Shown here in pieces: positions 1 through 64,000 of a DNA stretch of 64,000 nt. The position numbers and the translations under genes are program-made. How positions within the stretch are numbered: position 1 is the stretch's first letter; each line of letters starts with the position of its first letter. Source of the DNA: Acanthopleura granulata. Its lineage: Eukaryota > Mollusca > Polyplacophora > Chitonida > Chitonidae. The notes beneath the pieces are model-generated. The model was not told the DNA's origin and ran no database searches. It worked only from the letters and a program-made list of their open reading frames with translations. The stretch is taken from contig JABBOT010000002.1 of assembly GCA_016165875.1 (NCBI GenBank), forward strand, positions 25,868,265 to 25,932,264, read 5' to 3'.

Positions 1-510
1 TTCAAAATGCACACCCCTATAATGAATCATGCCTTTGAGTAAAGTGGCAATTGCAAGAGACAGTAGTATCCATCTTAAATATTTTTCTACGCCACCTGCC
101 TGGAAGCCAAGCATACAATGGTACAGCAATTCTGTCCGTCCTTTACTTTTGTGTCGGCGCTATATCTCAAAATGTTTTTCCATGTGTGGTTTTAATTTTT
201 AGTGGATACAGGGATATGATGTGTCGTTACACATTTGTCCATGTCTGCAATATCCTTGGTAACCAGACCGCCATTTCCCCTATATATGCTGTATAATTAC
301 ATAGGACTGTCAAGGCTAAGTCTCAAATTGTTTTCAGTGTGCAGTTTTAATTTTTGGTGTATGCATATGGATGTGACACTGTTGTGACTCACATTTGTCC
401 ATTTCCACGGTTGCCACAGTAACCAGATTGTCATTATCACTGCGTATACTATATCAATACATATGACTTTGTACAGTCTACATTTCCAATTGCTTTCCAT
501 GTTCAGTTTC

Positions 511-779
511 ATTTATTTATTTATTTGATTGGTGTTTTACACTGTACTCGAGTATTTCACTTATATGATGGGGCCAGCTTTATGGTGGAAGAACCAGGCA
601 GAGTCTGGGGGGAAACCCATGGCCATCCGTAGGTTTCTGGCAGACCTTCTCGTGTACGGCCAGAAAGGCAGCCAGCATGAGCTGAACTTGAACTCACAGC
701 GACTGCATTGGTGGGAGGTTTATGGGTCATCACCCTGCGTTAACGCGCTAACCGAGCCATGGCGGTCCCCCCCCCCCCC
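511..779 (-). mobile_element. tRNA-headed SINE, copy 1 (minus orientation)
   Basis: The ATTT-repeat tail is at the left. It is followed by the body shared with the copies at 21778, 55975 and 56620 ('gattggtgttttac', 'tatttcacttatatga', 'gccagcatgagct'). A tRNA-like head lies at the right, next to a run of about 12 C. The element interrupts the left-end tandem-repeat field. Confidence 0.75.
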
Positions 780-1277
780 ATTTTCAATTTTTAATTCTTG
801 GTGGATACTTACACCTAGAGGTGGCACTGTGTCGCAACTCACTGTTCGTCCATTTCTGTAGTTGCCATGGTAACCAGATCACCCTTTTTCTCTACATATA
901 CTGTTGTAATAGATTTGTAACGAAAATTTCATCCCACCCTACACATACTCTTTACAATGCACGAGTATATATAAAGTGGGATAAAATTTTCACGGCTCAT
1001 CGCCTGCCAGAAGTTGGAATTGAAGACATGGCTGATGGCTCGAAAAGTTAGATTTAGAAGTTTAAACTGTTGGATTTCTGTTGAAAGATGGTTTACCGGT
1101 GCTGACTTTGTCATGTTTACATTCCGGTTGACGTTAGGAATATGCTCATAACAAATGTTAGGTAGGGTTCGAGCTGTTATTTGAAGTGAAATGATCACCG
1201 TGGACTTCTATGGAACCAATGCTAGGCACTACAATAACGTATGTAGGCAACCAGCTGGCTGTGCTAGGAATCTGAGC

Positions 1278-1720
1278 ATGCATAGCGGTCGTACGAATTA
1301 CCCATAAGTACCCATTACGAATTGGAATTACCCATAAGTTTGAAGACAAAATAATGTCCGAAAGTTGTTGAATTCACAATAGAAATGTTCTCTGATACAG
1401 TTTACCCTCACTGACTTGGCTTACATTATATTTCTTCCAGTCAGTAGACATTGCTGAGAGATGTGATGGTGTGATGGAAACAAGGCTCCATATACGCGCC
1501 ACAACAGTGTTGTCACTGACCGAATCTACTCTCGCGTATCTGAAATACGGGAACATGATCGGAAGACGGGACACGTCTGAATTTAAAGGAGAAGCAAATA
1601 TAGAAATTTAAATATGAATATCAACACCCCGGACAACACTTTGTGTTCAAACTGGTCCTTATGGGTAATTCTAAGTCCTTATGGGTACTTATCGGTAATT
1701 CGTACGATCTGTATGCATAG
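1278..1720. mobile_element. MITE-like element with ~60 bp terminal inverted repeats
   Basis: The arm at 1286-1341 (contains 'cgtacgaattaccc' and 'aattacccataag') is matched in reverse complement by 1654-1712. The 8-bp direct repeat 'atgcatag' flanks the arms at 1278-1285 and 1713-1720 and could be a target-site duplication, as hAT-type transposases make, although the word is partly palindromic. No transposase is visible in the ~310 bp interior, so it would be non-autonomous. Confidence 0.55.
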
Positions 1721-3430
1721 TTCATTGAAGGCCCTTAACCAGATTGCTATTTCCTTATATATACTATATAGTTAGATATGACTAGATACAGATATGATAA
1801 TTTGTCAACTTTCATACGCCGTCTGTATTTGTGTCCGGGGCATATCTCGAATTTTTTTTCCACATACCGTTTTAATTTTTGGTGGACACACAGATACAGG
1901 TGTGAAGATGTATCGCAACTTCCATTTTTCCATTTCCACAGTTGCCTTGGTAACCAGATCACCATTTTCCCTGCATATGACGTATAGGACTCACATGTCC
2001 ATTTTCATGGTTGCCGTGGTAACCTGATAGCTATTGCCATTATATATGCCATATAGTTAGGTATGGACTTTGTGTCTGAACCATATTTAGTTTTAATTCT
2101 TGTTGGATACTTAGATACAGATAAGACAATGTGTCAATTTTCACGGTTGCCATGGTTACCAGATTGAACTTTTATTCCATAAACTTTATAAATAGATGCG
2201 ACAACTCCAGGAGTTTTAATTTTTTGTGGATGCATATATACAGACGTAATGAAGAGTTGCAACTCACATTTTTTCCTTTTCCGTGATAGCCATGGTAAAT
2301 GGATTAATATTTTTCCCAATACCTGATGTATTCATAGGTATGACTTGATGGTAGTGGGTGCCAGCTACAACTCAAAATGTTTTCCATATTCAGTTTTAAT
2401 TCTTGGTGTCGATTTGTTGCTCTTGTTGACTTTCACTGTTGCCATGGTAACCAGATTGCCATTATCATGCATATAGTACTTTATAAATAGATATGATTTC
2501 TTGTCAGGGCTATGACTCTAATTATTTTCCATATTCATTTTTAATTTTTGGCTGATACATATATACACAGATGTTGATGTATCGGGACTCGTGTCCATTT
2601 TCATTTCTTGGCAGATACATAGACGAAGGTGACAGACAGAGGTGACAATTGACATTTGTTTACCTACTTCCATGGCTGCTATGATAATTAGTAACCCCAC
2701 GCCAAAACCTTGTAAAAGATGAGAACTGTCATTCACATACACATACTTTTGAAGCCGTTTCTTTCCAAACTAATTGCATTATGTGTACTTTTCATCAAAA
2801 CCCATGAGGTACTTTCCCTCACAGTTCATACTCATCACAACTGTGCTGGTATTTGTTTATACATTTCCAACGAATGTATTTGCATGGGTGTATATTATGC
2901 TCACCTGAACTCCTTACCGTTGCCACAGTATCCAGATTGCCCTTATCCTTACGTCTATAATATGGATACAATTTCGTGTCTCCATCTCCAATTGTTTTCC
3001 ATGAACAGTTTTAATGTTCATGATTCCCAAATTGTCCATTTCCATTTTTTGGCAGATCAATAGAGACATGACTGCAGACATTTGTATATTTCTGTGGCGG
3101 CCATGATAATTAGTACCCCCGCCCCAAAACCTCAGAACAAGATGAGAATAATAATTTACTTCCACATATTTTCAAAAACATTTCTTTCCATTCTTTTCAA
3201 ATACTTTTAAGTTTAATATTTTATAGAAGAACATCTCATAAAATCCCATGAAGTGTTTTCCATCACAGTTTATACTCATCACAATGGTATTTTTTTTATA
3301 CTTGTCGAACAAATGTACTTGTTTGGGCATATATTGTGGTCACCTAAACTGGTGTTTATACTTGCGGTGAGTTACGTTTTAGAACCCAACCTTGCACAAA
3401 AACAGAGGCAATCAGCATGTCTATATGTTA

Positions 3431-4509
3431 CATGAAGTAGGCAGCACTGGTCTACCTGGTTTCAGTGTACTTTCAAATGGCTGCAGGTAGATCCGTTTCA
3501 TTCTCCACAGCTTCTCTGTCAAAAAAAACAGATCTGTACTCTTCTATCATGTAACCTGGAACTCTGTCCTTTCGAGTGTGCTCTCCTTAAAGCCTCATAG
3601 GATGTCAAAGCTTCCTTCTATATTGCAGTAATTCTGACTTATTATAGAGAACATTACGTCACAATTGACATAAATGTATCAGCCACAACGACAATCTGCC
3701 AAGCTTCACACTAGGCATCCTCCAGAAAATGATAAAGTTGTGGAATGTTTGGATCAATGAAAGATGATCAGCAACTTGCTTGGTAGTCATAAATATAATT
3801 TTTGTTGTAATAATACACAGAAGGAACTATAAGCCAATATTATTAAAAAGATGATCTTAATTTTGAGAAGAGTAGTCGAGTTTTTCCTTGCAATGATGTC
3901 ATATTATCTGAAAATGGCGACTTGGGAAATTCAGATGCTGAATGCAGGCTACAGGATCGAGTTGTCAGTAAATGAACAATTCGAAGTGGTTAATATGGAA
4001 ACTCAGCTGGGAATGCGGCCAACTGATCTTGGGGTTAGATTGCAGGTTGTTTAGTCTGTCTTGCACCTCGCTGAAGCAGGATGTAAAAAATCTGACCCTC
4101 CAACCTGCAGAGAGACCAACTTATATCAGCTGATTGTCACAGGTAATAATAAATGTTGTATTGCTTTCAGTTGGCCTCAGCAACTCACTGTAAAGCAGCT
4201 GACATTGTGACTTTCTGTGGTTGCCTGAGTTGATCACATGATGACATCACATAAGGAGTGTGTGCATTAAGAAATCTAAGAAGTCGAGAATTCAATTCAA
4301 AGTATTAAGACATTAGTAAGACTGACATGTAAGAGAGCTGTGAATTGTAATAAACCACCCAGTTATAGCATAAAAACAACCTCAAAACAAAACTAAAATA
4401 TTAATCAATGGCCAAACAGTTTAATACAAAGTCAACTGGCATGCCCAGAAATTCAAGTGTAAGATTATGTTTTGTTTCAAGCTTACTACGGTGTCACACA
4501 TAACATACA
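3431..4509. other. Intergenic / UQCC4 3' flank, no gene seen
   Basis: AT-rich sequence without a recognisable coding exon. On the minus strand it is downstream of the UQCC4-like stop codon and so must contain that gene's 3' UTR. A reverse-complement ATTAAA near 4422 is a possible but weak poly(A) signal. Confidence 0.4.
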
Positions 4510-4906
4510 TCACTGTTTTGCACTTGTCTGCAGCTCAGCTAACCTGGCTTCAAGTTCGTCCGTTGGTTTTCCATGCTTTTTGTTATACTCAATACTCAAC
4601 TCTATCTGCGTTTTTTCAAGTCCTGGAATTCTGTCATATAGACTTGTGTTTAATTCCTCATCAATATCATTTTCTTCTCGAAGATATAAAAAGTATACAA
4701 GAAATGTGATCAGACTGATGCCGATTACATAGGGCTGATATGCCGGTACATCTCTCTTTGGAGATAAATACCTCTCTGAACTATTCCAGTTGCCAGCTTT
4801 ACTTGTAGAGAACTTGACAGGCTTATCCATCTCTATGTCAAGATCTTCCCCTGGTCTTCGCTGGAGCATAGTGCAGCTTGTTAAATGAACAGGCGCCCCC
4901 AGTGAA
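4510..4906 (-). CDS. UQCC4: UQCC4-like (CCSMST1/C16orf91) exon 2
   Basis: This exon encodes most of a small mitochondrial protein resembling UQCC4, an inner-membrane assembly factor of ubiquinol-cytochrome c reductase (complex III). It shows the family signature DKPVKFSTSKA, then one membrane segment (VIGISLITFLVYFLY) followed by an acidic tail starting REENDIDEEL. The acceptor is strong: a pyrimidine-rich tract ending TTACAG at 4907-4909. A longer reading frame extends through this tract, but phase favours splicing to the exon at 6000-6079. The joined protein is 158 residues. The identification rests on motif memory only; another single-pass mitochondrial protein is possible but less likely. 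Confidence 0.72.
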
Positions 4907-5999
4907 CTGTAACAAATTAAGAAAAAGCTCTGCACAACACCATGAATTCTAAATGCAAGATTTCTCTATTTAATTTCTAGTATGAAGGACATCATTGAAA
5001 TTGTTAAAAAGAAAGGGACCAGGGTGGGAGGAAGAGGGGAGGCATATCCCAGCTCACAGCTGGCCACAAGGTGCTAGGTAAGGTGGACACCCTGACAAAG
5101 TGGCATCAGAAAGTCAACATCATACCTCCCCCTCCACAGAGACACACACCACCTTCACCTCTTTGGCAAAGCCCCTGAATAAGGTGAGTTTTGCATGCCC
5201 TTTCTTTTAATACTACTTATCTCATGTTGTTGTGAAATTTTCTGCGAATTCGTGTCGAAAACCTTACTTATATGTGTGCATATTAGTTTTTGACCCATCC
5301 CCCACATGTTTAACCATCAGGGTATCTTAATGTCTTTGTGAGAGATACAGAAGATAGGAAAACAAATTGGAAAGGAGACCTAACCCATTAGACATTGTAT
5401 GCTACTGATACAACGTCTAACAGAGGTCCATTTGAAAAACGAGAGGTATTCTCCTGTTCGTATTTAGATGCTGCCTACGCTTTAAAATCTGTATGTTCCT
5501 CAATCAGCACTGATCAGCTGAGAGGACCCTATGTTGCGGCGGTTTTAAAATTCTTGTGTTACCCTTTTACTTCAACACTATTGGCTGTTTATCTACCATT
5601 CAATGTGAATATTTACTTAAGATGGTACAGTACATAACAATAAGCATCAAGCCAGGGCAGAACCTAGTCTCGTCCATATGAGCTATTTTAAAATTCTTGC
5701 TGTTTTACGATGAATATCAGAATTTTAAAATGCACGTAGTACAAGTCTATCCACTGATCTCTATAGATTAATTAAGGAGCACAATGCTGCCCTGCTGGTA
5801 CAGTAAAATCTTTGAACGCATGTGACTCAAAGTAGTCCTAGTTCGACACCAAAGACGACATATTTGCAATGACGACCCCCTTCCCAAATTATACGTCGCT
5901 TTTGGCATCTAAACTCAGACTGTACTGAGTACAGCATGTTCTTTACGTATAAAACAATTTACACACTGCGCCAGTGATCAAATACAAGTGTAATCTTAC
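4907..5999 (-). other. Intron 1 of the UQCC4-like gene
   Basis: Bounded by donor GTAAGA (5999 downward) and acceptor TTACAG (4909-4907) on the minus strand. I see no other gene inside. Confidence 0.65.
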
Positions 6000-6079
6000 A
6001 CCAAGGCATATTTATGTGCCAATAATCTTGTTAAAAGTCCATGGCGATGTTGGCAAATCTGTTTCATAACATATGACAT
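6000..6079 (-). CDS. UQCC4: UQCC4-like exon 1, mitochondrial leader
   Basis: The ATG at 6079-6077 begins MSYVMKQICQHRHGLLTRLL, a basic, amphipathic, acid-free leader of mitochondrial presequence type. The exon ends with two bases of a Val codon before GTAAGA, which matches the phase of exon 2. The frame is open for a further 66 codons upstream, but that stretch does not resemble a leader, so this inner start is preferred. Confidence in the splice is good and in the exact start moderate. Confidence 0.62.
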
Positions 6080-6690
6080 CTTTCGTCGGTCAGCACAGCC
6101 ACAGAACAAGGCGTAGTACTCCGTGACCACTCGCAGCAAACTTGTCACACCTCCGTGAAACTTCAAACCTACACAGCAATAGCCAATGCTATAGTTGTTT
6201 ACTGCTGACAGGGTACGTTTGAGAAAAGAGCAATAGCTTGAAAATAAATGACTGAAAGATTCAGCCGGATCAGACACTGGGCTCGATCAAACTCTCTTAT
6301 GTCACAGTTTATAGACTGTGTTGAAATGTGTAATTTGAAAGCCATACGGAAAGTCTTAACTTCACCGAAGTTTCACATATTGAATTGCGCTAACATGTTT
6401 GTAAAAGAGATGCTCAAAATTATCGATGTTGAGTAAAATCGGTGTTGAGTTTTTTTATGGCTCAAGGGTTGCGCCAAAAGCGATAAATGCGAATGGACCA
6501 CTTTATAAGCAACCATTGCCAAGATGGATTCTTTCTGAACGCGCTGCTAACACCACATCCAAAAAATGGCGGCAAACGTTCTACTTCAAGAAGTACCTGT
6601 GATACTTTATTTTAATTTAACCATAAAATCGTTATTCTCATGTTAAAAATTTTAATCGGTTGATTAGTCCAGTAGCTATGTGTAGGTTAC
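6080..6690. promoter_or_regulatory. Shared head-to-head promoter region, UQCC4-like / TOP3A
   Basis: The two genes diverge from this 611 bp interval, so both promoters and 5' UTRs should lie here, although either could use a more distant start site. I see no convincing TATA box. The CG-containing stretch beside the TOP3A start (about 6705-6780) and the lack of a TATA box would suit a housekeeping bidirectional promoter. This is inference from layout. Confidence 0.5.
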
Positions 6691-6828
6691 ATGCATTATT
6701 ACCGTAGTATACGCCTTCTGAGCGCTGCAGTTCGCTCGGAAACAATGGTGCGAGTTTTGAACGTCGCCGAGAAAAATGATGCAGCCAAGTGCTTGGCTGA
6801 AGTCCTGTCGCGAGGCCATGTGAGAAAG
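6691..6828 (+). CDS. TOP3A: TOP3A exon 1 with two in-frame starts
   Basis: The first ATG (6691) gives [18 protein letters not shown], a basic, acid-poor leader of mitochondrial type. A second ATG (6745) gives [15 protein letters not shown], the start of the TOPRIM fold. An in-frame TAG lies just upstream, near 6673. Human TOP3A likewise makes a mitochondrial form and a nuclear form from alternative starts. Donor GTACAC at 6829. Intron 1 (6829-9687) contains a long inverted repeat, a SINE fragment and nothing else coding. Confidence 0.85.
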
Positions 6829-9800
6829 GTACACCGTTGCAGCTGAAACCCCTCTGTCTTTGTCGAAGTTTTCATGTTCTTAAAAGTGTACTTGCTGGGA
6901 TATTTCCTAATGGAGCCTTTATCAGTTCACAAAAAATTTGGGTCTGGCGGCCCATTAGTGCGACAAAATCTGTGTCTGCATGCTCATTTAATGTACCGGT
7001 ACTTAGAGGCATTGCATACAGACGTCAGGCGTAGACTGCATTGCAAGTAGAATATGTCTAGGGAACGTTTGGTAGCTGGGATACTCCTGCCGGCCTACAT
7101 GGCCAAAGAAATGCAGTGGAACGTTTGACTTGTTTGACTTGTTGAAGGTACTCCCTCTCTTACATCGCCAAGATCTCTAAAACCACAAATCCTTTTCACA
7201 TAACATTGACATGCTTGTGTTCTTTGATAATTTGCCTCCATGTTGATGTATAATACATGCTTACATGGTCAAGCATTGGTACTATTAAACGGCCACAAAT
7301 CTCTTTTTCTTCTCACGCCTCGCGCCTCCAGCACGGACAGTCAGGGTATGACCCAAGTTGCTTCGGTTTAATGTTAAAAAAATCTTTTTTCTGCAGAATT
7401 TCATTTTGTTGCCATCTCCATTGCTCTAAGGTTTGCAGGAAAATGCACTTGATGAGATGACTAACAAACACTCAATCAGTGTTAGCGAGTAGTAGGCCCT
7501 ACTGTAAACCGCACACGTCATATTTGACCTTGCATGTGGCTTAAACGAGACTTGAAAAGAGATCTGTGGCTGTTATATGATATGAATGCTTGACCATTTA
7601 TGCACATATTAAATACCAGCTTGAAGGCAAATTATCAAGTAATACAGCGATGTCAATGTTATGTGAAAAGAATCTGTTGTTTTGAAGATCTGGATGATAG
7701 AATGGAGGGAGTACGGCAGTAACCAAGCAGTTGCTAGACAAATACCACGTGTAATTCAGTTTTCAGTTTGACATCTGTATGTATTACCTATCAGTATATT
7801 AAATAAGCATACAGATGCAGATGCCAGTTGCCTCCCACCATAATGTTGGCTGTTGTATAAATGAAATATTCTTGAGTATGATATAGAACACCCATGAAAT
7901 TAGTGAATAAATCATAAAGGACTGAGAGTGCAAGTCATCATTACAAAGAATCCACTGGGATCATTTAAACAACAAATTAAAAGTTGTGGTGTGAACTTAG
8001 CTTGACACTTCCAGGGGTTGAAATACCCCACAAAGCCCCAGGGGTCATTGGCTCCTAAAAATCAAAACATTAGGAGCCAGATACCAAAAGGAGGAGTGAT
8101 AAATTAAGAACTTTGCAAAGCTTCACGAAAAATTTATTTAAGAAAAAAAAAGAAAAAGAAACCTTTTTTATATTTTGTATTTTTGTCACACTGAACAGGA
8201 CATTGTGTTTTTTGTACTGTTGAAGATGAGCCATGGCCTATCATTTTTCAACACTTGGTTAAAACGTTGCTCAGGTGTTAATTTTTTCCTCACTGCATGG
8301 TCTGCATCATCCCAACATGTTTGCCAACTCAGGAAGTGGTGAATGAGTGATCTTGGGGTTTGGCCTTTCACTATCATTACGAATATGTTGCTGCTTATTT
8401 CCTCCACCATCTGCATTTGCAAAAAAGCATAGTTTGAGTTGTTTTTGCTTTGCTGCCGTCACTGAATGCAGAATTTACAACGGTTGGTTTTTGCTATGGC
8501 AACGACGGCAAACTGTTTAACTAGGTCATCGTTCAACAAGATTATACGCGGGCACTCGAAACATTTCTCAGGGGGTTCAGTAAAGCTGCATGAAGTTTTT
8601 TATTCACTGCCTACCGAAACAGAAACAGAGACCTGCACTAGGAAAACGACTGGAATTTATACATGTATCTCTGAGGAAACTGAGCAATATCTAGAAATGC
8701 CTATGGCGATAGTCCATGAACAGCTCGCCAGATGGCAAGTAGCTTGAAGAAATTTATGAGCCAGAGTTAAACTTCACTCACAGATGGCAAGTTGGTGCCT
8801 GAGTATTTCAAACCCTGACTTCCAATGTTTTACCTAAAGTACTCTTAGAAAAGAACATGATATATAATTTATAGTCATGTTACACTCTATAGACTAATAA
8901 CCTACGGTGTTAATGCTCCAAAAACATAGGATTATACTTATGCAGGTGTTTAGATAAATACCACTGCCATATTTCCTCCTCTGTTCTTCATTAAATTTTC
9001 TGTTGTAATATGTTTGTAACACCCGTCTCTAATTTTTGTTTAGATATTTCTTTACTGTTTACTCTTGTTTTAGTTTAATTTAATTTAATTACAGTATATA
9101 TACATGCCATACACACGACTGTATATCTCTCAGTGCTCAATGGGCTGACATTCCTGCTCTCATTTTAAGCTTTGGCTTACGCCGCAACTGTGTATTGAAG
9201 TGCGAACTGTCATTAAGTTGTTGTTACAGTATCACTATAGTTCCTAGTCTAATTCACATTCCCTGCTGTCAGTTTTATTACATCCTTGTTTACGCTTAGA
9301 TTGTGTACTCAGCATCCTCAGACTTTGATCCTATGTAGCATGATCCCTTCCTGATACTAACTGTCACCCCCACCTGCTGCACCCCACCATAGTTTTTGCT
9401 GTTTTCGTTGGCTAGATGAATCTACTGTGCCACGTTCTATTGTTTGTATGTATAATAGGATTTGTGTATATATACCAGCTGTTTGTGTTACCGCTTGCGT
9501 ATTCCTGAAGTTGACATAAAATTTTGTTGAAATATTGCAATATCAAACATGTGACCTCTTAGTTTTTTCGGAGTATCTATGCTTTTACATTATGCCAGTC
9601 TTATTGGTGGAACAACTTATGCTAATTATGCATGTTAATGCCCTTAAGTCATGCTGACAAATCTCATCTAATTCTTATATGTTACAGAGGGAAGGGTTCT
9701 CCAGATTTAACAAAATCTATGAATTCGAGTATGTTCTGATGGGACAAAACGTTACCATGACAATGACCTCAGTGTCAGGTCATCTTCTGGCTCATGAGTT

Positions 9801-12800
9801 CACAGGACAGTATAAAAAGTGGTGAGTGGTATGATGAATATTAAGGCAATGTTTGTCCTAGAATAGTTGTGCAACTTATAAATTGGTGAATTTTTGGTTT
9901 GAAATGTATGGATTTAATTACAAATGTATGATTTGCTTTAATGTTTAGATGAACTGTTTTGTTGTCCTAGGGTTTGTTCAATATATATCAATAGTAAGTG
10001 AGTCTCATACACCACAGTGTGCTTTTTATGATAGTTATTATTAGAAAAAAGGTTAATGATTCTTGGTAATTTATTTCTTTTAACACTAGGTATGGCTGTA
10101 ACCCAGTTTCCTTGTTTGATGCACAGGTCATCAAATATTGCCCAGACAACTACAAAGATATCAAAGTGAGTATAAGTTATTCCACACTTAATTGTAAAAC
10201 TTACAGGTTAAGTCATGTTCCTCATTAGCTTCAATACATTCAAAATGTGGCAATATCAAAAACTACTCATTCTAATATTTTTCAGCGTACATTAGAGCGA
10301 GAGGCTCGGGGCTGTCAAAAACTTATCATCTGGACTGACGGTGATAGAGAAGGGGAAAATATTGGCTATGAAATCATAGATGTGTGTAAAGCAGGTATAT
10401 GCATTGTAACTATGTGGTACTAGTATGTGGAAGAATTTTGGATGACCTCCTTTTCAAAACAATTTTGAATTTATGGAACATACATCTGTTTTTCTTCATT
10501 TATTTCTTCATTGTAGTCTTTTTGTAGCGGCACTCGAAACCAATTACCACCACATGCCAACTTGCTATTGATATGGCTCTGTAAAACTAGAAAAAGCATT
10601 TTAAAGCAGAGATCTGAAATCTTACAGAGGCAAACAGTTGAATTAGTGGAAACTTTACCACTAGTTTCGCACATTACGTATCATTGATTTAGTATCCCCA
10701 TTTCTTTGTTCCTGTTTTCAGTAAAAGAAAAAATCCAGGTCTTTCGAGCAAGATTTTCTGAAATTACTCCCAGGTAAGGGTACCTGTCCATAACTAGGAT
10801 GTGAATGTTAAATGTTACGTGGCTGGGCGTATTTTCTTCTGGGATCGCTTGGTATGATGCATCATTACTTTGAGATAATTATACTGAAAATACAGTTGTA
10901 CCACATATATTTACTGACTTGGTCAGGGTTCTCCTCAGTAGCACTGCCAGACATTATACTTTGGGTATTTTGGTGGATCACACCATGTTTAATTTAAGAA
11001 ACTTATTGCCCCTCATCAATTACAGAAAAAACCTCCTGAATTAAAGCTGAGGTTTAGTCAATGTATGGTGTTCTTAAATATGTTACCACTTTGATTCTGT
11101 GCTAATCTAGGTACACTCATTGTAGCTCCGCAGAATTACACAACACAACAATACACCATGTGTGGAAACACAGGTTTGTACTTAATAGTTTGAGAAGTCG
11201 CTTAAGTATGATTTTGTGATCAGTTGTGTTAGCAGGAAATATTTGCACTGAATTATTTGTCAAAAGTACATGGCTTATTAATAATATAATACACATGTAT
11301 CACTTTTAATCAAAAAACAATAATTATCGTTGATGTTTGTTTGGCAGATCAGTAGAACAGGCATGTCGAAACCTCCAGCAACCTGATCGTAATGTGAGTG
11401 ATGCTGTGGATGTGCGTTCAGAGCTGGATCTAAGGATAGGTGAGCTGATGATACATGTTATGTTAAGTGGATGTGCGTTCAGAGCTGGATCTAAGGATAG
11501 GTGAGCTGATGATACATGTTAAGTGGATGTGTGCTCAGAACTGGATCTAAGCATGGGTGAGTAGATGGTAGATGTTAAGTGGATATGTGCTCAGAGCTGG
11601 ATCTAAGTATGGGTGAGCTGATGATAGATGGTAAGTGGATGTGTGGTCAGAGCTGGATCTAAGCTTGGCTGAGCTGATGATAGATGTAATGTTTAGTGGT
11701 TGTGTGCTCAGAGCTGGATCTTAGATAATGATAGATACCATGTTAAGTGACATGTGCTCAGAGCTGGATAGGTGAGTTGATAATAAACATTGAAGGCTCA
11801 AAATAACATTGAAAATATATGTAGCAAATTTGCACTTTTGAAACTTGGTTAGCAATTTCGTCAACCAAAAGGCACAGTGACACAATGTAAGTATGAAACA
11901 ATACGATATTAAGGTAGTAATTTCATTATGTGTCTGATTGTACAGTGTGAATTATATTTTTTTGTGTTGTTCAATTAAAAAAGCAGAAAAAAGTGAATAA
12001 CAGTTCCCATATATATTTTCATGTTTTCAATTCAGTCATTAAATCAACAATTAACAGGCAAGATCTTACTTTTACCTCGACATGCTGGTGTTGCTTTTTG
12101 ATATGTGTCAGTGTCAGAAATGAACATATGTCAAAACATTTAATTCAACGATTTCCCAGAAACACACCACCAAATCTTGGAAGTGGCAGTTTTGCTGGTC
12201 GTATTCCATGTTCAAATCTCCATTGTCCACCTCGTGGAGCTCTTCTTTATACCACTGCTAAAATTTTATGAGGGCAATATTTTAAAATTCCCATAACTGT
12301 CACCTGGTCCAAGCCAGTCAGTTTTAACTGTTTCATTTTGTCTTGTGACAATATCTGCAAGCGTATCACCCTAGGGTCCAGTCAGTTATAGGTAGAGTCA
12401 GAGAACTCAGGCCGAGGTGATGGCTGACAGTTTCCTTTCTCAGTCCACTGGCAATAAATATGAATGGATTTATATTTTTTCTTCACCAGTGTAGAAAGTA
12501 AGTGAAATTCAATTTGCCACAATGGTGAGTACATTGCTATGCATAACATTTGTGTCTGTCACTGCTGGTGTGTTGTTGACCTTATTTTTTCAGGAACTGA
12601 CATTGTTGAAAGCTGCATCGCATGTTGTAAATCAGCCAAATGGGCTAGTCACAAGGAGGACCGTGATGTGGTAATATGGTTATTAATGCTGTCTAGGCCA
12701 ATCACACATATATTACAAGAACTCATCATGGGAGTAAGACACTTCATCTGATGTACATTTGTTTTCATTCCACTGCACATGAATTAGATCTATCTGAAGC

Positions 12801-15800
12801 AGTAAATTGAGCTAGATATGTGTATAGATGCTATTTTTTTATATCTTCAGGTGCATCATTTACACGTTTCCAGACATTACGGTTACAGAAAAAGTTCCCA
12901 GAGTTACTGGCAGATCAGCTGATCAGTTATGGAAGCTGTCAGTTCCCGACTCTAGGCTTTGTCGTGGAGCGTTATAAACAGATTCAGGCTTTTGTACCAG
13001 AACCATTCTGGAAAATCAAAGGTTTGCCCAAAGCTGCATTATGTGTTGTTTTGTTTTCATTTTTCGTATCTTCAAATATCGTGTACAGTGGAACCTACAT
13101 AATCGCACACCTGATAAATGCAAAGAATTCCCTAGCACAAAAGCAGATTGTATTTAGTCTCATTGTTTTTATTTCGTATAGTTGCAAATTGGTTATATGA
13201 AAAACCCTGTTAATGGGAAGGCTTTGAGCCCTGTAGTTTTTCTTAATACCAGGTTAATTGGATAAAATCAACTTTCAAATGACCCTTCTGTCCGCCAAGC
13301 TGGCTCGATGGGATGCCATACCAGTCATCATGGGCATCAGTCTGACTAGATGACTAATCAACGTCCCTTCATATATTGTTATGTCCTGTGTCCAACAGCC
13401 AGTAAATTTAAAGTTTCTGAGGATTTCATAAGCCATTCAAGCAAGGATTTCACCCTTTTGAAAAACCAAACCTCTTCGCTGGAATGGCAGCATTGTGGAC
13501 TAAAATGTACGAAAAGAAAACCCTGAGGAGTCATCACATTGGCTTGAAGTGGCTATACCCATATAGTTTAAAGTGTTGAAAATCTGTATAAATAAAAGAT
13601 ACAATAGACATGCCACATCCTGCTCCTTAACTAACCTCAAGTTTCAGGCACATGTTGTGTCGTAGTCTACATGTTGTAAAGATATATCACTAGCCATGAA
13701 AGCCAAAGTCCTGGGGTTCATTGATTCCGGCAAATTATGTGCTGTTTGAGATCTAGGTTTTTTTTCTACTTCTGAAATATATTTGTGTTTATCTTGATCA
13801 TTTTCAAATAAAACATGTTATTTATATAAGTGAAATCTAGACTTTAAGCATCATTGTGTACATGTACAGAAGTAGGTAAAGTGCGAGTACCAAGTGAGGC
13901 AACTCACTACTTTAGACTAGAAGTCTGGTTAACGGTAAACCCTGTTAAACACAAAGCGTTGGGAATTAAGGTTTGCAAATAAGCGGCCTCCACTGTATAT
14001 ATTATGAGTTCTTAGCATTGCAACTTGACAACTTATTGCAAAACAGTTTTACCTAAAATTGTGAGTTTTCAGGTGGTAGTTTGAACAAATTTTCTGCTGA
14101 TTTTTTTGCTATGACATGAGTGTGAATTACTCAGTTGTTCTTGTTACGTGTATTATATATTTATTAATGTGACTCATTTAGTTAACCCCTAGCAGTCAGC
14201 CAATGAGAACTTTGTTTATGACAACTCTTTCCCTCGCGATTTTCAGTTTTACATTCTGTTGAGGATACACCTGTTGAATTTGCATGGAAAAGGTAACTGA
14301 ACATTCAGTAATTTCAAGTTCATATATATATATATATTTTTTGTTAATGTGTTGTTATGGTATATCTTAATATAAGTGGATATAGAAATAATTCAAATAA
14401 TTGACAGAAAAATGTTCTCTTTTTATCTTCTGATGATATTTGTTATTCGAGCCATCACTTGGCCAGTTGTTGAATAAGTTATTCCTGAAGCATTTGGAGA
14501 TTATATTCTCGTGGTGAAGACAGTGTTCCTCTTGCTGCAGATGACAGTGTGGCCAACAGAACTACCCAAATTTATGAGCATCATATTTCAGCCTGTCTGT
14601 TTCATACAAGTCAGAAATTGGATGTCAGGAAACAAAAATTAATTTAAATGAATACATTTATTTTAGACTGGCCTTAACAATATCTTTTTGATATAGGAAC
14701 CGATTGTTTAACGAGCTGGCCTGTTTGGTACTTTATGAACATTGCATTGAGGTGAGTAACGATTAAAAGGTTGATTAAGTCATAGCACTAATTCCATATC
14801 CTTGGCTTATAAGGTTAACAATGTGTGTTACAGGCATTTGCCTTTCAATGGCAGGTATATACAAGGTGTGAGTTCAGATCTGACCTTGGACAGGTTTTTT
14901 AGAGATTCTGCTTCTCATGTTCTTGTAAGCCTTGGTGACTAAAAGCAGTTGATGACCTTTGTCTGACCAGTCCAACATTCAGTGAATACTACTTGTCATC
15001 CACCAGTACAATATGAAAGTTTTTCAGTAACTTGACCAAGGCCAGTAATTTACACCAGAGACTCCAGCTTCCTCCACCCATAAAACTGACTGCCATTGTA
15101 TAAGTCAAAAATCTTTGGGTATTCCATTAAATAAGATTCAAATAAATAAGTGAAGAGCATGATAAGGTCCTCCCTTGTCCAAAGGAATCCTGGGGTCTGC
15201 TCCAGACCAACACTGTGGCATGTTTGAATCCATCTTTTTCTGATTTGGCATTGATTTTATATTGACTATTTGTCATGTGCTTGGGTAACACCATGATCTT
15301 CTCCAGGCTCTGAGAGTACCCATCAAATAATTGAATAAAAAATCGCATATGATTCAGTCTATGATAAAGCAAAGAATGATGGACAGTATACCTGCCCAGT
15401 ATCAAATTTGTCCGATGCATAGTTCCTGTATTTCGGCCACTTTTTGTCAGAGTAAATGCAGTATTTATTTATATCTAATGAATTAACATTGGTTTCAGAG
15501 GTGCAGGTAGATGTTATTTTAAATATCTTCCACGGTTTTGTTTTTTAAGACTCCACTTGCCAGAGTAGTGGATGTGAGGAGTAAAGCAAAAAGCAAATGG
15601 AGACCCCAGCCTTTAGATACTGTGGTAAGTGAGAGTAAGACTTAATAAATTTGGGAATAAAAGATTTGGTAAATTTTATAACTACCATATTTAATGTACT
15701 TGATCTTAATGCAAAGGCCCATGTCACAGATTTCACGACAGGTACACATCATAGCCCATAAAACTGGTTTCACTGGACACGTTGTTGTTGCATCATTACT

Positions 15801-18800
15801 GCCTAATTCTAGAAGTACATGTACCTGCACCATCCCTATATAAGCAAGCCACTCCTATTAACCTGCCCGTGCTGTGCATCCCATTCTCACAGTGATTCTG
15901 GCTCTTGTTAAACACTCATTAATGTAGTGCTATGTTATCCTCTTAGGCAGTGAAATACATTTGTTGATTGCTTCTTGGCAATGATGCAGATCACCCAATT
16001 TGTGCCATTCATTTTACATCGAGTTGAATTTTTCAAAAGTCATAAAGTGTCCCTTTGTATTTTTAACATGTTTGAGAGTAGCAACAACTTCTGTTTGTGC
16101 TTGAAGATAAGAACACCTATGGTTGATGCTAATTGACACTTTAGTTTGTATTGGCAGAATTTTATTGATAGCCTAGAACAGTTCTGTGTGCATTTGTGGT
16201 TGTTTTTGTTTAGGAACTGGAGAAGTTGGCTTCGAGGAAGTTGCGAATCAGTGCCAAAGAGACAATGAAGATAGCTGAAAAACTGTACACCCAAGGTTAT
16301 ATAAGCTATCCCAGGACAGAAACAAATATGTTTGCAAAGGACATAGACTTAACCTCTCTTGTACAGTTACAAACCAATGATCCCAACTGGGGAGGTAAGA
16401 TACCTGATTTTCAGCCAGGAGATCGAAATCATGATCATCTGTACAGTGCTCATCGGGATCAATCGATCTCCTACTTTGATCACCTGAAATTTCTGTAGTT
16501 AACCTTGTCTTCCCTTAATTATGCATTCCCTGCAAAGGCCTCCTCTGTAATATGGGGGACGTCACCCTCTAGCAAAGTGTAAGGGAACCCCAAGCCCATA
16601 GCTTCACCATGTTATTGTTGAGAAGTATGTCCACGATCTGCTTGAAGATAGAAAGCCCCAACATTTTACAAACTGTATGTTGTCTTCATTTTAAAAATAT
16701 TTGGTTTGAAGGAAAAAAAATCATACTGTTTTAAAAATATTGTTCAATTGATTTTACCTTGGGAATAGCGTTAATTAAAATATTGAGTTGACTGCATCGC
16801 ATTAAGTGCAACATCTTCACATTTCAGTGACCAACTTAAACCCGTAAATGGCAGACAGATGTATTCCACATAATTTGCATTGCAGTTTAGTTCTATAGCT
16901 GTAGCTGTCAGTGCTCAGAATGATAAACTTAGCCTTCAGTGGCCATATGTGAAAGGTTTTTTGATGAACGCTTTCCGGCTTTGTCAAGATCACTTTTCAA
17001 ACTCCTCAGTGGTGTAGTCATGTGCTTTTGTTTGGGATTATGAAACAAAACATTTCATTGGTCACATAATTTTTGTTGAGCCAATCATAGGTCACATTGA
17101 ATAGTAATCTTCACTCACCGATATGAACAGCCATTTTTATGTCATTTACCAACACCGATGTTCGCCAATCAGTCATTTTCTGTTTAAACTGGCATAAAGG
17201 TCAGACAGATTTTACTGAAAGCATAGTGTACTTGACAACGTGAAATTATCGTCCTCCTTGAGTTTCCATGGTGATTGAGAATCTGTTCCTCTGAATTTAT
17301 GTTTAGGAGATCATCGGGCGATCAGTCGGTTCGATCGCCTCTTATAAAACACACTATTGACTCATATTTTTCATTGCCTTAGTTTACAAACTACAAAATA
17401 TTGCAGAGTTCATTAGAGTCACATGTGACATACAAGTGGCATTTATTTTCCTGAGAAGTTCTAGCGTAGTCACATGCAGAGAAGAGTTTTGTCGATTCAA
17501 GAAAATTTGCAAAAACTGCATCTCTGTGTTTTTACTCATGAGAAAGACATCAGTGTTTTGGGTGTCTGCTGTAGACATTACCATGAATTCAGTTATGGTT
17601 ATTTATTTTTAAATTTTTTGAATTTTGTGCAATGTATTATACAGTTTACTCACCACCATATGGCTGAAATACTGCCGATGTGGCATTAAGTCTGTATCAT
17701 TCTTTTATTCCTTATACAATTGTAAGTCGAGGAAACATTCAGATTACATATGTGTTTGAGATTATCGTTTTTCACAATTTTGTTTTACCAGCTTTTGCCG
17801 GCCGCATATTGGAACACGGCCCTAACCCTAGGAATGGGAACAAAACTGATAATGCCCATCCTCCCATTCATCCCATCAAGTACACAGCAAGTCTACAGGT
17901 TGGTGATGATTTGATAGTTACATGTATGTGATTTCATTACATGTGATAGTATCTTTGAGTGGGATTTAGAACTTCCTATACATAAGCAATTTGTCATCTC
18001 ACTGGCATACTTAACAATTCTGACAGCTATGGCTCTTCTAAGTATATTTACCTCTTTTATTGTATTGATGTCATGTGACTTGATAGCAGTGTTAGAAGCC
18101 ACACCAAAGCATCATCACCAATAAATGAAAAAATTGTTATCACAAGAAATACATGTACGCTGCTTATTTCATGATATTGTCTTTGAAAATGATCCTAAAT
18201 AGAATGATTACCTAAGCCGTGAGTGATTTTCAGTGATTATGAGCTGACTGCTGACTTAGTAACATTGATTTGGTAACAGGGCAACGAACAGAGGCTGTAC
18301 GAGTTTATTGTCCGCCACTTCCTGGCCACATGTTCCCAGGATGCTCAAGGTCATGAGACCACGGTGGAAATAGAGGTGGCCGAGGAGAAGGTCAGTGTCA
18401 TTTACCTTGACGAAGCATGTAGCCCACATCTATAGTTTTTTCTGACTACCCTGGTTAGTATATAGGAAGAATGTCATATAGGGAAATACATGTGTTTTGG
18501 ATGAACTCGTCATGATATTCTTCATGTTATAGGGAAATAAAAAAGAAGAAGTAGTGATGTCCTCTGATGAGATTGGGGAGAATAGTTAATATATACATAT
18601 ATTATTGTCAATGATGTGTAAATACTAGGTGAACAAATAAAGTTATGAGAAGTCTGATACTTTTGGTGGTTTGATTTTGGTCTTGCATCGGTATGTTTGT
18701 CAGGGGTAATGTTTTTTTCTGGGCACTGGTTTCTTTAGGGTTTAACTTTATTTTCATCATTTAAGTGAAACATTGATTTATTGGATTTATTTATTTGATT

Positions 18801-21800
18801 CATGTTTTATAACTTTTATAACTTGTTGCATGATGTGCTTATAATCCAGCACTTATACATGTAACATCTCTGCAGATGTCATATACATTTTTTTTATGTA
18901 TTCTATATGAATGCATAGCAATGCATTGTATAGTCATGACAATTTTTCAACTCTTCAAACCGGAAGATGTTGACTGAAGTACAACCAATAACAAACAGTT
19001 CTAAAGATGATACGCAGATTTAACCTTTCTCGTGTCCAGTTTTGCTGCATGTTCTTTTTAGGAAGTATTATAGTGAAGAGATGTGAAGTAACAATTAAGT
19101 AAAATGAATTTAACATTTAAAAATGTCATTTTTCTCCACAGCATGTAGGAATATTTTGTTGTTTTTGTGAGTGTCATTGAGGCTACAGTGCCAGACCCGT
19201 CACTTTGTCAACAGTAAATGATTTAGAGGACTAATCTTTATCAGTATATATAGATTAAAAAAAATTTTATGTGACTTAGCATGATTTTGATTATTTTCAC
19301 TCTTTTAGAAGTGCGATTGCTTTTGTTTTGTTTTTGTGTTGCTTTCGATCTTCAAGAGTCCCACGCCTGCTTAATACTTAGCCACCATCTTGAAAAGTCA
19401 TTCTTCATCAAAGCCTGCATGTGTGCCTTACTCAGTTGACATTTGCTTCTCTTGCTGAATATAGGAGATCAGTAGCAGTTGAACAATAGTGGATTTGGAT
19501 CAATACTTATTGCACTTTTGCTGAATACCCAGACCTGGTCTCAGATCAAAAGACTAGAGCTAAGACTGTCTTTTACCATACCCAGTCTTTGGCCATACCC
19601 AGTGCTAGTGGTTATGTCAAGCGACTTAAATCATTTTTCAAGGAATTAGAGCAAACGTCATATTCTAGAATGGCACTGATCCATACCCATGTGCACCTGC
19701 CGTAAACAATACAGATCTAATGGTAAGTTTAGGTTTAAACTTGTTTTAAACGCATCAGAAGTCACAAGTTGGTTATAACGAAAATTGGACACTGTATTAT
19801 GTGCCAGATTTTGTAATGGAAGCAAAGTTATTTCAACATTATACAGGGCATGACAAGAAAAAATTTACTAAGCTCAGCATATCATATTACATGACTTTTA
19901 TGAGGGTTATTTGGGCCATGTGAGGTGAAATGAAGTGTTCTTAACAATTCAAATGCGTGTGTCTGACCATATGCAGCAGGAATCTGTGACTGCTCTGTGT
20001 ATAGGCTATCATGCCTCACCTGAAGCATAGTTTCTATAAAAAGTAGAGAAACTGTATGTACATCTCAGTGAAATTCTTCCCGGCCTCTTTCATAGGGGAA
20101 ACATTCATATATGTATGCTACTTAAAATGTTAAAAGAGTTAGATTATGTAAATTATGATATGTCAGTTAATTATATACAGACTCTATCGTAGTGGAACGA
20201 AATGTTTTGCATAACTTTCTCTCATGGAACTGATTTTGTGTTTCTTGTTTGTCATGTGGGTTCCCATGAACGGGAAACACAGGACCGAAGAGTAGCTGTC
20301 ACGTAGGCCAGCATGGTTGAAATCCCCAGCCTGCACGCAACAATTTGAATGTTTATCACTACTTTAGTATTCGCTTTCCTGAAAGCAATTCTGAAACCTC
20401 CTAGCTTGCACAACAAACAGTTGATCGATAAAAGTGTTCAATTGTGATACATATTCTTTAGTGTCTTATCATAAACAAAGGCCAGGCAACAGAATTATCT
20501 ACATGCAAGAAACCTGAGTATTCATCATAGAGTATATTTCAGTGCCGGTAGACTGTAGATAACAAATATATTTGTTGTGGGTTATTGTAAAACCAATTTT
20601 AGCATGTGCTTATTTTGTAGTTCAACATTCTGAAATATGTGTGTGTTACCTTAGTTTTCAGCTCAAGGGTTAATGATAGTGGCACGTAATTACCTGGATG
20701 TCTACCCATATGACCGGTGGAATGCTAAGGTGAGGACACGGCTCACTCTAGACTTGTAGACCATGTTGAAATAATGCCAAAAGTGTTAGCCACTTCTGTT
20801 AGAAAGAATAAAACAAGGGCTTTATTCAACTGACTAGCCAGGAGCGTCTCACCTATGTGGTCATAGTTTTCCCTATGCTCTGCCTGGCTTCATCAGATTG
20901 TAATGCAAGCCACTGTTGTATACATGTAAGTCTTGACTACAGCATAAAACACCAATCAAATAATAAAACTGGCCTACTGTCTGGAGCATGATTCCATCTG
21001 TGTTGAACAGAATAGAGTATATATGTGTAGCTCAGTTCAGAAAAATAATGATAAATAGATTAACATTATTAAATACAACAATGAATAATTTTATAGGGCA
21101 ATTGGCAAATTTGTTGATGCTTGAACTCCATATTCTATTATACCTTGTGTTTTTCTATTACACACAATGTTGAACTTTCACACATCTAAATTCAGAGACA
21201 TACAAATCAGAACATACTAACGTCACGACTTGTGTCGCAATACCCAACCATGAGCAACGTCATTTTAGTGAAGAGGGCTCTCTCAGGTGTTTATCGCACT
21301 TGTCCATCAAATTCTTCAGCACACACGACTATTAAGTCATGTGAATCAATAAATAAAATATACTGCAGGAAAGGTTGAATAGCTAAATATTGATAGATTG
21401 AGTGGTGAAAATGTTAACAACTTCTCTGTTGCATTCTATTTATTATATAATAATTTAAAAATATCATGATTTTGTGTATGTAAAGAAAATTTGGGCAATA
21501 ATTTTACCTGTACGCCTTCGATGACATGTATATCGCGTGACGTCATATGCATGAGGTCTTGTGTGGCATGTCTTCTTCCGTGAGGTAGAAATGTTACAAT
21601 ATACAAAACTTGTATTATGATGTCATCCAACTGAGCCCAGATCCGAATGGAATAAAATAAAAGGTTTCTTTTTGTGACATCATGACGTCTGGGTGTGAAA
21701 ATCAATATGAAATAACATAAGTGATTGGCCTATTTCAGTTTTATCGGTGAAAAAAATCCTGGCATTTTACTGATGTATTTATTTATTTATTTATTTGATT

Positions 21801-24800
21801 GGTGTTTTACACCCTACTCAAGAATATTTCACTTATACGAAGGCGGCCAGCATTATGGTGGGAGGAATTCGGGCAGAGCACGGGGCAAACCCACGACCAT
21901 CCGCAGGTTGCTGGCACACCTTCCCGCGTACGGCCGGAGAGGAAGCCAGCATGAGCTGGTCTTGAACTTACAGAGACCGCATTGGTGGGAGGCTTTGGGT
22001 CATTCTGCTGCGATAGCATGCTAACCAACTGAGCCACGGAGGCCCCCTTTTACTGATGTATAAATAATAAACAACACAACAGGGAGCATATGAAGAAATT
22101 AATATAAAAAACTAATAAGAAATTTGTGAAACCAGTAAACGAAAATTGATTTCCTGCTGACACACTTCACCCGTCAGCTTTGAGTGGGAGATTGGTTTTT
22201 CCCAGAAGCTGTTGTTGTTGAGAGCAGACAAGTAAAAGAAGCGACGGAGGGGTAGAAGATTGTTTAATTTGTGCTTTGTATGATCATTTTTCTATCTAAT
22301 TCATATGCAAAAATTTTAAAATAGATATAGAAATAGTGATTCTCAGAGGCCTTTGGCGCCCCTTTCTAAAATTTCAACTCTTCCACATTCACTGTGGTAA
22401 AACGAGCAACAATGACTAGATAAAGAATCATTATGTCTTAATTTACTGGTATTTTCAGATTATACCACTATATAATAAAGGGGACTCTTTCCAGCCAAAT
22501 TCAATACAGGTAGGTTTTTCCTCTATCTCTTTACTGGGATATAAATCATATTTTTTATTAGCCTTGTAGATTCTAGCCGAATGTGAATTGTCTGATTGTT
22601 CATCTGTTTTTCTCCGTTTTAGCATGGTAACTCTTAATAAACTTGTTGAAAAGGTATCTGCAGAACTACCTCTACTAGGTTGAATCCAGGCATATTTGAT
22701 TTGATGTATAATAATATTAATGTCTTATTATCTGTCAGACAGTTTACAAGGAAGCTCTTCTTTCGCAAGGCCTACACATGAAACACAATATAGGAAGCAT
22801 ATTATATGTAAAATAAATAATATCTACACTAAAGCATCAACGTTGAAGTTTAACTACACTGAAAATACTTTAGGTTTTAATCACCCACCATTTATATCTG
22901 TATGTATGGATTGTGCTTTTCATAAAAATGCCTTTTCTGACTTATTCTATTCTCTCTGTTTCTCTTTAACATGCGCAAAACCATATGACTTTCATGTGCT
23001 TTACAGAAGAAAGACCTGTGTTTTGGTCCCAAACCTGTCCTGTAGCCTTTCCAGTTTCCATACGAAGCATAGACATGCGTATTTGTGTCAGAAGACATCA
23101 CATTTACAAACATTTACTGGTTTCATTTCAGATGAATGCTGGAGAAACATCTGCCCCTCCATTATTGAGTGAAGCAGATCTTATTGCCCTTATGGAAAAA
23201 CATGGAATAGGTAGACTTACAGATCAGTGCCAGATAATCCATTCATTCATGATGCACTCGTCTTTGTAAACTTATTTTCAGAAGCTGAAAGTCATCATTT
23301 CATTGACGAATGACCTGTGTCATTTTCAGATCCTCAATTAATAGGGCTTGTTATCAACCCTACGTGCTTTGTACATATTTTTTACACACTGTAATTGCTG
23401 TTATTTAGTTTGTAAGAATAAAGTGTACTACAGTGTAACTTTATGCCACAGGGATGATTACAGTACATTTGAGACCTGACTTTTATTGGAATATTTAACT
23501 AATGGAAACAGTCATCTTGTAATGATATTCTGGTTTCTGAGGAATTGTTTTTTCTTTTTTTAACAGGAACTGATGCAACTCATGCTGAACATATTGAAAC
23601 CATCAAATCAAGGATGTATGTAGGTGTGAGGCCTGATGGGAAATTTGTGCCTGGTCAGCTGGGAATGGGGTTGGTAGAAGGTGAGTCCATGACTTTAATT
23701 GCAAATTTACCATAAGCATATACATAAACAAATGTTTTAGTTAAAGAGTTTACCTTTCTTAAAGTTAAACAATTTCCTTGTGGTAGATACATGCCAAGAA
23801 ACAAATGCACTTCACTTGTGTGTATCTTTAAAAATTCGGGAATTACCATATCCACTACACATTTATAAGTTGTGAGTATCATCTTCATTGAATGATTAAA
23901 AAATACCAAAACATTGAAATGGAAAATAATCAGATGCATTTAAAAGAATATGTGTTTTTTTTCATGTCCATACAGAGTAAAAAGAATTTTTTTTTCTCAT
24001 TGATATGGAATTTGTTGCAAAGGTTATGATGCCATGGGGTATGAAATGTCCAAGCCACATCTCAGAGCAGAACTTGAGGCTGATCTGAAGAGGTCAGTAT
24101 TAGATCTATTTGTTGTATGTTTTCCTGCAGACATCACGGGATTACAAGTATGTACTTACATCTTTTAATAATCTGATTGATCTGTTTTCCAGAACACTCT
24201 GCAGAGACTGAAATCAAGCAAATGTGATGCAGTTAATATATGTGTATTTTTCAAATCAAACATTTGTTAACCACTCTGCTTAATACCTTTGAATATTTCT
24301 TTATTTGACAGTTTGATTGATTTATGTGAATAATTCCTAAGTTGTGCATGGCTTCCAGTTAGGAACAAGTAAAAATTTTCATCATTAACTTGGTAATCAT
24401 TTATAAATGATTAAATAATATCAGAGCATCTTGAGGCCATCAGCTCTCCATCTGAACATAGTAAGTCATGTTGATCATGATCAGATTATAATTTTTCCTT
24501 TCCACACACACTGAGAGTGATTGCTTGGATTGCTTCATTCTCTTGATGTTCACAAAAGACGTATCGTGGTGTTCATGTCAGTACAAAATGAAAATGCCCA
24601 AGGTTGTTTAGCTCCTTGCAAATTAGCAGAAGCACATATTCTGACGTTCAGGGCTGTGCGGCCCTGCACTCTGTGGTCATGTAATCTTATTTTCATCAAG
24701 CAGTTTCTGTAGTTTGGTAATTACACAAACGTCATGTAGTGTGAAGGAATATTTCTTGTTGTCATTGTGTAATCTTTTTGGTGGTAACCATTACATCTAC

Positions 24801-27800
24801 ATGTGTTTTTCTTGTCAACCCTGAAAAAAAAACTGTGGTAACCTCTAATGAGTTTTCAGCCAGGTCAGGAGAGGAAAAAAACATTTGGTCAGGCCTGTTT
24901 CCTGTGGCTGTTCAACTGCGAGAATGAGAAAGTCTGTGAAGGGGACTGTGGTTGTTAAACTGCAAGAATGAAGAAATCTGTTTGAAATCTGACCTTTCCT
25001 TGGCAGCGTAACTGTGTGTTAGGGTAATTGATGAAAGTAGTGCTCAGTTGCAGTGGGGGTTCCTGTTTGATGGATCTCCTGTTAATTGTTTGACTATTGC
25101 TCTACCCAAGCTGACATTTCTCTGTGGGAGAATTAGTTATTGTATCAATATGTTAATCTGTTTGGCTCCCTGGTGTGTAAAGAGCAAGAGAAGTTTGATG
25201 GTTATGGATAGTAACTGTGAATTGATTGGTTGATAATGAAGAAGAGCTGAGATGTTTTGTGCTAGAGATGATCTTTGATGTTAAGACAGAGGGGTGATTT
25301 GAGAACATGGGATAACAGGAAATGTAGAATCTTTGTGTTGATTTTATGGTAATAGCCATAAGACAAAGCCACCAGTGGCTTTTGAGGTACAGAGTAGTGT
25401 TTGTGTGGGTTTTGATGCAGAGGTTTTCAAGTCTTACATAAAAAACAAATTATGCACTTCACTCCATGGCAGCACTTTCATGGAATTGCTATATTCACTT
25501 TTGAATGGTTAAAGAAGTAAATAGATGCAGCAGCTGTCTTGTGTTATGCCATGTATGCGAATATTGCTAATTTGTAAATATGTTACATGTTTAAAAAAAA
25601 AAACATTTTAAGCAGTACTGTGGTGATGTCGAGAGAAAATATCCACTCAGGAAGAGAGTGCATAGTGAATAGCCCACCCACCATTACCTCTGCTTTCAGA
25701 AATATTGCTTGGTTTCTTTGAACAAGTATGGGAAGGAAGAAAGATTAAGAAGTTTTTCCTTTGTACATACGTTATTTATTAGCAATTGTATAATTTCCAA
25801 CTATGAAACAGACATAACAATCAACAAATCCGCTAAAGGTATAAATAACAAATGCACTTTATATGCAAAAGAGCTTTTCAAAGGGCACTAAATTGAAATG
25901 TGGAGAAATCAACTCATTGAAGAGTTATGTGTGTGAGGTCCAAAGCACAATTGCTTGGTTGTTGTGAAGTGAGAAAGGCGGCCAGTTCAAGGGAATATCG
26001 CAAACGACAGAGGAGATCATAATTTTCCTTTCCAGATACAGTGAGAGTGAAGACCTGATTGTCTGGCTTGGATTGCTTCCTTCTCTTGTTGTGCACGAGA
26101 GAGGTGTCGTGGTGTATGGGACGTTTGGCCGAGGTTGTTTTGGTGATTGTAGAATTACAAGTTAGAGTGTTTTCATCCACCCTTTTGTCTCGGCCTGGAC
26201 AGGCACAAATTCTGACATCCACGGCTGTGCGACCCAGCACTGTGTGTTCATTCTCCAGGGTGAAGACAAGTTGCATGGGTCGTCTGTTTGGACCTCCTAC
26301 GCAGGAACCGAGACACATGAACTGGTAGAGGTTAACTACCCAGTCTGATCCCATCTGTGCTGTTTGATGGGGAATGACTACGCTGTGCCTGTTTGTGAAG
26401 GGGTCCTCAATGTAGGCAGCCAAAGGATGGTCACAGCGAATGAGATGACTGGGTGCAGGGTGGCTCTCGTTGTGCTGCAGACAGCTTGCGTGGTTAGGAC
26501 ATCTTCTGACAACATGTTGAATGTGCTGTGGCTCCTTGTATATGGCCATTGCTCTGATGATGGTGCCAGGAGGTGGAGGGATGGTGGTTTTGAACTGGAT
26601 AGGACAAGAGGTGGCCATGCGAACGTAGAGCTTGTTGAAAGTGCTGGAGTATGTCCAGGTGGTAGATTTGGTGACCTTTTTCGGTGGAGAAAACGCCATG
26701 TGGAATCCGTAGTGCCCAGGGTAATGGGTGGAGGAAGGAACAGAATGAGGATTGGCCTGGCTGAAAGGTGTGCTTGGTGAGGCCAGAGGACTGGACTGCT
26801 GAGACAGATTGTTGTCAACCAAGCACTCAAGGCTGGAGTTTCCGTTACTGCTTTCATCATCACTTTGGTAGTGATCAACAAGGTCCTCCAGACTTGCCCA
26901 CAGGCTGTTAAATGATTGCCTTGCACTTTGTAATGAGCTGTCAGCCAGGTCATTAGAGGACAGAAGCATTTGGTCAGACATGGTTGCTGTGGCTGTTGAT
27001 GTGTGAGAATGAAGAAATGTGTGATGGTGCAGGTCTTTTATTGGCTGGAGATTAACTGTGTCTTATGGTAAATGATGAAAGTAGTGCTCAGTTTTAGTGG
27101 GGGGGTCCTGTTTGATGTATCTCCTTTTGATTGTTTGACTATTGCTCCACCCAAGCTGACATTTCTCATTGGGAGAATTAGTTATTGTATCAATATGTTA
27201 ATCTGTTTGGCTCCCTGGTGTGTAAAGAGCAAGAGAAGTTTGATGGTTATGGATAGTAACTGTGAATTGATTGGTTGATAATGCAGAAGAGCTGAGATGT
27301 TTTGTGCTAGAGATGATCTTTGGTGTTAGGACAGAGAGGTGATTTGAGAACATGGGATAACAGGAAATGCAAAATCTGTGCCTTGATTTTATGGAATTCA
27401 GTTAAAATGAATGTGTTCTTTTAGGAAAAATAAACAAGGAAATAAATGTTCTGAGTTTGTGCCTAAGAAGGGTAAGAAAACCATGTACCAAATGGATTGT
27501 TTCATTGTATTGGTTTGATTGAAGAAGCCATAAGACAAAGCAGCCAGTGTCTTTTTGTGATACAGAGTAGTGTTTGTGTGGATTTTGATGAAGGAGATTT
27601 TCAAGTCATACATAAAATTTAATCATGCTTTCATTAAGTAGTTTCTCTAATTGAGTTTGATAATGACAAAAAGGACATCAAATGTGAAAGGAGTATTACT
27701 TATTTGCATTATGCAGTATTTAAGGAGGGAATAGTAGATTTATATGCGTTTTTCTTATCAATCATCAATAAAAAAATGATGGTGACATCAAGTGTAAGAA

Positions 27801-30800
27801 GTGTGTTGGCACAAATTATGCATTTCCCTCCTTGGCAGCACTCTCATGGAATTGCCATATTCACTTTCCAGTGGTTAAAGAAATAAATAAATACAGGAGC
27901 GGTGTTGTGATGGGCCATGTATGCAAATGTTGCTAAATTGTAAATATGTTACATGTTTGAAAAAGTTTATTAAGCAGTACCATGGTGATGTTGAGAGAAA
28001 TTATCCATTCTGGAAGACAGTGCAGAAAGACTAGCCCATCCATATGAACAGCTGAGATGTTATGTTGTAGAGACGATCTTTGATGTTTTGAGAGAGAGGT
28101 GTTTTCAGAGCATCGGAGAACAGGAAATATAAAGTCATTGTGTTGATTTTGTGGACTTGAGTTGAAGTGAATGTGCTTCTCTAGAAAAATAAACAAAGAA
28201 CGAAGCGTTCTGAGCTTGTGCTTAAGAAGGATAAGAGCACCATGCAGCAAATGGATTGTTTCTTTGTAATGGTTTGAGTGAAGAAAATGGGCATAACACA
28301 AAGCAGCCAGTATATTTTTTTGGGATACAGAGTAGTGTTTGTGTTGGTTTTGATCAAAGAGATTTTCAAGTCTTGCATAAAATTTAATCAGACTTTCATC
28401 AAGCAGTGTCTGTAATTGAGTTTGGTAATTACAAAAGAGACATCAGTTGTGAAAGGAGTATTGGTAATTTGCAATTTGCTTGTGCCTAATAATTGTAAGA
28501 GCACCATGCAGCAAATGGATTGTTTCTTTTTAATGGTTTGAGAGATGAAAAAAGCCACAAGACAAAGCATCCAGTGGATTTTGATCTACAGAGTGGTTTT
28601 TCTGTAGGTTTTCATGAATAGATTTTCAAGCGTTATATGAAATTTAATCAGGCTTTCATCAAGCAGGTTTTCTGATTGAGTTTCGTAATTCACAAAAGAC
28701 CTCAGTTGAGAAAGGAGTATTACTTATTTGCATTGTGGAATGTTTTAAGACGTACCAGTAGATTTATATGTGTTTTTCTTGGCAATCCTGAATGAAAAAA
28801 ATTATGTTGACATCAGCTGTAAGAAGTGTGTTGGCACAAATTATGCACTTCACTCCATGGCAGCGCTTTGATGGAATTGCCGTATTCACTTTTGAATGGT
28901 TAAAGAAGTAAATAGATACAGCAGCTGTCTTGTGTTATGCCATGTATACGAATATTGTTAATTTATAAATATGTTACATGTTTGACAAAAAGCTTTTAAG
29001 CAGTACCGTGGTGAGGTTGAGAGAAAATATCCACTCTGGAAGAGAGTGCATAGTGAATAGCTCACCCATCATTACCTGTGCTGTCAGAAACATTGTTTGG
29101 TTTCTGTGAACAAGTATAGAAAGGAAGAAAGATTAAGAAGTTTTTCCTTTGTACATACGTTATTTATTAGCAATTGTATAAATTCCAACTATGAAACAGA
29201 CATAACAATCAACAAATTCGCTAAAGGTATAAATAACAAATGCACCTTATATGCAAAAGAGCTTTTCAAAGGGCACTCAATTGAAATGTGGAGAAATCAA
29301 CTCATTGAAGAGTTATGTGCGTGAGGTCCAAAGCACAATTGCTTGGTTGTTGTGAAGTGAGAAAGGCGGCCAGTTCAAGGGAATCTCGCAAACGACAGAG
29401 AAGATCATAATTTTCCTTTCCAGATACAGTGAGAGTGAAGACCTGATTGTCTGGCTTGGATTGCTTCCTTCTCTTGTTGTGCACGAGAGAGGTGTCGTGG
29501 TGTATGGGGCGTTTGGCCGAGGTTGTTTTGGTGATTGTAGAATTACAAGTTAGAGTGTTTTCATCCACCCTTTTGTCTCGGCCTGGACAGGCACAAATTC
29601 TGACATCCACGGCTGTGCGACCCAGCACTGTGTGTTCATTCTCCAGGGTGAAGACAAGTTGCATGGGTCGTCTGTTTGGACCTCCTACGCAGGAACCGAG
29701 ACACATGAACTGGTAGAGGTTAACTACCCAGTCTGATCCCATCTGTGCTGTTTGATGGGGAATGACTACGCTGTGCCTGTTTGTGAAGGGGTCCTCAATG
29801 TAGGCAGCCAAAGGATGGTCACAGCGAATGAGATGACTGGGTGCAGGGTGGCTCTCGTTGTGCTGCAGACAGCTTGCGTGGTTAGGACATCTTCTGACAA
29901 CATGTTGAATGTGCTGTGGCTCCTTGTATATGGCCATTGCTCTGATGATGGTGCCAGGAGGTGGAGGGGTGGTGGTTTTGAACTGGATAGGACAAGAGGT
30001 GGCCATGCGAACGTAGAGCTTGTTGAAAGTGCTGGAGTATGTCCAGGTGGTAGATTTGGTGACCTTTTTCGGTGGAGAAAACGCCATGTGGAATCCGTAG
30101 TGGCCAGGGTAATGGGTGGAGGAAGGAACAGAATGAGGATTGGCCTGGCTGAAAGGTGTGCTTGGTGAGGCCAGAGGACTGAACTGCTGAGACAGATTGT
30201 TGTCAACCAAGCACTCAAGGCTGGAGTTTCCGTTACTGCTTTCATCATCACTTTGGTAGTGATCAACAAGGTCCTCCAGACTTGCCCACAGGCTGTTAAA
30301 TGATTGCCTTGCACTTTGTAATGAGCTGTCAGCCAGGTCATTAGAGGACAGAAGCATTTGGTCAGACATGGTTGCTGTGGCTGTTGATGTGTGAGAATGA
30401 AGAAATGTGTGATGGTGGAGGTCTTTTATTGGCTGGAGATTAACTGTGTCTTATGGTAAATGATGAAAGTAGTGCTCAGTTTTAGTGGGGGGTTCCTGTT
30501 TGATGTATCTCCTTTTGATTGTTTGACTATTGCTCCACCCAAGCTGACATTTCTCAGTGGGAGAATTAGTTATTGTATCAATATGTTAATCTGTTTGGCT
30601 CCCTGGTGTGTAAAGAGCAAGATAAGTTTGATGGTTATGGATAGTAACTGTGAATTGATTGGTTGATAATGAAGAAGAGCTGAGATGTTTTGTGCTAGAG
30701 ATGATCTTTGATGTTAAGACAGAGAGGTGATTTGAGAACATGGGATAACAGAAAATGTGTTGTTTTAGGAAAAATAAACAAGGAAATAAACGTCGTGAGT

Positions 30801-33800
30801 TTGTGCTTAAGAAGGGTAAGAAAACCATGTACCAAATGGATTGTTTCTTGGTAATGGTTTGAGTGAAGAAAAAAAGCCATAAGAGAAAGCAGCCAATGTC
30901 TTTTTGTGATACAGAGTAGTGTTTGTGTGGATTTTGATCCAAGAGATTTTCAAGGCGTACATAAAATTTAATCATGCTTTCATTAAGTAGTTTCTCTAAT
31001 TGAGTTTGATAATGAGAAAAAAGACATCAAATGTGAAAGGAGTATTACTTATTTGCATTGTACAACATTTAAGGAGGTACCCATAGATTTATATGCATTT
31101 TTCTTGTCAATTCTCACTTAAAAATGATGGTGACATCAAGTGTAAGAAGTGTGTTGGCACAAATTATGCACTTCCCTCCTTGGCAGCACTCTCATGGAAA
31201 TGCCATATTCACTTTTCAATGGTTAAAGAAATAAATAAATACAGGAGCGGTGTTGTGATGGACCAATAAATTGTAAATATGTTACATGTTTGAAAAAGTT
31301 TATTAAGCAGTACCATGGTGATGTTGAGAGAAATTATCCATTCTGGAAGACAGTGCAGAAAGACTAGCCCATCCATATGAACAGCTGAGATGTTATGTTG
31401 TAGAGACGATCTTTGATGTTTTGAGAGAGAGGTGTTTTCAGAGCATCGGAGAACAGGAAATATAAAGTCATTGTGTTGATTTTGTGGACTTGAGTTGAAG
31501 TGAATGTGTTTCTCTAGAAAAATAAACAAAGAACGAAGCGTTCTGAGCTTGCGCTTAAGAAGGATAAGAGCACCATGCAGCAAATGGATTGTTTCTTTGT
31601 AATGGTTTGAGTGAAGAAAATAGGCGTAACACAAAGCAGCCAGTGTCTTTTTGGGATACAGAGTAGTGTTTGTGTTGGTTTTGATCAAAGAGATTTTCAA
31701 GCCTTGCTTAAAATTTAATCAGACTTTCATCAAGCAGTGTCTGTAATTGAGTTTGGTAATTACAAAAGAGACATCAATTGTGAAAGGAGTATTGGTAATT
31801 TGCTTGTGCCTAATAATTGTAAGAGCACCATGCAGCAAATGGATTGTTTGTTTTCTTTTGGTTTGAGAGAAGAAAAAAGCCACAAGACAAAGCAGCCAGT
31901 GGATTTTGAGCTACAGAGTGGTTTTTCTGTAGGTTTTCATGAATAGATTTTCAAGCGGTATATAAAATTTAATCAGGCTTTCATCAAGCAGTTTCTCTAC
32001 TTGAGTTTTGTAATTCACAAAAGACATCAGTTGAGAAAGGAGTATTACTTATTTGCATTGTGGAATGTTTTAGGACAAACCAATAGATTTATGTGTGTTG
32101 TCAATCTTGTCAATCCTGAATGAAAGAATTTATGTTGACATCAGCTATAAGAAGTGTGTTGGCACAAATTATGCACTTCACTCCATGGCAGCACTTTGAT
32201 GGAATTGCCAAATTCACTTTTGAATGGTTAAAGAAGTAAATGAATACAGCAGCTGTGGTGTGTTATGCCATGTATGTGAATGTTGCTAATTTGTAAATAT
32301 GTTACATGTGTGAAAAAAAGTTTTTAAGCAGCACCGTGGTGATGTTGAGAGAAAATATCCACTCTGGAAGTGAGTGCATAGTGAATAGCCCACCCATCAT
32401 TACCTGTGCTGTCAGAAACATTGCTTGGTTTCTTTGAACAAGTATAGAAAGGAAGAAAGATTAAGAAGTTTTTCCTTTGTACATACGTTATTTATTAGCA
32501 ATTGTATAATTTCCAACTATGAAACAGACATAACAATCAACGAATCCGCTAAAGGTATAAATAACAAATGCACCTTGTATGCAAAAGAGCTTTTCAAAGG
32601 GCACTAAATTGAAATGTGGAGAAATCAACTCATTGAAGAGTTATGTGCGTGAGGTCCAAAGCACAATTGCTTGGTTGTTGTGAAGTGAGAAAGGCGGCCA
32701 GTTCAAGGGAATCTCGCAAACGACAGAGAAGATCATAATTTTCCTTTCCAGATACAGTGAGAGTGAAGACCTGATTGTCTGGCTTGGATTGCTTCCTTCT
32801 CTTGTTGTGCACGAGAGAGGTGTCGTGGTGTATGGGACGTTTGGCCGAGGTTGTTTTGGTGATTGTAGAATTACAAGTTAGAGTGTTTTCATCCACCCTT
32901 TTGTCTCGGCCTGGACAGGCACAAATTCTGACATCCACGGCTGTGCGACCCAGCACTGTGTGTTCATTCTCCAGGGTGAAGACAAGTTGCATGGGTCGTC
33001 TGTTTGGACCTCCTACGCAGGAACCGAGACACATGAACTGGTAGAGGTTAACTACCCAGTCTGATCCCATCTGTGCTGTTTGATGGGGAATGACTACGCT
33101 GTGCCTGTTTGTGAAGGGGTCCTCAATGTAGGCAGCCAAAGGATGGTCACAGCGAATGAGATGACTGGGTGCAGGGTGGCTCTCGTTGTGCTGCAGACAG
33201 CTTGCGTGGTTAGGACATCTTCTGACAACATGTTGAATGTGCTGTGGCTCCTTGTATATGGCCATTGCTCTGATGATGGTGCCAGGAGGTGGAGAGGTGG
33301 TGGTTTTGAACTGGATAGGACAAGAGGTGGCCATGCGAACGTAGAGCTTGTTGAAAGTGCTGGAGTATGTCCAGGTGGTAGATTTGGTGACCTTTTTCGG
33401 TGGAGAAAACGCCATGTGGAATCCGTAGTGGCCAGGGTAATGGGTGGAGGAAGGAACAGAATGAGGATTGGCCTGGCTGAAAGGTGTGCTTGGTGAGGCC
33501 AGAGGACTGGACTGCTGAGACAGATTGTTGTCAACCAAGCACTCAAGGCTGGAGTTTCCGTTACTGCTTTCATCATCACTTTGGTAGTGATCAACAAGGT
33601 CCTCCAGACTTGCCCACAGGCTGTTAAATGATTGCCTTGCACTTTGTAATGAGCTGTCAGCCAGGTCATTAGAGGACAGAAGCATTTGGTCAGACATGGT
33701 TGCTGTGGCTGTTGATGTGTGAGAATGAAGAAATTTGTGGTGGTGGAGGTCTTTTATTGGCTGGAGATTAACTGTGTCTTATGGTAAATGATGAAAGTAG

Positions 33801-36800
33801 TGCTCAGTTTTAGTGGGGAGTTCCTGTTTGATGTATCTCCTTTTGATTGTTTGACTATTGCTCCACCCAAGCTGACATTTCTCAGTGGAAGAATTAGTTA
33901 TTGTATCAATATATTAATCTGTTTGGCTCCCTGGTGTGTAAAGAGCAAGAGAAGTTTGATGGTTATGGATAGTAACTGTGAATTGATTGGTTGATAATGA
34001 AGAAGAGCTGAGATGTTTTGTGCTAGAGATGATCTTTGATGTTAAGACAGAGAGGTGATTTGAGAACATGGGATAACAGAAAATGTGTTGTTTTAGGAAA
34101 AATAAACAAGGAAATAAACGTCCTGAGTTTGTGCTTAAGAAGGATAAGAAAACCATGTACCAAGTAGATTGTTTCTTGGTAATGGTTTGAGTGAAGAAAA
34201 AAAGCCATAAGAGAAAGCAGCCAATGTCTTTTTGTGATACAGAATAGTGTTTGTGTGGATTTTGATCCAAGAGATTTTCAAGGCGTACATAAAATTTAAT
34301 CATGCTTTCATTAAGTAGTTTCTCTAATTGAGTTTGATAATGACAAAAAAGACATCAGATGTGAAAGGAGTATTACTTATTTGCATTGTACAACATTTAA
34401 GGAGGTACCCATAGATTTATATGCATTTTTCTTGTCAATCCTCAGTAAAAAAATGATGGTGACATCAAGTGTAAGAAGTGTGTTGGCACAAATTATGCAC
34501 TTCCCTCCTTGGCAGCACTCTCATGGAAATGCCACATTCGCTTTTCAATGGATAAAGAAATAAATAAATACAGGAGCGGTGTTGTGATGAACCAATAAAT
34601 TGTAAATATGTTACATGTTTGAAAAAGTTTATTAAGCAGTACCATGGTGATGTTGAGAGAAATTATCCATTCTGGAAGACAGTGCAGAAAGACTAGCCCA
34701 TCCATATGAACAGCTGAGATGTTATGTTGTAGAGACGATCTTTGATGTTTTGAGAGAGAGGTGTTTTCAGAGCATCGGAGAACAGGAAATATAAAGTCAT
34801 TGTGTTGATTTTGTGGACTTGAGTTGAAGTGAATGTGTTTCTCTAGAAAAATAAACAAAGAACGAAGCGTTCTGAGCTTGTGCTTAAGAAGGATAAGAGC
34901 ACCATGCAGCAAATGGATTGTTTCTTTGTAATGGTTTGAGTGAAGAAAATAGGCGTAACACAAAGCAGCCAGTGTCTTTTTGGGATACAGAGTAATGTTT
35001 TTGTGGATTTTGTGGATTTTGATCAAAGAAATTTTCAAGCCTTGCTTAAAATTTAATCAGACTTTCATCAAGCAGTGTCTGTAATTGAGTTTGGTAATTA
35101 CAAAAGAGACATCAATTGTGAAAGGAGTATTGGTAATTTGCAATTTGCTTGTGCCTAATAATTGTAAGAGCACCATGCAGCAAATGGATTGTTTGTTTTC
35201 TTTTTGTTTGAGAGAAGAAAAAAGCCACAAGACAAAGCAGCCAGTGGATTTTGAGCTACAGAGTGGTTTTTCTGTAGGTTTTCATGAATAGATTTTCAAG
35301 CGGTATATAAAATTTAATCAGGCTTTCATCAAGCAGTTTCTCTACTTGAGTTTTGTAATTCACAAAAGACATCAGTTGAGAAAGGAGTATTACTTATTTG
35401 CATTGTGGAATGTTTTAGGACGAACCAATAGATTTATGTGTGTTGTCAATCTTGTCAATCCTGAATGAAAGAATTTATGTTGACATCAGCTATAAGAAGT
35501 GTGTTGGCACAAATTATGCACTTCACTCCATGGCAGCACTTTGATGGAATTGCCAAATTCACTTTTGAATGGTTAAAGAAGTAAATGAATACAGCAGCTG
35601 TGGTGTGTTATGCCATGTGTGTGAATGTTGCTACTTTGTAAATATGTTACATGTGTGAAAAAAAGTTTTTAAGCAGCACCGTGGTGATGTTGAGAGAAAG
35701 TATCCACTCTGAAAGTGAGTGCATAGTGAATAGCCCACCCATCATTACCTGTGCTGTCAGAAACATTGCTTGGTTTCTTTGAACAAGTATAGAAAGGAAG
35801 AAAGATTAAGAAGTTTTTCCTTTGTACATACGTTGTTTTATTAGCAATTGTATAATTTCCAACTATGAAACAGACATAACAATCAACGAATCCGCTAAAG
35901 GTATAAATAACAAATGCACCTTGTATGCAAAAGAGCTTTTCAAAGGGCACTAAATTGAAATGTGGAGAAATCAACTCATTGAAGAGTTATGTGCGTGAGG
36001 TCCAAAGCACAATTGCTTGGTTGTTGTGAAGTGAGAAAGGCGGCCAGTTCAAGGGAATCTCGCAAACGACAGAGAAGATCATAATTTTCCTTTCCAGATA
36101 CAGTGAGAGTGAAGACCTGATTGTCTGGCTTGGATTGCTTCCTTCTCTTGTTGTGCACGAGAGAGGTGTCGTGGTGTATGGGACGTTTGGCCGAGGTTGT
36201 TTTGGTGATTGTAGAATTACAAGTTAGAGTGTTTTCATCCACCCTTTTGTCTCGGCCTGGACAGGCACAAATTCTGACATCCACGGCTGTGCGACCCAGC
36301 ACTGTGTGTTCATTCTCCAGGGTGAAGACAAGTTGCATGGGTCGTCTGTTTGGACCTCCTACGCAGGAACCGAGACACATGAACTGGTAGAGGTTAACTA
36401 CCCAGTCTGATCCCATCTGTGGTGTTTGATGGGGAATGACTACGCTGTGCCTGTTTGTGAAGGGGTCCTCAATGTAGGCAGCCAAAGGATGGTCACAGCG
36501 AATGAGATGACTGGGTGCAGGGTGGCTCTCGTTGTGCTGCAGACAGCTTGCGTGGTTAGGACATCTTCTGACAACATGTTGAATGTGCTGTGGCTCCTTG
36601 TAGATGGCCATTGCTCTGATGATGGTGCCAGGAGGTGGAGAGGTGGTGGTTTTGAACTGGATAGGACAAGAGGTGGCCATGCGAACGTAGAGCTTGTTGA
36701 AAGTGCTGGAGTATGTCCAGGTGGTAGATTTGGTGACCTTTTTCGGTGGAGAAAACGCCATGTGGAATCCGTAGTGCCCAGGGTAATGGGTGGAGGAAGG

Positions 36801-39800
36801 AACAGAATGAGGATTGGCCTGGCTGAAAGGTGTGCTTGGTGAGGCCAGAGGACTGGACTGCTGAGACAGATTGTTGTCAACCAAGCACTCAAGGCTGGAG
36901 TTTCCGTTACTGCTTTCATCATCACTTTGGTAGTGATCGACAAGGTCCTCCAGACTTGCCCACAGACTGTTAAATGATTGCCTTGCACTTTGTAATGAGC
37001 TGTCAGCCAGGTCATTAGAGGACAGAAGCATTTGGTCAGACATGGTTGCTGTGGCTGTTGATGTGTGAGAATGAAGAAATGTGTGATGGTGGAGGTCTTT
37101 TATTGGCTGGAGATTAACTGTGTCTTATAGTAAATGATGAAAGTAGTGCTCAGTTTTAGTAGGGGGTTCCTGTTTGATGTATCTCTTTTTGATTGTTTGA
37201 CTATTGCTCCACCCAAGCTGACATTTCTCAGTGGGAGAATTAGTTATTGTATCAATATGTTAATCTGTTTGGCTCCCTGGTGTGTAAAGAGCAAGAGAAG
37301 TTTGATGGTTATGGATAGTAACTGTGAATTGATTGGTTGATAATGAAGAAGAGCTGAGATGTTTTGTGCTAGAGATGATCTTTGATGTTAAGACAGAGAG
37401 GTGATTTGAGAACATGGGATAACAGAAAATGTGTTGTTTTAGGAAAAATAAACAAGGAAATAAACGTCCTGAGTTTGTGCTTAAGAAGGATAAGAAAACC
37501 ATGTACCAAATGGATTGTTTCTTGGTAATGGTTTGATTGAAGAAAAAAAGCCATAAGAGAAAGCAGCCAATGTCTTTTTGTGATACAGAGTAGTGTTTGT
37601 GTGGATTTTGATCCAAGAGATTTTCAAGGCGTACATAAAATTTAATCATGCTTTCATTAAGTAGTTTCTCTAATTGAGTTTGATAATGAGAAAAAAGACA
37701 TCAAATGTGAAAGGAGTATTACTTATTTGCATTGTACAACATTTAAGGAGGTACCCATAGATTTATATGCGTTTTTCTTGTCAATCCTCAGTAAAAAAAT
37801 GATGGTGACATCAAGTGTAAGAAGTGTGTTGGCACAAATTATGCACTTCCCTCCTTGGCAGCACTCTCATGGAAATGCCATATTCGCTTTTCAGTGGTTA
37901 AAGAAATAAATAAATACAGGAGCGGTGTTGTGATGGACCAATAAATTGTAAATATGTTACATGTTTGAAAAAGTTTATTAAGCAGTACCATGGTGATGTT
38001 GAGAGAAATTATCCATTCTGGAAGACAGTGCAGAAAGACTAGCCCATCCATATGAACAGCTGAGATGTTATGTTGTAGAGACGATCTTTGATGTTTTGAG
38101 AGAGAGGTGTTTTCAGAGCATCGGAGAACAGGAAATATAAAGTCATTGTGTTGATTTTGTGGACTTGAGTTGAAGTGAATGTGTTTCTCTAGAAAAATAA
38201 ACAAAGAACGAAGCGTTCTGAGCTTGTGCTTAAGAAGGATAAGAGCACCATGCAGCAAATGGATTGTTTCTTTGTAATGGTTTGAGTGAAGAAAATAGGC
38301 GTAACACAAAGCAGCCAGTGTCTTTTTGGGATACAGAGTAGTGTTTGTGTGGGTTTTGATCAAAGAGATTTTCAAGCCTTGCTTAAAATTTAATCAGACT
38401 TTCATCAAGCAGTGTCTGTAATTGAGTTTGGTAATTACAAAAGAGACATCAATTGTGAAAGGAGTATTGGTAATTTGCAATTTGCTTGTGCCTAATAATT
38501 GTAAGAGCACCATGCAGCAAATGGATTGTTTGTTTTCTTTTGGTTTGAGAGAAGAAAAAAGCCACAAGACAAAGCAGCCAGTGGATTTTGAGCTACAGAG
38601 TGGTTTTTCTGTAGGTTTTCATGAATAGATTTTCAAGCGGTATATAAAATTTAATCAGGCTTTCATCAAGCAGTTTCTCTACTTGAGTTTTGTAATTCAC
38701 AAAAGACATCAGTTGAGAAAGGAGTATTACTTATTTGCATTGTGGAATGTTTTAGGACGAACGAATAGATTTATGTGTGTTGTCAATCTTGTCAATCCTG
38801 AATGAAAGAATTTATGTCGACATCAGCTATAAGAAGTGTGTTGGCACAAATTATGCACTTCACTCCATGGCAGCACTCTCATGGAATTGCCATATTCACT
38901 TTTGAATGGTTAAAGAAATAAATAAATACAGGAGTGGTGTTGTGATGGGCCATGTATGCAAATGTTGCTAAATTGTAAATATGTTACATGTTTGAAAAAG
39001 TTTATTAAGCAGTACCATGGTGATGTTGAGAGAAAGTATCCATTCTGGAAGACAGTTCAGAAAGACTAGCCCATCCATATGAACAGCTGAGATGTTATGT
39101 TGTAGAGACGATCTTTGATGTTTTGAGAGAGAGGTGTTTTCAGAGCATTGGAGAACAGGAAATATAAAGTCATAGTGTTGATTTTGTGGACTTGAGTTGA
39201 AGTGAATGTGTTTCTCTAGAAAAATAAACAAAGAACGAAGAGGTGATTTCAGAACATGGGATAACAGGAAACGTAAAGTCATTGTTTTGATTTAATGGAA
39301 TTCAGGTATAATGAATGTGTTGTTTTAGGAAAAAGAAACAAGGAAATAAATGTTTTGAGTTTGTGCTTAAGAAGGGTAAGAAAACCATGTACCAAATGGA
39401 TTGTTTCTTGGTAATGGTTTGAGTGAAGAAAAAAAGCCATAAGACAAAGTAGCCGGTGTCTTTTTGTGATACAGAGTAGTGTTTGTGTGGATTTTGATCA
39501 AAGAGATTTTCAAGTCTTGCATAAAATTTAATCAGACTTTCATCAAGCAGTTTCTGTAATTGAATTTGGTAATTACAAAAGAGACATCAATTGTGAAAGT
39601 CGTAATAGTAATTTGGAATTTGCTTGTGCGTAAAAATTGTAAGAGCACCATGCACCAAGTAGGTTGTTTCTTTTTAATGGTTTGAGAGAAAAAAAAAATC
39701 TCAAGACAAAGCATCCAGTGGATTTTGAGCTACAGAGTAGTGTTTGTGTAGGTTTTGAGCAAGAGATTTTCAAGTTTTACATAAAATTTTGTCAAGCTTT

Positions 39801-42800
39801 TATCGAGAAGTTTCTTCAGTTGAGTTTGATAATGACAAAGAAGACATGAAAGGTGAAAGGAGTATTACTGATTTACATATGTATATTCTGACATGCATGG
39901 CTGTGCTCTTGTACTTGTCTTCTAGGTGCCTTAGTACCCCCACCTAACTTACTGTGACAGTCGACTACACTTTTTGCACCCCTGTCCCCACTTTTTTGAA
40001 ACTTCCTATGATTATGTTTAAGGTAGGCATTATCAAGGAATTTCTCTGTTCGAGCTTGATAATAATCCAGGTTACATTAAACGTGCCAAAAGAATCATTC
40101 TTGTTGTTTGATGTGCTGGAGGCGAGTTTTTATCTTCACTGGTCGAAGACCGAAGGTTTTTATGTATTAGGAAGTTGGCCGTCATTCGTGCTCCGTCTGC
40201 CTGTCCATCTGTCCAGCATCTCTTAACTTTTCATTCAAAACGCTACTCCTCCTACTATTTTTGCCTGATTTTTTTGAAACTTGATATAGACTACATCAAG
40301 ATACATAATCTGTTATACTGATTTTTAATTTTCATGATGCATTGTGCGTCTGTCTGTCTCTCAGTTTATCCTTATAAGTAAGAGATCTTTCAGAATGCTC
40401 TTCCAGAATGACAGTCTTTGATTGAATTCAGCGAAAATTCCTTAAAGTGTAGACTACATCAAGATGTATATTAAATTAGTAGTATTAACTTTTTATTTTG
40501 ATCATCAGTTCATCTGATGTCAGATCGTCCAACATATGTTAGCATTTCTATCAAAATGCCACTACTTTTACTGTTTTTATCCAATTTCAAATACACTTTA
40601 GTAGAATTGAATCTAGATACATATTTTGTAATATTGATTTTTAATTTTGATTTTCTATTTTTTGTTATACGTATATAATTTTGTAATAGACCTCATCACA
40701 ATTTTATCCCAAACAGTAGAGATACTGCCTCATCAGAGACTCTGGTTTTGTATGCATTTGTTTGTGTGAAGCTCTCATTCTAGGCTTAAAGGTAAAGACC
40801 ACAGAGAAATCTAAAAACCATTTAAAAAATTCAGTGAAAGTATTTGCAGATATAGTTTTTAATGGTCTTTTCACACACCATAATTTCATTTTTGAGCGGT
40901 TTTTCATTTTAAAGCTATTTTATGTTTATAGTATTATGTGGCAAAATAAATGTGATTGTCCTCTTATTACTCAGTGTTAAGAGATGTGACAGAACACAGT
41001 AGGTATAACTTTCTTAGATAATTATTCTTTCTCCATTGTAGAATATGTGATGGTCATAAGGATAAAAATGGTGAGTGTAAATCACCATAGGAAGAAATCT
41101 GGATATAATTGGTTTGTTGACATTTACACGCTATTGAGTGATTGTAACTTGCATCCATGTATACATATACTTTACATTGTGGGAGTTACTATCCTGAAAG
41201 TAAACTGAACTAAGGATATACTTTTTATCAAGAAATAAACTGACCTGGTTCCAAGTCATTTTTAAATTGTGCGAGATACATGTAAGAAAATGTGACCCAT
41301 TGACAAAGTGGTGGAATTATGCCAAGTATTTCAAATTTTAGATCTACAAAATGAATAAAAACTGGCTGTGCAATTTCAAATGACCAGTGATCCATAGGTC
41401 TTTTTTTGCAGTTGTGCTGGCAGAACAAGTACGTAAATACAAAGAAGTTTTCATTGAAGCCTCAAGAAATGTAAGTATCTAAAACAGTTCCATAACTTGT
41501 TTTGTACTGTGGTTTGTTTCTTTCACTCTTTGTCACACCAACTTTTAAAGCTCAAGGGGGTTCCATCTTCAAGCCATGTAGGAAAGCCCCAGTGACAGTT
41601 CACCACCCTCGCCAGCCGAGGGGTTTTCCCTTTTAAAGATATTGTTCGGATAAAACAATATATTGGTACAATCGACGCGAAGGTCTTACACAACGGATGT
41701 GAAAGCGGCCGCCGCATGAAGCAACTTCTTAATGCTGGCTATGACATCATGAAGGTCAAATACAACGATGCAGGATTATGAAAAGACCGGCCTCTGGCAA
41801 GCCTACTCTTTACAACAACAACACCAACACCTACAAAGATTCGCATATATATGTAGCAATGAGTGACGCCTCACCACCCTTGCTGTCCTATTAGAGATAT
41901 CCAATGTCTAGTGTATAACAACAGTGATTGAACCGCAACATGGAGGATCTCAAAAACAGGCACCAAAATCCCGTGTCCTTGCGGGGGGGGGGGGGGGAGG
42001 GGTGAAATAGAAGTCTGTTGGGCCAGTGGGCAAGAAAATAATCCGTTCGAGTACATACAGTGACTCCATAAATCTTCCCCGCTCCCCCATCCCCTCCCAC
42101 CCCTCACCCCACCCCACCCTGACTGCAAATGATGTGGAGATCCTTTGGGAAAATGCTTACAATGGACTGCAGGAAAAGCTGCTGTCAGAAGTACTGTAAA
42201 GTCCACCTAGTCAAAATCCGCAAGTGTGTTCAGGTAATGCAGGACGTAGCCGCCGATATCGGGCAAAGATTAAAGGCCAGCAGGTATTACGTACATGTAT
42301 TATACGCAGTACATATCCCAGAGCTCACATACTTCCGGGCTCGCTATATATAACTCAGGCTGAGAGTAAGCGCTTATATATTAGTCTTCTCGCCTGTATA
42401 TATGTGTACCAGGGCTGTGTAAAGGACTGGCCATATATTAGCTCCTCTTATGTATACATCAGTTCTGACGGTTGATAAAATAAAGTCTACAACTAGCTGG
42501 TGGAAATATAGAAGCATGTGGAGGCTATATTACCAATTTTCCGTTGAACCGAACTCTCAGTGTATGCGCCACGTCTACAGCTTGCCATTGTGTCATGGGT
42601 GATTGGCATATTTTTATCTACGGAATTCAGCGAAAGTAGTCGTTCTCTACAAAACCTAACATGATATTCTTCATCAGCGTGTCTTTGTAAGATAGGTGCC
42701 TTTTTCGATCAATATATGTATATATGCAGAAAACACCCCCATTTTGTCTGTATATATCACCCTGGCCGCCTCAGTGCAGTGAGGTAGACCGATGGCTTCA

Positions 42801-45800
42801 GTGGGTTTTCAGGGGTTTATCTCTCCATGTTATTCCCAATATTTCGTCTCACCACACTTGTGGGAATCTCTGCAACTTTCGACGTTTCGCTGGCAGAGAG
42901 ACCCCCGGTGCTATTGAAACATTTTTGGTGTCTACCTGACACCACGTGTAATGCCCCCATTGGGGTGAGTCAATAGCATAAACCCGTATTACAACCCCAT
43001 GGGGAAATTACTGCGTAAAAGGGCTAACATATCCGGATTTTGCTAAAACACATTCTTTGGAGGAGACCTAATATAGGGTTTTTCGATCCCTGGATATTTT
43101 TTCCCCGCTGTGATCAGCGGTTTTTTAGCCCAGCAGCCAGGCTGATGGTTTGACTCCTGGTGTGGGATATTTTTTTCTTTTCTCTTTTTTCATCAGTGAT
43201 ATTTTCTTGGCTAGCTTAGATAAAGATGGGGTGTGGAAAAAGGCCTCTGGAGTCCCAGTGCACATAAAACGAAAAAGAAAATTAAAACCCTATTTATGTC
43301 CAACGAGACGTGACAAAGGTTTAGCTTTTTTAACTTCAACAAATCAGTATCATAGGAGACTTCAACAAAGCCGGCGGTTGGAGTTTGGCGACCCGGCCTT
43401 GATTACCTCATCTGTTTTACCATTGAGGCCTGGTGACCCAGATTCAGTTAGGTCATCTAATTGATCAATTAGGTCTGATAACCCAGACTGAAATAGATCA
43501 TTGAATCTGGTCATTTCATCTGTCTGGTGTTGTATAGAGTTGTAAAGTTAAAAAAAGTTAATATATGCACCTAAACCGCACTTGACCCCAAATGCGGTCA
43601 TAGTGAGTATATTGGAAAAGCGTGATGCACACATCTTATAGTCAACTTGCGAATAATACTATAAGTAAATGGAATGCTGGTATCCCACCTCTCTGTCGAA
43701 ACCTTCAGTTGGAAAATTTTTTCATGAAAGCCGCTTGAGCTTCGTCCTGTCCGTTTTGCACTAACTCTTCTTTAGTTTTCTTATGTAATGAAATCGAGTT
43801 ATGCGCTGTACCCACTCGGGTCTGTTGTTTCATTTCTTGGTATTTCGCGACTTTCACCGAGTATTAACTGAAACTCGGTATCCGAAATCTTACCGTCAGT
43901 CAGCGCTGTGGAGACGTGGTCTGTGATGGTATTAAGCTTACTCTTAACCAGTAAGCGAATTTCATTGTGTTTTTTAATTTTGACAGACAGGCACTGGCTT
44001 ACAAACTTACTCAACCCGCTGAAAAGGCCACAGACTAAGATCGCCCCTCCCATGCCTATAGCTGTAGGAGCAGGAATTATTGTGGACAACACTCCGGCTT
44101 CTCGGACGTCCACGCGCATACTTACTATGGGTAGCACGGTATCGATACCATCAACTACGTTGACTGTACGATGGTATTTTTTGTATAAATCAGCTCTGAC
44201 ATCTCTCTCGCCTTCTAACTCCTTTTTCAGAGTACCAATATGTTGTAATCTATACTCGTACAGATCTTCAGTCGGGAGGGTAGCAAATGCTGGATACAGT
44301 TGCGCCATCTTCATGTAGATGTCGTTATGATGTTTAATTCTAAATCTGATACGGGTTTAAAACTTATTCTTAACCGTTTCAACTGAATGCCATGCTCTAG
44401 ATTTATTCAATTCACCTACACTGTTTGTGGCGCCTCAGAACATTGTCTAACATCGTCTCATTTCTATTAGCTCTTGGAAGTATTTTTACGACGATAGTTA
44501 CGCTTCAATCCACAAAGGATGTGGAAGGGCTTGTCTCGATTATGACCCAACATGATATCCAGAACATAATATACCTGTACCCGGGGGTACCTCGCCAATA
44601 GGAAATTGTGAGTTGATATCTAGGTAAGATGTTGTCTTTGAACTTCCTCTGATCATACGGCCCCCTTCCGGCGTTATCCCTACATGAACTTCATCTCCTT
44701 GGGGTGTGTACGAGAGGAAAGCAGTACCACCATTAAAAACCTTTCGAACAACACCATCATTTGCTGTTTGCACCAGAACCATGGTCACAGCCAGATCAGT
44801 GTCCCATTTGGGATCATCCGATTTAACGAGAGCCCGTATCCTATTCTCAGGATTATCAGATAGAACCAGACTGATTTTTTTTGGCGTGCTTTCTGGGCTT
44901 TGATATCCACATCACGCCAGCCAGTGTGTAAAATTACGCCTAAGTATGTCGTATCTATAGACTGGCCACAATTGTTTAACAACTTTACAGTAAGCCCCGT
45001 CACAAAAACAGCCAACAGTCTTTTGTTCTGTGCATTGGCAAATGCCGCTGTCCTTCCCGAGTTAATGTCTTCGTGGTATACCAGATCTGCCTGCTGAAGA
45101 GTAGAGCCACTTGCATTACTGGTAGACACTGCAGCGATGTTTTCGGATGCGCTCACCTTTTCTAGGTGGACAAATATTTCTTTGTGAGATATTAGTTTGG
45201 GTGGTTTCTCTCCTTCATTTATTCCACCCATGGGTTCTCTTACGCTTAAGAATCCCAGGATATTACGTAGATCTAGCAGACTGATAAAATCATTCTGATT
45301 GGTGAGTTCCAACCGCACACGACCAGTAACTTCATTCAATTTCAGCGTAGCACCCAAAGGTTGGCACACTTCTTTGTTAAGGGTACAGACAGTGTAATAG
45401 CCGCTTGGCACGACTATCGATTTATCGTTAAACATGAAAAGTGTGTCGGTACCAATGTTCGCCAAGGGTAGGGCACAAGGTCATTTTGAGTAGGGCAACC
45501 TCGTACTGACCTTGATTGTCCATACATGATGGGAGGAGGAGGACACTGCTCGCCTGTTGAACAGCACTCAGTGTGACAAATGTGTTCAGAAATGTGTTTG
45601 ATTAGGCGTTTTTATTCAATAGGAAGGTAACCAGTTACCATGTCGATGAGGTATATTCAAGTAAAGTGATCGACTGGCCGAGTGAAATCATGGTGATAGA
45701 TCCCAATCTGAACTACTTGCAGATTGCGTTTGATGTAGCTTTTCAAAAGGTGCTTGAACACTACACCTTACCAAAGATCAACTGCGACGCATTGATTGAG

Positions 45801-48800
45801 AAATGGCACACAGAACCGACGGCCTGGTGGCAGAACCAACTCAATTTCTCCATATCATGCACCATGACCGCTTGTGGGGTGTGAAACTAAAAACACCTTA
45901 GAGCAAACACTACACAACTAAGCAACTTTGTAATCCATGTGCGCTATCAAGTGTGCCGTATTCTGGAAGAGATTAAGGCGCCACATCCACAAGAGAATGG
46001 ATAGTGTCCGACCAACAGGGTCAATCAAGCATGGGCCACCTTCATTCTCAACAAATGTGAAGGGTTTAGCCATGCAGGTGTGGAACACATGAACGACACC
46101 ATTCGGTCTTATGTTTGGGCAATCCTCGGAGCACAGGCACAGACCTGCAGCAGTATCTTAGGCATGGTAGGCATGGCATTTGACGTGCAGAAGCAGTTCT
46201 TAGCTAATGTTGAAGACGCCATAGCAAGACCTGTTGATTACCCCTCAGCCATAGAGTGGTACCTAAACGTCGTGAGGTACGCCCGCTCCAAGGTGGATTA
46301 TGCACTTGGCGTGGGTCTATACATGGCGCCAAGTAGTATGGACCTACGAATCTGAAAAATGGGTGGCTATAACAACTAGAGCCTCATAGCCACAGCAGAA
46401 ACTCTGGTTAAATGGACACATAAATTCCATAGTTCATGCACCTTCAACTGGGGAGACAAGCATTACAATGCAGCCAGCAACAGTACCTCTGCCGACCCTG
46501 GAGTGCCGGTTCCAACCGCTGTACAAAATCTAACCACAGCGCCGACTCCAACGCTGACTCCAGCAGTGAAGAATTCACCGAGAGAGCACGAGGAAGAAAA
46601 ACGTTTGTTAGTAATACTTACCGTCCTCCTCGGGCTTTCATTGATATGTCTACGCTAGATGTGGCTGAACAGCCACGTAAATGATTCCAACTATGGCTGA
46701 GGAGCGAAGAAGCGATGCTCCCAATAATACCTAGGAGAGCCACTGTAACTTTACCAGTCAGCTTGGCTAGAAGCCTGTCCAGGGCACGCAGGTGCTTTTT
46801 TTCCCACTCCTTAACATCACTCGCTGGCGGGGTTGGTGGGACTGGTGCCGCACCAGAGGTTAATGGAAGCTCTAGGGTCAGTGCGATAAAACCCAACTCA
46901 CTGAGGATGCTGGCTATGGTAATCCCCTGTTCGCAGAACAAAGTCCGAAGGCGTTCTGCAGGAGTTGTGCGCTGATGAAGAATGCACCTGACCGTTTCCC
47001 TGACCCGATTGATTTCTGTGCGCAGAGCTGCATGGCCCACAGCGAGCGTCACCCCGCATTGTTCCGCAGCGACCTTATAATAGCCATCTACGGCTGCTCG
47101 TATGACCTCACGCGTAAGTGATGGTGTGTTTCCCTGTCGTTGGCTGGGTTGCTCCACTCTTCAAGAGAACGACATCTCTTTTGTCCCCTCATCACCTCCT
47201 TCATCATTATCAAGATCTTCTAGAGGGTCGACCTAAAATCTGCCCATGCTGATATATACTATTGAAGATATGATATAGTCGCCTATTAGTTCATAATGTC
47301 AGCAGGAACAGTTCTGGTTTAATAAGCATGAGCCATATGGACGGAAGCTGAATCCGCACCGCAAACTCCCTGAACAGTTGGGGGCCAACGACGACCAAAC
47401 AGTGATCCAGAACCTCGGCCGTGCTGTAGCAAAGAAGACTGTGGTCAAGATCAGCGGGGATGTCGATCAGTGACAGCAATGTCTACCAATGCCACATGGA
47501 CTTTTGAAGACGGCCCAGGACAGAGAGAGTGCCCAGTTCCAGGGCATCGACACTTTGGCTGGCCGAACTGCCACTGCCGCCTGGCACTATTGTACAACCG
47601 CGTGCTGCGGCACGGGAAAATCAACTGCGACAAGAGGTATACCCTGTGGAACATCAACCTCAACGTGCCCGCCCGCAGTGTGAAAGGCATCTTGATGCTG
47701 TTTGATTACCCAGCTGTGGCCTTCCAGTGGGACAGCAAGGCTTTCTACAACCCCAAAATAACCAAGGTGGAGGTGACAATCAAGGGGGTCCCAAAACAGC
47801 TGTACAGCCAAGGCCTGTGCACCTACCAGCAGTGGGATGAGGCAAGGAAGTTTTTTGCAGTGTCCTGCAAGTTCCACCCTGAGATGGCCATGGTCGCAAA
47901 AGACCTAGCGCTGGCAGATGTGACCCTTGGCGACTTCTTAACCACCAAGTGCGCCCTCTGGCTTGACCTCTGCTTCATGGACGACGACCAGCTGCATGGC
48001 AGGGGTCGGCGCATCAAGAACGCCAGGGATGGGGTGACCATTCAGATCACGAAAAAGGGAAAGATGGAAGGTGATTTGAGCGTGTACCTCTACGTCATCA
48101 TGGACGCCCAGCTTAAATGTTTAAGATGGCAGTTTTTTAAGCGAAATTCAGAAGGTGAGGGCACCTATTTCTCCTAGCATCGAAATGCAAGTCAACTGGA
48201 CTCTTTATATTGCTGATGCTCTTGGTGTGCCAGGAGTTGTTTGGTGGCAGCGGGGCCACAAGTCACCGAAGGACCTTGCAACAACACCTCTAGAGCCGCT
48301 GCCAAATGTTGTTAACCAATTAGATACATACCGAGATCTCTTCCATAAAGAGCGAGCATCAAACATGAGTACCCGTGATGGAAAGATACTTCTCAATATG
48401 ATTTATCATAGTACTGTTGTCTCTGGTCTTGCCATTGGCTATGGCCGCCTGGGCAAAATAGTCATTGGGGGTGCCGCACCAAAACTTGATTTCATCCCCC
48501 GTGATGCATGACTGCTTATTGTCGAGGTCAGTTTAGCTATGGCCACATAAGACGTGCTTATTGAACAGATTTAACAAGGAATTATTCCAGGAGATGAATG
48601 TAATGGCCTCGATCGGGATGATGGTTGGGGGCACCCTCGTAAATGCACTCGCCTTCTCAGGTAGCAACTTCCTCTTCTCCGCTCTTTGAAGCTTAAATGG
48701 TGATGCGGAGCGCAAACGCCACAATAAAGCTGTAGGACAGTTCCAGGTGGCACAGGCGACGTCGTCTCAAAAAAGGACAAAACATCTGGACTGGATTAAT

Positions 48801-51800
48801 GACGAATTTCGTCGACGGGCATGCAGAGCGCACATTTCGTGATGTTGACGCTGTCATGCGCCAGTAGGCTCAGGTCATGAGAAAACTCTTACCCCCACAG
48901 AGCCCGAACCATTCCGAAACGACTTCTATACAACGTCAGAGGGCCAAAAAGAATGCGAGATTCCCTTCATCCTCCTCGGGATTGGTGTAAATGGGCTGCT
49001 CAACTACAAACTCACCGAGTAATCCGAAAAGACTGTTGGACTCTAGTAAGAGCTCCTCGCCGCAATGGCAGGTGCAACATGAGCAGTGAGGCTAGAGTTG
49101 TTTTCCCATACCATTTCTAGATATCGCTTGGATATATCATACATGATGGGTTTGCCCGAAGAGCTGTTCTCTGCGATGGTGGAGGTTGGCCACTGTGCTG
49201 GCAGCATAAGATTCCTGGTCCTCTGGCGGATGTATTGATCATTATCCCGCGAAATTTTCTCAAAACCTGGCAGCAGGACGAAAACACCACATAGTGGTTC
49301 ACAACAGTGATGCTGATGGTCATGGCACTGGCGGTCCTGACCAAACACTGGGAGACGGCTGAGGTGCCTGAGTCTGTGGCGTTTGCTTGGCAGAGATTGA
49401 TTAGGCTGTTGGAACGCCTCGCTGATGGAGAGCAAGGTACACCATCGGGGTCGCCTATGTAACTCGCCGAGTAATCCGAAGACTGTGCTGGACTTTAGTA
49501 AGAGCTCCTCGCTGCAATGGCAGGCACAACATGACTAGTGAGGCTCAAGTTATTTTCCCATGCCATTTGTAGACATCCAAGTGATATACCACACATGAAG
49601 GATTTGCCCGAAGAGCTATGCTACGCGATGCTAGAGATTAACTACTGTGCCAGAGTCGGCAAGATTCCAGGTCCTATAGCCCATGTACTGACTCGTAACG
49701 CACAAAAGTCGCTTGATCTCTGGCAGCAGAACGAAGAGGCCGCAATGCGTTTCGCAGCGGCGATTGGTCTGGCCCTCCAGCATGAACAGGTGATGACTGG
49801 GCGGCTGCTAAAGCCTGCAGCTTCTGCATGTCAGAGACTGATCAGTCTTCTAGAATACGTCACAAACCTCACCATGACTGCTGCTGTGGGTGAGTAGAAT
49901 ACTTGAAAGGCATTACCGGCATCAAGAAATGCTTGAGTTATTTTTCCATGCCATTTGTATATATCACTTAGATATATACACATGATGGGTTTGCCCCAAG
50001 AGCTATGCTCTGCGATGCTAGAGGTTGGCTACTGTGCCCGCCGCAGCAAGATTCCTGGTTCTCTGGCCCATGTACTAGTTGATAGCGCACAAAAGTCGCT
50101 CAATCTCTGGCGACATTACAAAAAGACCACAATGTGTTTCCCAGCAAATGTGTTGGAGGGCCCGACCAACCTCCGGGCGGCGACCAGACAGCTGTCGGAG
50201 CCTGTGGCTGCCACCTGTTGGAGACTCATCATTCTGCTGGAATACCTTGCTTATAGTGCCTACTACCATGACCAACAGTAAGTTGTTTGTTCGCCTGGAA
50301 AATACATACTATAGCCCCAAGGGCTGTTGGAAAGGCATTGCCACCATCAAGAAACTAGCTTCGGCTGCCAAGGTCTCTGAAGATACAGCTCATGAGTGGA
50401 TAAAAAAACAAGCCATTTGTCATATTTTCCTGCCATCCCCATGGCATATTCCATGGCCAAACTTTGATGTTGTTGCACCATATGAGGTGTATCAAGCTGA
50501 CCTGCTCTTTCTGCCGCACGATAATTTGGGCAAGCGCACCTACAAGTATGCCGTTGCAGTGGTCGATGTCGCCAGCCGATTCAAAGCAGCTGAGCCTTTG
50601 GGCACAAAAGAATCTAAAGAGGTTGCAGATGCCCTATGCCGTATCTATAAGCGGGGGCCTCTGAGGTGGTCTAAACTCCTCCAGGTTGACCCTTGGCAGG
50701 AGTTCATGGGCACAGTCAACCAGCTGCTTGCGATGCATGGGGTTTCTGTCAGGCATGGGAGTGTGGACATCCACAGAGAGCAAGGCGGCGTTGAGCGGTT
50801 GAACCGAACCTTGGCTGAGCGACTATTCGGGCACCAATACGCCCAAGAGATGTGGCTCCCTTCTGGGTGTTCCCATGAGTGGGTGAAGCGGCTACCCGCA
50901 ATCATGGCGGCTTTGAACAAAGAAGTGACCCAACTCTCTGGCAAGCACCCTTCTGAGGGCATCAAGGCAAAAACGATGACACCAAAACCCTCTTCCACTG
51001 TTCCAGGCCGTCCTGTTGGTCTTTGTGATCCAAAGCTTCCTTCTGGGGTTGGCGTTCGCTTATCTGTACCAACCCGGCGAGCTTGAGGGCGGTCGCCTTT
51101 TCGCCGCTGCATGTTCCATGGGCATGTATAACCTTTCTCCCTTGTCTCGCCACTGGGCGGGGCAACTGGAGGAAGACACGTTGCCCCTATGAGACAAATG
51201 ACACAACAGGTTTTCTTGCAGCTGCAGGCCTTGGTGCGCATGTACACTGCAACCCCTTTGAGCTTGTGCAGTGCTATTTTCTTCACATAGATGGAATCAG
51301 TTGCCACTCGGACAGCCTCCTCGGGATCGATCCTCGAAAGCATGGAGAGGAACTTGATGTGCACATGTGGGCGTACTGGTGCTGGGAGCCATTGTAGTAG
51401 GTGAGGATATGACCCATAGGACATCTAATTGGTGCTCCCACTAGGGTGCCCCTTTGGCGGGTGTCTTGCACAAGGAAGTCAAGTTCACCCTGGTCTGTCA
51501 CCAGTCATCGTGTCAATCTTTGTCCCTGAGCCTTGCTGCCCTGCGTGAATTTGCCGATGATGCTGCACCCTGATTACGGTCTTCATGGACCAACACCATT
51601 GATCTGTTTCTTAAAGGTGATGATTGCTTCACGTACCTCAAGGGACTTCAGCAGGCCAAATTCTGTCAGGAAGTGAAGAATCTGTGTTGGGGTCCATCCA
51701 TTCTCTGCGAAATGCCTCCCAAACCATGCAGGATGGCAGTCGGCGAATTCCCACTAATTGGCGAAGCCTGTGCTGATGTCTTTGGGAAGAGGGGCATTGA

Positions 51801-54800
51801 TGGCTACATGAGTCATGAGATGGGTTGGGTGTCTGAAATGTTCAAAATAGGGCTTAGCTTCGCCTTCTCCCTGAAAGGACGCTGGGTAGCAGGCTTTCAT
51901 GTCGATGCTGACGACGTCCGTCAAGTTCAAGAGGCCGCCGTGGCATTGCTGTAGGCAAGCCTTCTGAATGTCGTCAGGGAGACTGGCTGGGGTTGGCTTC
52001 CAGCCGTTCTCGTCTTTCGCAATGATGCTGGCAGCGTGATTCTTGCCGAACGCCCTCTCGGCCAGTTTGGGGCTACCTAGCCTGGTTCAGATTGTTTGGA
52101 GCCTCTTGTGGGCTCCCTGTGTCCTGTAGGACGTCGCCCCCATAGATGTGGACTTCTCTGCTCTGGGGGAAGTGGAGATCTTTGGACCAGGCATGGCCAT
52201 TGTGGCAGATGAGCTCTACTTCACCTCTGCAACCAAACTGGTTATTGCCACTTTTGTAGATGACCTCGCCAGTAATGTCCCTCAGGATGATTGCCCTCTG
52301 AAGGACCGTTGCCAGTTCATCTACATCATTGACCATAGTGCCCGTTTCATGCACCCTCTCCTCCAACTCTTGGATTTTCTGACGCCTCACGGGAGTGAGG
52401 CCTTGACCGATCAATTCACTTTTGAAGTATTCCACGACTCTCTGGGCCACACAGTTGAGGTCGCCATCCCTCAGTGGGGCTAAGTTGGCAGGGTCTGGGT
52501 CTCTAACGGGGTAGAAACCATACAAGACAGCAGTGACAAGGTAGGCATTCTGATAGAACACAATGTCAATCCAATTCAGAGCGCATGGTTTGGTCCCCCT
52601 CATGATCTCAGTGATAGCCTGCTCCTTTTTCCTCTCAGCCCAACTGGGTCAAACTTGTCTTCAACCACCCAGTCGCCTTCGTTCCACGGACGCAGGAACT
52701 TATTCAGAGTAAGAACTCATCCCCCTCAGGAAGCGTGGTAAGAATTTGAGCCGCCTTCTTATCAGTCATGCGGGCATCCAGGGCCAGTCGGCTGGCTCTA
52801 GGATGTATACCATCAGCAATTTCAGTCGAGTGGGTCCTCCGCTTCCACCCGCCATGTGGAGAAGACCGCAGAGGCGCCATCAGCTTCAAACTCGTCTTTG
52901 GCATCGTTCAGAATCCCAACCCAATCTTCAGCCGGGGGCTGGCCCCAGGGAGGGACCTGATCATCTATGTCGATGAATGGCCGTTGTGGCTTCAACGGCC
53001 GATGTAGGCAGTTTTCAGCATCTTTCGAAATAGGTTCATCGAGAGTATAACCAGGCTCGTACTCTGCAAGAAGCTCTTTGATCAAGTCATCCATAGTAGT
53101 AATGTTGTTGGATGGGTATACCATATGGGGCCTCATCTCTAAATGGTAATTTCCATGCCCTCTTATCACACCGCTTGGATGGGTATACCAAATGTTGCCT
53201 CATCTCTAAATGGGAATTTCTATTCTGATCACACTGCCACACATGATATCCACAGGCGAGACAAAACCTTAGTTAGTAACACCAACCCCACAGATTTGGC
53301 AAAGCTGTGTACTTGAGCCCTTACGGAGTCTTGCCAGGTGAACCTTACAGAAATCCCAAAGGCAGCTTTCACCGCAGAGATCTGTTGACCTTAAGGTGAA
53401 CCACTTGCATGTGTTGTGTCCCTTGGGCATGGTGGATTGTACTGCTATATCAGCAATAGCCTGGGTATCTCTAAAAAGAAAGCCCGGGCCGGCAATTGTG
53501 GTGGGCAATCCCTTATTGCTCTCCTATATGTTATGTATGTGAATGCGCTCTACATAAATAATTACTAATTTTTTATGTACGCGAACTTGCTCCGACCTAC
53601 ATTCACAAGTGCCAACTATCTATATACATGGATCCTTAAGCCCTGCTCTGGATGGGAACACGGGATGGGGGCCTCCCTGGGGGCTGGGGCAGCTCCCATT
53701 AGTTTGTATCATTCGCCCTCCCTGCTACTACAGAAACTTACTTCATATTAATTCCAGAACTTTGGCATTTGTAGGTTAAATGAGTAAAAACAGTTGTGAA
53801 ATTTGAAGCAGAACAAGTTGAAACTCAACACTCTGTCGTTGTGGACTGTCTGGCAGGGTTTCTCCGTTTCAACATGAGTTAAATAGGGAACATACTGTTT
53901 GTTTCTAATCATTCAAGTACATTAGGTTAAACAGTGCTTTGAGCTTTGTGATATACTGGAGTATATATAATTACTTATGTTTATTGTTGAGTATTTTCTG
54001 AAGTAATTTACTACTTTCAGGCATTAAAGCTTGACGAGGCTTTGTCACAGTTTCTTGGTGCAGAGGCCCAACAAGTTGTGGAACAAGGTATGTAGTTCGG
54101 TGCCGTAAGCTAGCATGCACTTTGTTGAAATAAGGTCTTAATTTATTTTTATTTTGGTGATGCCTGTAGTAATTATTGGACTTATTGGAAATGTTGTAAG
54201 AATGACAAGTGTGAATTCATCTGTGATTGCGTACACATTTATCAGCGTCTAGATTCATACGTCCACCGAATGACTGGAAGTGTAAGTGTTGTTACCACGC
54301 AGACAACATCCTCTGCTTTTGATTGAACGGTAATCTTTATGTGGGAGATGTGTGTATGGCTGTACAATAGATGTTAATTGCATGTGCTGATGATGTTATC
54401 TCCCTTTGCAGGGCTGTGAAAACAATAACATCTTTGAAGCTATTTAGCGGTAAATTGGCCTTTTGAGCTGAACTGACGGGTCTTTTGCAGGATAAATTTG
54501 TTACCTGGTTACTTAGACAATACGGGAAATACATGTTGCATGTATGGTACCATATGTTTCCCATATCCTCTAACTGAATAACCATGTAACTAATACAATG
54601 CTGTCTACGTTATAATGTGGATCATGGCTTGTTGGGCTTGAATTTAACAGTGCTTTCGCTCAAACAAATTATTCAGCTGCAAGTTTGATAATATGATTTT
54701 TGATAATATGATTTTTGCAATACTTGTTGCCCCAAGAATACATATGGACACCCAGCTGAAAGTCTTAATCTTGACTGGGCTTGTAAAGGCAGAATGTTTT

Positions 54801-57800
54801 GCTTCAGGTTGACACAACGGTATAATTCCTCCTTCCATCATTGAGTTTTCTTTCCCTCTTTAGTCCCATATTGCTGAGAAATATTGTCTTAGTTTTTCAT
54901 GTCAGCCTGTCTGTGTATTTCTGAACCTACAGATTCATAGAGTTTTACGGAGCTGATCTTTGTAATTCATGCATTTGTCTTTTGGCCTGATCAAATGTAG
55001 ACACAATATAATATAAACAAGCTTAATTTTCATAACTGTGGTTGCCATCTGCTATTTTTCTGAATCGATGGAAAGTAAGTTTATGAAGTTTTGCTGAGAT
55101 GGTTATCAAAGGCTGGATGGAGTGAGTGAGTAGGTGCTTTGTTTTTAACGTCCTGCTTTAACATTGTTTCCGTCATATATAGTGTATCCTCTTGTAGCCA
55201 AAGTGATGCCGCCACTGGAATGTCATGCAGAAGACACCATACATCCCAATCAATCACGTTTCACTGACACCGGGCCAACCAGTCCTGTTTCCTTGCTCTA
55301 ACCCTCTCCGTGCTAAGCACCAAGCTTAGCGGCAACAAGTACCATTTTTAAAGTCGTTGGTATGACCTGACCCGGGTTTGAACCAGGATCTCCTGACCTC
55401 AAGGCAGAAGCTATAACCACAAGGCCACCTAGGCAGTAGGATGGAGGGCTGAAGTTCTACAGTCAATCACAGAGGTGTAAATTGTTAGGCTTCTAACTAT
55501 TAGCACATGTACATTTCTTTACAGACCAGACTCAAATGGAAGTCTCCACTGTAAAACCTTGCCCTCAGTGTGGTCAAGAAATGACTTTACGTTCAAAGAA
55601 AGATGGAAAAGGGTGAGATTGCTACTTTGAACAGTTAGTACTGGTAGGGAGGTTAAGGGTTAGTAAATTGATAACAATCAATTTAACTTGAAGTGTGATA
55701 ACTTGTAATTCCTGAACTTGGCAGACTTCAAACTGTGTCCCTGGTATTCTGTATTTCAGAAGAGTACATAACATTGTTAAGTGAATTCAGTCTTGGTTTA
55801 GGACAGTGAATTTATATATTCCTACACTCTCACCGTTCATGAAGGCTTGGCTTTGTGGCCAGTTATACAGTCTAATGTTTGTTGAAGGCCACTTGTTTTC
55901 CTCCAGTATGGCATGTATCAGTACGCCACATGTGAGAAAATTTGTCAGTAACTTGGCAGATGTCAGTGGTTTACAGGGGGTGGCTCACAGTTAGCAGCAG
56001 TGCACTAGCGCAGCACAATGACCCAGAAGCCTCCCACCAATGCGGTGGCTGTGAGTTCAAATTCAGTTCATGCTGGCTTCCTGTCCAGCCAATATGTGGG
56101 AAGGTCTGCCAGGAGCCTGTGGATGATCGTTGGTTTCCCCAGGGCTCTGCCTGGTTTCCTCCCACCATAATGCTGGCCGCCGTTGTATAAGTGAAATATT
56201 CTTGAGTATGGTGTAAAACAGCAATCAAATAAATAAATAAATAAATCAGTGGTTTACTCAGGTATCCTCCACCCATAAAACTGACCACAGTCGGATAATT
56301 GAACAAATGAGTACAGCATTAAGTAACAATAAAATAAATAAAATATTTCTGTGTTAAGACATTGGAAATTTTTCCTTACAAAACCCCACATTTTTGCAGC
56401 AATCCAAAGTGTTTTTATTTTTTGTTTTTTTTTTTGTATGACATATATTGATGTGTTTTATAGAAGGTGTCATTGGTGTGTTTTACATTCAGGTATTACA
56501 TTGGTTGTATGGGCTATCCTGACTGTAGACAAGCTGTCTGGTTGCCAGAATTTGTCCTCGAGGCATCAGTGGAAAACCAAACTTGTAATTTGGTGGGTTA
56601 GATTTACTGTCCTAAATTTTATTTTATTTATTTATTTGATTGGTATTTTACGCCGTACTCAAGAATATTTCATTTATGCGACGACGGCCAGCGTGATGGT
56701 GGGTGGAAACCCACGACCATCTGCAGGTTACTGGCAGACCTTCCCACGTACAGCCGGAGGGGAAGCCAGCATGAGCTGGTCTTGAACTCACAGCGACCGC
56801 ATTGGTCCACAGAGTCCTCTCCTAAATTTGAAGATAAACATTAACAGTTAAACGCTGATTGATACCAATGCAGATTTCAGAATGACTCATTTATACTGAT
56901 AATGGCTTGAACTGCTTGGAAGGTTTTGCATAATTTAATCTGTTGGTTTTCTGAATAACAGTGATCCTTCTGAAGCCATGTTTTGTTATCACAATGAATT
57001 GAGACCTTGAAGGTTCGGCCGGCAATACAATATTCTGTGTGTGTTTGAGCACTAAATTCAATGTATGGAAACCATATTCGGCAGACTATCAACATCTGCT
57101 TAGCACTGAATATTCCATGTTTGTTCATAACAAGAATGTCTTGTATTATGCATGTGCTGACATCCTACATATAGTCTGCGTGTTTTTGCGCTAACTGATT
57201 AGAACTGTTCGCCGCAGAGCGAATAGTATCATTTGTGTCTGTCGTCTGTTCAGTGTCAATGACAGTCTGTTCATCTGATCAGTTAATGCCAGTTGTCTCT
57301 TTAGTGTCAACCAGGGTCTGTTCACCTAATCAGTTAATGCTTGTTGTCTGTTAAGCGTTAACCCGGACCTGTCCGTCTGATCAGTTTATGTCTGTTGTCT
57401 GTTAAGCGTCAGCCAGGACCTGTCCATCTGATCAGTTTATGTCTGTTGTCTAGTAAGCATCAACCAGGACCTGTCCATCTGATCAATTTATGTCTGTTGT
57501 CTTTTTAGTGTCAGCGAGGACATGTTCACCTGACCAATTTATGTCTGTTGTCTGTTTAGTGTCGACCAGGTCCTGTTCATCTGATCAAGTTTAAGTTCAA
57601 GAGAGGGTCTGTCGCTCCTATACTTCCCAATGAGTAAGTCTGAACAACAGATTGTGGCCTTGGGTCGCCCTGTAATATGTGTTTTTTAAGTTACGACAAC
57701 CCAGCGATGACAACCCAATGTTCTGTAATGGTTTATGTGTGTGAGAAAAGCTGCTGGGTCCTGTAAGTTATGTCAGCATAATTGCCATGGTATCACAGTT

Positions 57801-60800
57801 GTCACAATATACTGTGTATCTCCAAAACTACTTACATTCAGATTCAGTTAAAATTCAGTTAAAGGTCCGCTGTGTGTGAATTCATATATTACTTGAAAAA
57901 CATATCTCCACATCTACTGATCCAGATTCAATAAAATTTTATAGTTGGAATGACTGCTGTATTATATGTTCTCTTGTGGTCGTTGTTACCACTCGACCAT
58001 TTCTCATATCTTGCAGAAATCCTGCTTTAATCTTGGAAGGGAAATCTGTTTCTAAAATCTTAGTCCCAAGTATTCTGAGTAAAAACTACAAGTATTAATA
58101 ATAATATTTGACCAATAGGTGAAGACGTCAAGAATCACAATAGATATCTGTGTTTGTTCTTTTGTTGTAGATATGTGGGATGTATTGGAGGCTGTGACCA
58201 AACTCTGACAGAGGCACTGAATATTAAACTATATAGACCCAGTTCTACATCACAATCTGGACCCTCCTCTGCCCAATCATCACAGACTTCCACACGACCT
58301 GCTTCATCAACTCAACCAACACAGTCTACTTCAAGAACATCTCATGGTAATTCCAACATTTTATTAAGGAGCCATTCCCTATTTGTGAGTTCTTCTTTGT
58401 TTTTCATATCTTGCCATTCACATACATGTGAGGGATGAGGAATATTTTCTTTAAACGCAGTTGTTATTCTGTGATAGATACATGTGATTTCCATTGTTCC
58501 AGTTGATCAAATCAATTGGCTCTGTCCAAAATATTTGTGTCAAGTGTAAGAATTATGTAGAGTTCCTGGTGTTTGGAAATGTTAAAATGTTTCACCTTTG
58601 AATTCTTTGAGGTTGTTACTTTTTTAAATGTATTCAAATATTGTCAGGTTCAACTCCTCGAGGCAGGAACCAGTTGGTAAACAATGGAGGGGTGCGGGAG
58701 TTCACATCCTCAACCAACTCAGACTTTGGAGACAGCGGCTATGGAAACAGTTTTGGCCCAAGTCAAAGCTTCTCCATGTCCAGTATGAACATCAGCAACT
58801 CCACATCATTCCAAACTCCACATACAAACCGAGCAAACTGGGACAATACACGTACTCCTCTGTCAGAAATAAATGGTTCTCTTAACTCTACTCACAACAT
58901 GACCTCTGGAGGGAGTCAGATTGTGTGTAACTGTGGGGAGGATGCTCTCTTACTGACAGTCCGTAAGGAAGGACCCAACACGGGCAGGCAGTTCCACAAA
59001 TGTCCTAAACCCAGTGGATCTGGCTGTTCCTTCTTCCTGTGGGCTGACCAGCGCCCAAGCCAAACTGCCGCACCATCATCCAGGTAAGGCCTGTAGCATT
59101 GGTGTTCTGTGGTAATTTATAACCACCTGACCATGTGTTTAAACCCAGCCTTGTAATGTAGCAATTTTTTGAAGAGTACATATATATATATATATGTATA
59201 TATATTCATGGTGAATGATACCAGTAGAGATTACATATTTAATTAACTCTGTTACATATATTTTTGATAGGTTTGTCATGTCAGGGGAGTGGGGTATCTG
59301 AGTCTGTCAGTGGCTATCTGTCAGCTCTAACTGCTTGGTTTCCTGAACCTGCCAGTGGCTATCTCCTGGCTCTAAGTGCTTGGTTTCCTGAAGTTGTCAG
59401 TGGCTGTCTACCAGATGTGTTTGGTTCCCTGAATCCATCAGTGGCTATCTGCCAGCCCTAACTGTTTGGTTTCATGAACCTGCCAGTGGCTACATGCCAG
59501 CTCTAACTCCTTGGTTTCCTGACCCTGCCAGTGGCTGTGGGCCAGCTGTATCTGCTTGATTACCTGAACCTGTCAGTGACTGTCTTCCAGAGGTGTTTGG
59601 TTCCCTGGACCTGTCAGTCGCTATCTACCAGCCCTAACTGCTGGGCCTCCTGAACCTGCCAGTGGCTACATGCCTGCTATAACTGCTTGGTTTCCTGAAC
59701 CATTCATTGGTTATTTGCCAGCTCTAGCTGCTTGGATTCCTGAGCCTGTCTTTGGTTACCTGCCAGCTCTCGTTTCATGAGCCTTCTATAACATTAGCTG
59801 GTCACCATGGTAAAAGTGAATATTTCTTGGTACATCCTACAGAGTCACCAAAAGATAAATAAGCAAAAATGATCACAAAACATTGTTATGAAGTGTATGT
59901 CACGCATACTGTGTTTTCACAGTGGACATTATAACACTGCACCCTCCCGTCAGCAAGGTGGCCGTCCTGGGGATGGAAACTGTGTATGTCCCTGTGGATT
60001 GGATGCCAAACTGTGAGTTTTGCATCTGCATCCTCATTAAATTTGAACATGCCATCAGACTGTCTGAAATATGATCTAAAATTAATGTTGATAGTAATTT
60101 GGACTTCACTGGTTGTAAAGTTTTTTGACAAATAAAATATATATACACTGTTATATATTATGGCTCAGCATAGAAGCTGGACTTTCAGATCCTTGCTATT
60201 TCTGTTCTACTTTTAATCTCAAGATTTTTTGGGTATCTCGTGGCTGCTGTAAATAGTTGAAAGACGTTTCATTCCCTACAAGATTGTTTGTTGGTAACAG
60301 TATCTGCAGACTGGTCCTAATTACTGAACATACTGATATCAATACATTTATTCCTGTATTGCTAGGTTAACTGTCCAGAAGGAAGGGGCAAATAAAGGAA
60401 GGCCATTTTATGTCTGCCCTAAACCCAGAGAGGAGAGTTGTAAATTCTTTGAGTGGGCAGATGGAGAAGGCAAGTTCAATACACTCTGAAGGGGCTGGTC
60501 ATAGTGGCGTAGTTAGGATACTGATCTTTCAAGTGCTAGAACATGGTGAGGTCCCAGCCTCAGGAGAATGTCTCCATTGTTCTTGTGGGAGCAGTAGGCT
60601 ATGCAGAACCTTTCCCACCAAAAGAAATTCGGGTCTAAGCTGTGTAGTCTATTGTTCATTCCTGCATTTACCTGTGAACAAAGAGGTAATGTTTTACTTG
60701 TGCAGTGCAAGAGAACAACAGTCAAGTCAGCTTGGGACGGAAGCACCATTGTGCAGTTAAAGTTATCCCATTGACATTGCTTATAAGACCCTTTGATGAA

Positions 60801-62492
60801 GGATCAATTTCTAAGGAGATAACCACAAAAAAGTGAATTCATTCACAATGAATGTTCAGACAGCTACACTTTTGTTCATATTTCTTGATTGTAAACAAGA
60901 AAGTTGAGGGGAGTAGTTTCATAACAGTACATTTCAGTTTTCTGTTTGGAAAATTTTGTCTGCTTAAAAAGCTGAAATGTCTTATGAAATTTGCACCATG
61001 ATTGTATGCCTTACTTGTAACAATAAGAATTTTGCCCTTGTGGGTACATCTTATTCAGTTGATTTATTAGTATTACGACCTGGATGCTGCAGGTGGCAGT
61101 GGAGCAGGCGCTGGTCGTGGCAGTGTAGGTACTGGAAGGTGTGGAGGACCTGGTGGTTGGAGGGAAAATCAGCCACGGGGCCCAGTGGGTAGGGGAAAAG
61201 GTCTGAAAAGGAGTTCAGCTTCATCAACCGGAAATGCCCCTAAGAAACGCAAATGTGGCATATGTGGTGTGGAAGGTAATAGGGCTCTCTATCTTTAAGG
61301 CTAGTGCAATATAGACTTATTGCTTAAACTTGTACAGAAGTTCCACAAAGAACAGACCGTCTCGGTGGCCTGGTGGTTAGAGCACATTGATCAATGTTTA
61401 ATTTCCATTGGTTGAATCATTTGATCAATCAAGCAGTGAATTTTATTCAGCCGTGTAATGTCTGCTTCTCTGTAAATGTATATATATGTGTGTTTGTTGA
61501 TTGTACAAATTACCTCTCCTGAAGATGACAAGTAAAATTTATTTGAAATATCGAGAACGTCAACCATGCGTTACATTTCTTTATTCGGAGTTTCTATGCT
61601 TTTGTAAAATTCCAACCTTATGAACAAACCAGGCTGTCTTTTGACAACCCGCTCACCATAAGACGTTCTCCAGAATTGCCCTCCATTTACAATGCAGCTC
61701 AACAAAAGCACATGGAAATCAACTTCCATTATTTTTACTGAGGGAAGACCTTTGTAGTTTTCAATAAATATCTGAATAATTTTTGTTAAGAAATCTTGAT
61801 TTAAAAAAAATATTTTGAAATATTATGCATTGAGTAACACCTTTTTCGTGAGCCACTTGTCTCACCATGAACAGATTAAAACATGCACATACATTTTTTT
61901 CATTCGAAATGTAACCTTCTTTGCTGGACAACTTCTACCAAGCTGATTCAACCACTAAAAAATTTACTATCAATTATTTGAGCTTCCTCAAAGAAGTATG
62001 CCTTGTCACCATGATCTGTGTGGTTGGTCATGTGTCGTGAAACAATTTATTGGCAGTTTTTTTTTTCGTTCACCATCCTTTCATACCCCGAATTTAATAT
62101 TGCCAGATTATATTAAACATTTCCAGAAAGTGATATTTGGATGTTATAGATCACTAGGTAACATTTCAAGCTGTGTCGAGTTGAGGTAAAAAGATTGTTT
62201 ATTCAAATGTCAAATAAACCGTTTAAATATCCTACTCGGTCACATTATGCTACAGTTACAGATTTACGCGTCTCCATCTTTGCTGGCGCTAACAATCAGT
62301 CTATAGAACGCTATTTCTGGCCATTGTTGTGACCTCAGGTCTAAGTATTAAAATTGTCACAGCTTTAATTTCTCAGCCAAATGCTTTGCTGGCTGTTCTG
62401 TTTGTGTCATGTGTATTATGTGTTTAAAACTGTGTTTTTTTTTTTTAATTTCAGGTCACATCAGGACAAAGTGTCCTCAGAATGATATGTAA
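6691..62492 (+). CDS. TOP3A: DNA topoisomerase III alpha, whole gene (30 coding exons)
   Basis: Type IA topoisomerase: it nicks one strand through a 5'-phosphotyrosine, passes a strand and reseals. With BLM-type helicase and RMI proteins it dissolves double Holliday junctions in the nucleus, and it also decatenates mitochondrial DNA. Domain order, numbered from the inner start at 6745: TOPRIM domain (residues 4-150) with [10 protein letters not shown] and acidic residues D116, D118 and E122; central type IA domain with [14 protein letters not shown] and catalytic Tyr330 in [10 protein letters not shown]; a conserved block ending [15 protein letters not shown]; zinc fingers at 615-720; two GRF-type zinc fingers near 850-900 and 915-965; a basic stretch; and a C-terminal CCHC knuckle. 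All 30 exons join in phase to 1041 residues, or 1059 from 6691, close to the human length of about 1000. Introns are GT-AG except intron 28, which is GC-AG. Confidence 0.95.
7143..7718. repeat. Long inverted repeat in TOP3A intron 1
   Basis: The left arm at about 7143-7315 is matched in reverse complement by about 7545-7718. Shared landmarks are 'tactccctc', 'cttttcacataacattgaca', 'ataatttgcc' and 'tggtcaagcatt'. The arms are about 170 bp with mismatches and small indels around a loop of about 230 bp. It could be a fold-back or MITE-type transposon remnant; no coding capacity is visible. Confidence 0.65.
7824..7894 (+). mobile_element. SINE fragment (3' part)
   Basis: The piece 'cctcccaccataatgttggc...gaaatattcttgagtatg' matches the 3' half of the SINE at 55975-56245 in the same orientation. 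The tRNA-like head is missing. Confidence 0.55.
9480..9590. repeat. Dispersed repeat tail (first of two)
   Basis: This segment ('cctgaagttgacataaaattt...ttgaaatatt...tcggagtatctatgctttt') resembles 61515-61612 in order and spacing. It looks like the 3' tail of a dispersed retroelement family. Confidence 0.4.
9688..9821 (+). CDS. TOP3A: TOP3A exon 2
   Basis: Residues 29-73 of the short form, TOPRIM domain: [20 protein letters not shown] and [12 protein letters not shown]. Acceptor TTACAG, donor GTGAGT. The last codon (Trp) is split with exon 3. Confidence 0.95.
10090..10165 (+). CDS. TOP3A: TOP3A exon 3
   Basis: Residues 73-98, including [18 protein letters not shown], continuing the TOPRIM domain. 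Acceptor CACTAG, donor GTGAGT. Confidence 0.93.
10286..10394 (+). CDS. TOP3A: TOP3A exon 4, metal-binding TOPRIM motif
   Basis: Residues 99-135. Contains [18 protein letters not shown]116, D118 and E122 are the acidic residues that bind the catalytic magnesium. The human enzyme has Cys where this protein has Gly117. Donor GTATAT; intron 4 (10395-10721) shows no feature. Confidence 0.95.
10722..10773 (+). CDS. TOP3A: TOP3A exon 5
   Basis: Residues 135-152, ending [13 protein letters not shown], the conserved end of the TOPRIM region. Acceptor TTTCAG, donor GTAAGG. Intron 5 (10774-11347) shows no recognisable feature. Confidence 0.93.
11348..11439 (+). CDS. TOP3A: TOP3A exon 6
   Basis: Residues 152-183, including [17 protein letters not shown], a conserved type IA block. 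Its 3' end and donor (ATAG followed by GTGAGC) are the source of the tandem repeat that follows. Intron 6 (11440-12850) is otherwise featureless. Confidence 0.95.
11406..11790 (+). repeat. Minisatellite made of the exon 6 donor junction
   Basis: Seven units start at about 11406, 11467, 11523, 11579, 11635, 11696 and 11747 (lengths 51-61 bp). Unit 1 is the real end of exon 6 plus the first bases of intron 6. Later units keep 'cagagctggat'; units 2, 3, 4 and 7 also keep a GTGAG donor-like site. Unit 2 is identical to unit 1 apart from a 5-bp gap. Using the donor of unit 2 would add 61 nt and shift the frame. Confidence 0.9.
12851..13021 (+). CDS. TOP3A: TOP3A exon 7
   Basis: Residues 183-240. 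Contains [29 protein letters not shown] and the start of the gate region. The donor is the weak GTTTGC at 13022; the Val codon split with exon 8 supports it. Intron 7 (13022-14246) has no gene. Confidence 0.92.
14247..14292 (+). CDS. TOP3A: TOP3A exon 8
   Basis: Residues 240-255, [15 protein letters not shown]. Short exon with acceptor TTTCAG and donor GTAACT. Intron 8 (14293-14696) begins with an AT microsatellite near 14318. Confidence 0.88.
14697..14751 (+). CDS. TOP3A: TOP3A exon 9
   Basis: Residues 255-273, [17 protein letters not shown]. Acceptor ATATAG, donor GTGAGT. Confidence 0.92.
14880..15130. repeat. Dispersed repeat copy in TOP3A intron 9
   Basis: The stretch 'cagtaacttg...ctccacccataaaactgac' matches the sequence around the SINE at 55975-56245, which has split the other copy. 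Intron 9 (14752-15549) holds nothing else recognisable. Confidence 0.5.
15550..15624 (+). CDS. TOP3A: TOP3A exon 10
   Basis: Residues 274-298: [17 protein letters not shown] then RPQPLDTV, the conserved approach to the active site. Acceptor TTTAAG, donor GTAAGT. Intron 10 (15625-16213) shows no gene. Confidence 0.94.
16214..16394 (+). CDS. TOP3A: TOP3A exon 11, catalytic tyrosine
   Basis: Residues 299-359. Carries [20 protein letters not shown] and [11 protein letters not shown]. Tyr330 (348 in the long form) is the nucleophile that forms the covalent DNA link. Donor GTAAGA. Intron 11 (16395-17791) has no coding content that I recognise. Confidence 0.96.
17792..17898 (+). CDS. TOP3A: TOP3A exon 12
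   Basis: Residues 359-394, including [17 protein letters not shown], a strongly conserved type IA block. Acceptor ACCAG, donor GTTGGT. Confidence 0.95.
18280..18390 (+). CDS. TOP3A: TOP3A exon 13
   Basis: Residues 395-431: [20 protein letters not shown], then [12 protein letters not shown]. Donor GTCAGT. Intron 13 (18391-20654, 2.3 kb) shows AT-rich sequence without a recognisable gene or element. Confidence 0.95.
20655..20729 (+). CDS. TOP3A: TOP3A exon 14
   Basis: Residues 432-456, [20 protein letters not shown] then RWNAK. Acceptor CTTAG, donor GTGAGG. Intron 14 (20730-22458) carries a SINE fragment and a full SINE. Confidence 0.95.
20861..20968 (+). mobile_element. SINE fragment in TOP3A intron 14
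   Basis: The segment 'tctgcctggcttcatc...cataaaacaccaatcaaataa' matches the 3' half of the SINE family in plus orientation but is diverged and lacks the head. Confidence 0.5.
21778..22047 (-). mobile_element. tRNA-headed SINE, copy 2, with target-site duplication
   Basis: Full-length copy in minus orientation: ATTT tail at the left, tRNA-like head at the right. Read on the minus strand the head contains an A-box-like TGGCTCAGTTGG. It is bounded by the perfect 13-bp direct repeat 'ttttactgatgta' at 21765-21777 and 22048-22060, the expected mark of target-primed insertion. Confidence 0.88.
22459..22509 (+). CDS. TOP3A: TOP3A exon 15
   Basis: Residues 457-473, [17 protein letters not shown]. 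Acceptor TTTCAG, donor GTAGGT. Intron 15 (22510-23131) has a long open frame without similarity that I can recognise. Confidence 0.93.
23132..23210 (+). CDS. TOP3A: TOP3A exon 16
   Basis: Residues 474-500: [20 protein letters not shown], then I. Donor GTAGAC. Joins exon 17 in a split Gly codon. Intron 16 is 23211-23566. Confidence 0.95.
23567..23680 (+). CDS. TOP3A: TOP3A exon 17
   Basis: Residues 500-538: [20 protein letters not shown] and [20 protein letters not shown] is a hallmark of eukaryotic topoisomerase III. Acceptor AACAG, donor GTGAGT. Intron 17 is 23681-24022. Confidence 0.96.
24023..24092 (+). CDS. TOP3A: TOP3A exon 18
   Basis: Residues 538-561: [20 protein letters not shown], then DLK. 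Acceptor CAAAG, donor GTCAGT. It is followed by the 16.9 kb intron 18 that holds the antisense p53-like array. Confidence 0.95.
24482..24935 (-). pseudogene. Decayed p53-like copy (copy 0)
   Basis: 24482-24675 matches the 3' part of the intact genes (tetramerisation segment back into the ACPG region of the DNA-binding domain) with many indels. 24844-24935 matches the first ~20 codons and the 5' flank, but the start codon has been lost. Between them is spacer-type repeat ('tttcatcaagcagtttct' at about 24693), so most of the DNA-binding domain is missing. It marks the oldest, left edge of the array. Confidence 0.8.
25775..25780 (-). terminator. Putative poly(A) signal, p53-like copy 1
   Basis: AATAAA on the minus strand about 135 nt after the stop codon. 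The same hexamer sits at the same place after copies 2 (29163-29168), 3 (32491-32496) and 4 (35837-35842). Confidence 0.5.
25914..26981 (-). CDS. p53-like: Intronless p53-family transcription factor, copy 1
   Basis: A 355-residue protein of the p53/p63/p73 family, sequence-specific transcription factors in the DNA-damage response. Residues 21-35 hold a p53-type activation motif (F24, L27, W28, L31) of the kind bound by MDM2. Residues ~87-270 form the DNA-binding domain, with zinc ligands C161, H164, C223, C227 and arginines R160, R233, R257, R264 at the places of human R175, R248, R273, R280. Lys/Arg-rich 286-303 is a likely nuclear signal. Residues 309-338 resemble the p63/p73 tetramerisation strand and helix. 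There is no SAM domain. It has no introns, whereas animal p53-family genes are normally multi-exon, which suggests a retrocopy. Specific to this copy: Y329 in the tetramerisation helix (D in the others) and I134. Confidence 0.93.
   Translation of the reverse strand: MSDQMLLSSNDLADSSLQSARQSFNSLWASLEDLVDHYQSDDESSNGNSSLECLVDNNLSQQSSPLASPSTPFSQANPHSVPSSTHYPGHYGFHMAFSPPKKVTKSTTWTYSSTFNKLYVRMATSCPIQFKTTIPPPPGTIIRAMAIYKEPQHIQHVVRRCPNHASCLQHNESHPAPSHLIRCDHPLAAYIEDPFTNRHSVVIPHQTAQMGSDWVVNLYQFMCLGSCVGGPNRRPMQLVFTLENEHTVLGRTAVDVRICACPGRDKRVDENTLTCNSTITKTTSAKRPIHHDTSLVHNKRRKQSKPDNQVFTLTVSGKENYDLLCRLRYSLELAAFLTSQQPSNCALDLTHITLQ
27033..27044 (-). promoter_or_regulatory. Putative TATA/CCAAT-like box, p53-like copy 1
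   Basis: On the minus strand CCAATAAAAGAC lies 52-63 nt upstream of the ATG. The same word is kept before copy 2 (30421-30432), copy 3 (33749-33760) and copy 4 (37095-37106). It would place transcription starts only ~20-30 nt before the ATG. Confidence 0.4.
27045..29162. repeat. Array spacer 1 with internal sub-repeats
   Basis: Noncoding spacer between copies 1 and 2. The block 'ctttcatcaagcagtttct' and its surroundings recur at about 27630, 28393 and 28650; a second block ('attgccatattcactt...ttaaagaaataaataaata') recurs at about 27834 and 28858. Open frames of 60-180 codons occur but contain only these repeats. Confidence 0.75.
29302..30369 (-). CDS. p53-like: Intronless p53-family transcription factor, copy 2
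   Basis: 355 residues with the same domain layout as copy 1: FxxLWxxL activation motif, complete DNA-binding domain with all zinc ligands and contact arginines, basic segment and tetramerisation segment. Differences from copy 1: F63 for S, T134 for I and D329 for Y. The frame is fully open, and the 5' CCAATAAAAG word and 3' AATAAA are conserved. It lies 2.3 kb from copy 1, in the same orientation and antisense to TOP3A. Confidence 0.93.
   Translation of the reverse strand: MSDQMLLSSNDLADSSLQSARQSFNSLWASLEDLVDHYQSDDESSNGNSSLECLVDNNLSQQFSPLASPSTPFSQANPHSVPSSTHYPGHYGFHMAFSPPKKVTKSTTWTYSSTFNKLYVRMATSCPIQFKTTTPPPPGTIIRAMAIYKEPQHIQHVVRRCPNHASCLQHNESHPAPSHLIRCDHPLAAYIEDPFTNRHSVVIPHQTAQMGSDWVVNLYQFMCLGSCVGGPNRRPMQLVFTLENEHTVLGRTAVDVRICACPGRDKRVDENTLTCNSTITKTTSAKRPIHHDTSLVHNKRRKQSKPDNQVFTLTVSGKENYDLLCRLRDSLELAAFLTSQQPSNCALDLTHITLQ
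30433..32490. repeat. Array spacer 2 with internal sub-repeats
   Basis: Same organisation as spacer 1. The 'tttcat(c/t)aag(c/t)ag' block occurs at about 30977, 31723 and 31978. No separate gene is seen. Confidence 0.75.
32630..33697 (-). CDS. p53-like: Intronless p53-family transcription factor, copy 3
   Basis: 355 residues, intact. It differs from copy 1 at T134, S135 and D329 and shares S135 with copy 4, so copies 3 and 4 are the closest pair by protein. All DNA-contact and zinc residues are present. The start is set by the conserved ATG followed by SDQMLLSSN; the next in-frame Met is the fifth codon. Confidence 0.93.
   Translation of the reverse strand: MSDQMLLSSNDLADSSLQSARQSFNSLWASLEDLVDHYQSDDESSNGNSSLECLVDNNLSQQSSPLASPSTPFSQANPHSVPSSTHYPGHYGFHMAFSPPKKVTKSTTWTYSSTFNKLYVRMATSCPIQFKTTTSPPPGTIIRAMAIYKEPQHIQHVVRRCPNHASCLQHNESHPAPSHLIRCDHPLAAYIEDPFTNRHSVVIPHQTAQMGSDWVVNLYQFMCLGSCVGGPNRRPMQLVFTLENEHTVLGRTAVDVRICACPGRDKRVDENTLTCNSTITKTTSAKRPIHHDTSLVHNKRRKQSKPDNQVFTLTVSGKENYDLLCRLRDSLELAAFLTSQQPSNCALDLTHITLQ
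33761..35836. repeat. Array spacer 3 with internal sub-repeats
   Basis: Same organisation. The sub-repeat block occurs at about 34306, 35060 and 35325. A small insertion duplicates 'ttgtggattt' near 35005 relative to the other spacers. No separate gene is seen. Confidence 0.75.
35976..37043 (-). CDS. p53-like: Intronless p53-family transcription factor, copy 4
   Basis: 355 residues, intact. It differs from copy 3 only at P208 (A in the other copies), in the region between the DNA-binding loops. All catalogued p53 contact positions are kept. It is the last complete unit. The minus-strand promoter-like word is at 37095-37106 and the poly(A)-like signal at 35837-35842. Confidence 0.93.
   Translation of the reverse strand: MSDQMLLSSNDLADSSLQSARQSFNSLWASLEDLVDHYQSDDESSNGNSSLECLVDNNLSQQSSPLASPSTPFSQANPHSVPSSTHYPGHYGFHMAFSPPKKVTKSTTWTYSSTFNKLYVRMATSCPIQFKTTTSPPPGTIIRAMAIYKEPQHIQHVVRRCPNHASCLQHNESHPAPSHLIRCDHPLAAYIEDPFTNRHSVVIPHQTPQMGSDWVVNLYQFMCLGSCVGGPNRRPMQLVFTLENEHTVLGRTAVDVRICACPGRDKRVDENTLTCNSTITKTTSAKRPIHHDTSLVHNKRRKQSKPDNQVFTLTVSGKENYDLLCRLRDSLELAAFLTSQQPSNCALDLTHITLQ
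37107..39900. repeat. Terminal array spacer with extra partial repeats
   Basis: It begins like the other spacers (sub-repeat block at about 37650, 38400, 38660), then adds duplicated pieces: 38868-39240 repeats about 37850-38210, and further blocks lie at about 39538 and 39797. There is no p53-like gene at this end. Recombination between sub-repeats can explain the partial copies. Confidence 0.7.
40190..40670. repeat. Diverged duplicated repeat right of the array
   Basis: Two related blocks share 'aaaa(c/t)gc(t/c)actac', 'agatacata' and 'attgatttttaatttt' with a period of about 320 bp. This looks like an old dispersed repeat. The remaining 39900-41041 shows no gene. Confidence 0.4.
41042..41070 (+). 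CDS. TOP3A: TOP3A exon 19 (29 bp microexon)
   Basis: Residues 561-571, ICDGHKDKN between split codons. Acceptor TTGTAG, donor GTGAGT. Very short, but needed by phase and matched by the conserved ICDG(K/H)KDK block of the family. It follows the 16.9 kb intron with the p53-like array. Confidence 0.9.
41412..41470 (+). CDS. TOP3A: TOP3A exon 20
   Basis: Residues 571-590, [19 protein letters not shown], the conserved helical block after the core. Acceptor TTGCAG, donor GTAAGT. It precedes the 12.5 kb intron 20 with the virus-like element. Confidence 0.93.
41523..42480 (+). pseudogene. Remnants of a related virus-like element
   Basis: An unidentified open stretch at about 41630-41780 ends in [20 protein letters not shown] and a stop. 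At 42150-42235 a Cys-rich stretch ([20 protein letters not shown]) resembles the polymerase N-terminus at 53269-53508 but points the other way and is clearly diverged. A 16-base G-run at about 41982 and C-rich sequence lie between. Best read as debris of a second related element. Confidence 0.4.
42481..43704. other. Left flank of the virus-like element, unassigned
   Basis: No gene recognised. A 104-codon plus-strand frame at 43150-43464 lacks any similarity known to me. I searched by eye for a terminal inverted repeat matching 53510-53720 and did not find one. Confidence 0.35.
43705..44314 (-). pseudogene. Coiled-coil/membrane element protein, frameshifted near its end
   Basis: 171 residues are open. 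The N-terminal third is charged and helical ([20 protein letters not shown]), then a hydrophobic Gly/Ala-rich segment (about residues 75-105), then a helical tail with [17 protein letters not shown] recall this architecture from uncharacterised proteins in invertebrate virus-like elements. A stop interrupts it near 43799, and similar-composition sequence continues in another frame to 43705. Function unknown. Confidence 0.55.
44540..45465 (-). pseudogene. Beta-rich structural-type element protein with one frameshift
   Basis: A first part of about 190 residues (ATG at 45465) is rich in alternating hydrophobic residues, with [10 protein letters not shown] near residue 21 and RVRLEL near 49. The continuation to 44540 is in another frame. 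The break falls at a run of eight T (plus strand, about 44876-44883), so a single-base slip explains it. Possibly a vertex or fibre-type virion protein, but that is a guess; no enzymatic motif is visible. Confidence 0.5.
45648..46685 (+). pseudogene. Structural-type element protein with internal stops
   Basis: Two open segments in one frame (45666-45884 and 46080-46355) are joined by same-frame sequence containing stops. The second contains [12 protein letters not shown] and [13 protein letters not shown] Pro/Thr-rich tail and a hydrophobic segment ([16 protein letters not shown]) follow in a third frame to about 46665. It probably represents one or two virion or membrane genes of the element. 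Confidence 0.5.
46618..47157 (-). CDS. Element protein with proline linker and membrane segment
   Basis: 179 residues: helical N-terminus, [18 protein letters not shown] near residue 70, a Pro-rich linker (VPPTPPAS, about 107-114), then [19 protein letters not shown] and a hydrophobic stretch [18 protein letters not shown] recall similar proteins next to integrase genes in cnidarian and mollusc genomes, function unknown. The gene runs against its plus-strand neighbours. The C-terminus may be truncated. Confidence 0.5.
   Translation of the reverse strand: MEQPSQRQGNTPSLTREVIRAAVDGYYKVAAEQCGVTLAVGHAALRTEINRVRETVRCILHQRTTPAERLRTLFCEQGITIASILSELGFIALTLELPLTSGAAPVPPTPPASDVKEWEKKHLRALDRLLAKLTGKVTVALLGIIGSIASSLLSHSWNHLRGCSATSSVDISMKARGGR
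47300..48177 (+). pseudogene. Probable double-jelly-roll major capsid protein, truncated
   Basis: The C-terminal part (about 47580-48177) has the beta-rich pattern and the [23 protein letters not shown] and [13 protein letters not shown] blocks that I associate with capsid proteins of this element group. The N-terminal part is short and lies in other frames ([15 protein letters not shown] near 47500), with a stop at about 47473, so a large internal piece of the first jelly roll appears to be deleted. The next gene starts 7 nt after the stop. Identification is from memory of the family and needs structure comparison. Confidence 0.5.
48185..49010 (+). pseudogene. Decayed element gene(s) with membrane segments
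   Basis: The first 108 codons are open ([39 protein letters not shown] is hydrophobic). The same frame continues past stops at 48509, 48554 and 48569. A further hydrophobic segment ([16 protein letters not shown]) and a highly basic stretch (48700-48850) lie in other frames. Probably two small virion or membrane genes downstream of the capsid gene. Confidence 0.45.
49538..49897 (+). CDS. Small helical element protein, tandem copy B
   Basis: 119 codons including [21 protein letters not shown] and a Leu-rich C-terminal helix. The true start may be the internal Met near 49595, because copies B and C align from there. No known function. Copy A (about 49140-49435) encodes the same N-terminal motif but has frame breaks. 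Confidence 0.45.
   Translation: MRLKLFSHAICRHPSDIPHMKDLPEELCYAMLEINYCARVGKIPGPIAHVLTRNAQKSLDLWQQNEEAAMRFAAAIGLALQHEQVMTGRLLKPAASACQRLISLLEYVTNLTMTAAVGE
49955..50281 (+). CDS. Small helical element protein, tandem copy C
   Basis: 108 codons, homologous to copy B ([27 protein letters not shown]). Its last 14 nt overlap the integrase start: the ATG at 50268 and the TAA ending at 50281 lie in different frames. That suggests translational coupling or an ancestral operon-like layout in the element. Confidence 0.5.
   Translation: MYISLRYIHMMGLPQELCSAMLEVGYCARRSKIPGSLAHVLVDSAQKSLNLWRHYKKTTMCFPANVLEGPTNLRAATRQLSEPVAATCWRLIILLEYLAYSAYYHDQQ
50268..51086 (+). CDS. DDE integrase of the Polinton-type element
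   Basis: 272 residues of retroviral-type integrase, which inserts the element's DNA into host DNA. A helical N-terminal region (about 1-60, [19 protein letters not shown]) is followed by the RNase H-fold core with D78 (in YQADLLF), D141 (in LLQVDPW) and E176 (in GGVERLN). D141 to E176 spacing is exactly D-x34-E, i.e. 35 positions apart. The region after VGVR at about 51060 appears frameshifted: the neighbouring frame continues with a plausible C-terminal segment to about 51100. The start is chosen at 50268 because upstream sequence belongs to copy C in another frame. No full zinc-binding HHCC motif is visible. Confidence 0.85.
   Translation: MTNSKLFVRLENTYYSPKGCWKGIATIKKLASAAKVSEDTAHEWIKKQAICHIFLPSPWHIPWPNFDVVAPYEVYQADLLFLPHDNLGKRTYKYAVAVVDVASRFKAAEPLGTKESKEVADALCRIYKRGPLRWSKLLQVDPWQEFMGTVNQLLAMHGVSVRHGSVDIHREQGGVERLNRTLAERLFGHQYAQEMWLPSGCSHEWVKRLPAIMAALNKEVTQLSGKHPSEGIKAKTMTPKPSSTVPGRPVGLCDPKLPSGVGVRLSVPTRRA
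51087..53508 (-). pseudogene. Family B DNA polymerase remnant of the element
   Basis: Minus strand, reading inward. The N-terminal part (53508-53269) has a Cys/His cluster (CGESC, DFCKVHL, CQICG). The middle (52603-52073) is a 176-codon open segment. Palm motif A appears as [11 protein letters not shown] with Asp at 51901-51903, a motif B-like [10 protein letters not shown] lies at about 51540-51575, and motif C appears as ATDSIYV with Asp at 51296-51298. The single Asp pair pattern fits protein-primed family B polymerases of Polintons and relatives. Several in-frame stops and at least one frameshift (near 52078) make it non-functional. Confidence 0.78.
53509..54020. other. Right flank of the element, end of TOP3A intron 20
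   Basis: No gene. Includes a GC-rich stretch at 53640-53700 that may be the element's outer end. AT-rich intron resumes by about 53740. Confidence 0.4.
54021..54087 (+). CDS. TOP3A: TOP3A exon 21
   Basis: Residues 591-613, [18 protein letters not shown] then VVEQ. Acceptor TTTCAG, donor GTATGT. Intron 21 (54088-55524) carries the SINE at 55123. Confidence 0.93.
55123..55438 (-). mobile_element. Second SINE family with tRNA-like head
   Basis: The right end, read on the minus strand, is tRNA-like: a GGTGGCCTTGTGGTTA A-box region and a GGTTCAAACCCGG B-box. The left part begins 'gtgagtaggtgctttg'. The 8-bp repeat 'ggatggag' flanks it (55115-55122, 55439-55446). Confidence 0.65.
55525..55612 (+). 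CDS. TOP3A: TOP3A exon 22
   Basis: Residues 613-642. Holds the first half of a type IA zinc finger, [18 protein letters not shown]. Acceptor TTACAG, donor GTGAGA. Confidence 0.92.
55890..56340. repeat. Dispersed repeat split by a SINE
   Basis: Sequence on both sides of the SINE at 55975-56245 together matches the repeat at 14880-15130 ('cagtaacttg' before, 'ctccacccataaaactgac' after). The SINE therefore inserted into an existing dispersed repeat. Confidence 0.5.
55975..56245 (+). mobile_element. tRNA-headed SINE, copy 3 (plus orientation)
   Basis: The tRNA-like head is at the left, the body ends 'gtgaaatattcttgagtatgg', and the tail is AAAT repeats. The 12-bp direct repeat 'tcagtggtttac' flanks it (55963-55974 and 56246-56257). 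Confidence 0.88.
56493..56592 (+). CDS. TOP3A: TOP3A exon 23
   Basis: Residues 642-675: [18 protein letters not shown] completes the first zinc finger; CNL at the end starts the second. Acceptor TTCAG, donor GTGGGT. The donor is inferred because joining to exon 24 restores a C-x2-C pair as in the human protein. Confidence 0.88.
56620..56820 (-). mobile_element. tRNA-headed SINE, copy 4 (shortened)
   Basis: Minus orientation with ATTT tail, lacking part of the head. Flanked by 'cctaaattt' at 56611-56619 and 56821-56829, a likely target-site duplication. Confidence 0.8.
57220..57605 (+). repeat. Minisatellite made of the exon 24 acceptor junction
   Basis: Seven units in exact 51-bp register. 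The AG dinucleotides at the splice position end at 57253, 57304, 57355, 57406, 57457, 57508 and 57559; the last is the real acceptor. Each unit carries a 'tgttgtct' pyrimidine-rich tract and a copy of the first ~30 nt of exon 24 ('ccaggacctgtccatctgat'). Use of the unit-6 acceptor (57508) would add 51 nt in frame but reads the TAG of the real acceptor as a stop. Confidence 0.9.
57560..57633 (+). CDS. TOP3A: TOP3A exon 24
   Basis: Residues 676-700: [20 protein letters not shown] then ILPN. Matches the human C-x2-C ... LKFKRGS region. Donor GTAAGT. Its acceptor lies at the end of a tandem array of near copies of itself. Intron 24 (57634-58170) shows no feature. Confidence 0.88.
58171..58346 (+). 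CDS. TOP3A: TOP3A exon 25
   Basis: Residues 700-759. [13 protein letters not shown] ends the second zinc finger, then a Ser/Thr/Gln-rich disordered linker. Acceptor TTGTAG, donor GTAATT. Confidence 0.92.
58648..59083 (+). CDS. TOP3A: TOP3A exon 26, first GRF zinc finger
   Basis: Residues 759-904, the longest exon. Gly/Asn/Ser-rich linker, then a GRF-type zinc finger: [25 protein letters not shown] and [11 protein letters not shown] fingers bind single-stranded DNA. Acceptor TGTCAG, donor GTAAGG. Confidence 0.94.
59275..59785 (+). repeat. 45-bp minisatellite in TOP3A intron 26
   Basis: About eleven diverged units of 'cctgccagtggctatctgcc' plus 'agctctaactgcttggtttc'. The period is a multiple of three and a 65-codon frame crosses part of it, but there are stops in every frame over the whole array and no splice sites that fit. 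An AT microsatellite lies at 59178-59205. Confidence 0.85.
59923..60012 (+). CDS. TOP3A: TOP3A exon 27
   Basis: Residues 904-934: Gly/Arg-rich linker and the start of the second GRF finger, [11 protein letters not shown]. Acceptor TCACAG, donor GTGAGT. Confidence 0.92.
60366..60469 (+). CDS. TOP3A: TOP3A exon 28, second GRF finger
   Basis: Residues 934-969: [20 protein letters not shown] and [10 protein letters not shown]. The donor is GCAAGT, so intron 28 is of the GC-AG class; phase with exon 29 supports it. Confidence 0.92.
60486..60665 (+). mobile_element. Possible tRNA-headed SINE in intron 28
   Basis: 'gtcatagtggcgtagttagg' resembles a tRNA A-box region and 'gtgaggtcccagcc' a weak B-box. 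The 3' end is unclear. Confidence 0.35.
61093..61275 (+). CDS. TOP3A: TOP3A exon 29
   Basis: Residues 969-1030. Gly/Arg-rich stretch, basic likely nuclear signal (APKKRK), then the first half of a zinc knuckle, CGICGVE. Acceptor CTGCAG, donor GTAATA. Confidence 0.92.
61360..61620 (+). mobile_element. Possible composite SINE in intron 29
   Basis: The tRNA-like head 'gtctcggtggcctggtggtt' is followed at about 61515-61612 by a tail ('cctgaagatgacaagtaaaa...tttctatgctttt') resembling 9480-9590. Head plus retroelement-like tail suggests a SINE mobilised by the tail's parent element. Confidence 0.4.
62455..62492 (+). CDS. TOP3A: TOP3A exon 30, C-terminus
   Basis: Residues 1030-1041, [12 protein letters not shown] and TAA. 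Completes a C-x2-C-x4-H-x4-C zinc knuckle with exon 29, as at the end of human TOP3A. Acceptor TTTCAG after a T-run. Confidence 0.93.
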
Positions 62493-64000
62493 TATGTAAA
62501 TATAGTCAGAGCTTTGAGCTGCTGGGGAATCTCTGTGCTTTGATGTGGATGCAGACCTTTGTTTTTAGTTCAGTCATTTGTTTTTAGTACAGCCACTTGT
62601 TTGTTGTACATAAGAACCGAAATCCAGAAGATGTTGATGCTTCCTCCAATGAGATTTCTGATTCATTTTGATATGAGCAAGGTGTCCATCATGATTATTC
62701 CTAGCTAAATGTGATTCCTGGAAATTTGAAACACTTACTATTAATTTCATTCAGTGTAAATAACTCTCTGAATCTTGTGTAGATGAAATTGCTGAAGAAG
62801 TGGGTAACTTAAAAGTTGAATTATAGTTTTGCAAACAGTTTCTATGTAACATACTTACATGTGTAGTAAATATATACTTCTGTTTGAACTGCTTTCAGAA
62901 CTGTATACTGTATTCAGTATAGGCAAAACATCAATACGGAAACTTTTTTGATCTTTAGCTTCAGCTGTGTGAAAATGGATGATAAACTTCAATTATACAT
63001 TCAGATAGCGGTAAATATACACGAATAGGTCATCCTGGGTAGTGTGATGTAAGACTATTCATCTTAGATGGAACCTGATAAGAAAATACTGTATGGTACT
63101 GTAGATAGATGTCATTTTCAGTATGTTCATTTACGAAAATAATAGCTTTTTTTGTACATTGTACATAGATTTACAGGTGAAATGTGTAATGATGTAATAA
63201 TGTAAGTTTTTTAATGAAGTTTCAAACATTTTACGCTCACAGATGTCACCAAGATATTTTTAAGAAAACATCAGTAAATACAATTTACATGATACATTTA
63301 TACCTGCCTTTTTGTTATTTATGACAAGAAATGAATCATGTTACATGACAGTCCATCATTAAAGATATTTTACATATCTTTAAGAAGGCAAAAGGAAGCC
63401 ATGGACAAATACTGTTTGTCCAGGTGTCTGCCTAATGTGATTGGGTAGCGACAGTGTTGTCTATGGTCAGTACACTCTGAAGCATGGTACTTCAGGGAGG
63501 TACCACTGTTAATATCAAGGCAGTAGAATGACCAAATAATTGTTGAAATATTAAATAAGTGTCTAACCCGTTCGTATGTACAAGATTGTTTTATAAGGGT
63601 ACCTAGGCTAACCAGCTGGTCACCAATTGTGCCACATGTCCAGACCCTTTTTTGACTGTGCTGACAGTGGCATTATGTTAAAAAGTTTGTTAAGTATACG
63701 CCAGACAGTTGTTTGGAGGGGCACATTAGTACATATGGGCACAACAGGTCATACCTGGGGAAAAACAAAAGTGGAAGAAAGGAAGAGATTTCTGCTTATG
63801 CTATAACACTACAGACTTTGGTGCTTGCCCAGTAAGTTTTCAGTTTGAAAATGTAAAAATTTCAAGTGTCGCAAACATTCATATAAAACGCATGAACTTG
63901 GCTGAACTGTGCGTGACTGCCAAGGGTTGTAATGCTGTAACTAGGAGACATGTCATTGTTTATCTAGCCAAAGACTCAGATGTGTCATGTCGAATTCAAA
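62493..64000 (+). other. TOP3A 3' UTR and downstream sequence
   Basis: No further gene seen. The only good poly(A)-like hexamer before 63500 is ATTAAA at 63358-63363, which would give a 3' UTR of about 0.9 kb. Confidence 0.4.

Follow-up and report, generated by a model that had tools for sequence, protein, structure and literature searches.

The window, a stretch of 64,000 nucleotides from the chiton Acanthopleura granulata, contains four intronless ATG-to-stop frames of exactly 355 codons, all on the minus strand. The preliminary description had claimed four intact p53-family genes in tandem, and this was confirmed by the four open frames and by protein domains scoring above the Pfam cut-offs. 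Taken as a whole, the array is likely to represent an old retrocopy that was amplified into working, dosage-raising p53 genes, as judged from sequence.

Organisation of the array and its host gene

The frames c1 (25914-26981), c2 (29302-30369), c3 (32630-33697) and c4 (35976-37043) differ pairwise at 3 to 9 of 1068 bases. Twelve sites vary among them, seven silently and five with a change of amino acid. Private residues are I134 and Y329 in c1, the latter in the tetramer motif, F63 in c2 and P208 in c4. The frames are part of a direct repeat with a period of 3.33 to 3.39 kb, the matching stretch of which extends from 25445 to 39078. Alignment of the repeat gave the minus-strand units u1 (25445-28835, the c1 frame with its flanks, the phase being arbitrary), u2 (28836-32163), u3 (32164-35508) and u4 (35509-38845); u1 is the most diverged. 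For unit comparisons u4 was taken to 39078, and the 233 extra bases of a partial unit were aligned to gaps and left uncounted. Partial copies of the spacer repeat (38846-39883, no strand assigned) close the array on the right. A decayed fifth copy is present on the minus strand at about 24480-25349; its upstream region (24946-25349) matches the same region of u1 at 88.7%, and its frame survives only as fragments at about 24480-24942.

The start context is identical in every copy. A CCAAT/TATA-like stretch, AGCCAATAAAAGACC (27032-27046, minus strand), ends 50 nt upstream of the c1 start codon, is the same in all four copies and was read as a putative core promoter. Downstream of c1 an AATAAA polyadenylation signal occurs at 25775-25780 on the minus strand, and the offset from the stop codon is the same in all four copies. 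Scanning of five flanks for p53 response elements (two half-sites, spacer of 0-3, at most 2 mismatches) gave no sites, while shuffled flanks gave a mean of 0.04 to 0.11. Self-regulation via such elements was therefore left without support.

The host intron (24094-41039, 16.9 kb) belongs to TOP3A, as had been proposed. It is bounded on the plus strand by the exons 24019-24093, which matches Liolophura TOP3A (P0121) at 96%, and 41040-41069, which encodes 10 residues and has an E value of 0.28 alone but is in order. The following exon, 41411-41473, gave an E value of 4e-6. The stitched exon model scored above the cut-offs of three topoisomerase-related Pfam families and short of that of the C4 zinc finger, and its best match was Liolophura DNA topoisomerase 3-alpha.

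Parent gene and other p53 paralogs

A multi-exon parent gene, for which a search of the genome had been suggested, was found at C83:48213587-48237953 on the minus strand and is of the p63/p73 type. Its region homologous to the array consists of 11 separate coding blocks. The array is considered to be of retro-origin because the introns between these blocks are missing from all four frames.

Intron-poor p53 paralogs beyond the array were found on two other scaffolds. C12a and C12b each contain one phase-0 intron which, by eye, is within a few residues of the place of a parental intron, as a semi-processed retrocopy would show. The two C7 copies are decaying, one with two TGA codons and the other without zinc ligand H179 and with a rearranged N-terminus, and contrast in this respect with the open array in the same genome. 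The p53-family members elsewhere in the genome lie outside the window to which the preliminary description was confined.

In the tree the array genes formed their own clade, with the C7 lineage as sister. All chiton retrocopies were grouped as one clade in the best tree but with weak support (63/96), and a single origin for all of them was set aside. The retrocopies and the parent as one clade were also weakly supported (61/89), and a clade of C12a with C12b was not rejected (p-AU 0.33).

Features of the encoded proteins

The P53 DNA-binding domain (209.3 to 212.3 bits; Pfam cut-off 27) and the P53_tetramer domain (34.5 to 39.8 bits, lowest in c1; cut-off 20.7) were detected in all four proteins; a SAM domain is absent. 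The F-x-x-L-W-x-x-L activation motif is present as F24-x3-W28-x2-L31, with W28 in all four copies, and by its sequence is predicted to be of the MDM2-binding type. In c3 all four zinc ligands are kept (C161, H164, C223 and C227). Its DNA-contact residues K105, S226, R233, R257, A260, C261, R264 and R267 presumably correspond to human K120, S241, R248, R273, A276, C277, R280 and R283. The activation motif, zinc ligands, main DNA-contact arginines and tetramerisation segment reported at the outset were thus borne out, the equivalent of human R282 being Lys in c3. None of the five residues that vary among c1 to c4 is a zinc ligand, one of these DNA contacts or part of the activation motif. At residue 329 c1 has Tyr for Asp. 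This position of the tetramer helix is conserved in 90% or more of the 24 p53-family proteins aligned, and the substitution may weaken tetramerisation. The S-Q-E-T-F context of the parent, whose SQ we take to be an ATM/ATR-type site, is not preserved in the array proteins.

Instead of being independent activators, the SAM-less proteins could tune the parent, either in mixed tetramers with it or by occupying MDM2. We consider this rather unlikely. It would agree with the retained tetramer domain and MDM2-type motif, with Y329 in the tetramer motif of c1, and with a SWIB exon at C3:27553946 (29 bits, cut-off 25), which has a TAA within the matched region and which we take to be MDM2-like. Guardian and decoy models have also been proposed for elephants (PMC5061548). 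A pure decoy, however, would need neither the zinc ligands nor the main DNA contacts, all of which are retained.

Orthologs, age and selection

The array copies and the proteins P0001 to P0004 formed one clade (8 rows, 100/97). P0002 is the Liolophura ortholog of the array, and P0001, P0003 and P0004 come from three further sources, probably chitons, which makes the case for a retrogene lineage stronger than had been claimed. In Liolophura, P0002 and TOP3A are on the same scaffold of 96,433,062 bases, which is 16% of the assembly and hence provides weak synteny. The 5 member sequences grouped under P0002 may represent copies, isoforms or sequences from other sources, and an array in Liolophura is not claimed. 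As the database source 'lgn' appears to include spliced transcripts from other genes, for example P0011, with 606 aa on a contig of 2044 bases, P0001, P0003 and P0004 may be transcripts; for an intronless gene, a transcript is indistinguishable from genomic DNA. In P0001 the MDM2-contact Phe is replaced by Leu. Neither a poly(A) tract nor a target-site duplication was seen by eye in the surroundings of c1 and c2; such scars of retroposition would be expected to have vanished if the insertion dates back as far as the ortholog clade.

Constraint followed the domain pattern in all four ortholog comparisons. Between c3 and P0001, 209 of 230 residues were identical in the DNA-binding and tetramer domains and 74 of 122 in the rest of the protein (P = 4e-11). 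The corresponding values were 206/230 and 73/113 for P0002 (P = 1e-7), 185/230 and 47/125 for P0003 (P = 1e-15), and 155/227 and 41/90 for P0004 (P = 3e-4). A check of selection across the copies, which had also been suggested, revealed an excess of silent changes, with 7 among the 12 in-frame variable sites against 27% expected (P = 0.022, from only 12 sites). The domain-patterned constraint and the silent excess suggest that the array copies are probably working genes. In a neutral clade of the depth of the array and its orthologs about 18 stop mutations would be expected, with the reservation that only open frames enter a protein database in the first place. Between A. granulata and Liolophura the DNA-binding domain of the array lineage is identical at 172 of 192 residues, compared with 186 of 190 for the parent; the faster evolution of the array lineage is compatible with relaxed and with changed function alike.

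That the copies are young processed pseudogenes, open through recent duplication and none of them used, appears quite unlikely. The copies differ by less than 1%, a set of 12 changes would introduce no stop with a probability of 0.68, and the C7 copies and the fifth array copy are decaying. Amplification by drift has a precedent in the elephant TP53 retrogenes (PMC9108310). On the other hand, the lineage is old and is open in Liolophura and the three further sources, and both the focus of constraint on the functional domains and the silent excess inside the array speak against pseudogenes.

Amplification and probable homogenisation

When 1801 bases of spacer were compared with the genome, skipping very common words and scoring only the best candidates, 10 matches were obtained, all of them in the array. 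This confinement indicates that amplification was local and occurred at the DNA level. At silent sites (estimated to number about 288) c1 diverges from the other copies by 1.0 to 1.7%, and in the flanks the divergence is 4.5 to 7.1% (P = 0.0004 to 0.011). As the silent divergence of c1 is below that of the flanks, the frames appear to be partly homogenised; in two of the six unit pairs (u2-u4 and u3-u4) frame and flank divergence were alike.

It is very unlikely that the copy number is an artefact of assembly, produced by false tandem duplication or collapsed repeats. The assembly was built with MaSuRCA and optical mapping (PMC7850002), 5,849 gaps and 10% N are listed for it (PMC11068029), and the units are similar and measure 3.3 kb. 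Nevertheless, there is no N in the window, and variants private to a single unit occur outside the frame in all four (85, 19, 17 and 10 in ungapped columns for u1 to u4). Haplotypes mistaken for neighbours would not yield four graded units and a decayed fifth.

Carriage and copying of the p53 gene by a virus or transposon is extremely improbable and was set aside. Frames that look foreign do occur between about 43.8 and 53.2 kb of the window, among them one with an integrase core, which scores 22 bits and so stays under the Pfam cut-off (32.6). This stretch, however, is located in another TOP3A intron, past the exons 41040-41069 and 41411-41473. The spacer had no match elsewhere in the genome among the best candidates scored, six peptide patterns of the array protein had no match in the viral contig collection, and in Liolophura too the gene is on the same scaffold as TOP3A.

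Proposed origin of the array

According to the favoured explanation, an old retrocopy amplified into working genes, a spliced mRNA of a chiton p63/p73-type gene would have been reverse-transcribed. The retrocopy would have been inserted antisense in the TOP3A intron; this most likely predates the divergence of Acanthopleura and Liolophura, and the same intron is presumably occupied in Liolophura. It may have persisted as a compact p53 gene with activation motif, DNA-binding domain and tetramer domain and without a SAM domain. In the A. granulata lineage, tandem DNA duplication would have produced at least four copies that are open and one that has decayed; partial homogenisation of the frames would be due most simply to gene conversion. 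Each copy, if transcribed and functional as protein, most likely provides a tetrameric p53-type transcription factor. An MDM2-like ligase may control the array proteins, and the array would raise the dosage of p53-type protein.

Comparison with known systems

No published description of the chiton p53 array was found among the matches listed from the open-licence PMC literature on p53 in chitons and molluscs, on retrogenes and on p53 copies, and to that extent the presumed absence of an earlier report held. None of the papers listed on p53 copies deals with molluscs to judge by its title, and in one paper matching Polyplacophora and p53 the mentions of p53 are confined to references. The word p53 is absent from the main text of the chiton genome papers PMC12005716, PMC7850002 and PMC11068029, and A. 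granulata is named in none of the best literature matches on lifespan, cancer and DNA damage.

The elephant is the best-known case for a better damage response via added p53 copies, although its retrogenes are truncated and contested. The TP53RTG genes number about 19 to 20, are intronless and originated from spliced mRNA followed by segmental duplication (PMC5061548). Truncation had already shortened the ancestral elephant retrogene from 390 residues to 157, and 14 of 19 copies now have at most 88, which is compatible with drift (PMC9108310). The p53-R9 protein is without a tetramer domain (PMC9935553), and W23G, by which the MDM2-contact tryptophan is lost, occurs in all elephant retrogenes (PMC5061548). 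The parallel with elephants drawn in the preliminary description holds for the route, since in the chiton too a retrocopy was followed by DNA-level amplification and multiple copies exist beside an intact parent. It does not hold for the product. Truncation before the tetramer domain and W23G are absent from all four chiton copies, which are full length, keep the key residues and W28, form a single tandem array and have orthologs in other species. Compared with the truncated elephant retrogenes, the chiton array is thus the cleaner natural test of extra p53 dosage. The dosage question is directly testable here, since four conserved full-length copies exist alongside a multi-exon parent and decaying copies that can serve as internal controls.

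Lineage-specific extra p53-family genes have been described in mosquitoes, Nasonia, Tribolium, Branchiostoma and Ciona (PMC5543598); the main text of that paper speaks only of duplications and contains neither 'retro' nor 'intron'. The molluscan p53/p63/p73 gene, with TAD, DNA-binding, oligomerisation and SAM domains, belongs to the same family as the array genes, and the chiton parent is of that type; the SAM of the parent type was seen as Pfam domains in the Liolophura parent ortholog P0005. The array genes differ from it in having no introns and no SAM domain and in forming their own clade. Vertebrate TP53 is a multi-exon gene and resembles the array genes in its compact set of activation motif, DNA-binding domain and tetramer domain without SAM. 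It originated by genome duplication and loss of SAM (PMC5543598). Because the chiton form would have arisen by retroposition, the two architectures would be convergent, and retroposition would be a second route to a SAM-less p53 gene. Only tentatively can it be proposed that chitons evolved by retroposition a SAM-less p53 class of their own, distinct from the p63/p73-type parent and convergent with vertebrate p53 in architecture, and that in A. granulata, which would then be a natural example of an animal with several additional intact p53 genes, at least four full-length copies are retained by selection for dosage in an array subject to gene conversion.

Organization of the array and its host gene

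Each of the four intronless 355-codon frames in the window (c1 to c4, at 25914-26981, 29302-30369, 32630-33697 and 35976-37043) contained a p53 DNA-binding domain and a tetramerisation motif according to Pfam. The frames lie on the minus strand as direct repeats with a period of 3.33-3.39 kb and differ pairwise at 3-9 of 1068 bases. At the left end of the array a decayed fifth copy was found, the upstream region of which is kept (88.7% to u1, the repeat unit carrying c1, over 24946-25349); of its frame only fragments remain. Partial spacer repeats start at 38846, at the right-hand end. The copy number of four is the number as assembled, in an assembly with gaps; a false duplication is argued against by private variants in every unit.

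Residue 329 of c1 (25914-26981), in the tetramer motif, is Tyr. Of 24 aligned p53-family proteins, 90% or more have Asp at this position, and the other copies lack the Tyr. Judged by sequence, the c1 product would be an obvious candidate for a tetramer subunit that is weaker or acts dominantly.

Mapping of the Liolophura TOP3A protein (P0121) placed TOP3A on the plus strand at 6691-62489, with its exons 24019-24093 and 41040-41069 bracketing the array. The 16.9-kb intron is mostly taken up by the array, which is antisense to TOP3A. In the stitched TOP3A model the matches to the Toprim, topoisomerase and GRF families exceeded the Pfam cut-offs, and the match to the C4 zinc finger fell short of its threshold. 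The next large intron holds a mobile-element-like stretch (43799-53199) with several frames lacking a Pfam match; an integrase-core frame at 50079-51086 reached 22.3 bits for rve, below the cut-off of 32.6. Tentatively, this stretch resembles a Polinton/adintovirus-type element.

Probable retro-origin and the p53 family in the genome

A multi-exon parent, for which the preliminary description had proposed a genome search, was located in the A. granulata assembly (606,523,666 bases, 87 contigs). A Pfam P53 search of the entire genome gave 11 matches, four in the array, three on scaffold C83, two on C12 and two on C7, and those on C83 are the DNA-binding exons of the p63/p73-type parent. A search with the full Liolophura ortholog (P0005) extended the parent over about 24 kb, from the activation part through a SAM-bearing end. 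The array protein as query gave 14 genome matches, all at p53 loci already found and none at a new place; these match counts are lower bounds, and the array relic lay below the detection level of the searches. The parent region homologous to the array protein comprises 11 coding blocks, and the array copies have none of the introns between them. Visual inspection of the surroundings of c1 and c2 revealed no insertion scar.

Two apparently intact two-exon genes lie on C12, C12a at 9976722-9978249 (in locus L006) and C12b at 10835732-10837456 (in L005; Liolophura ortholog P0006). By eye, their single phase-0 intron falls within a few residues of one parental intron. This is the look expected of a copy from partly spliced RNA, and both genes are tentatively, and with a query, regarded as semi-processed retrocopies. 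The C7 copies (L016 4437-5821 and L017 2179-3382), about 6.4 kb apart in opposite orientations, are both decaying: one has two TGA codons, and in the other the N-terminus is rearranged and a zinc ligand is missing. Additional N-terminal fragments lie nearby (L016 9058-9762). Liolophura P0043 and P0051 are orthologs of the C7 copies; where checked (P0051), the zinc ligand and N-terminal motif are kept. The A. granulata family thus apparently consists of one parent, six other apparently intact genes (four in the array, two on C12), two damaged copies and the relic. Extra p63-like proteins on separate contigs in the gastropods Littorina saxatilis (P0058, P0116) and Nucella lapillus (P0049, P0068) are possibly further molluscan retrocopies.

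Relatives, constraint and probable concerted evolution

A 52-row tree placed the array copies in one clade (100/97) with the Liolophura array ortholog P0002 and with P0001, P0003 and P0004; the C7 lineage was the sister of this clade (98/87). Among the best 120 of 467 matches, P0001 to P0004 were 80, 83, 68 and 60% identical to the query array copy. From their position in the tree we infer that P0001, P0003 and P0004 are chiton proteins. P0002 starts with an N-terminal extension, SSFSRLTTTTT ahead of MSDN, that by eye resembles the translation of the array sequence directly 5' of the ATG. This likeness suggests an absence of splicing at this place in the Liolophura gene as well. The scaffold that carries P0002, filed under Liolophura sinensis, also carries P0121; as it makes up 16% of the assembly, the shared location is modest evidence.

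Copy c3 and P0002 shared 172 of 192 residues of the DNA-binding domain, 34 of 38 of the tetramer part, 35 of 46 of the linker and 15 of 28 of the hinge. The DNA-binding and tetramer domains were kept better than all the remaining protein in all four comparisons (P 3e-4 to 1e-15). A first version of this test, with P0002 and P0003 only and without the activation motif and linker, agrees with the fuller one. Within the array 7 of the 12 variable sites were silent, versus 27% expected (P = 0.022, omega about 0.28; a small test). The parent is far more conserved than the array protein, with 186 of 190 DNA-binding-domain residues identical.

Silent positions of c1 differed from the other copies by 1.0-1.7% and the flanks by 4.5-7.1% (P 0.0004-0.011). 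For the remaining pairs P was 0.017 (u2-u3), 0.83 (u2-u4) and 1.0 (u3-u4), all values being per pair and uncorrected for six pairs. The frame was more alike than its surroundings in four of the six unit pairs. Gene conversion over the frame would be the simplest reading of this contrast; selection on silent sites is a possible alternative.

Putative function and comparison with known systems

By human p53 numbering, the array keeps every zinc ligand and every main DNA contact. The MDM2-type motif is exactly spaced, and the SQETF context beside the motif of the parent is not retained. A SWIB exon at C3:27553946, which we take to be MDM2-like, scored 29 bits (cut-off 25); a TAA lies within the matched stretch. 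The residues, the motif and the SWIB exon, together with the loss of SQETF, speak for a p53-type activator whose triggering has changed. The array copies are thus probably working p53-type factors. That the array raises the dosage of such an activator is a more tentative proposal, and the likeliest rival is that the array protein modifies the parent via mixed tetramers.

Searches of the open-licence literature turned up no paper on chiton p53. Duplicates of p53 are known in invertebrates (PMC5543598), and the accessible part of that source describes no intact tandem retrogene array among them. The parallel with the elephant TP53 retrogenes drawn in the preliminary description holds for the route and fails for the product: as far as the accessible parts of the sources extend, elephants and the chiton share the same route, but the products differ.
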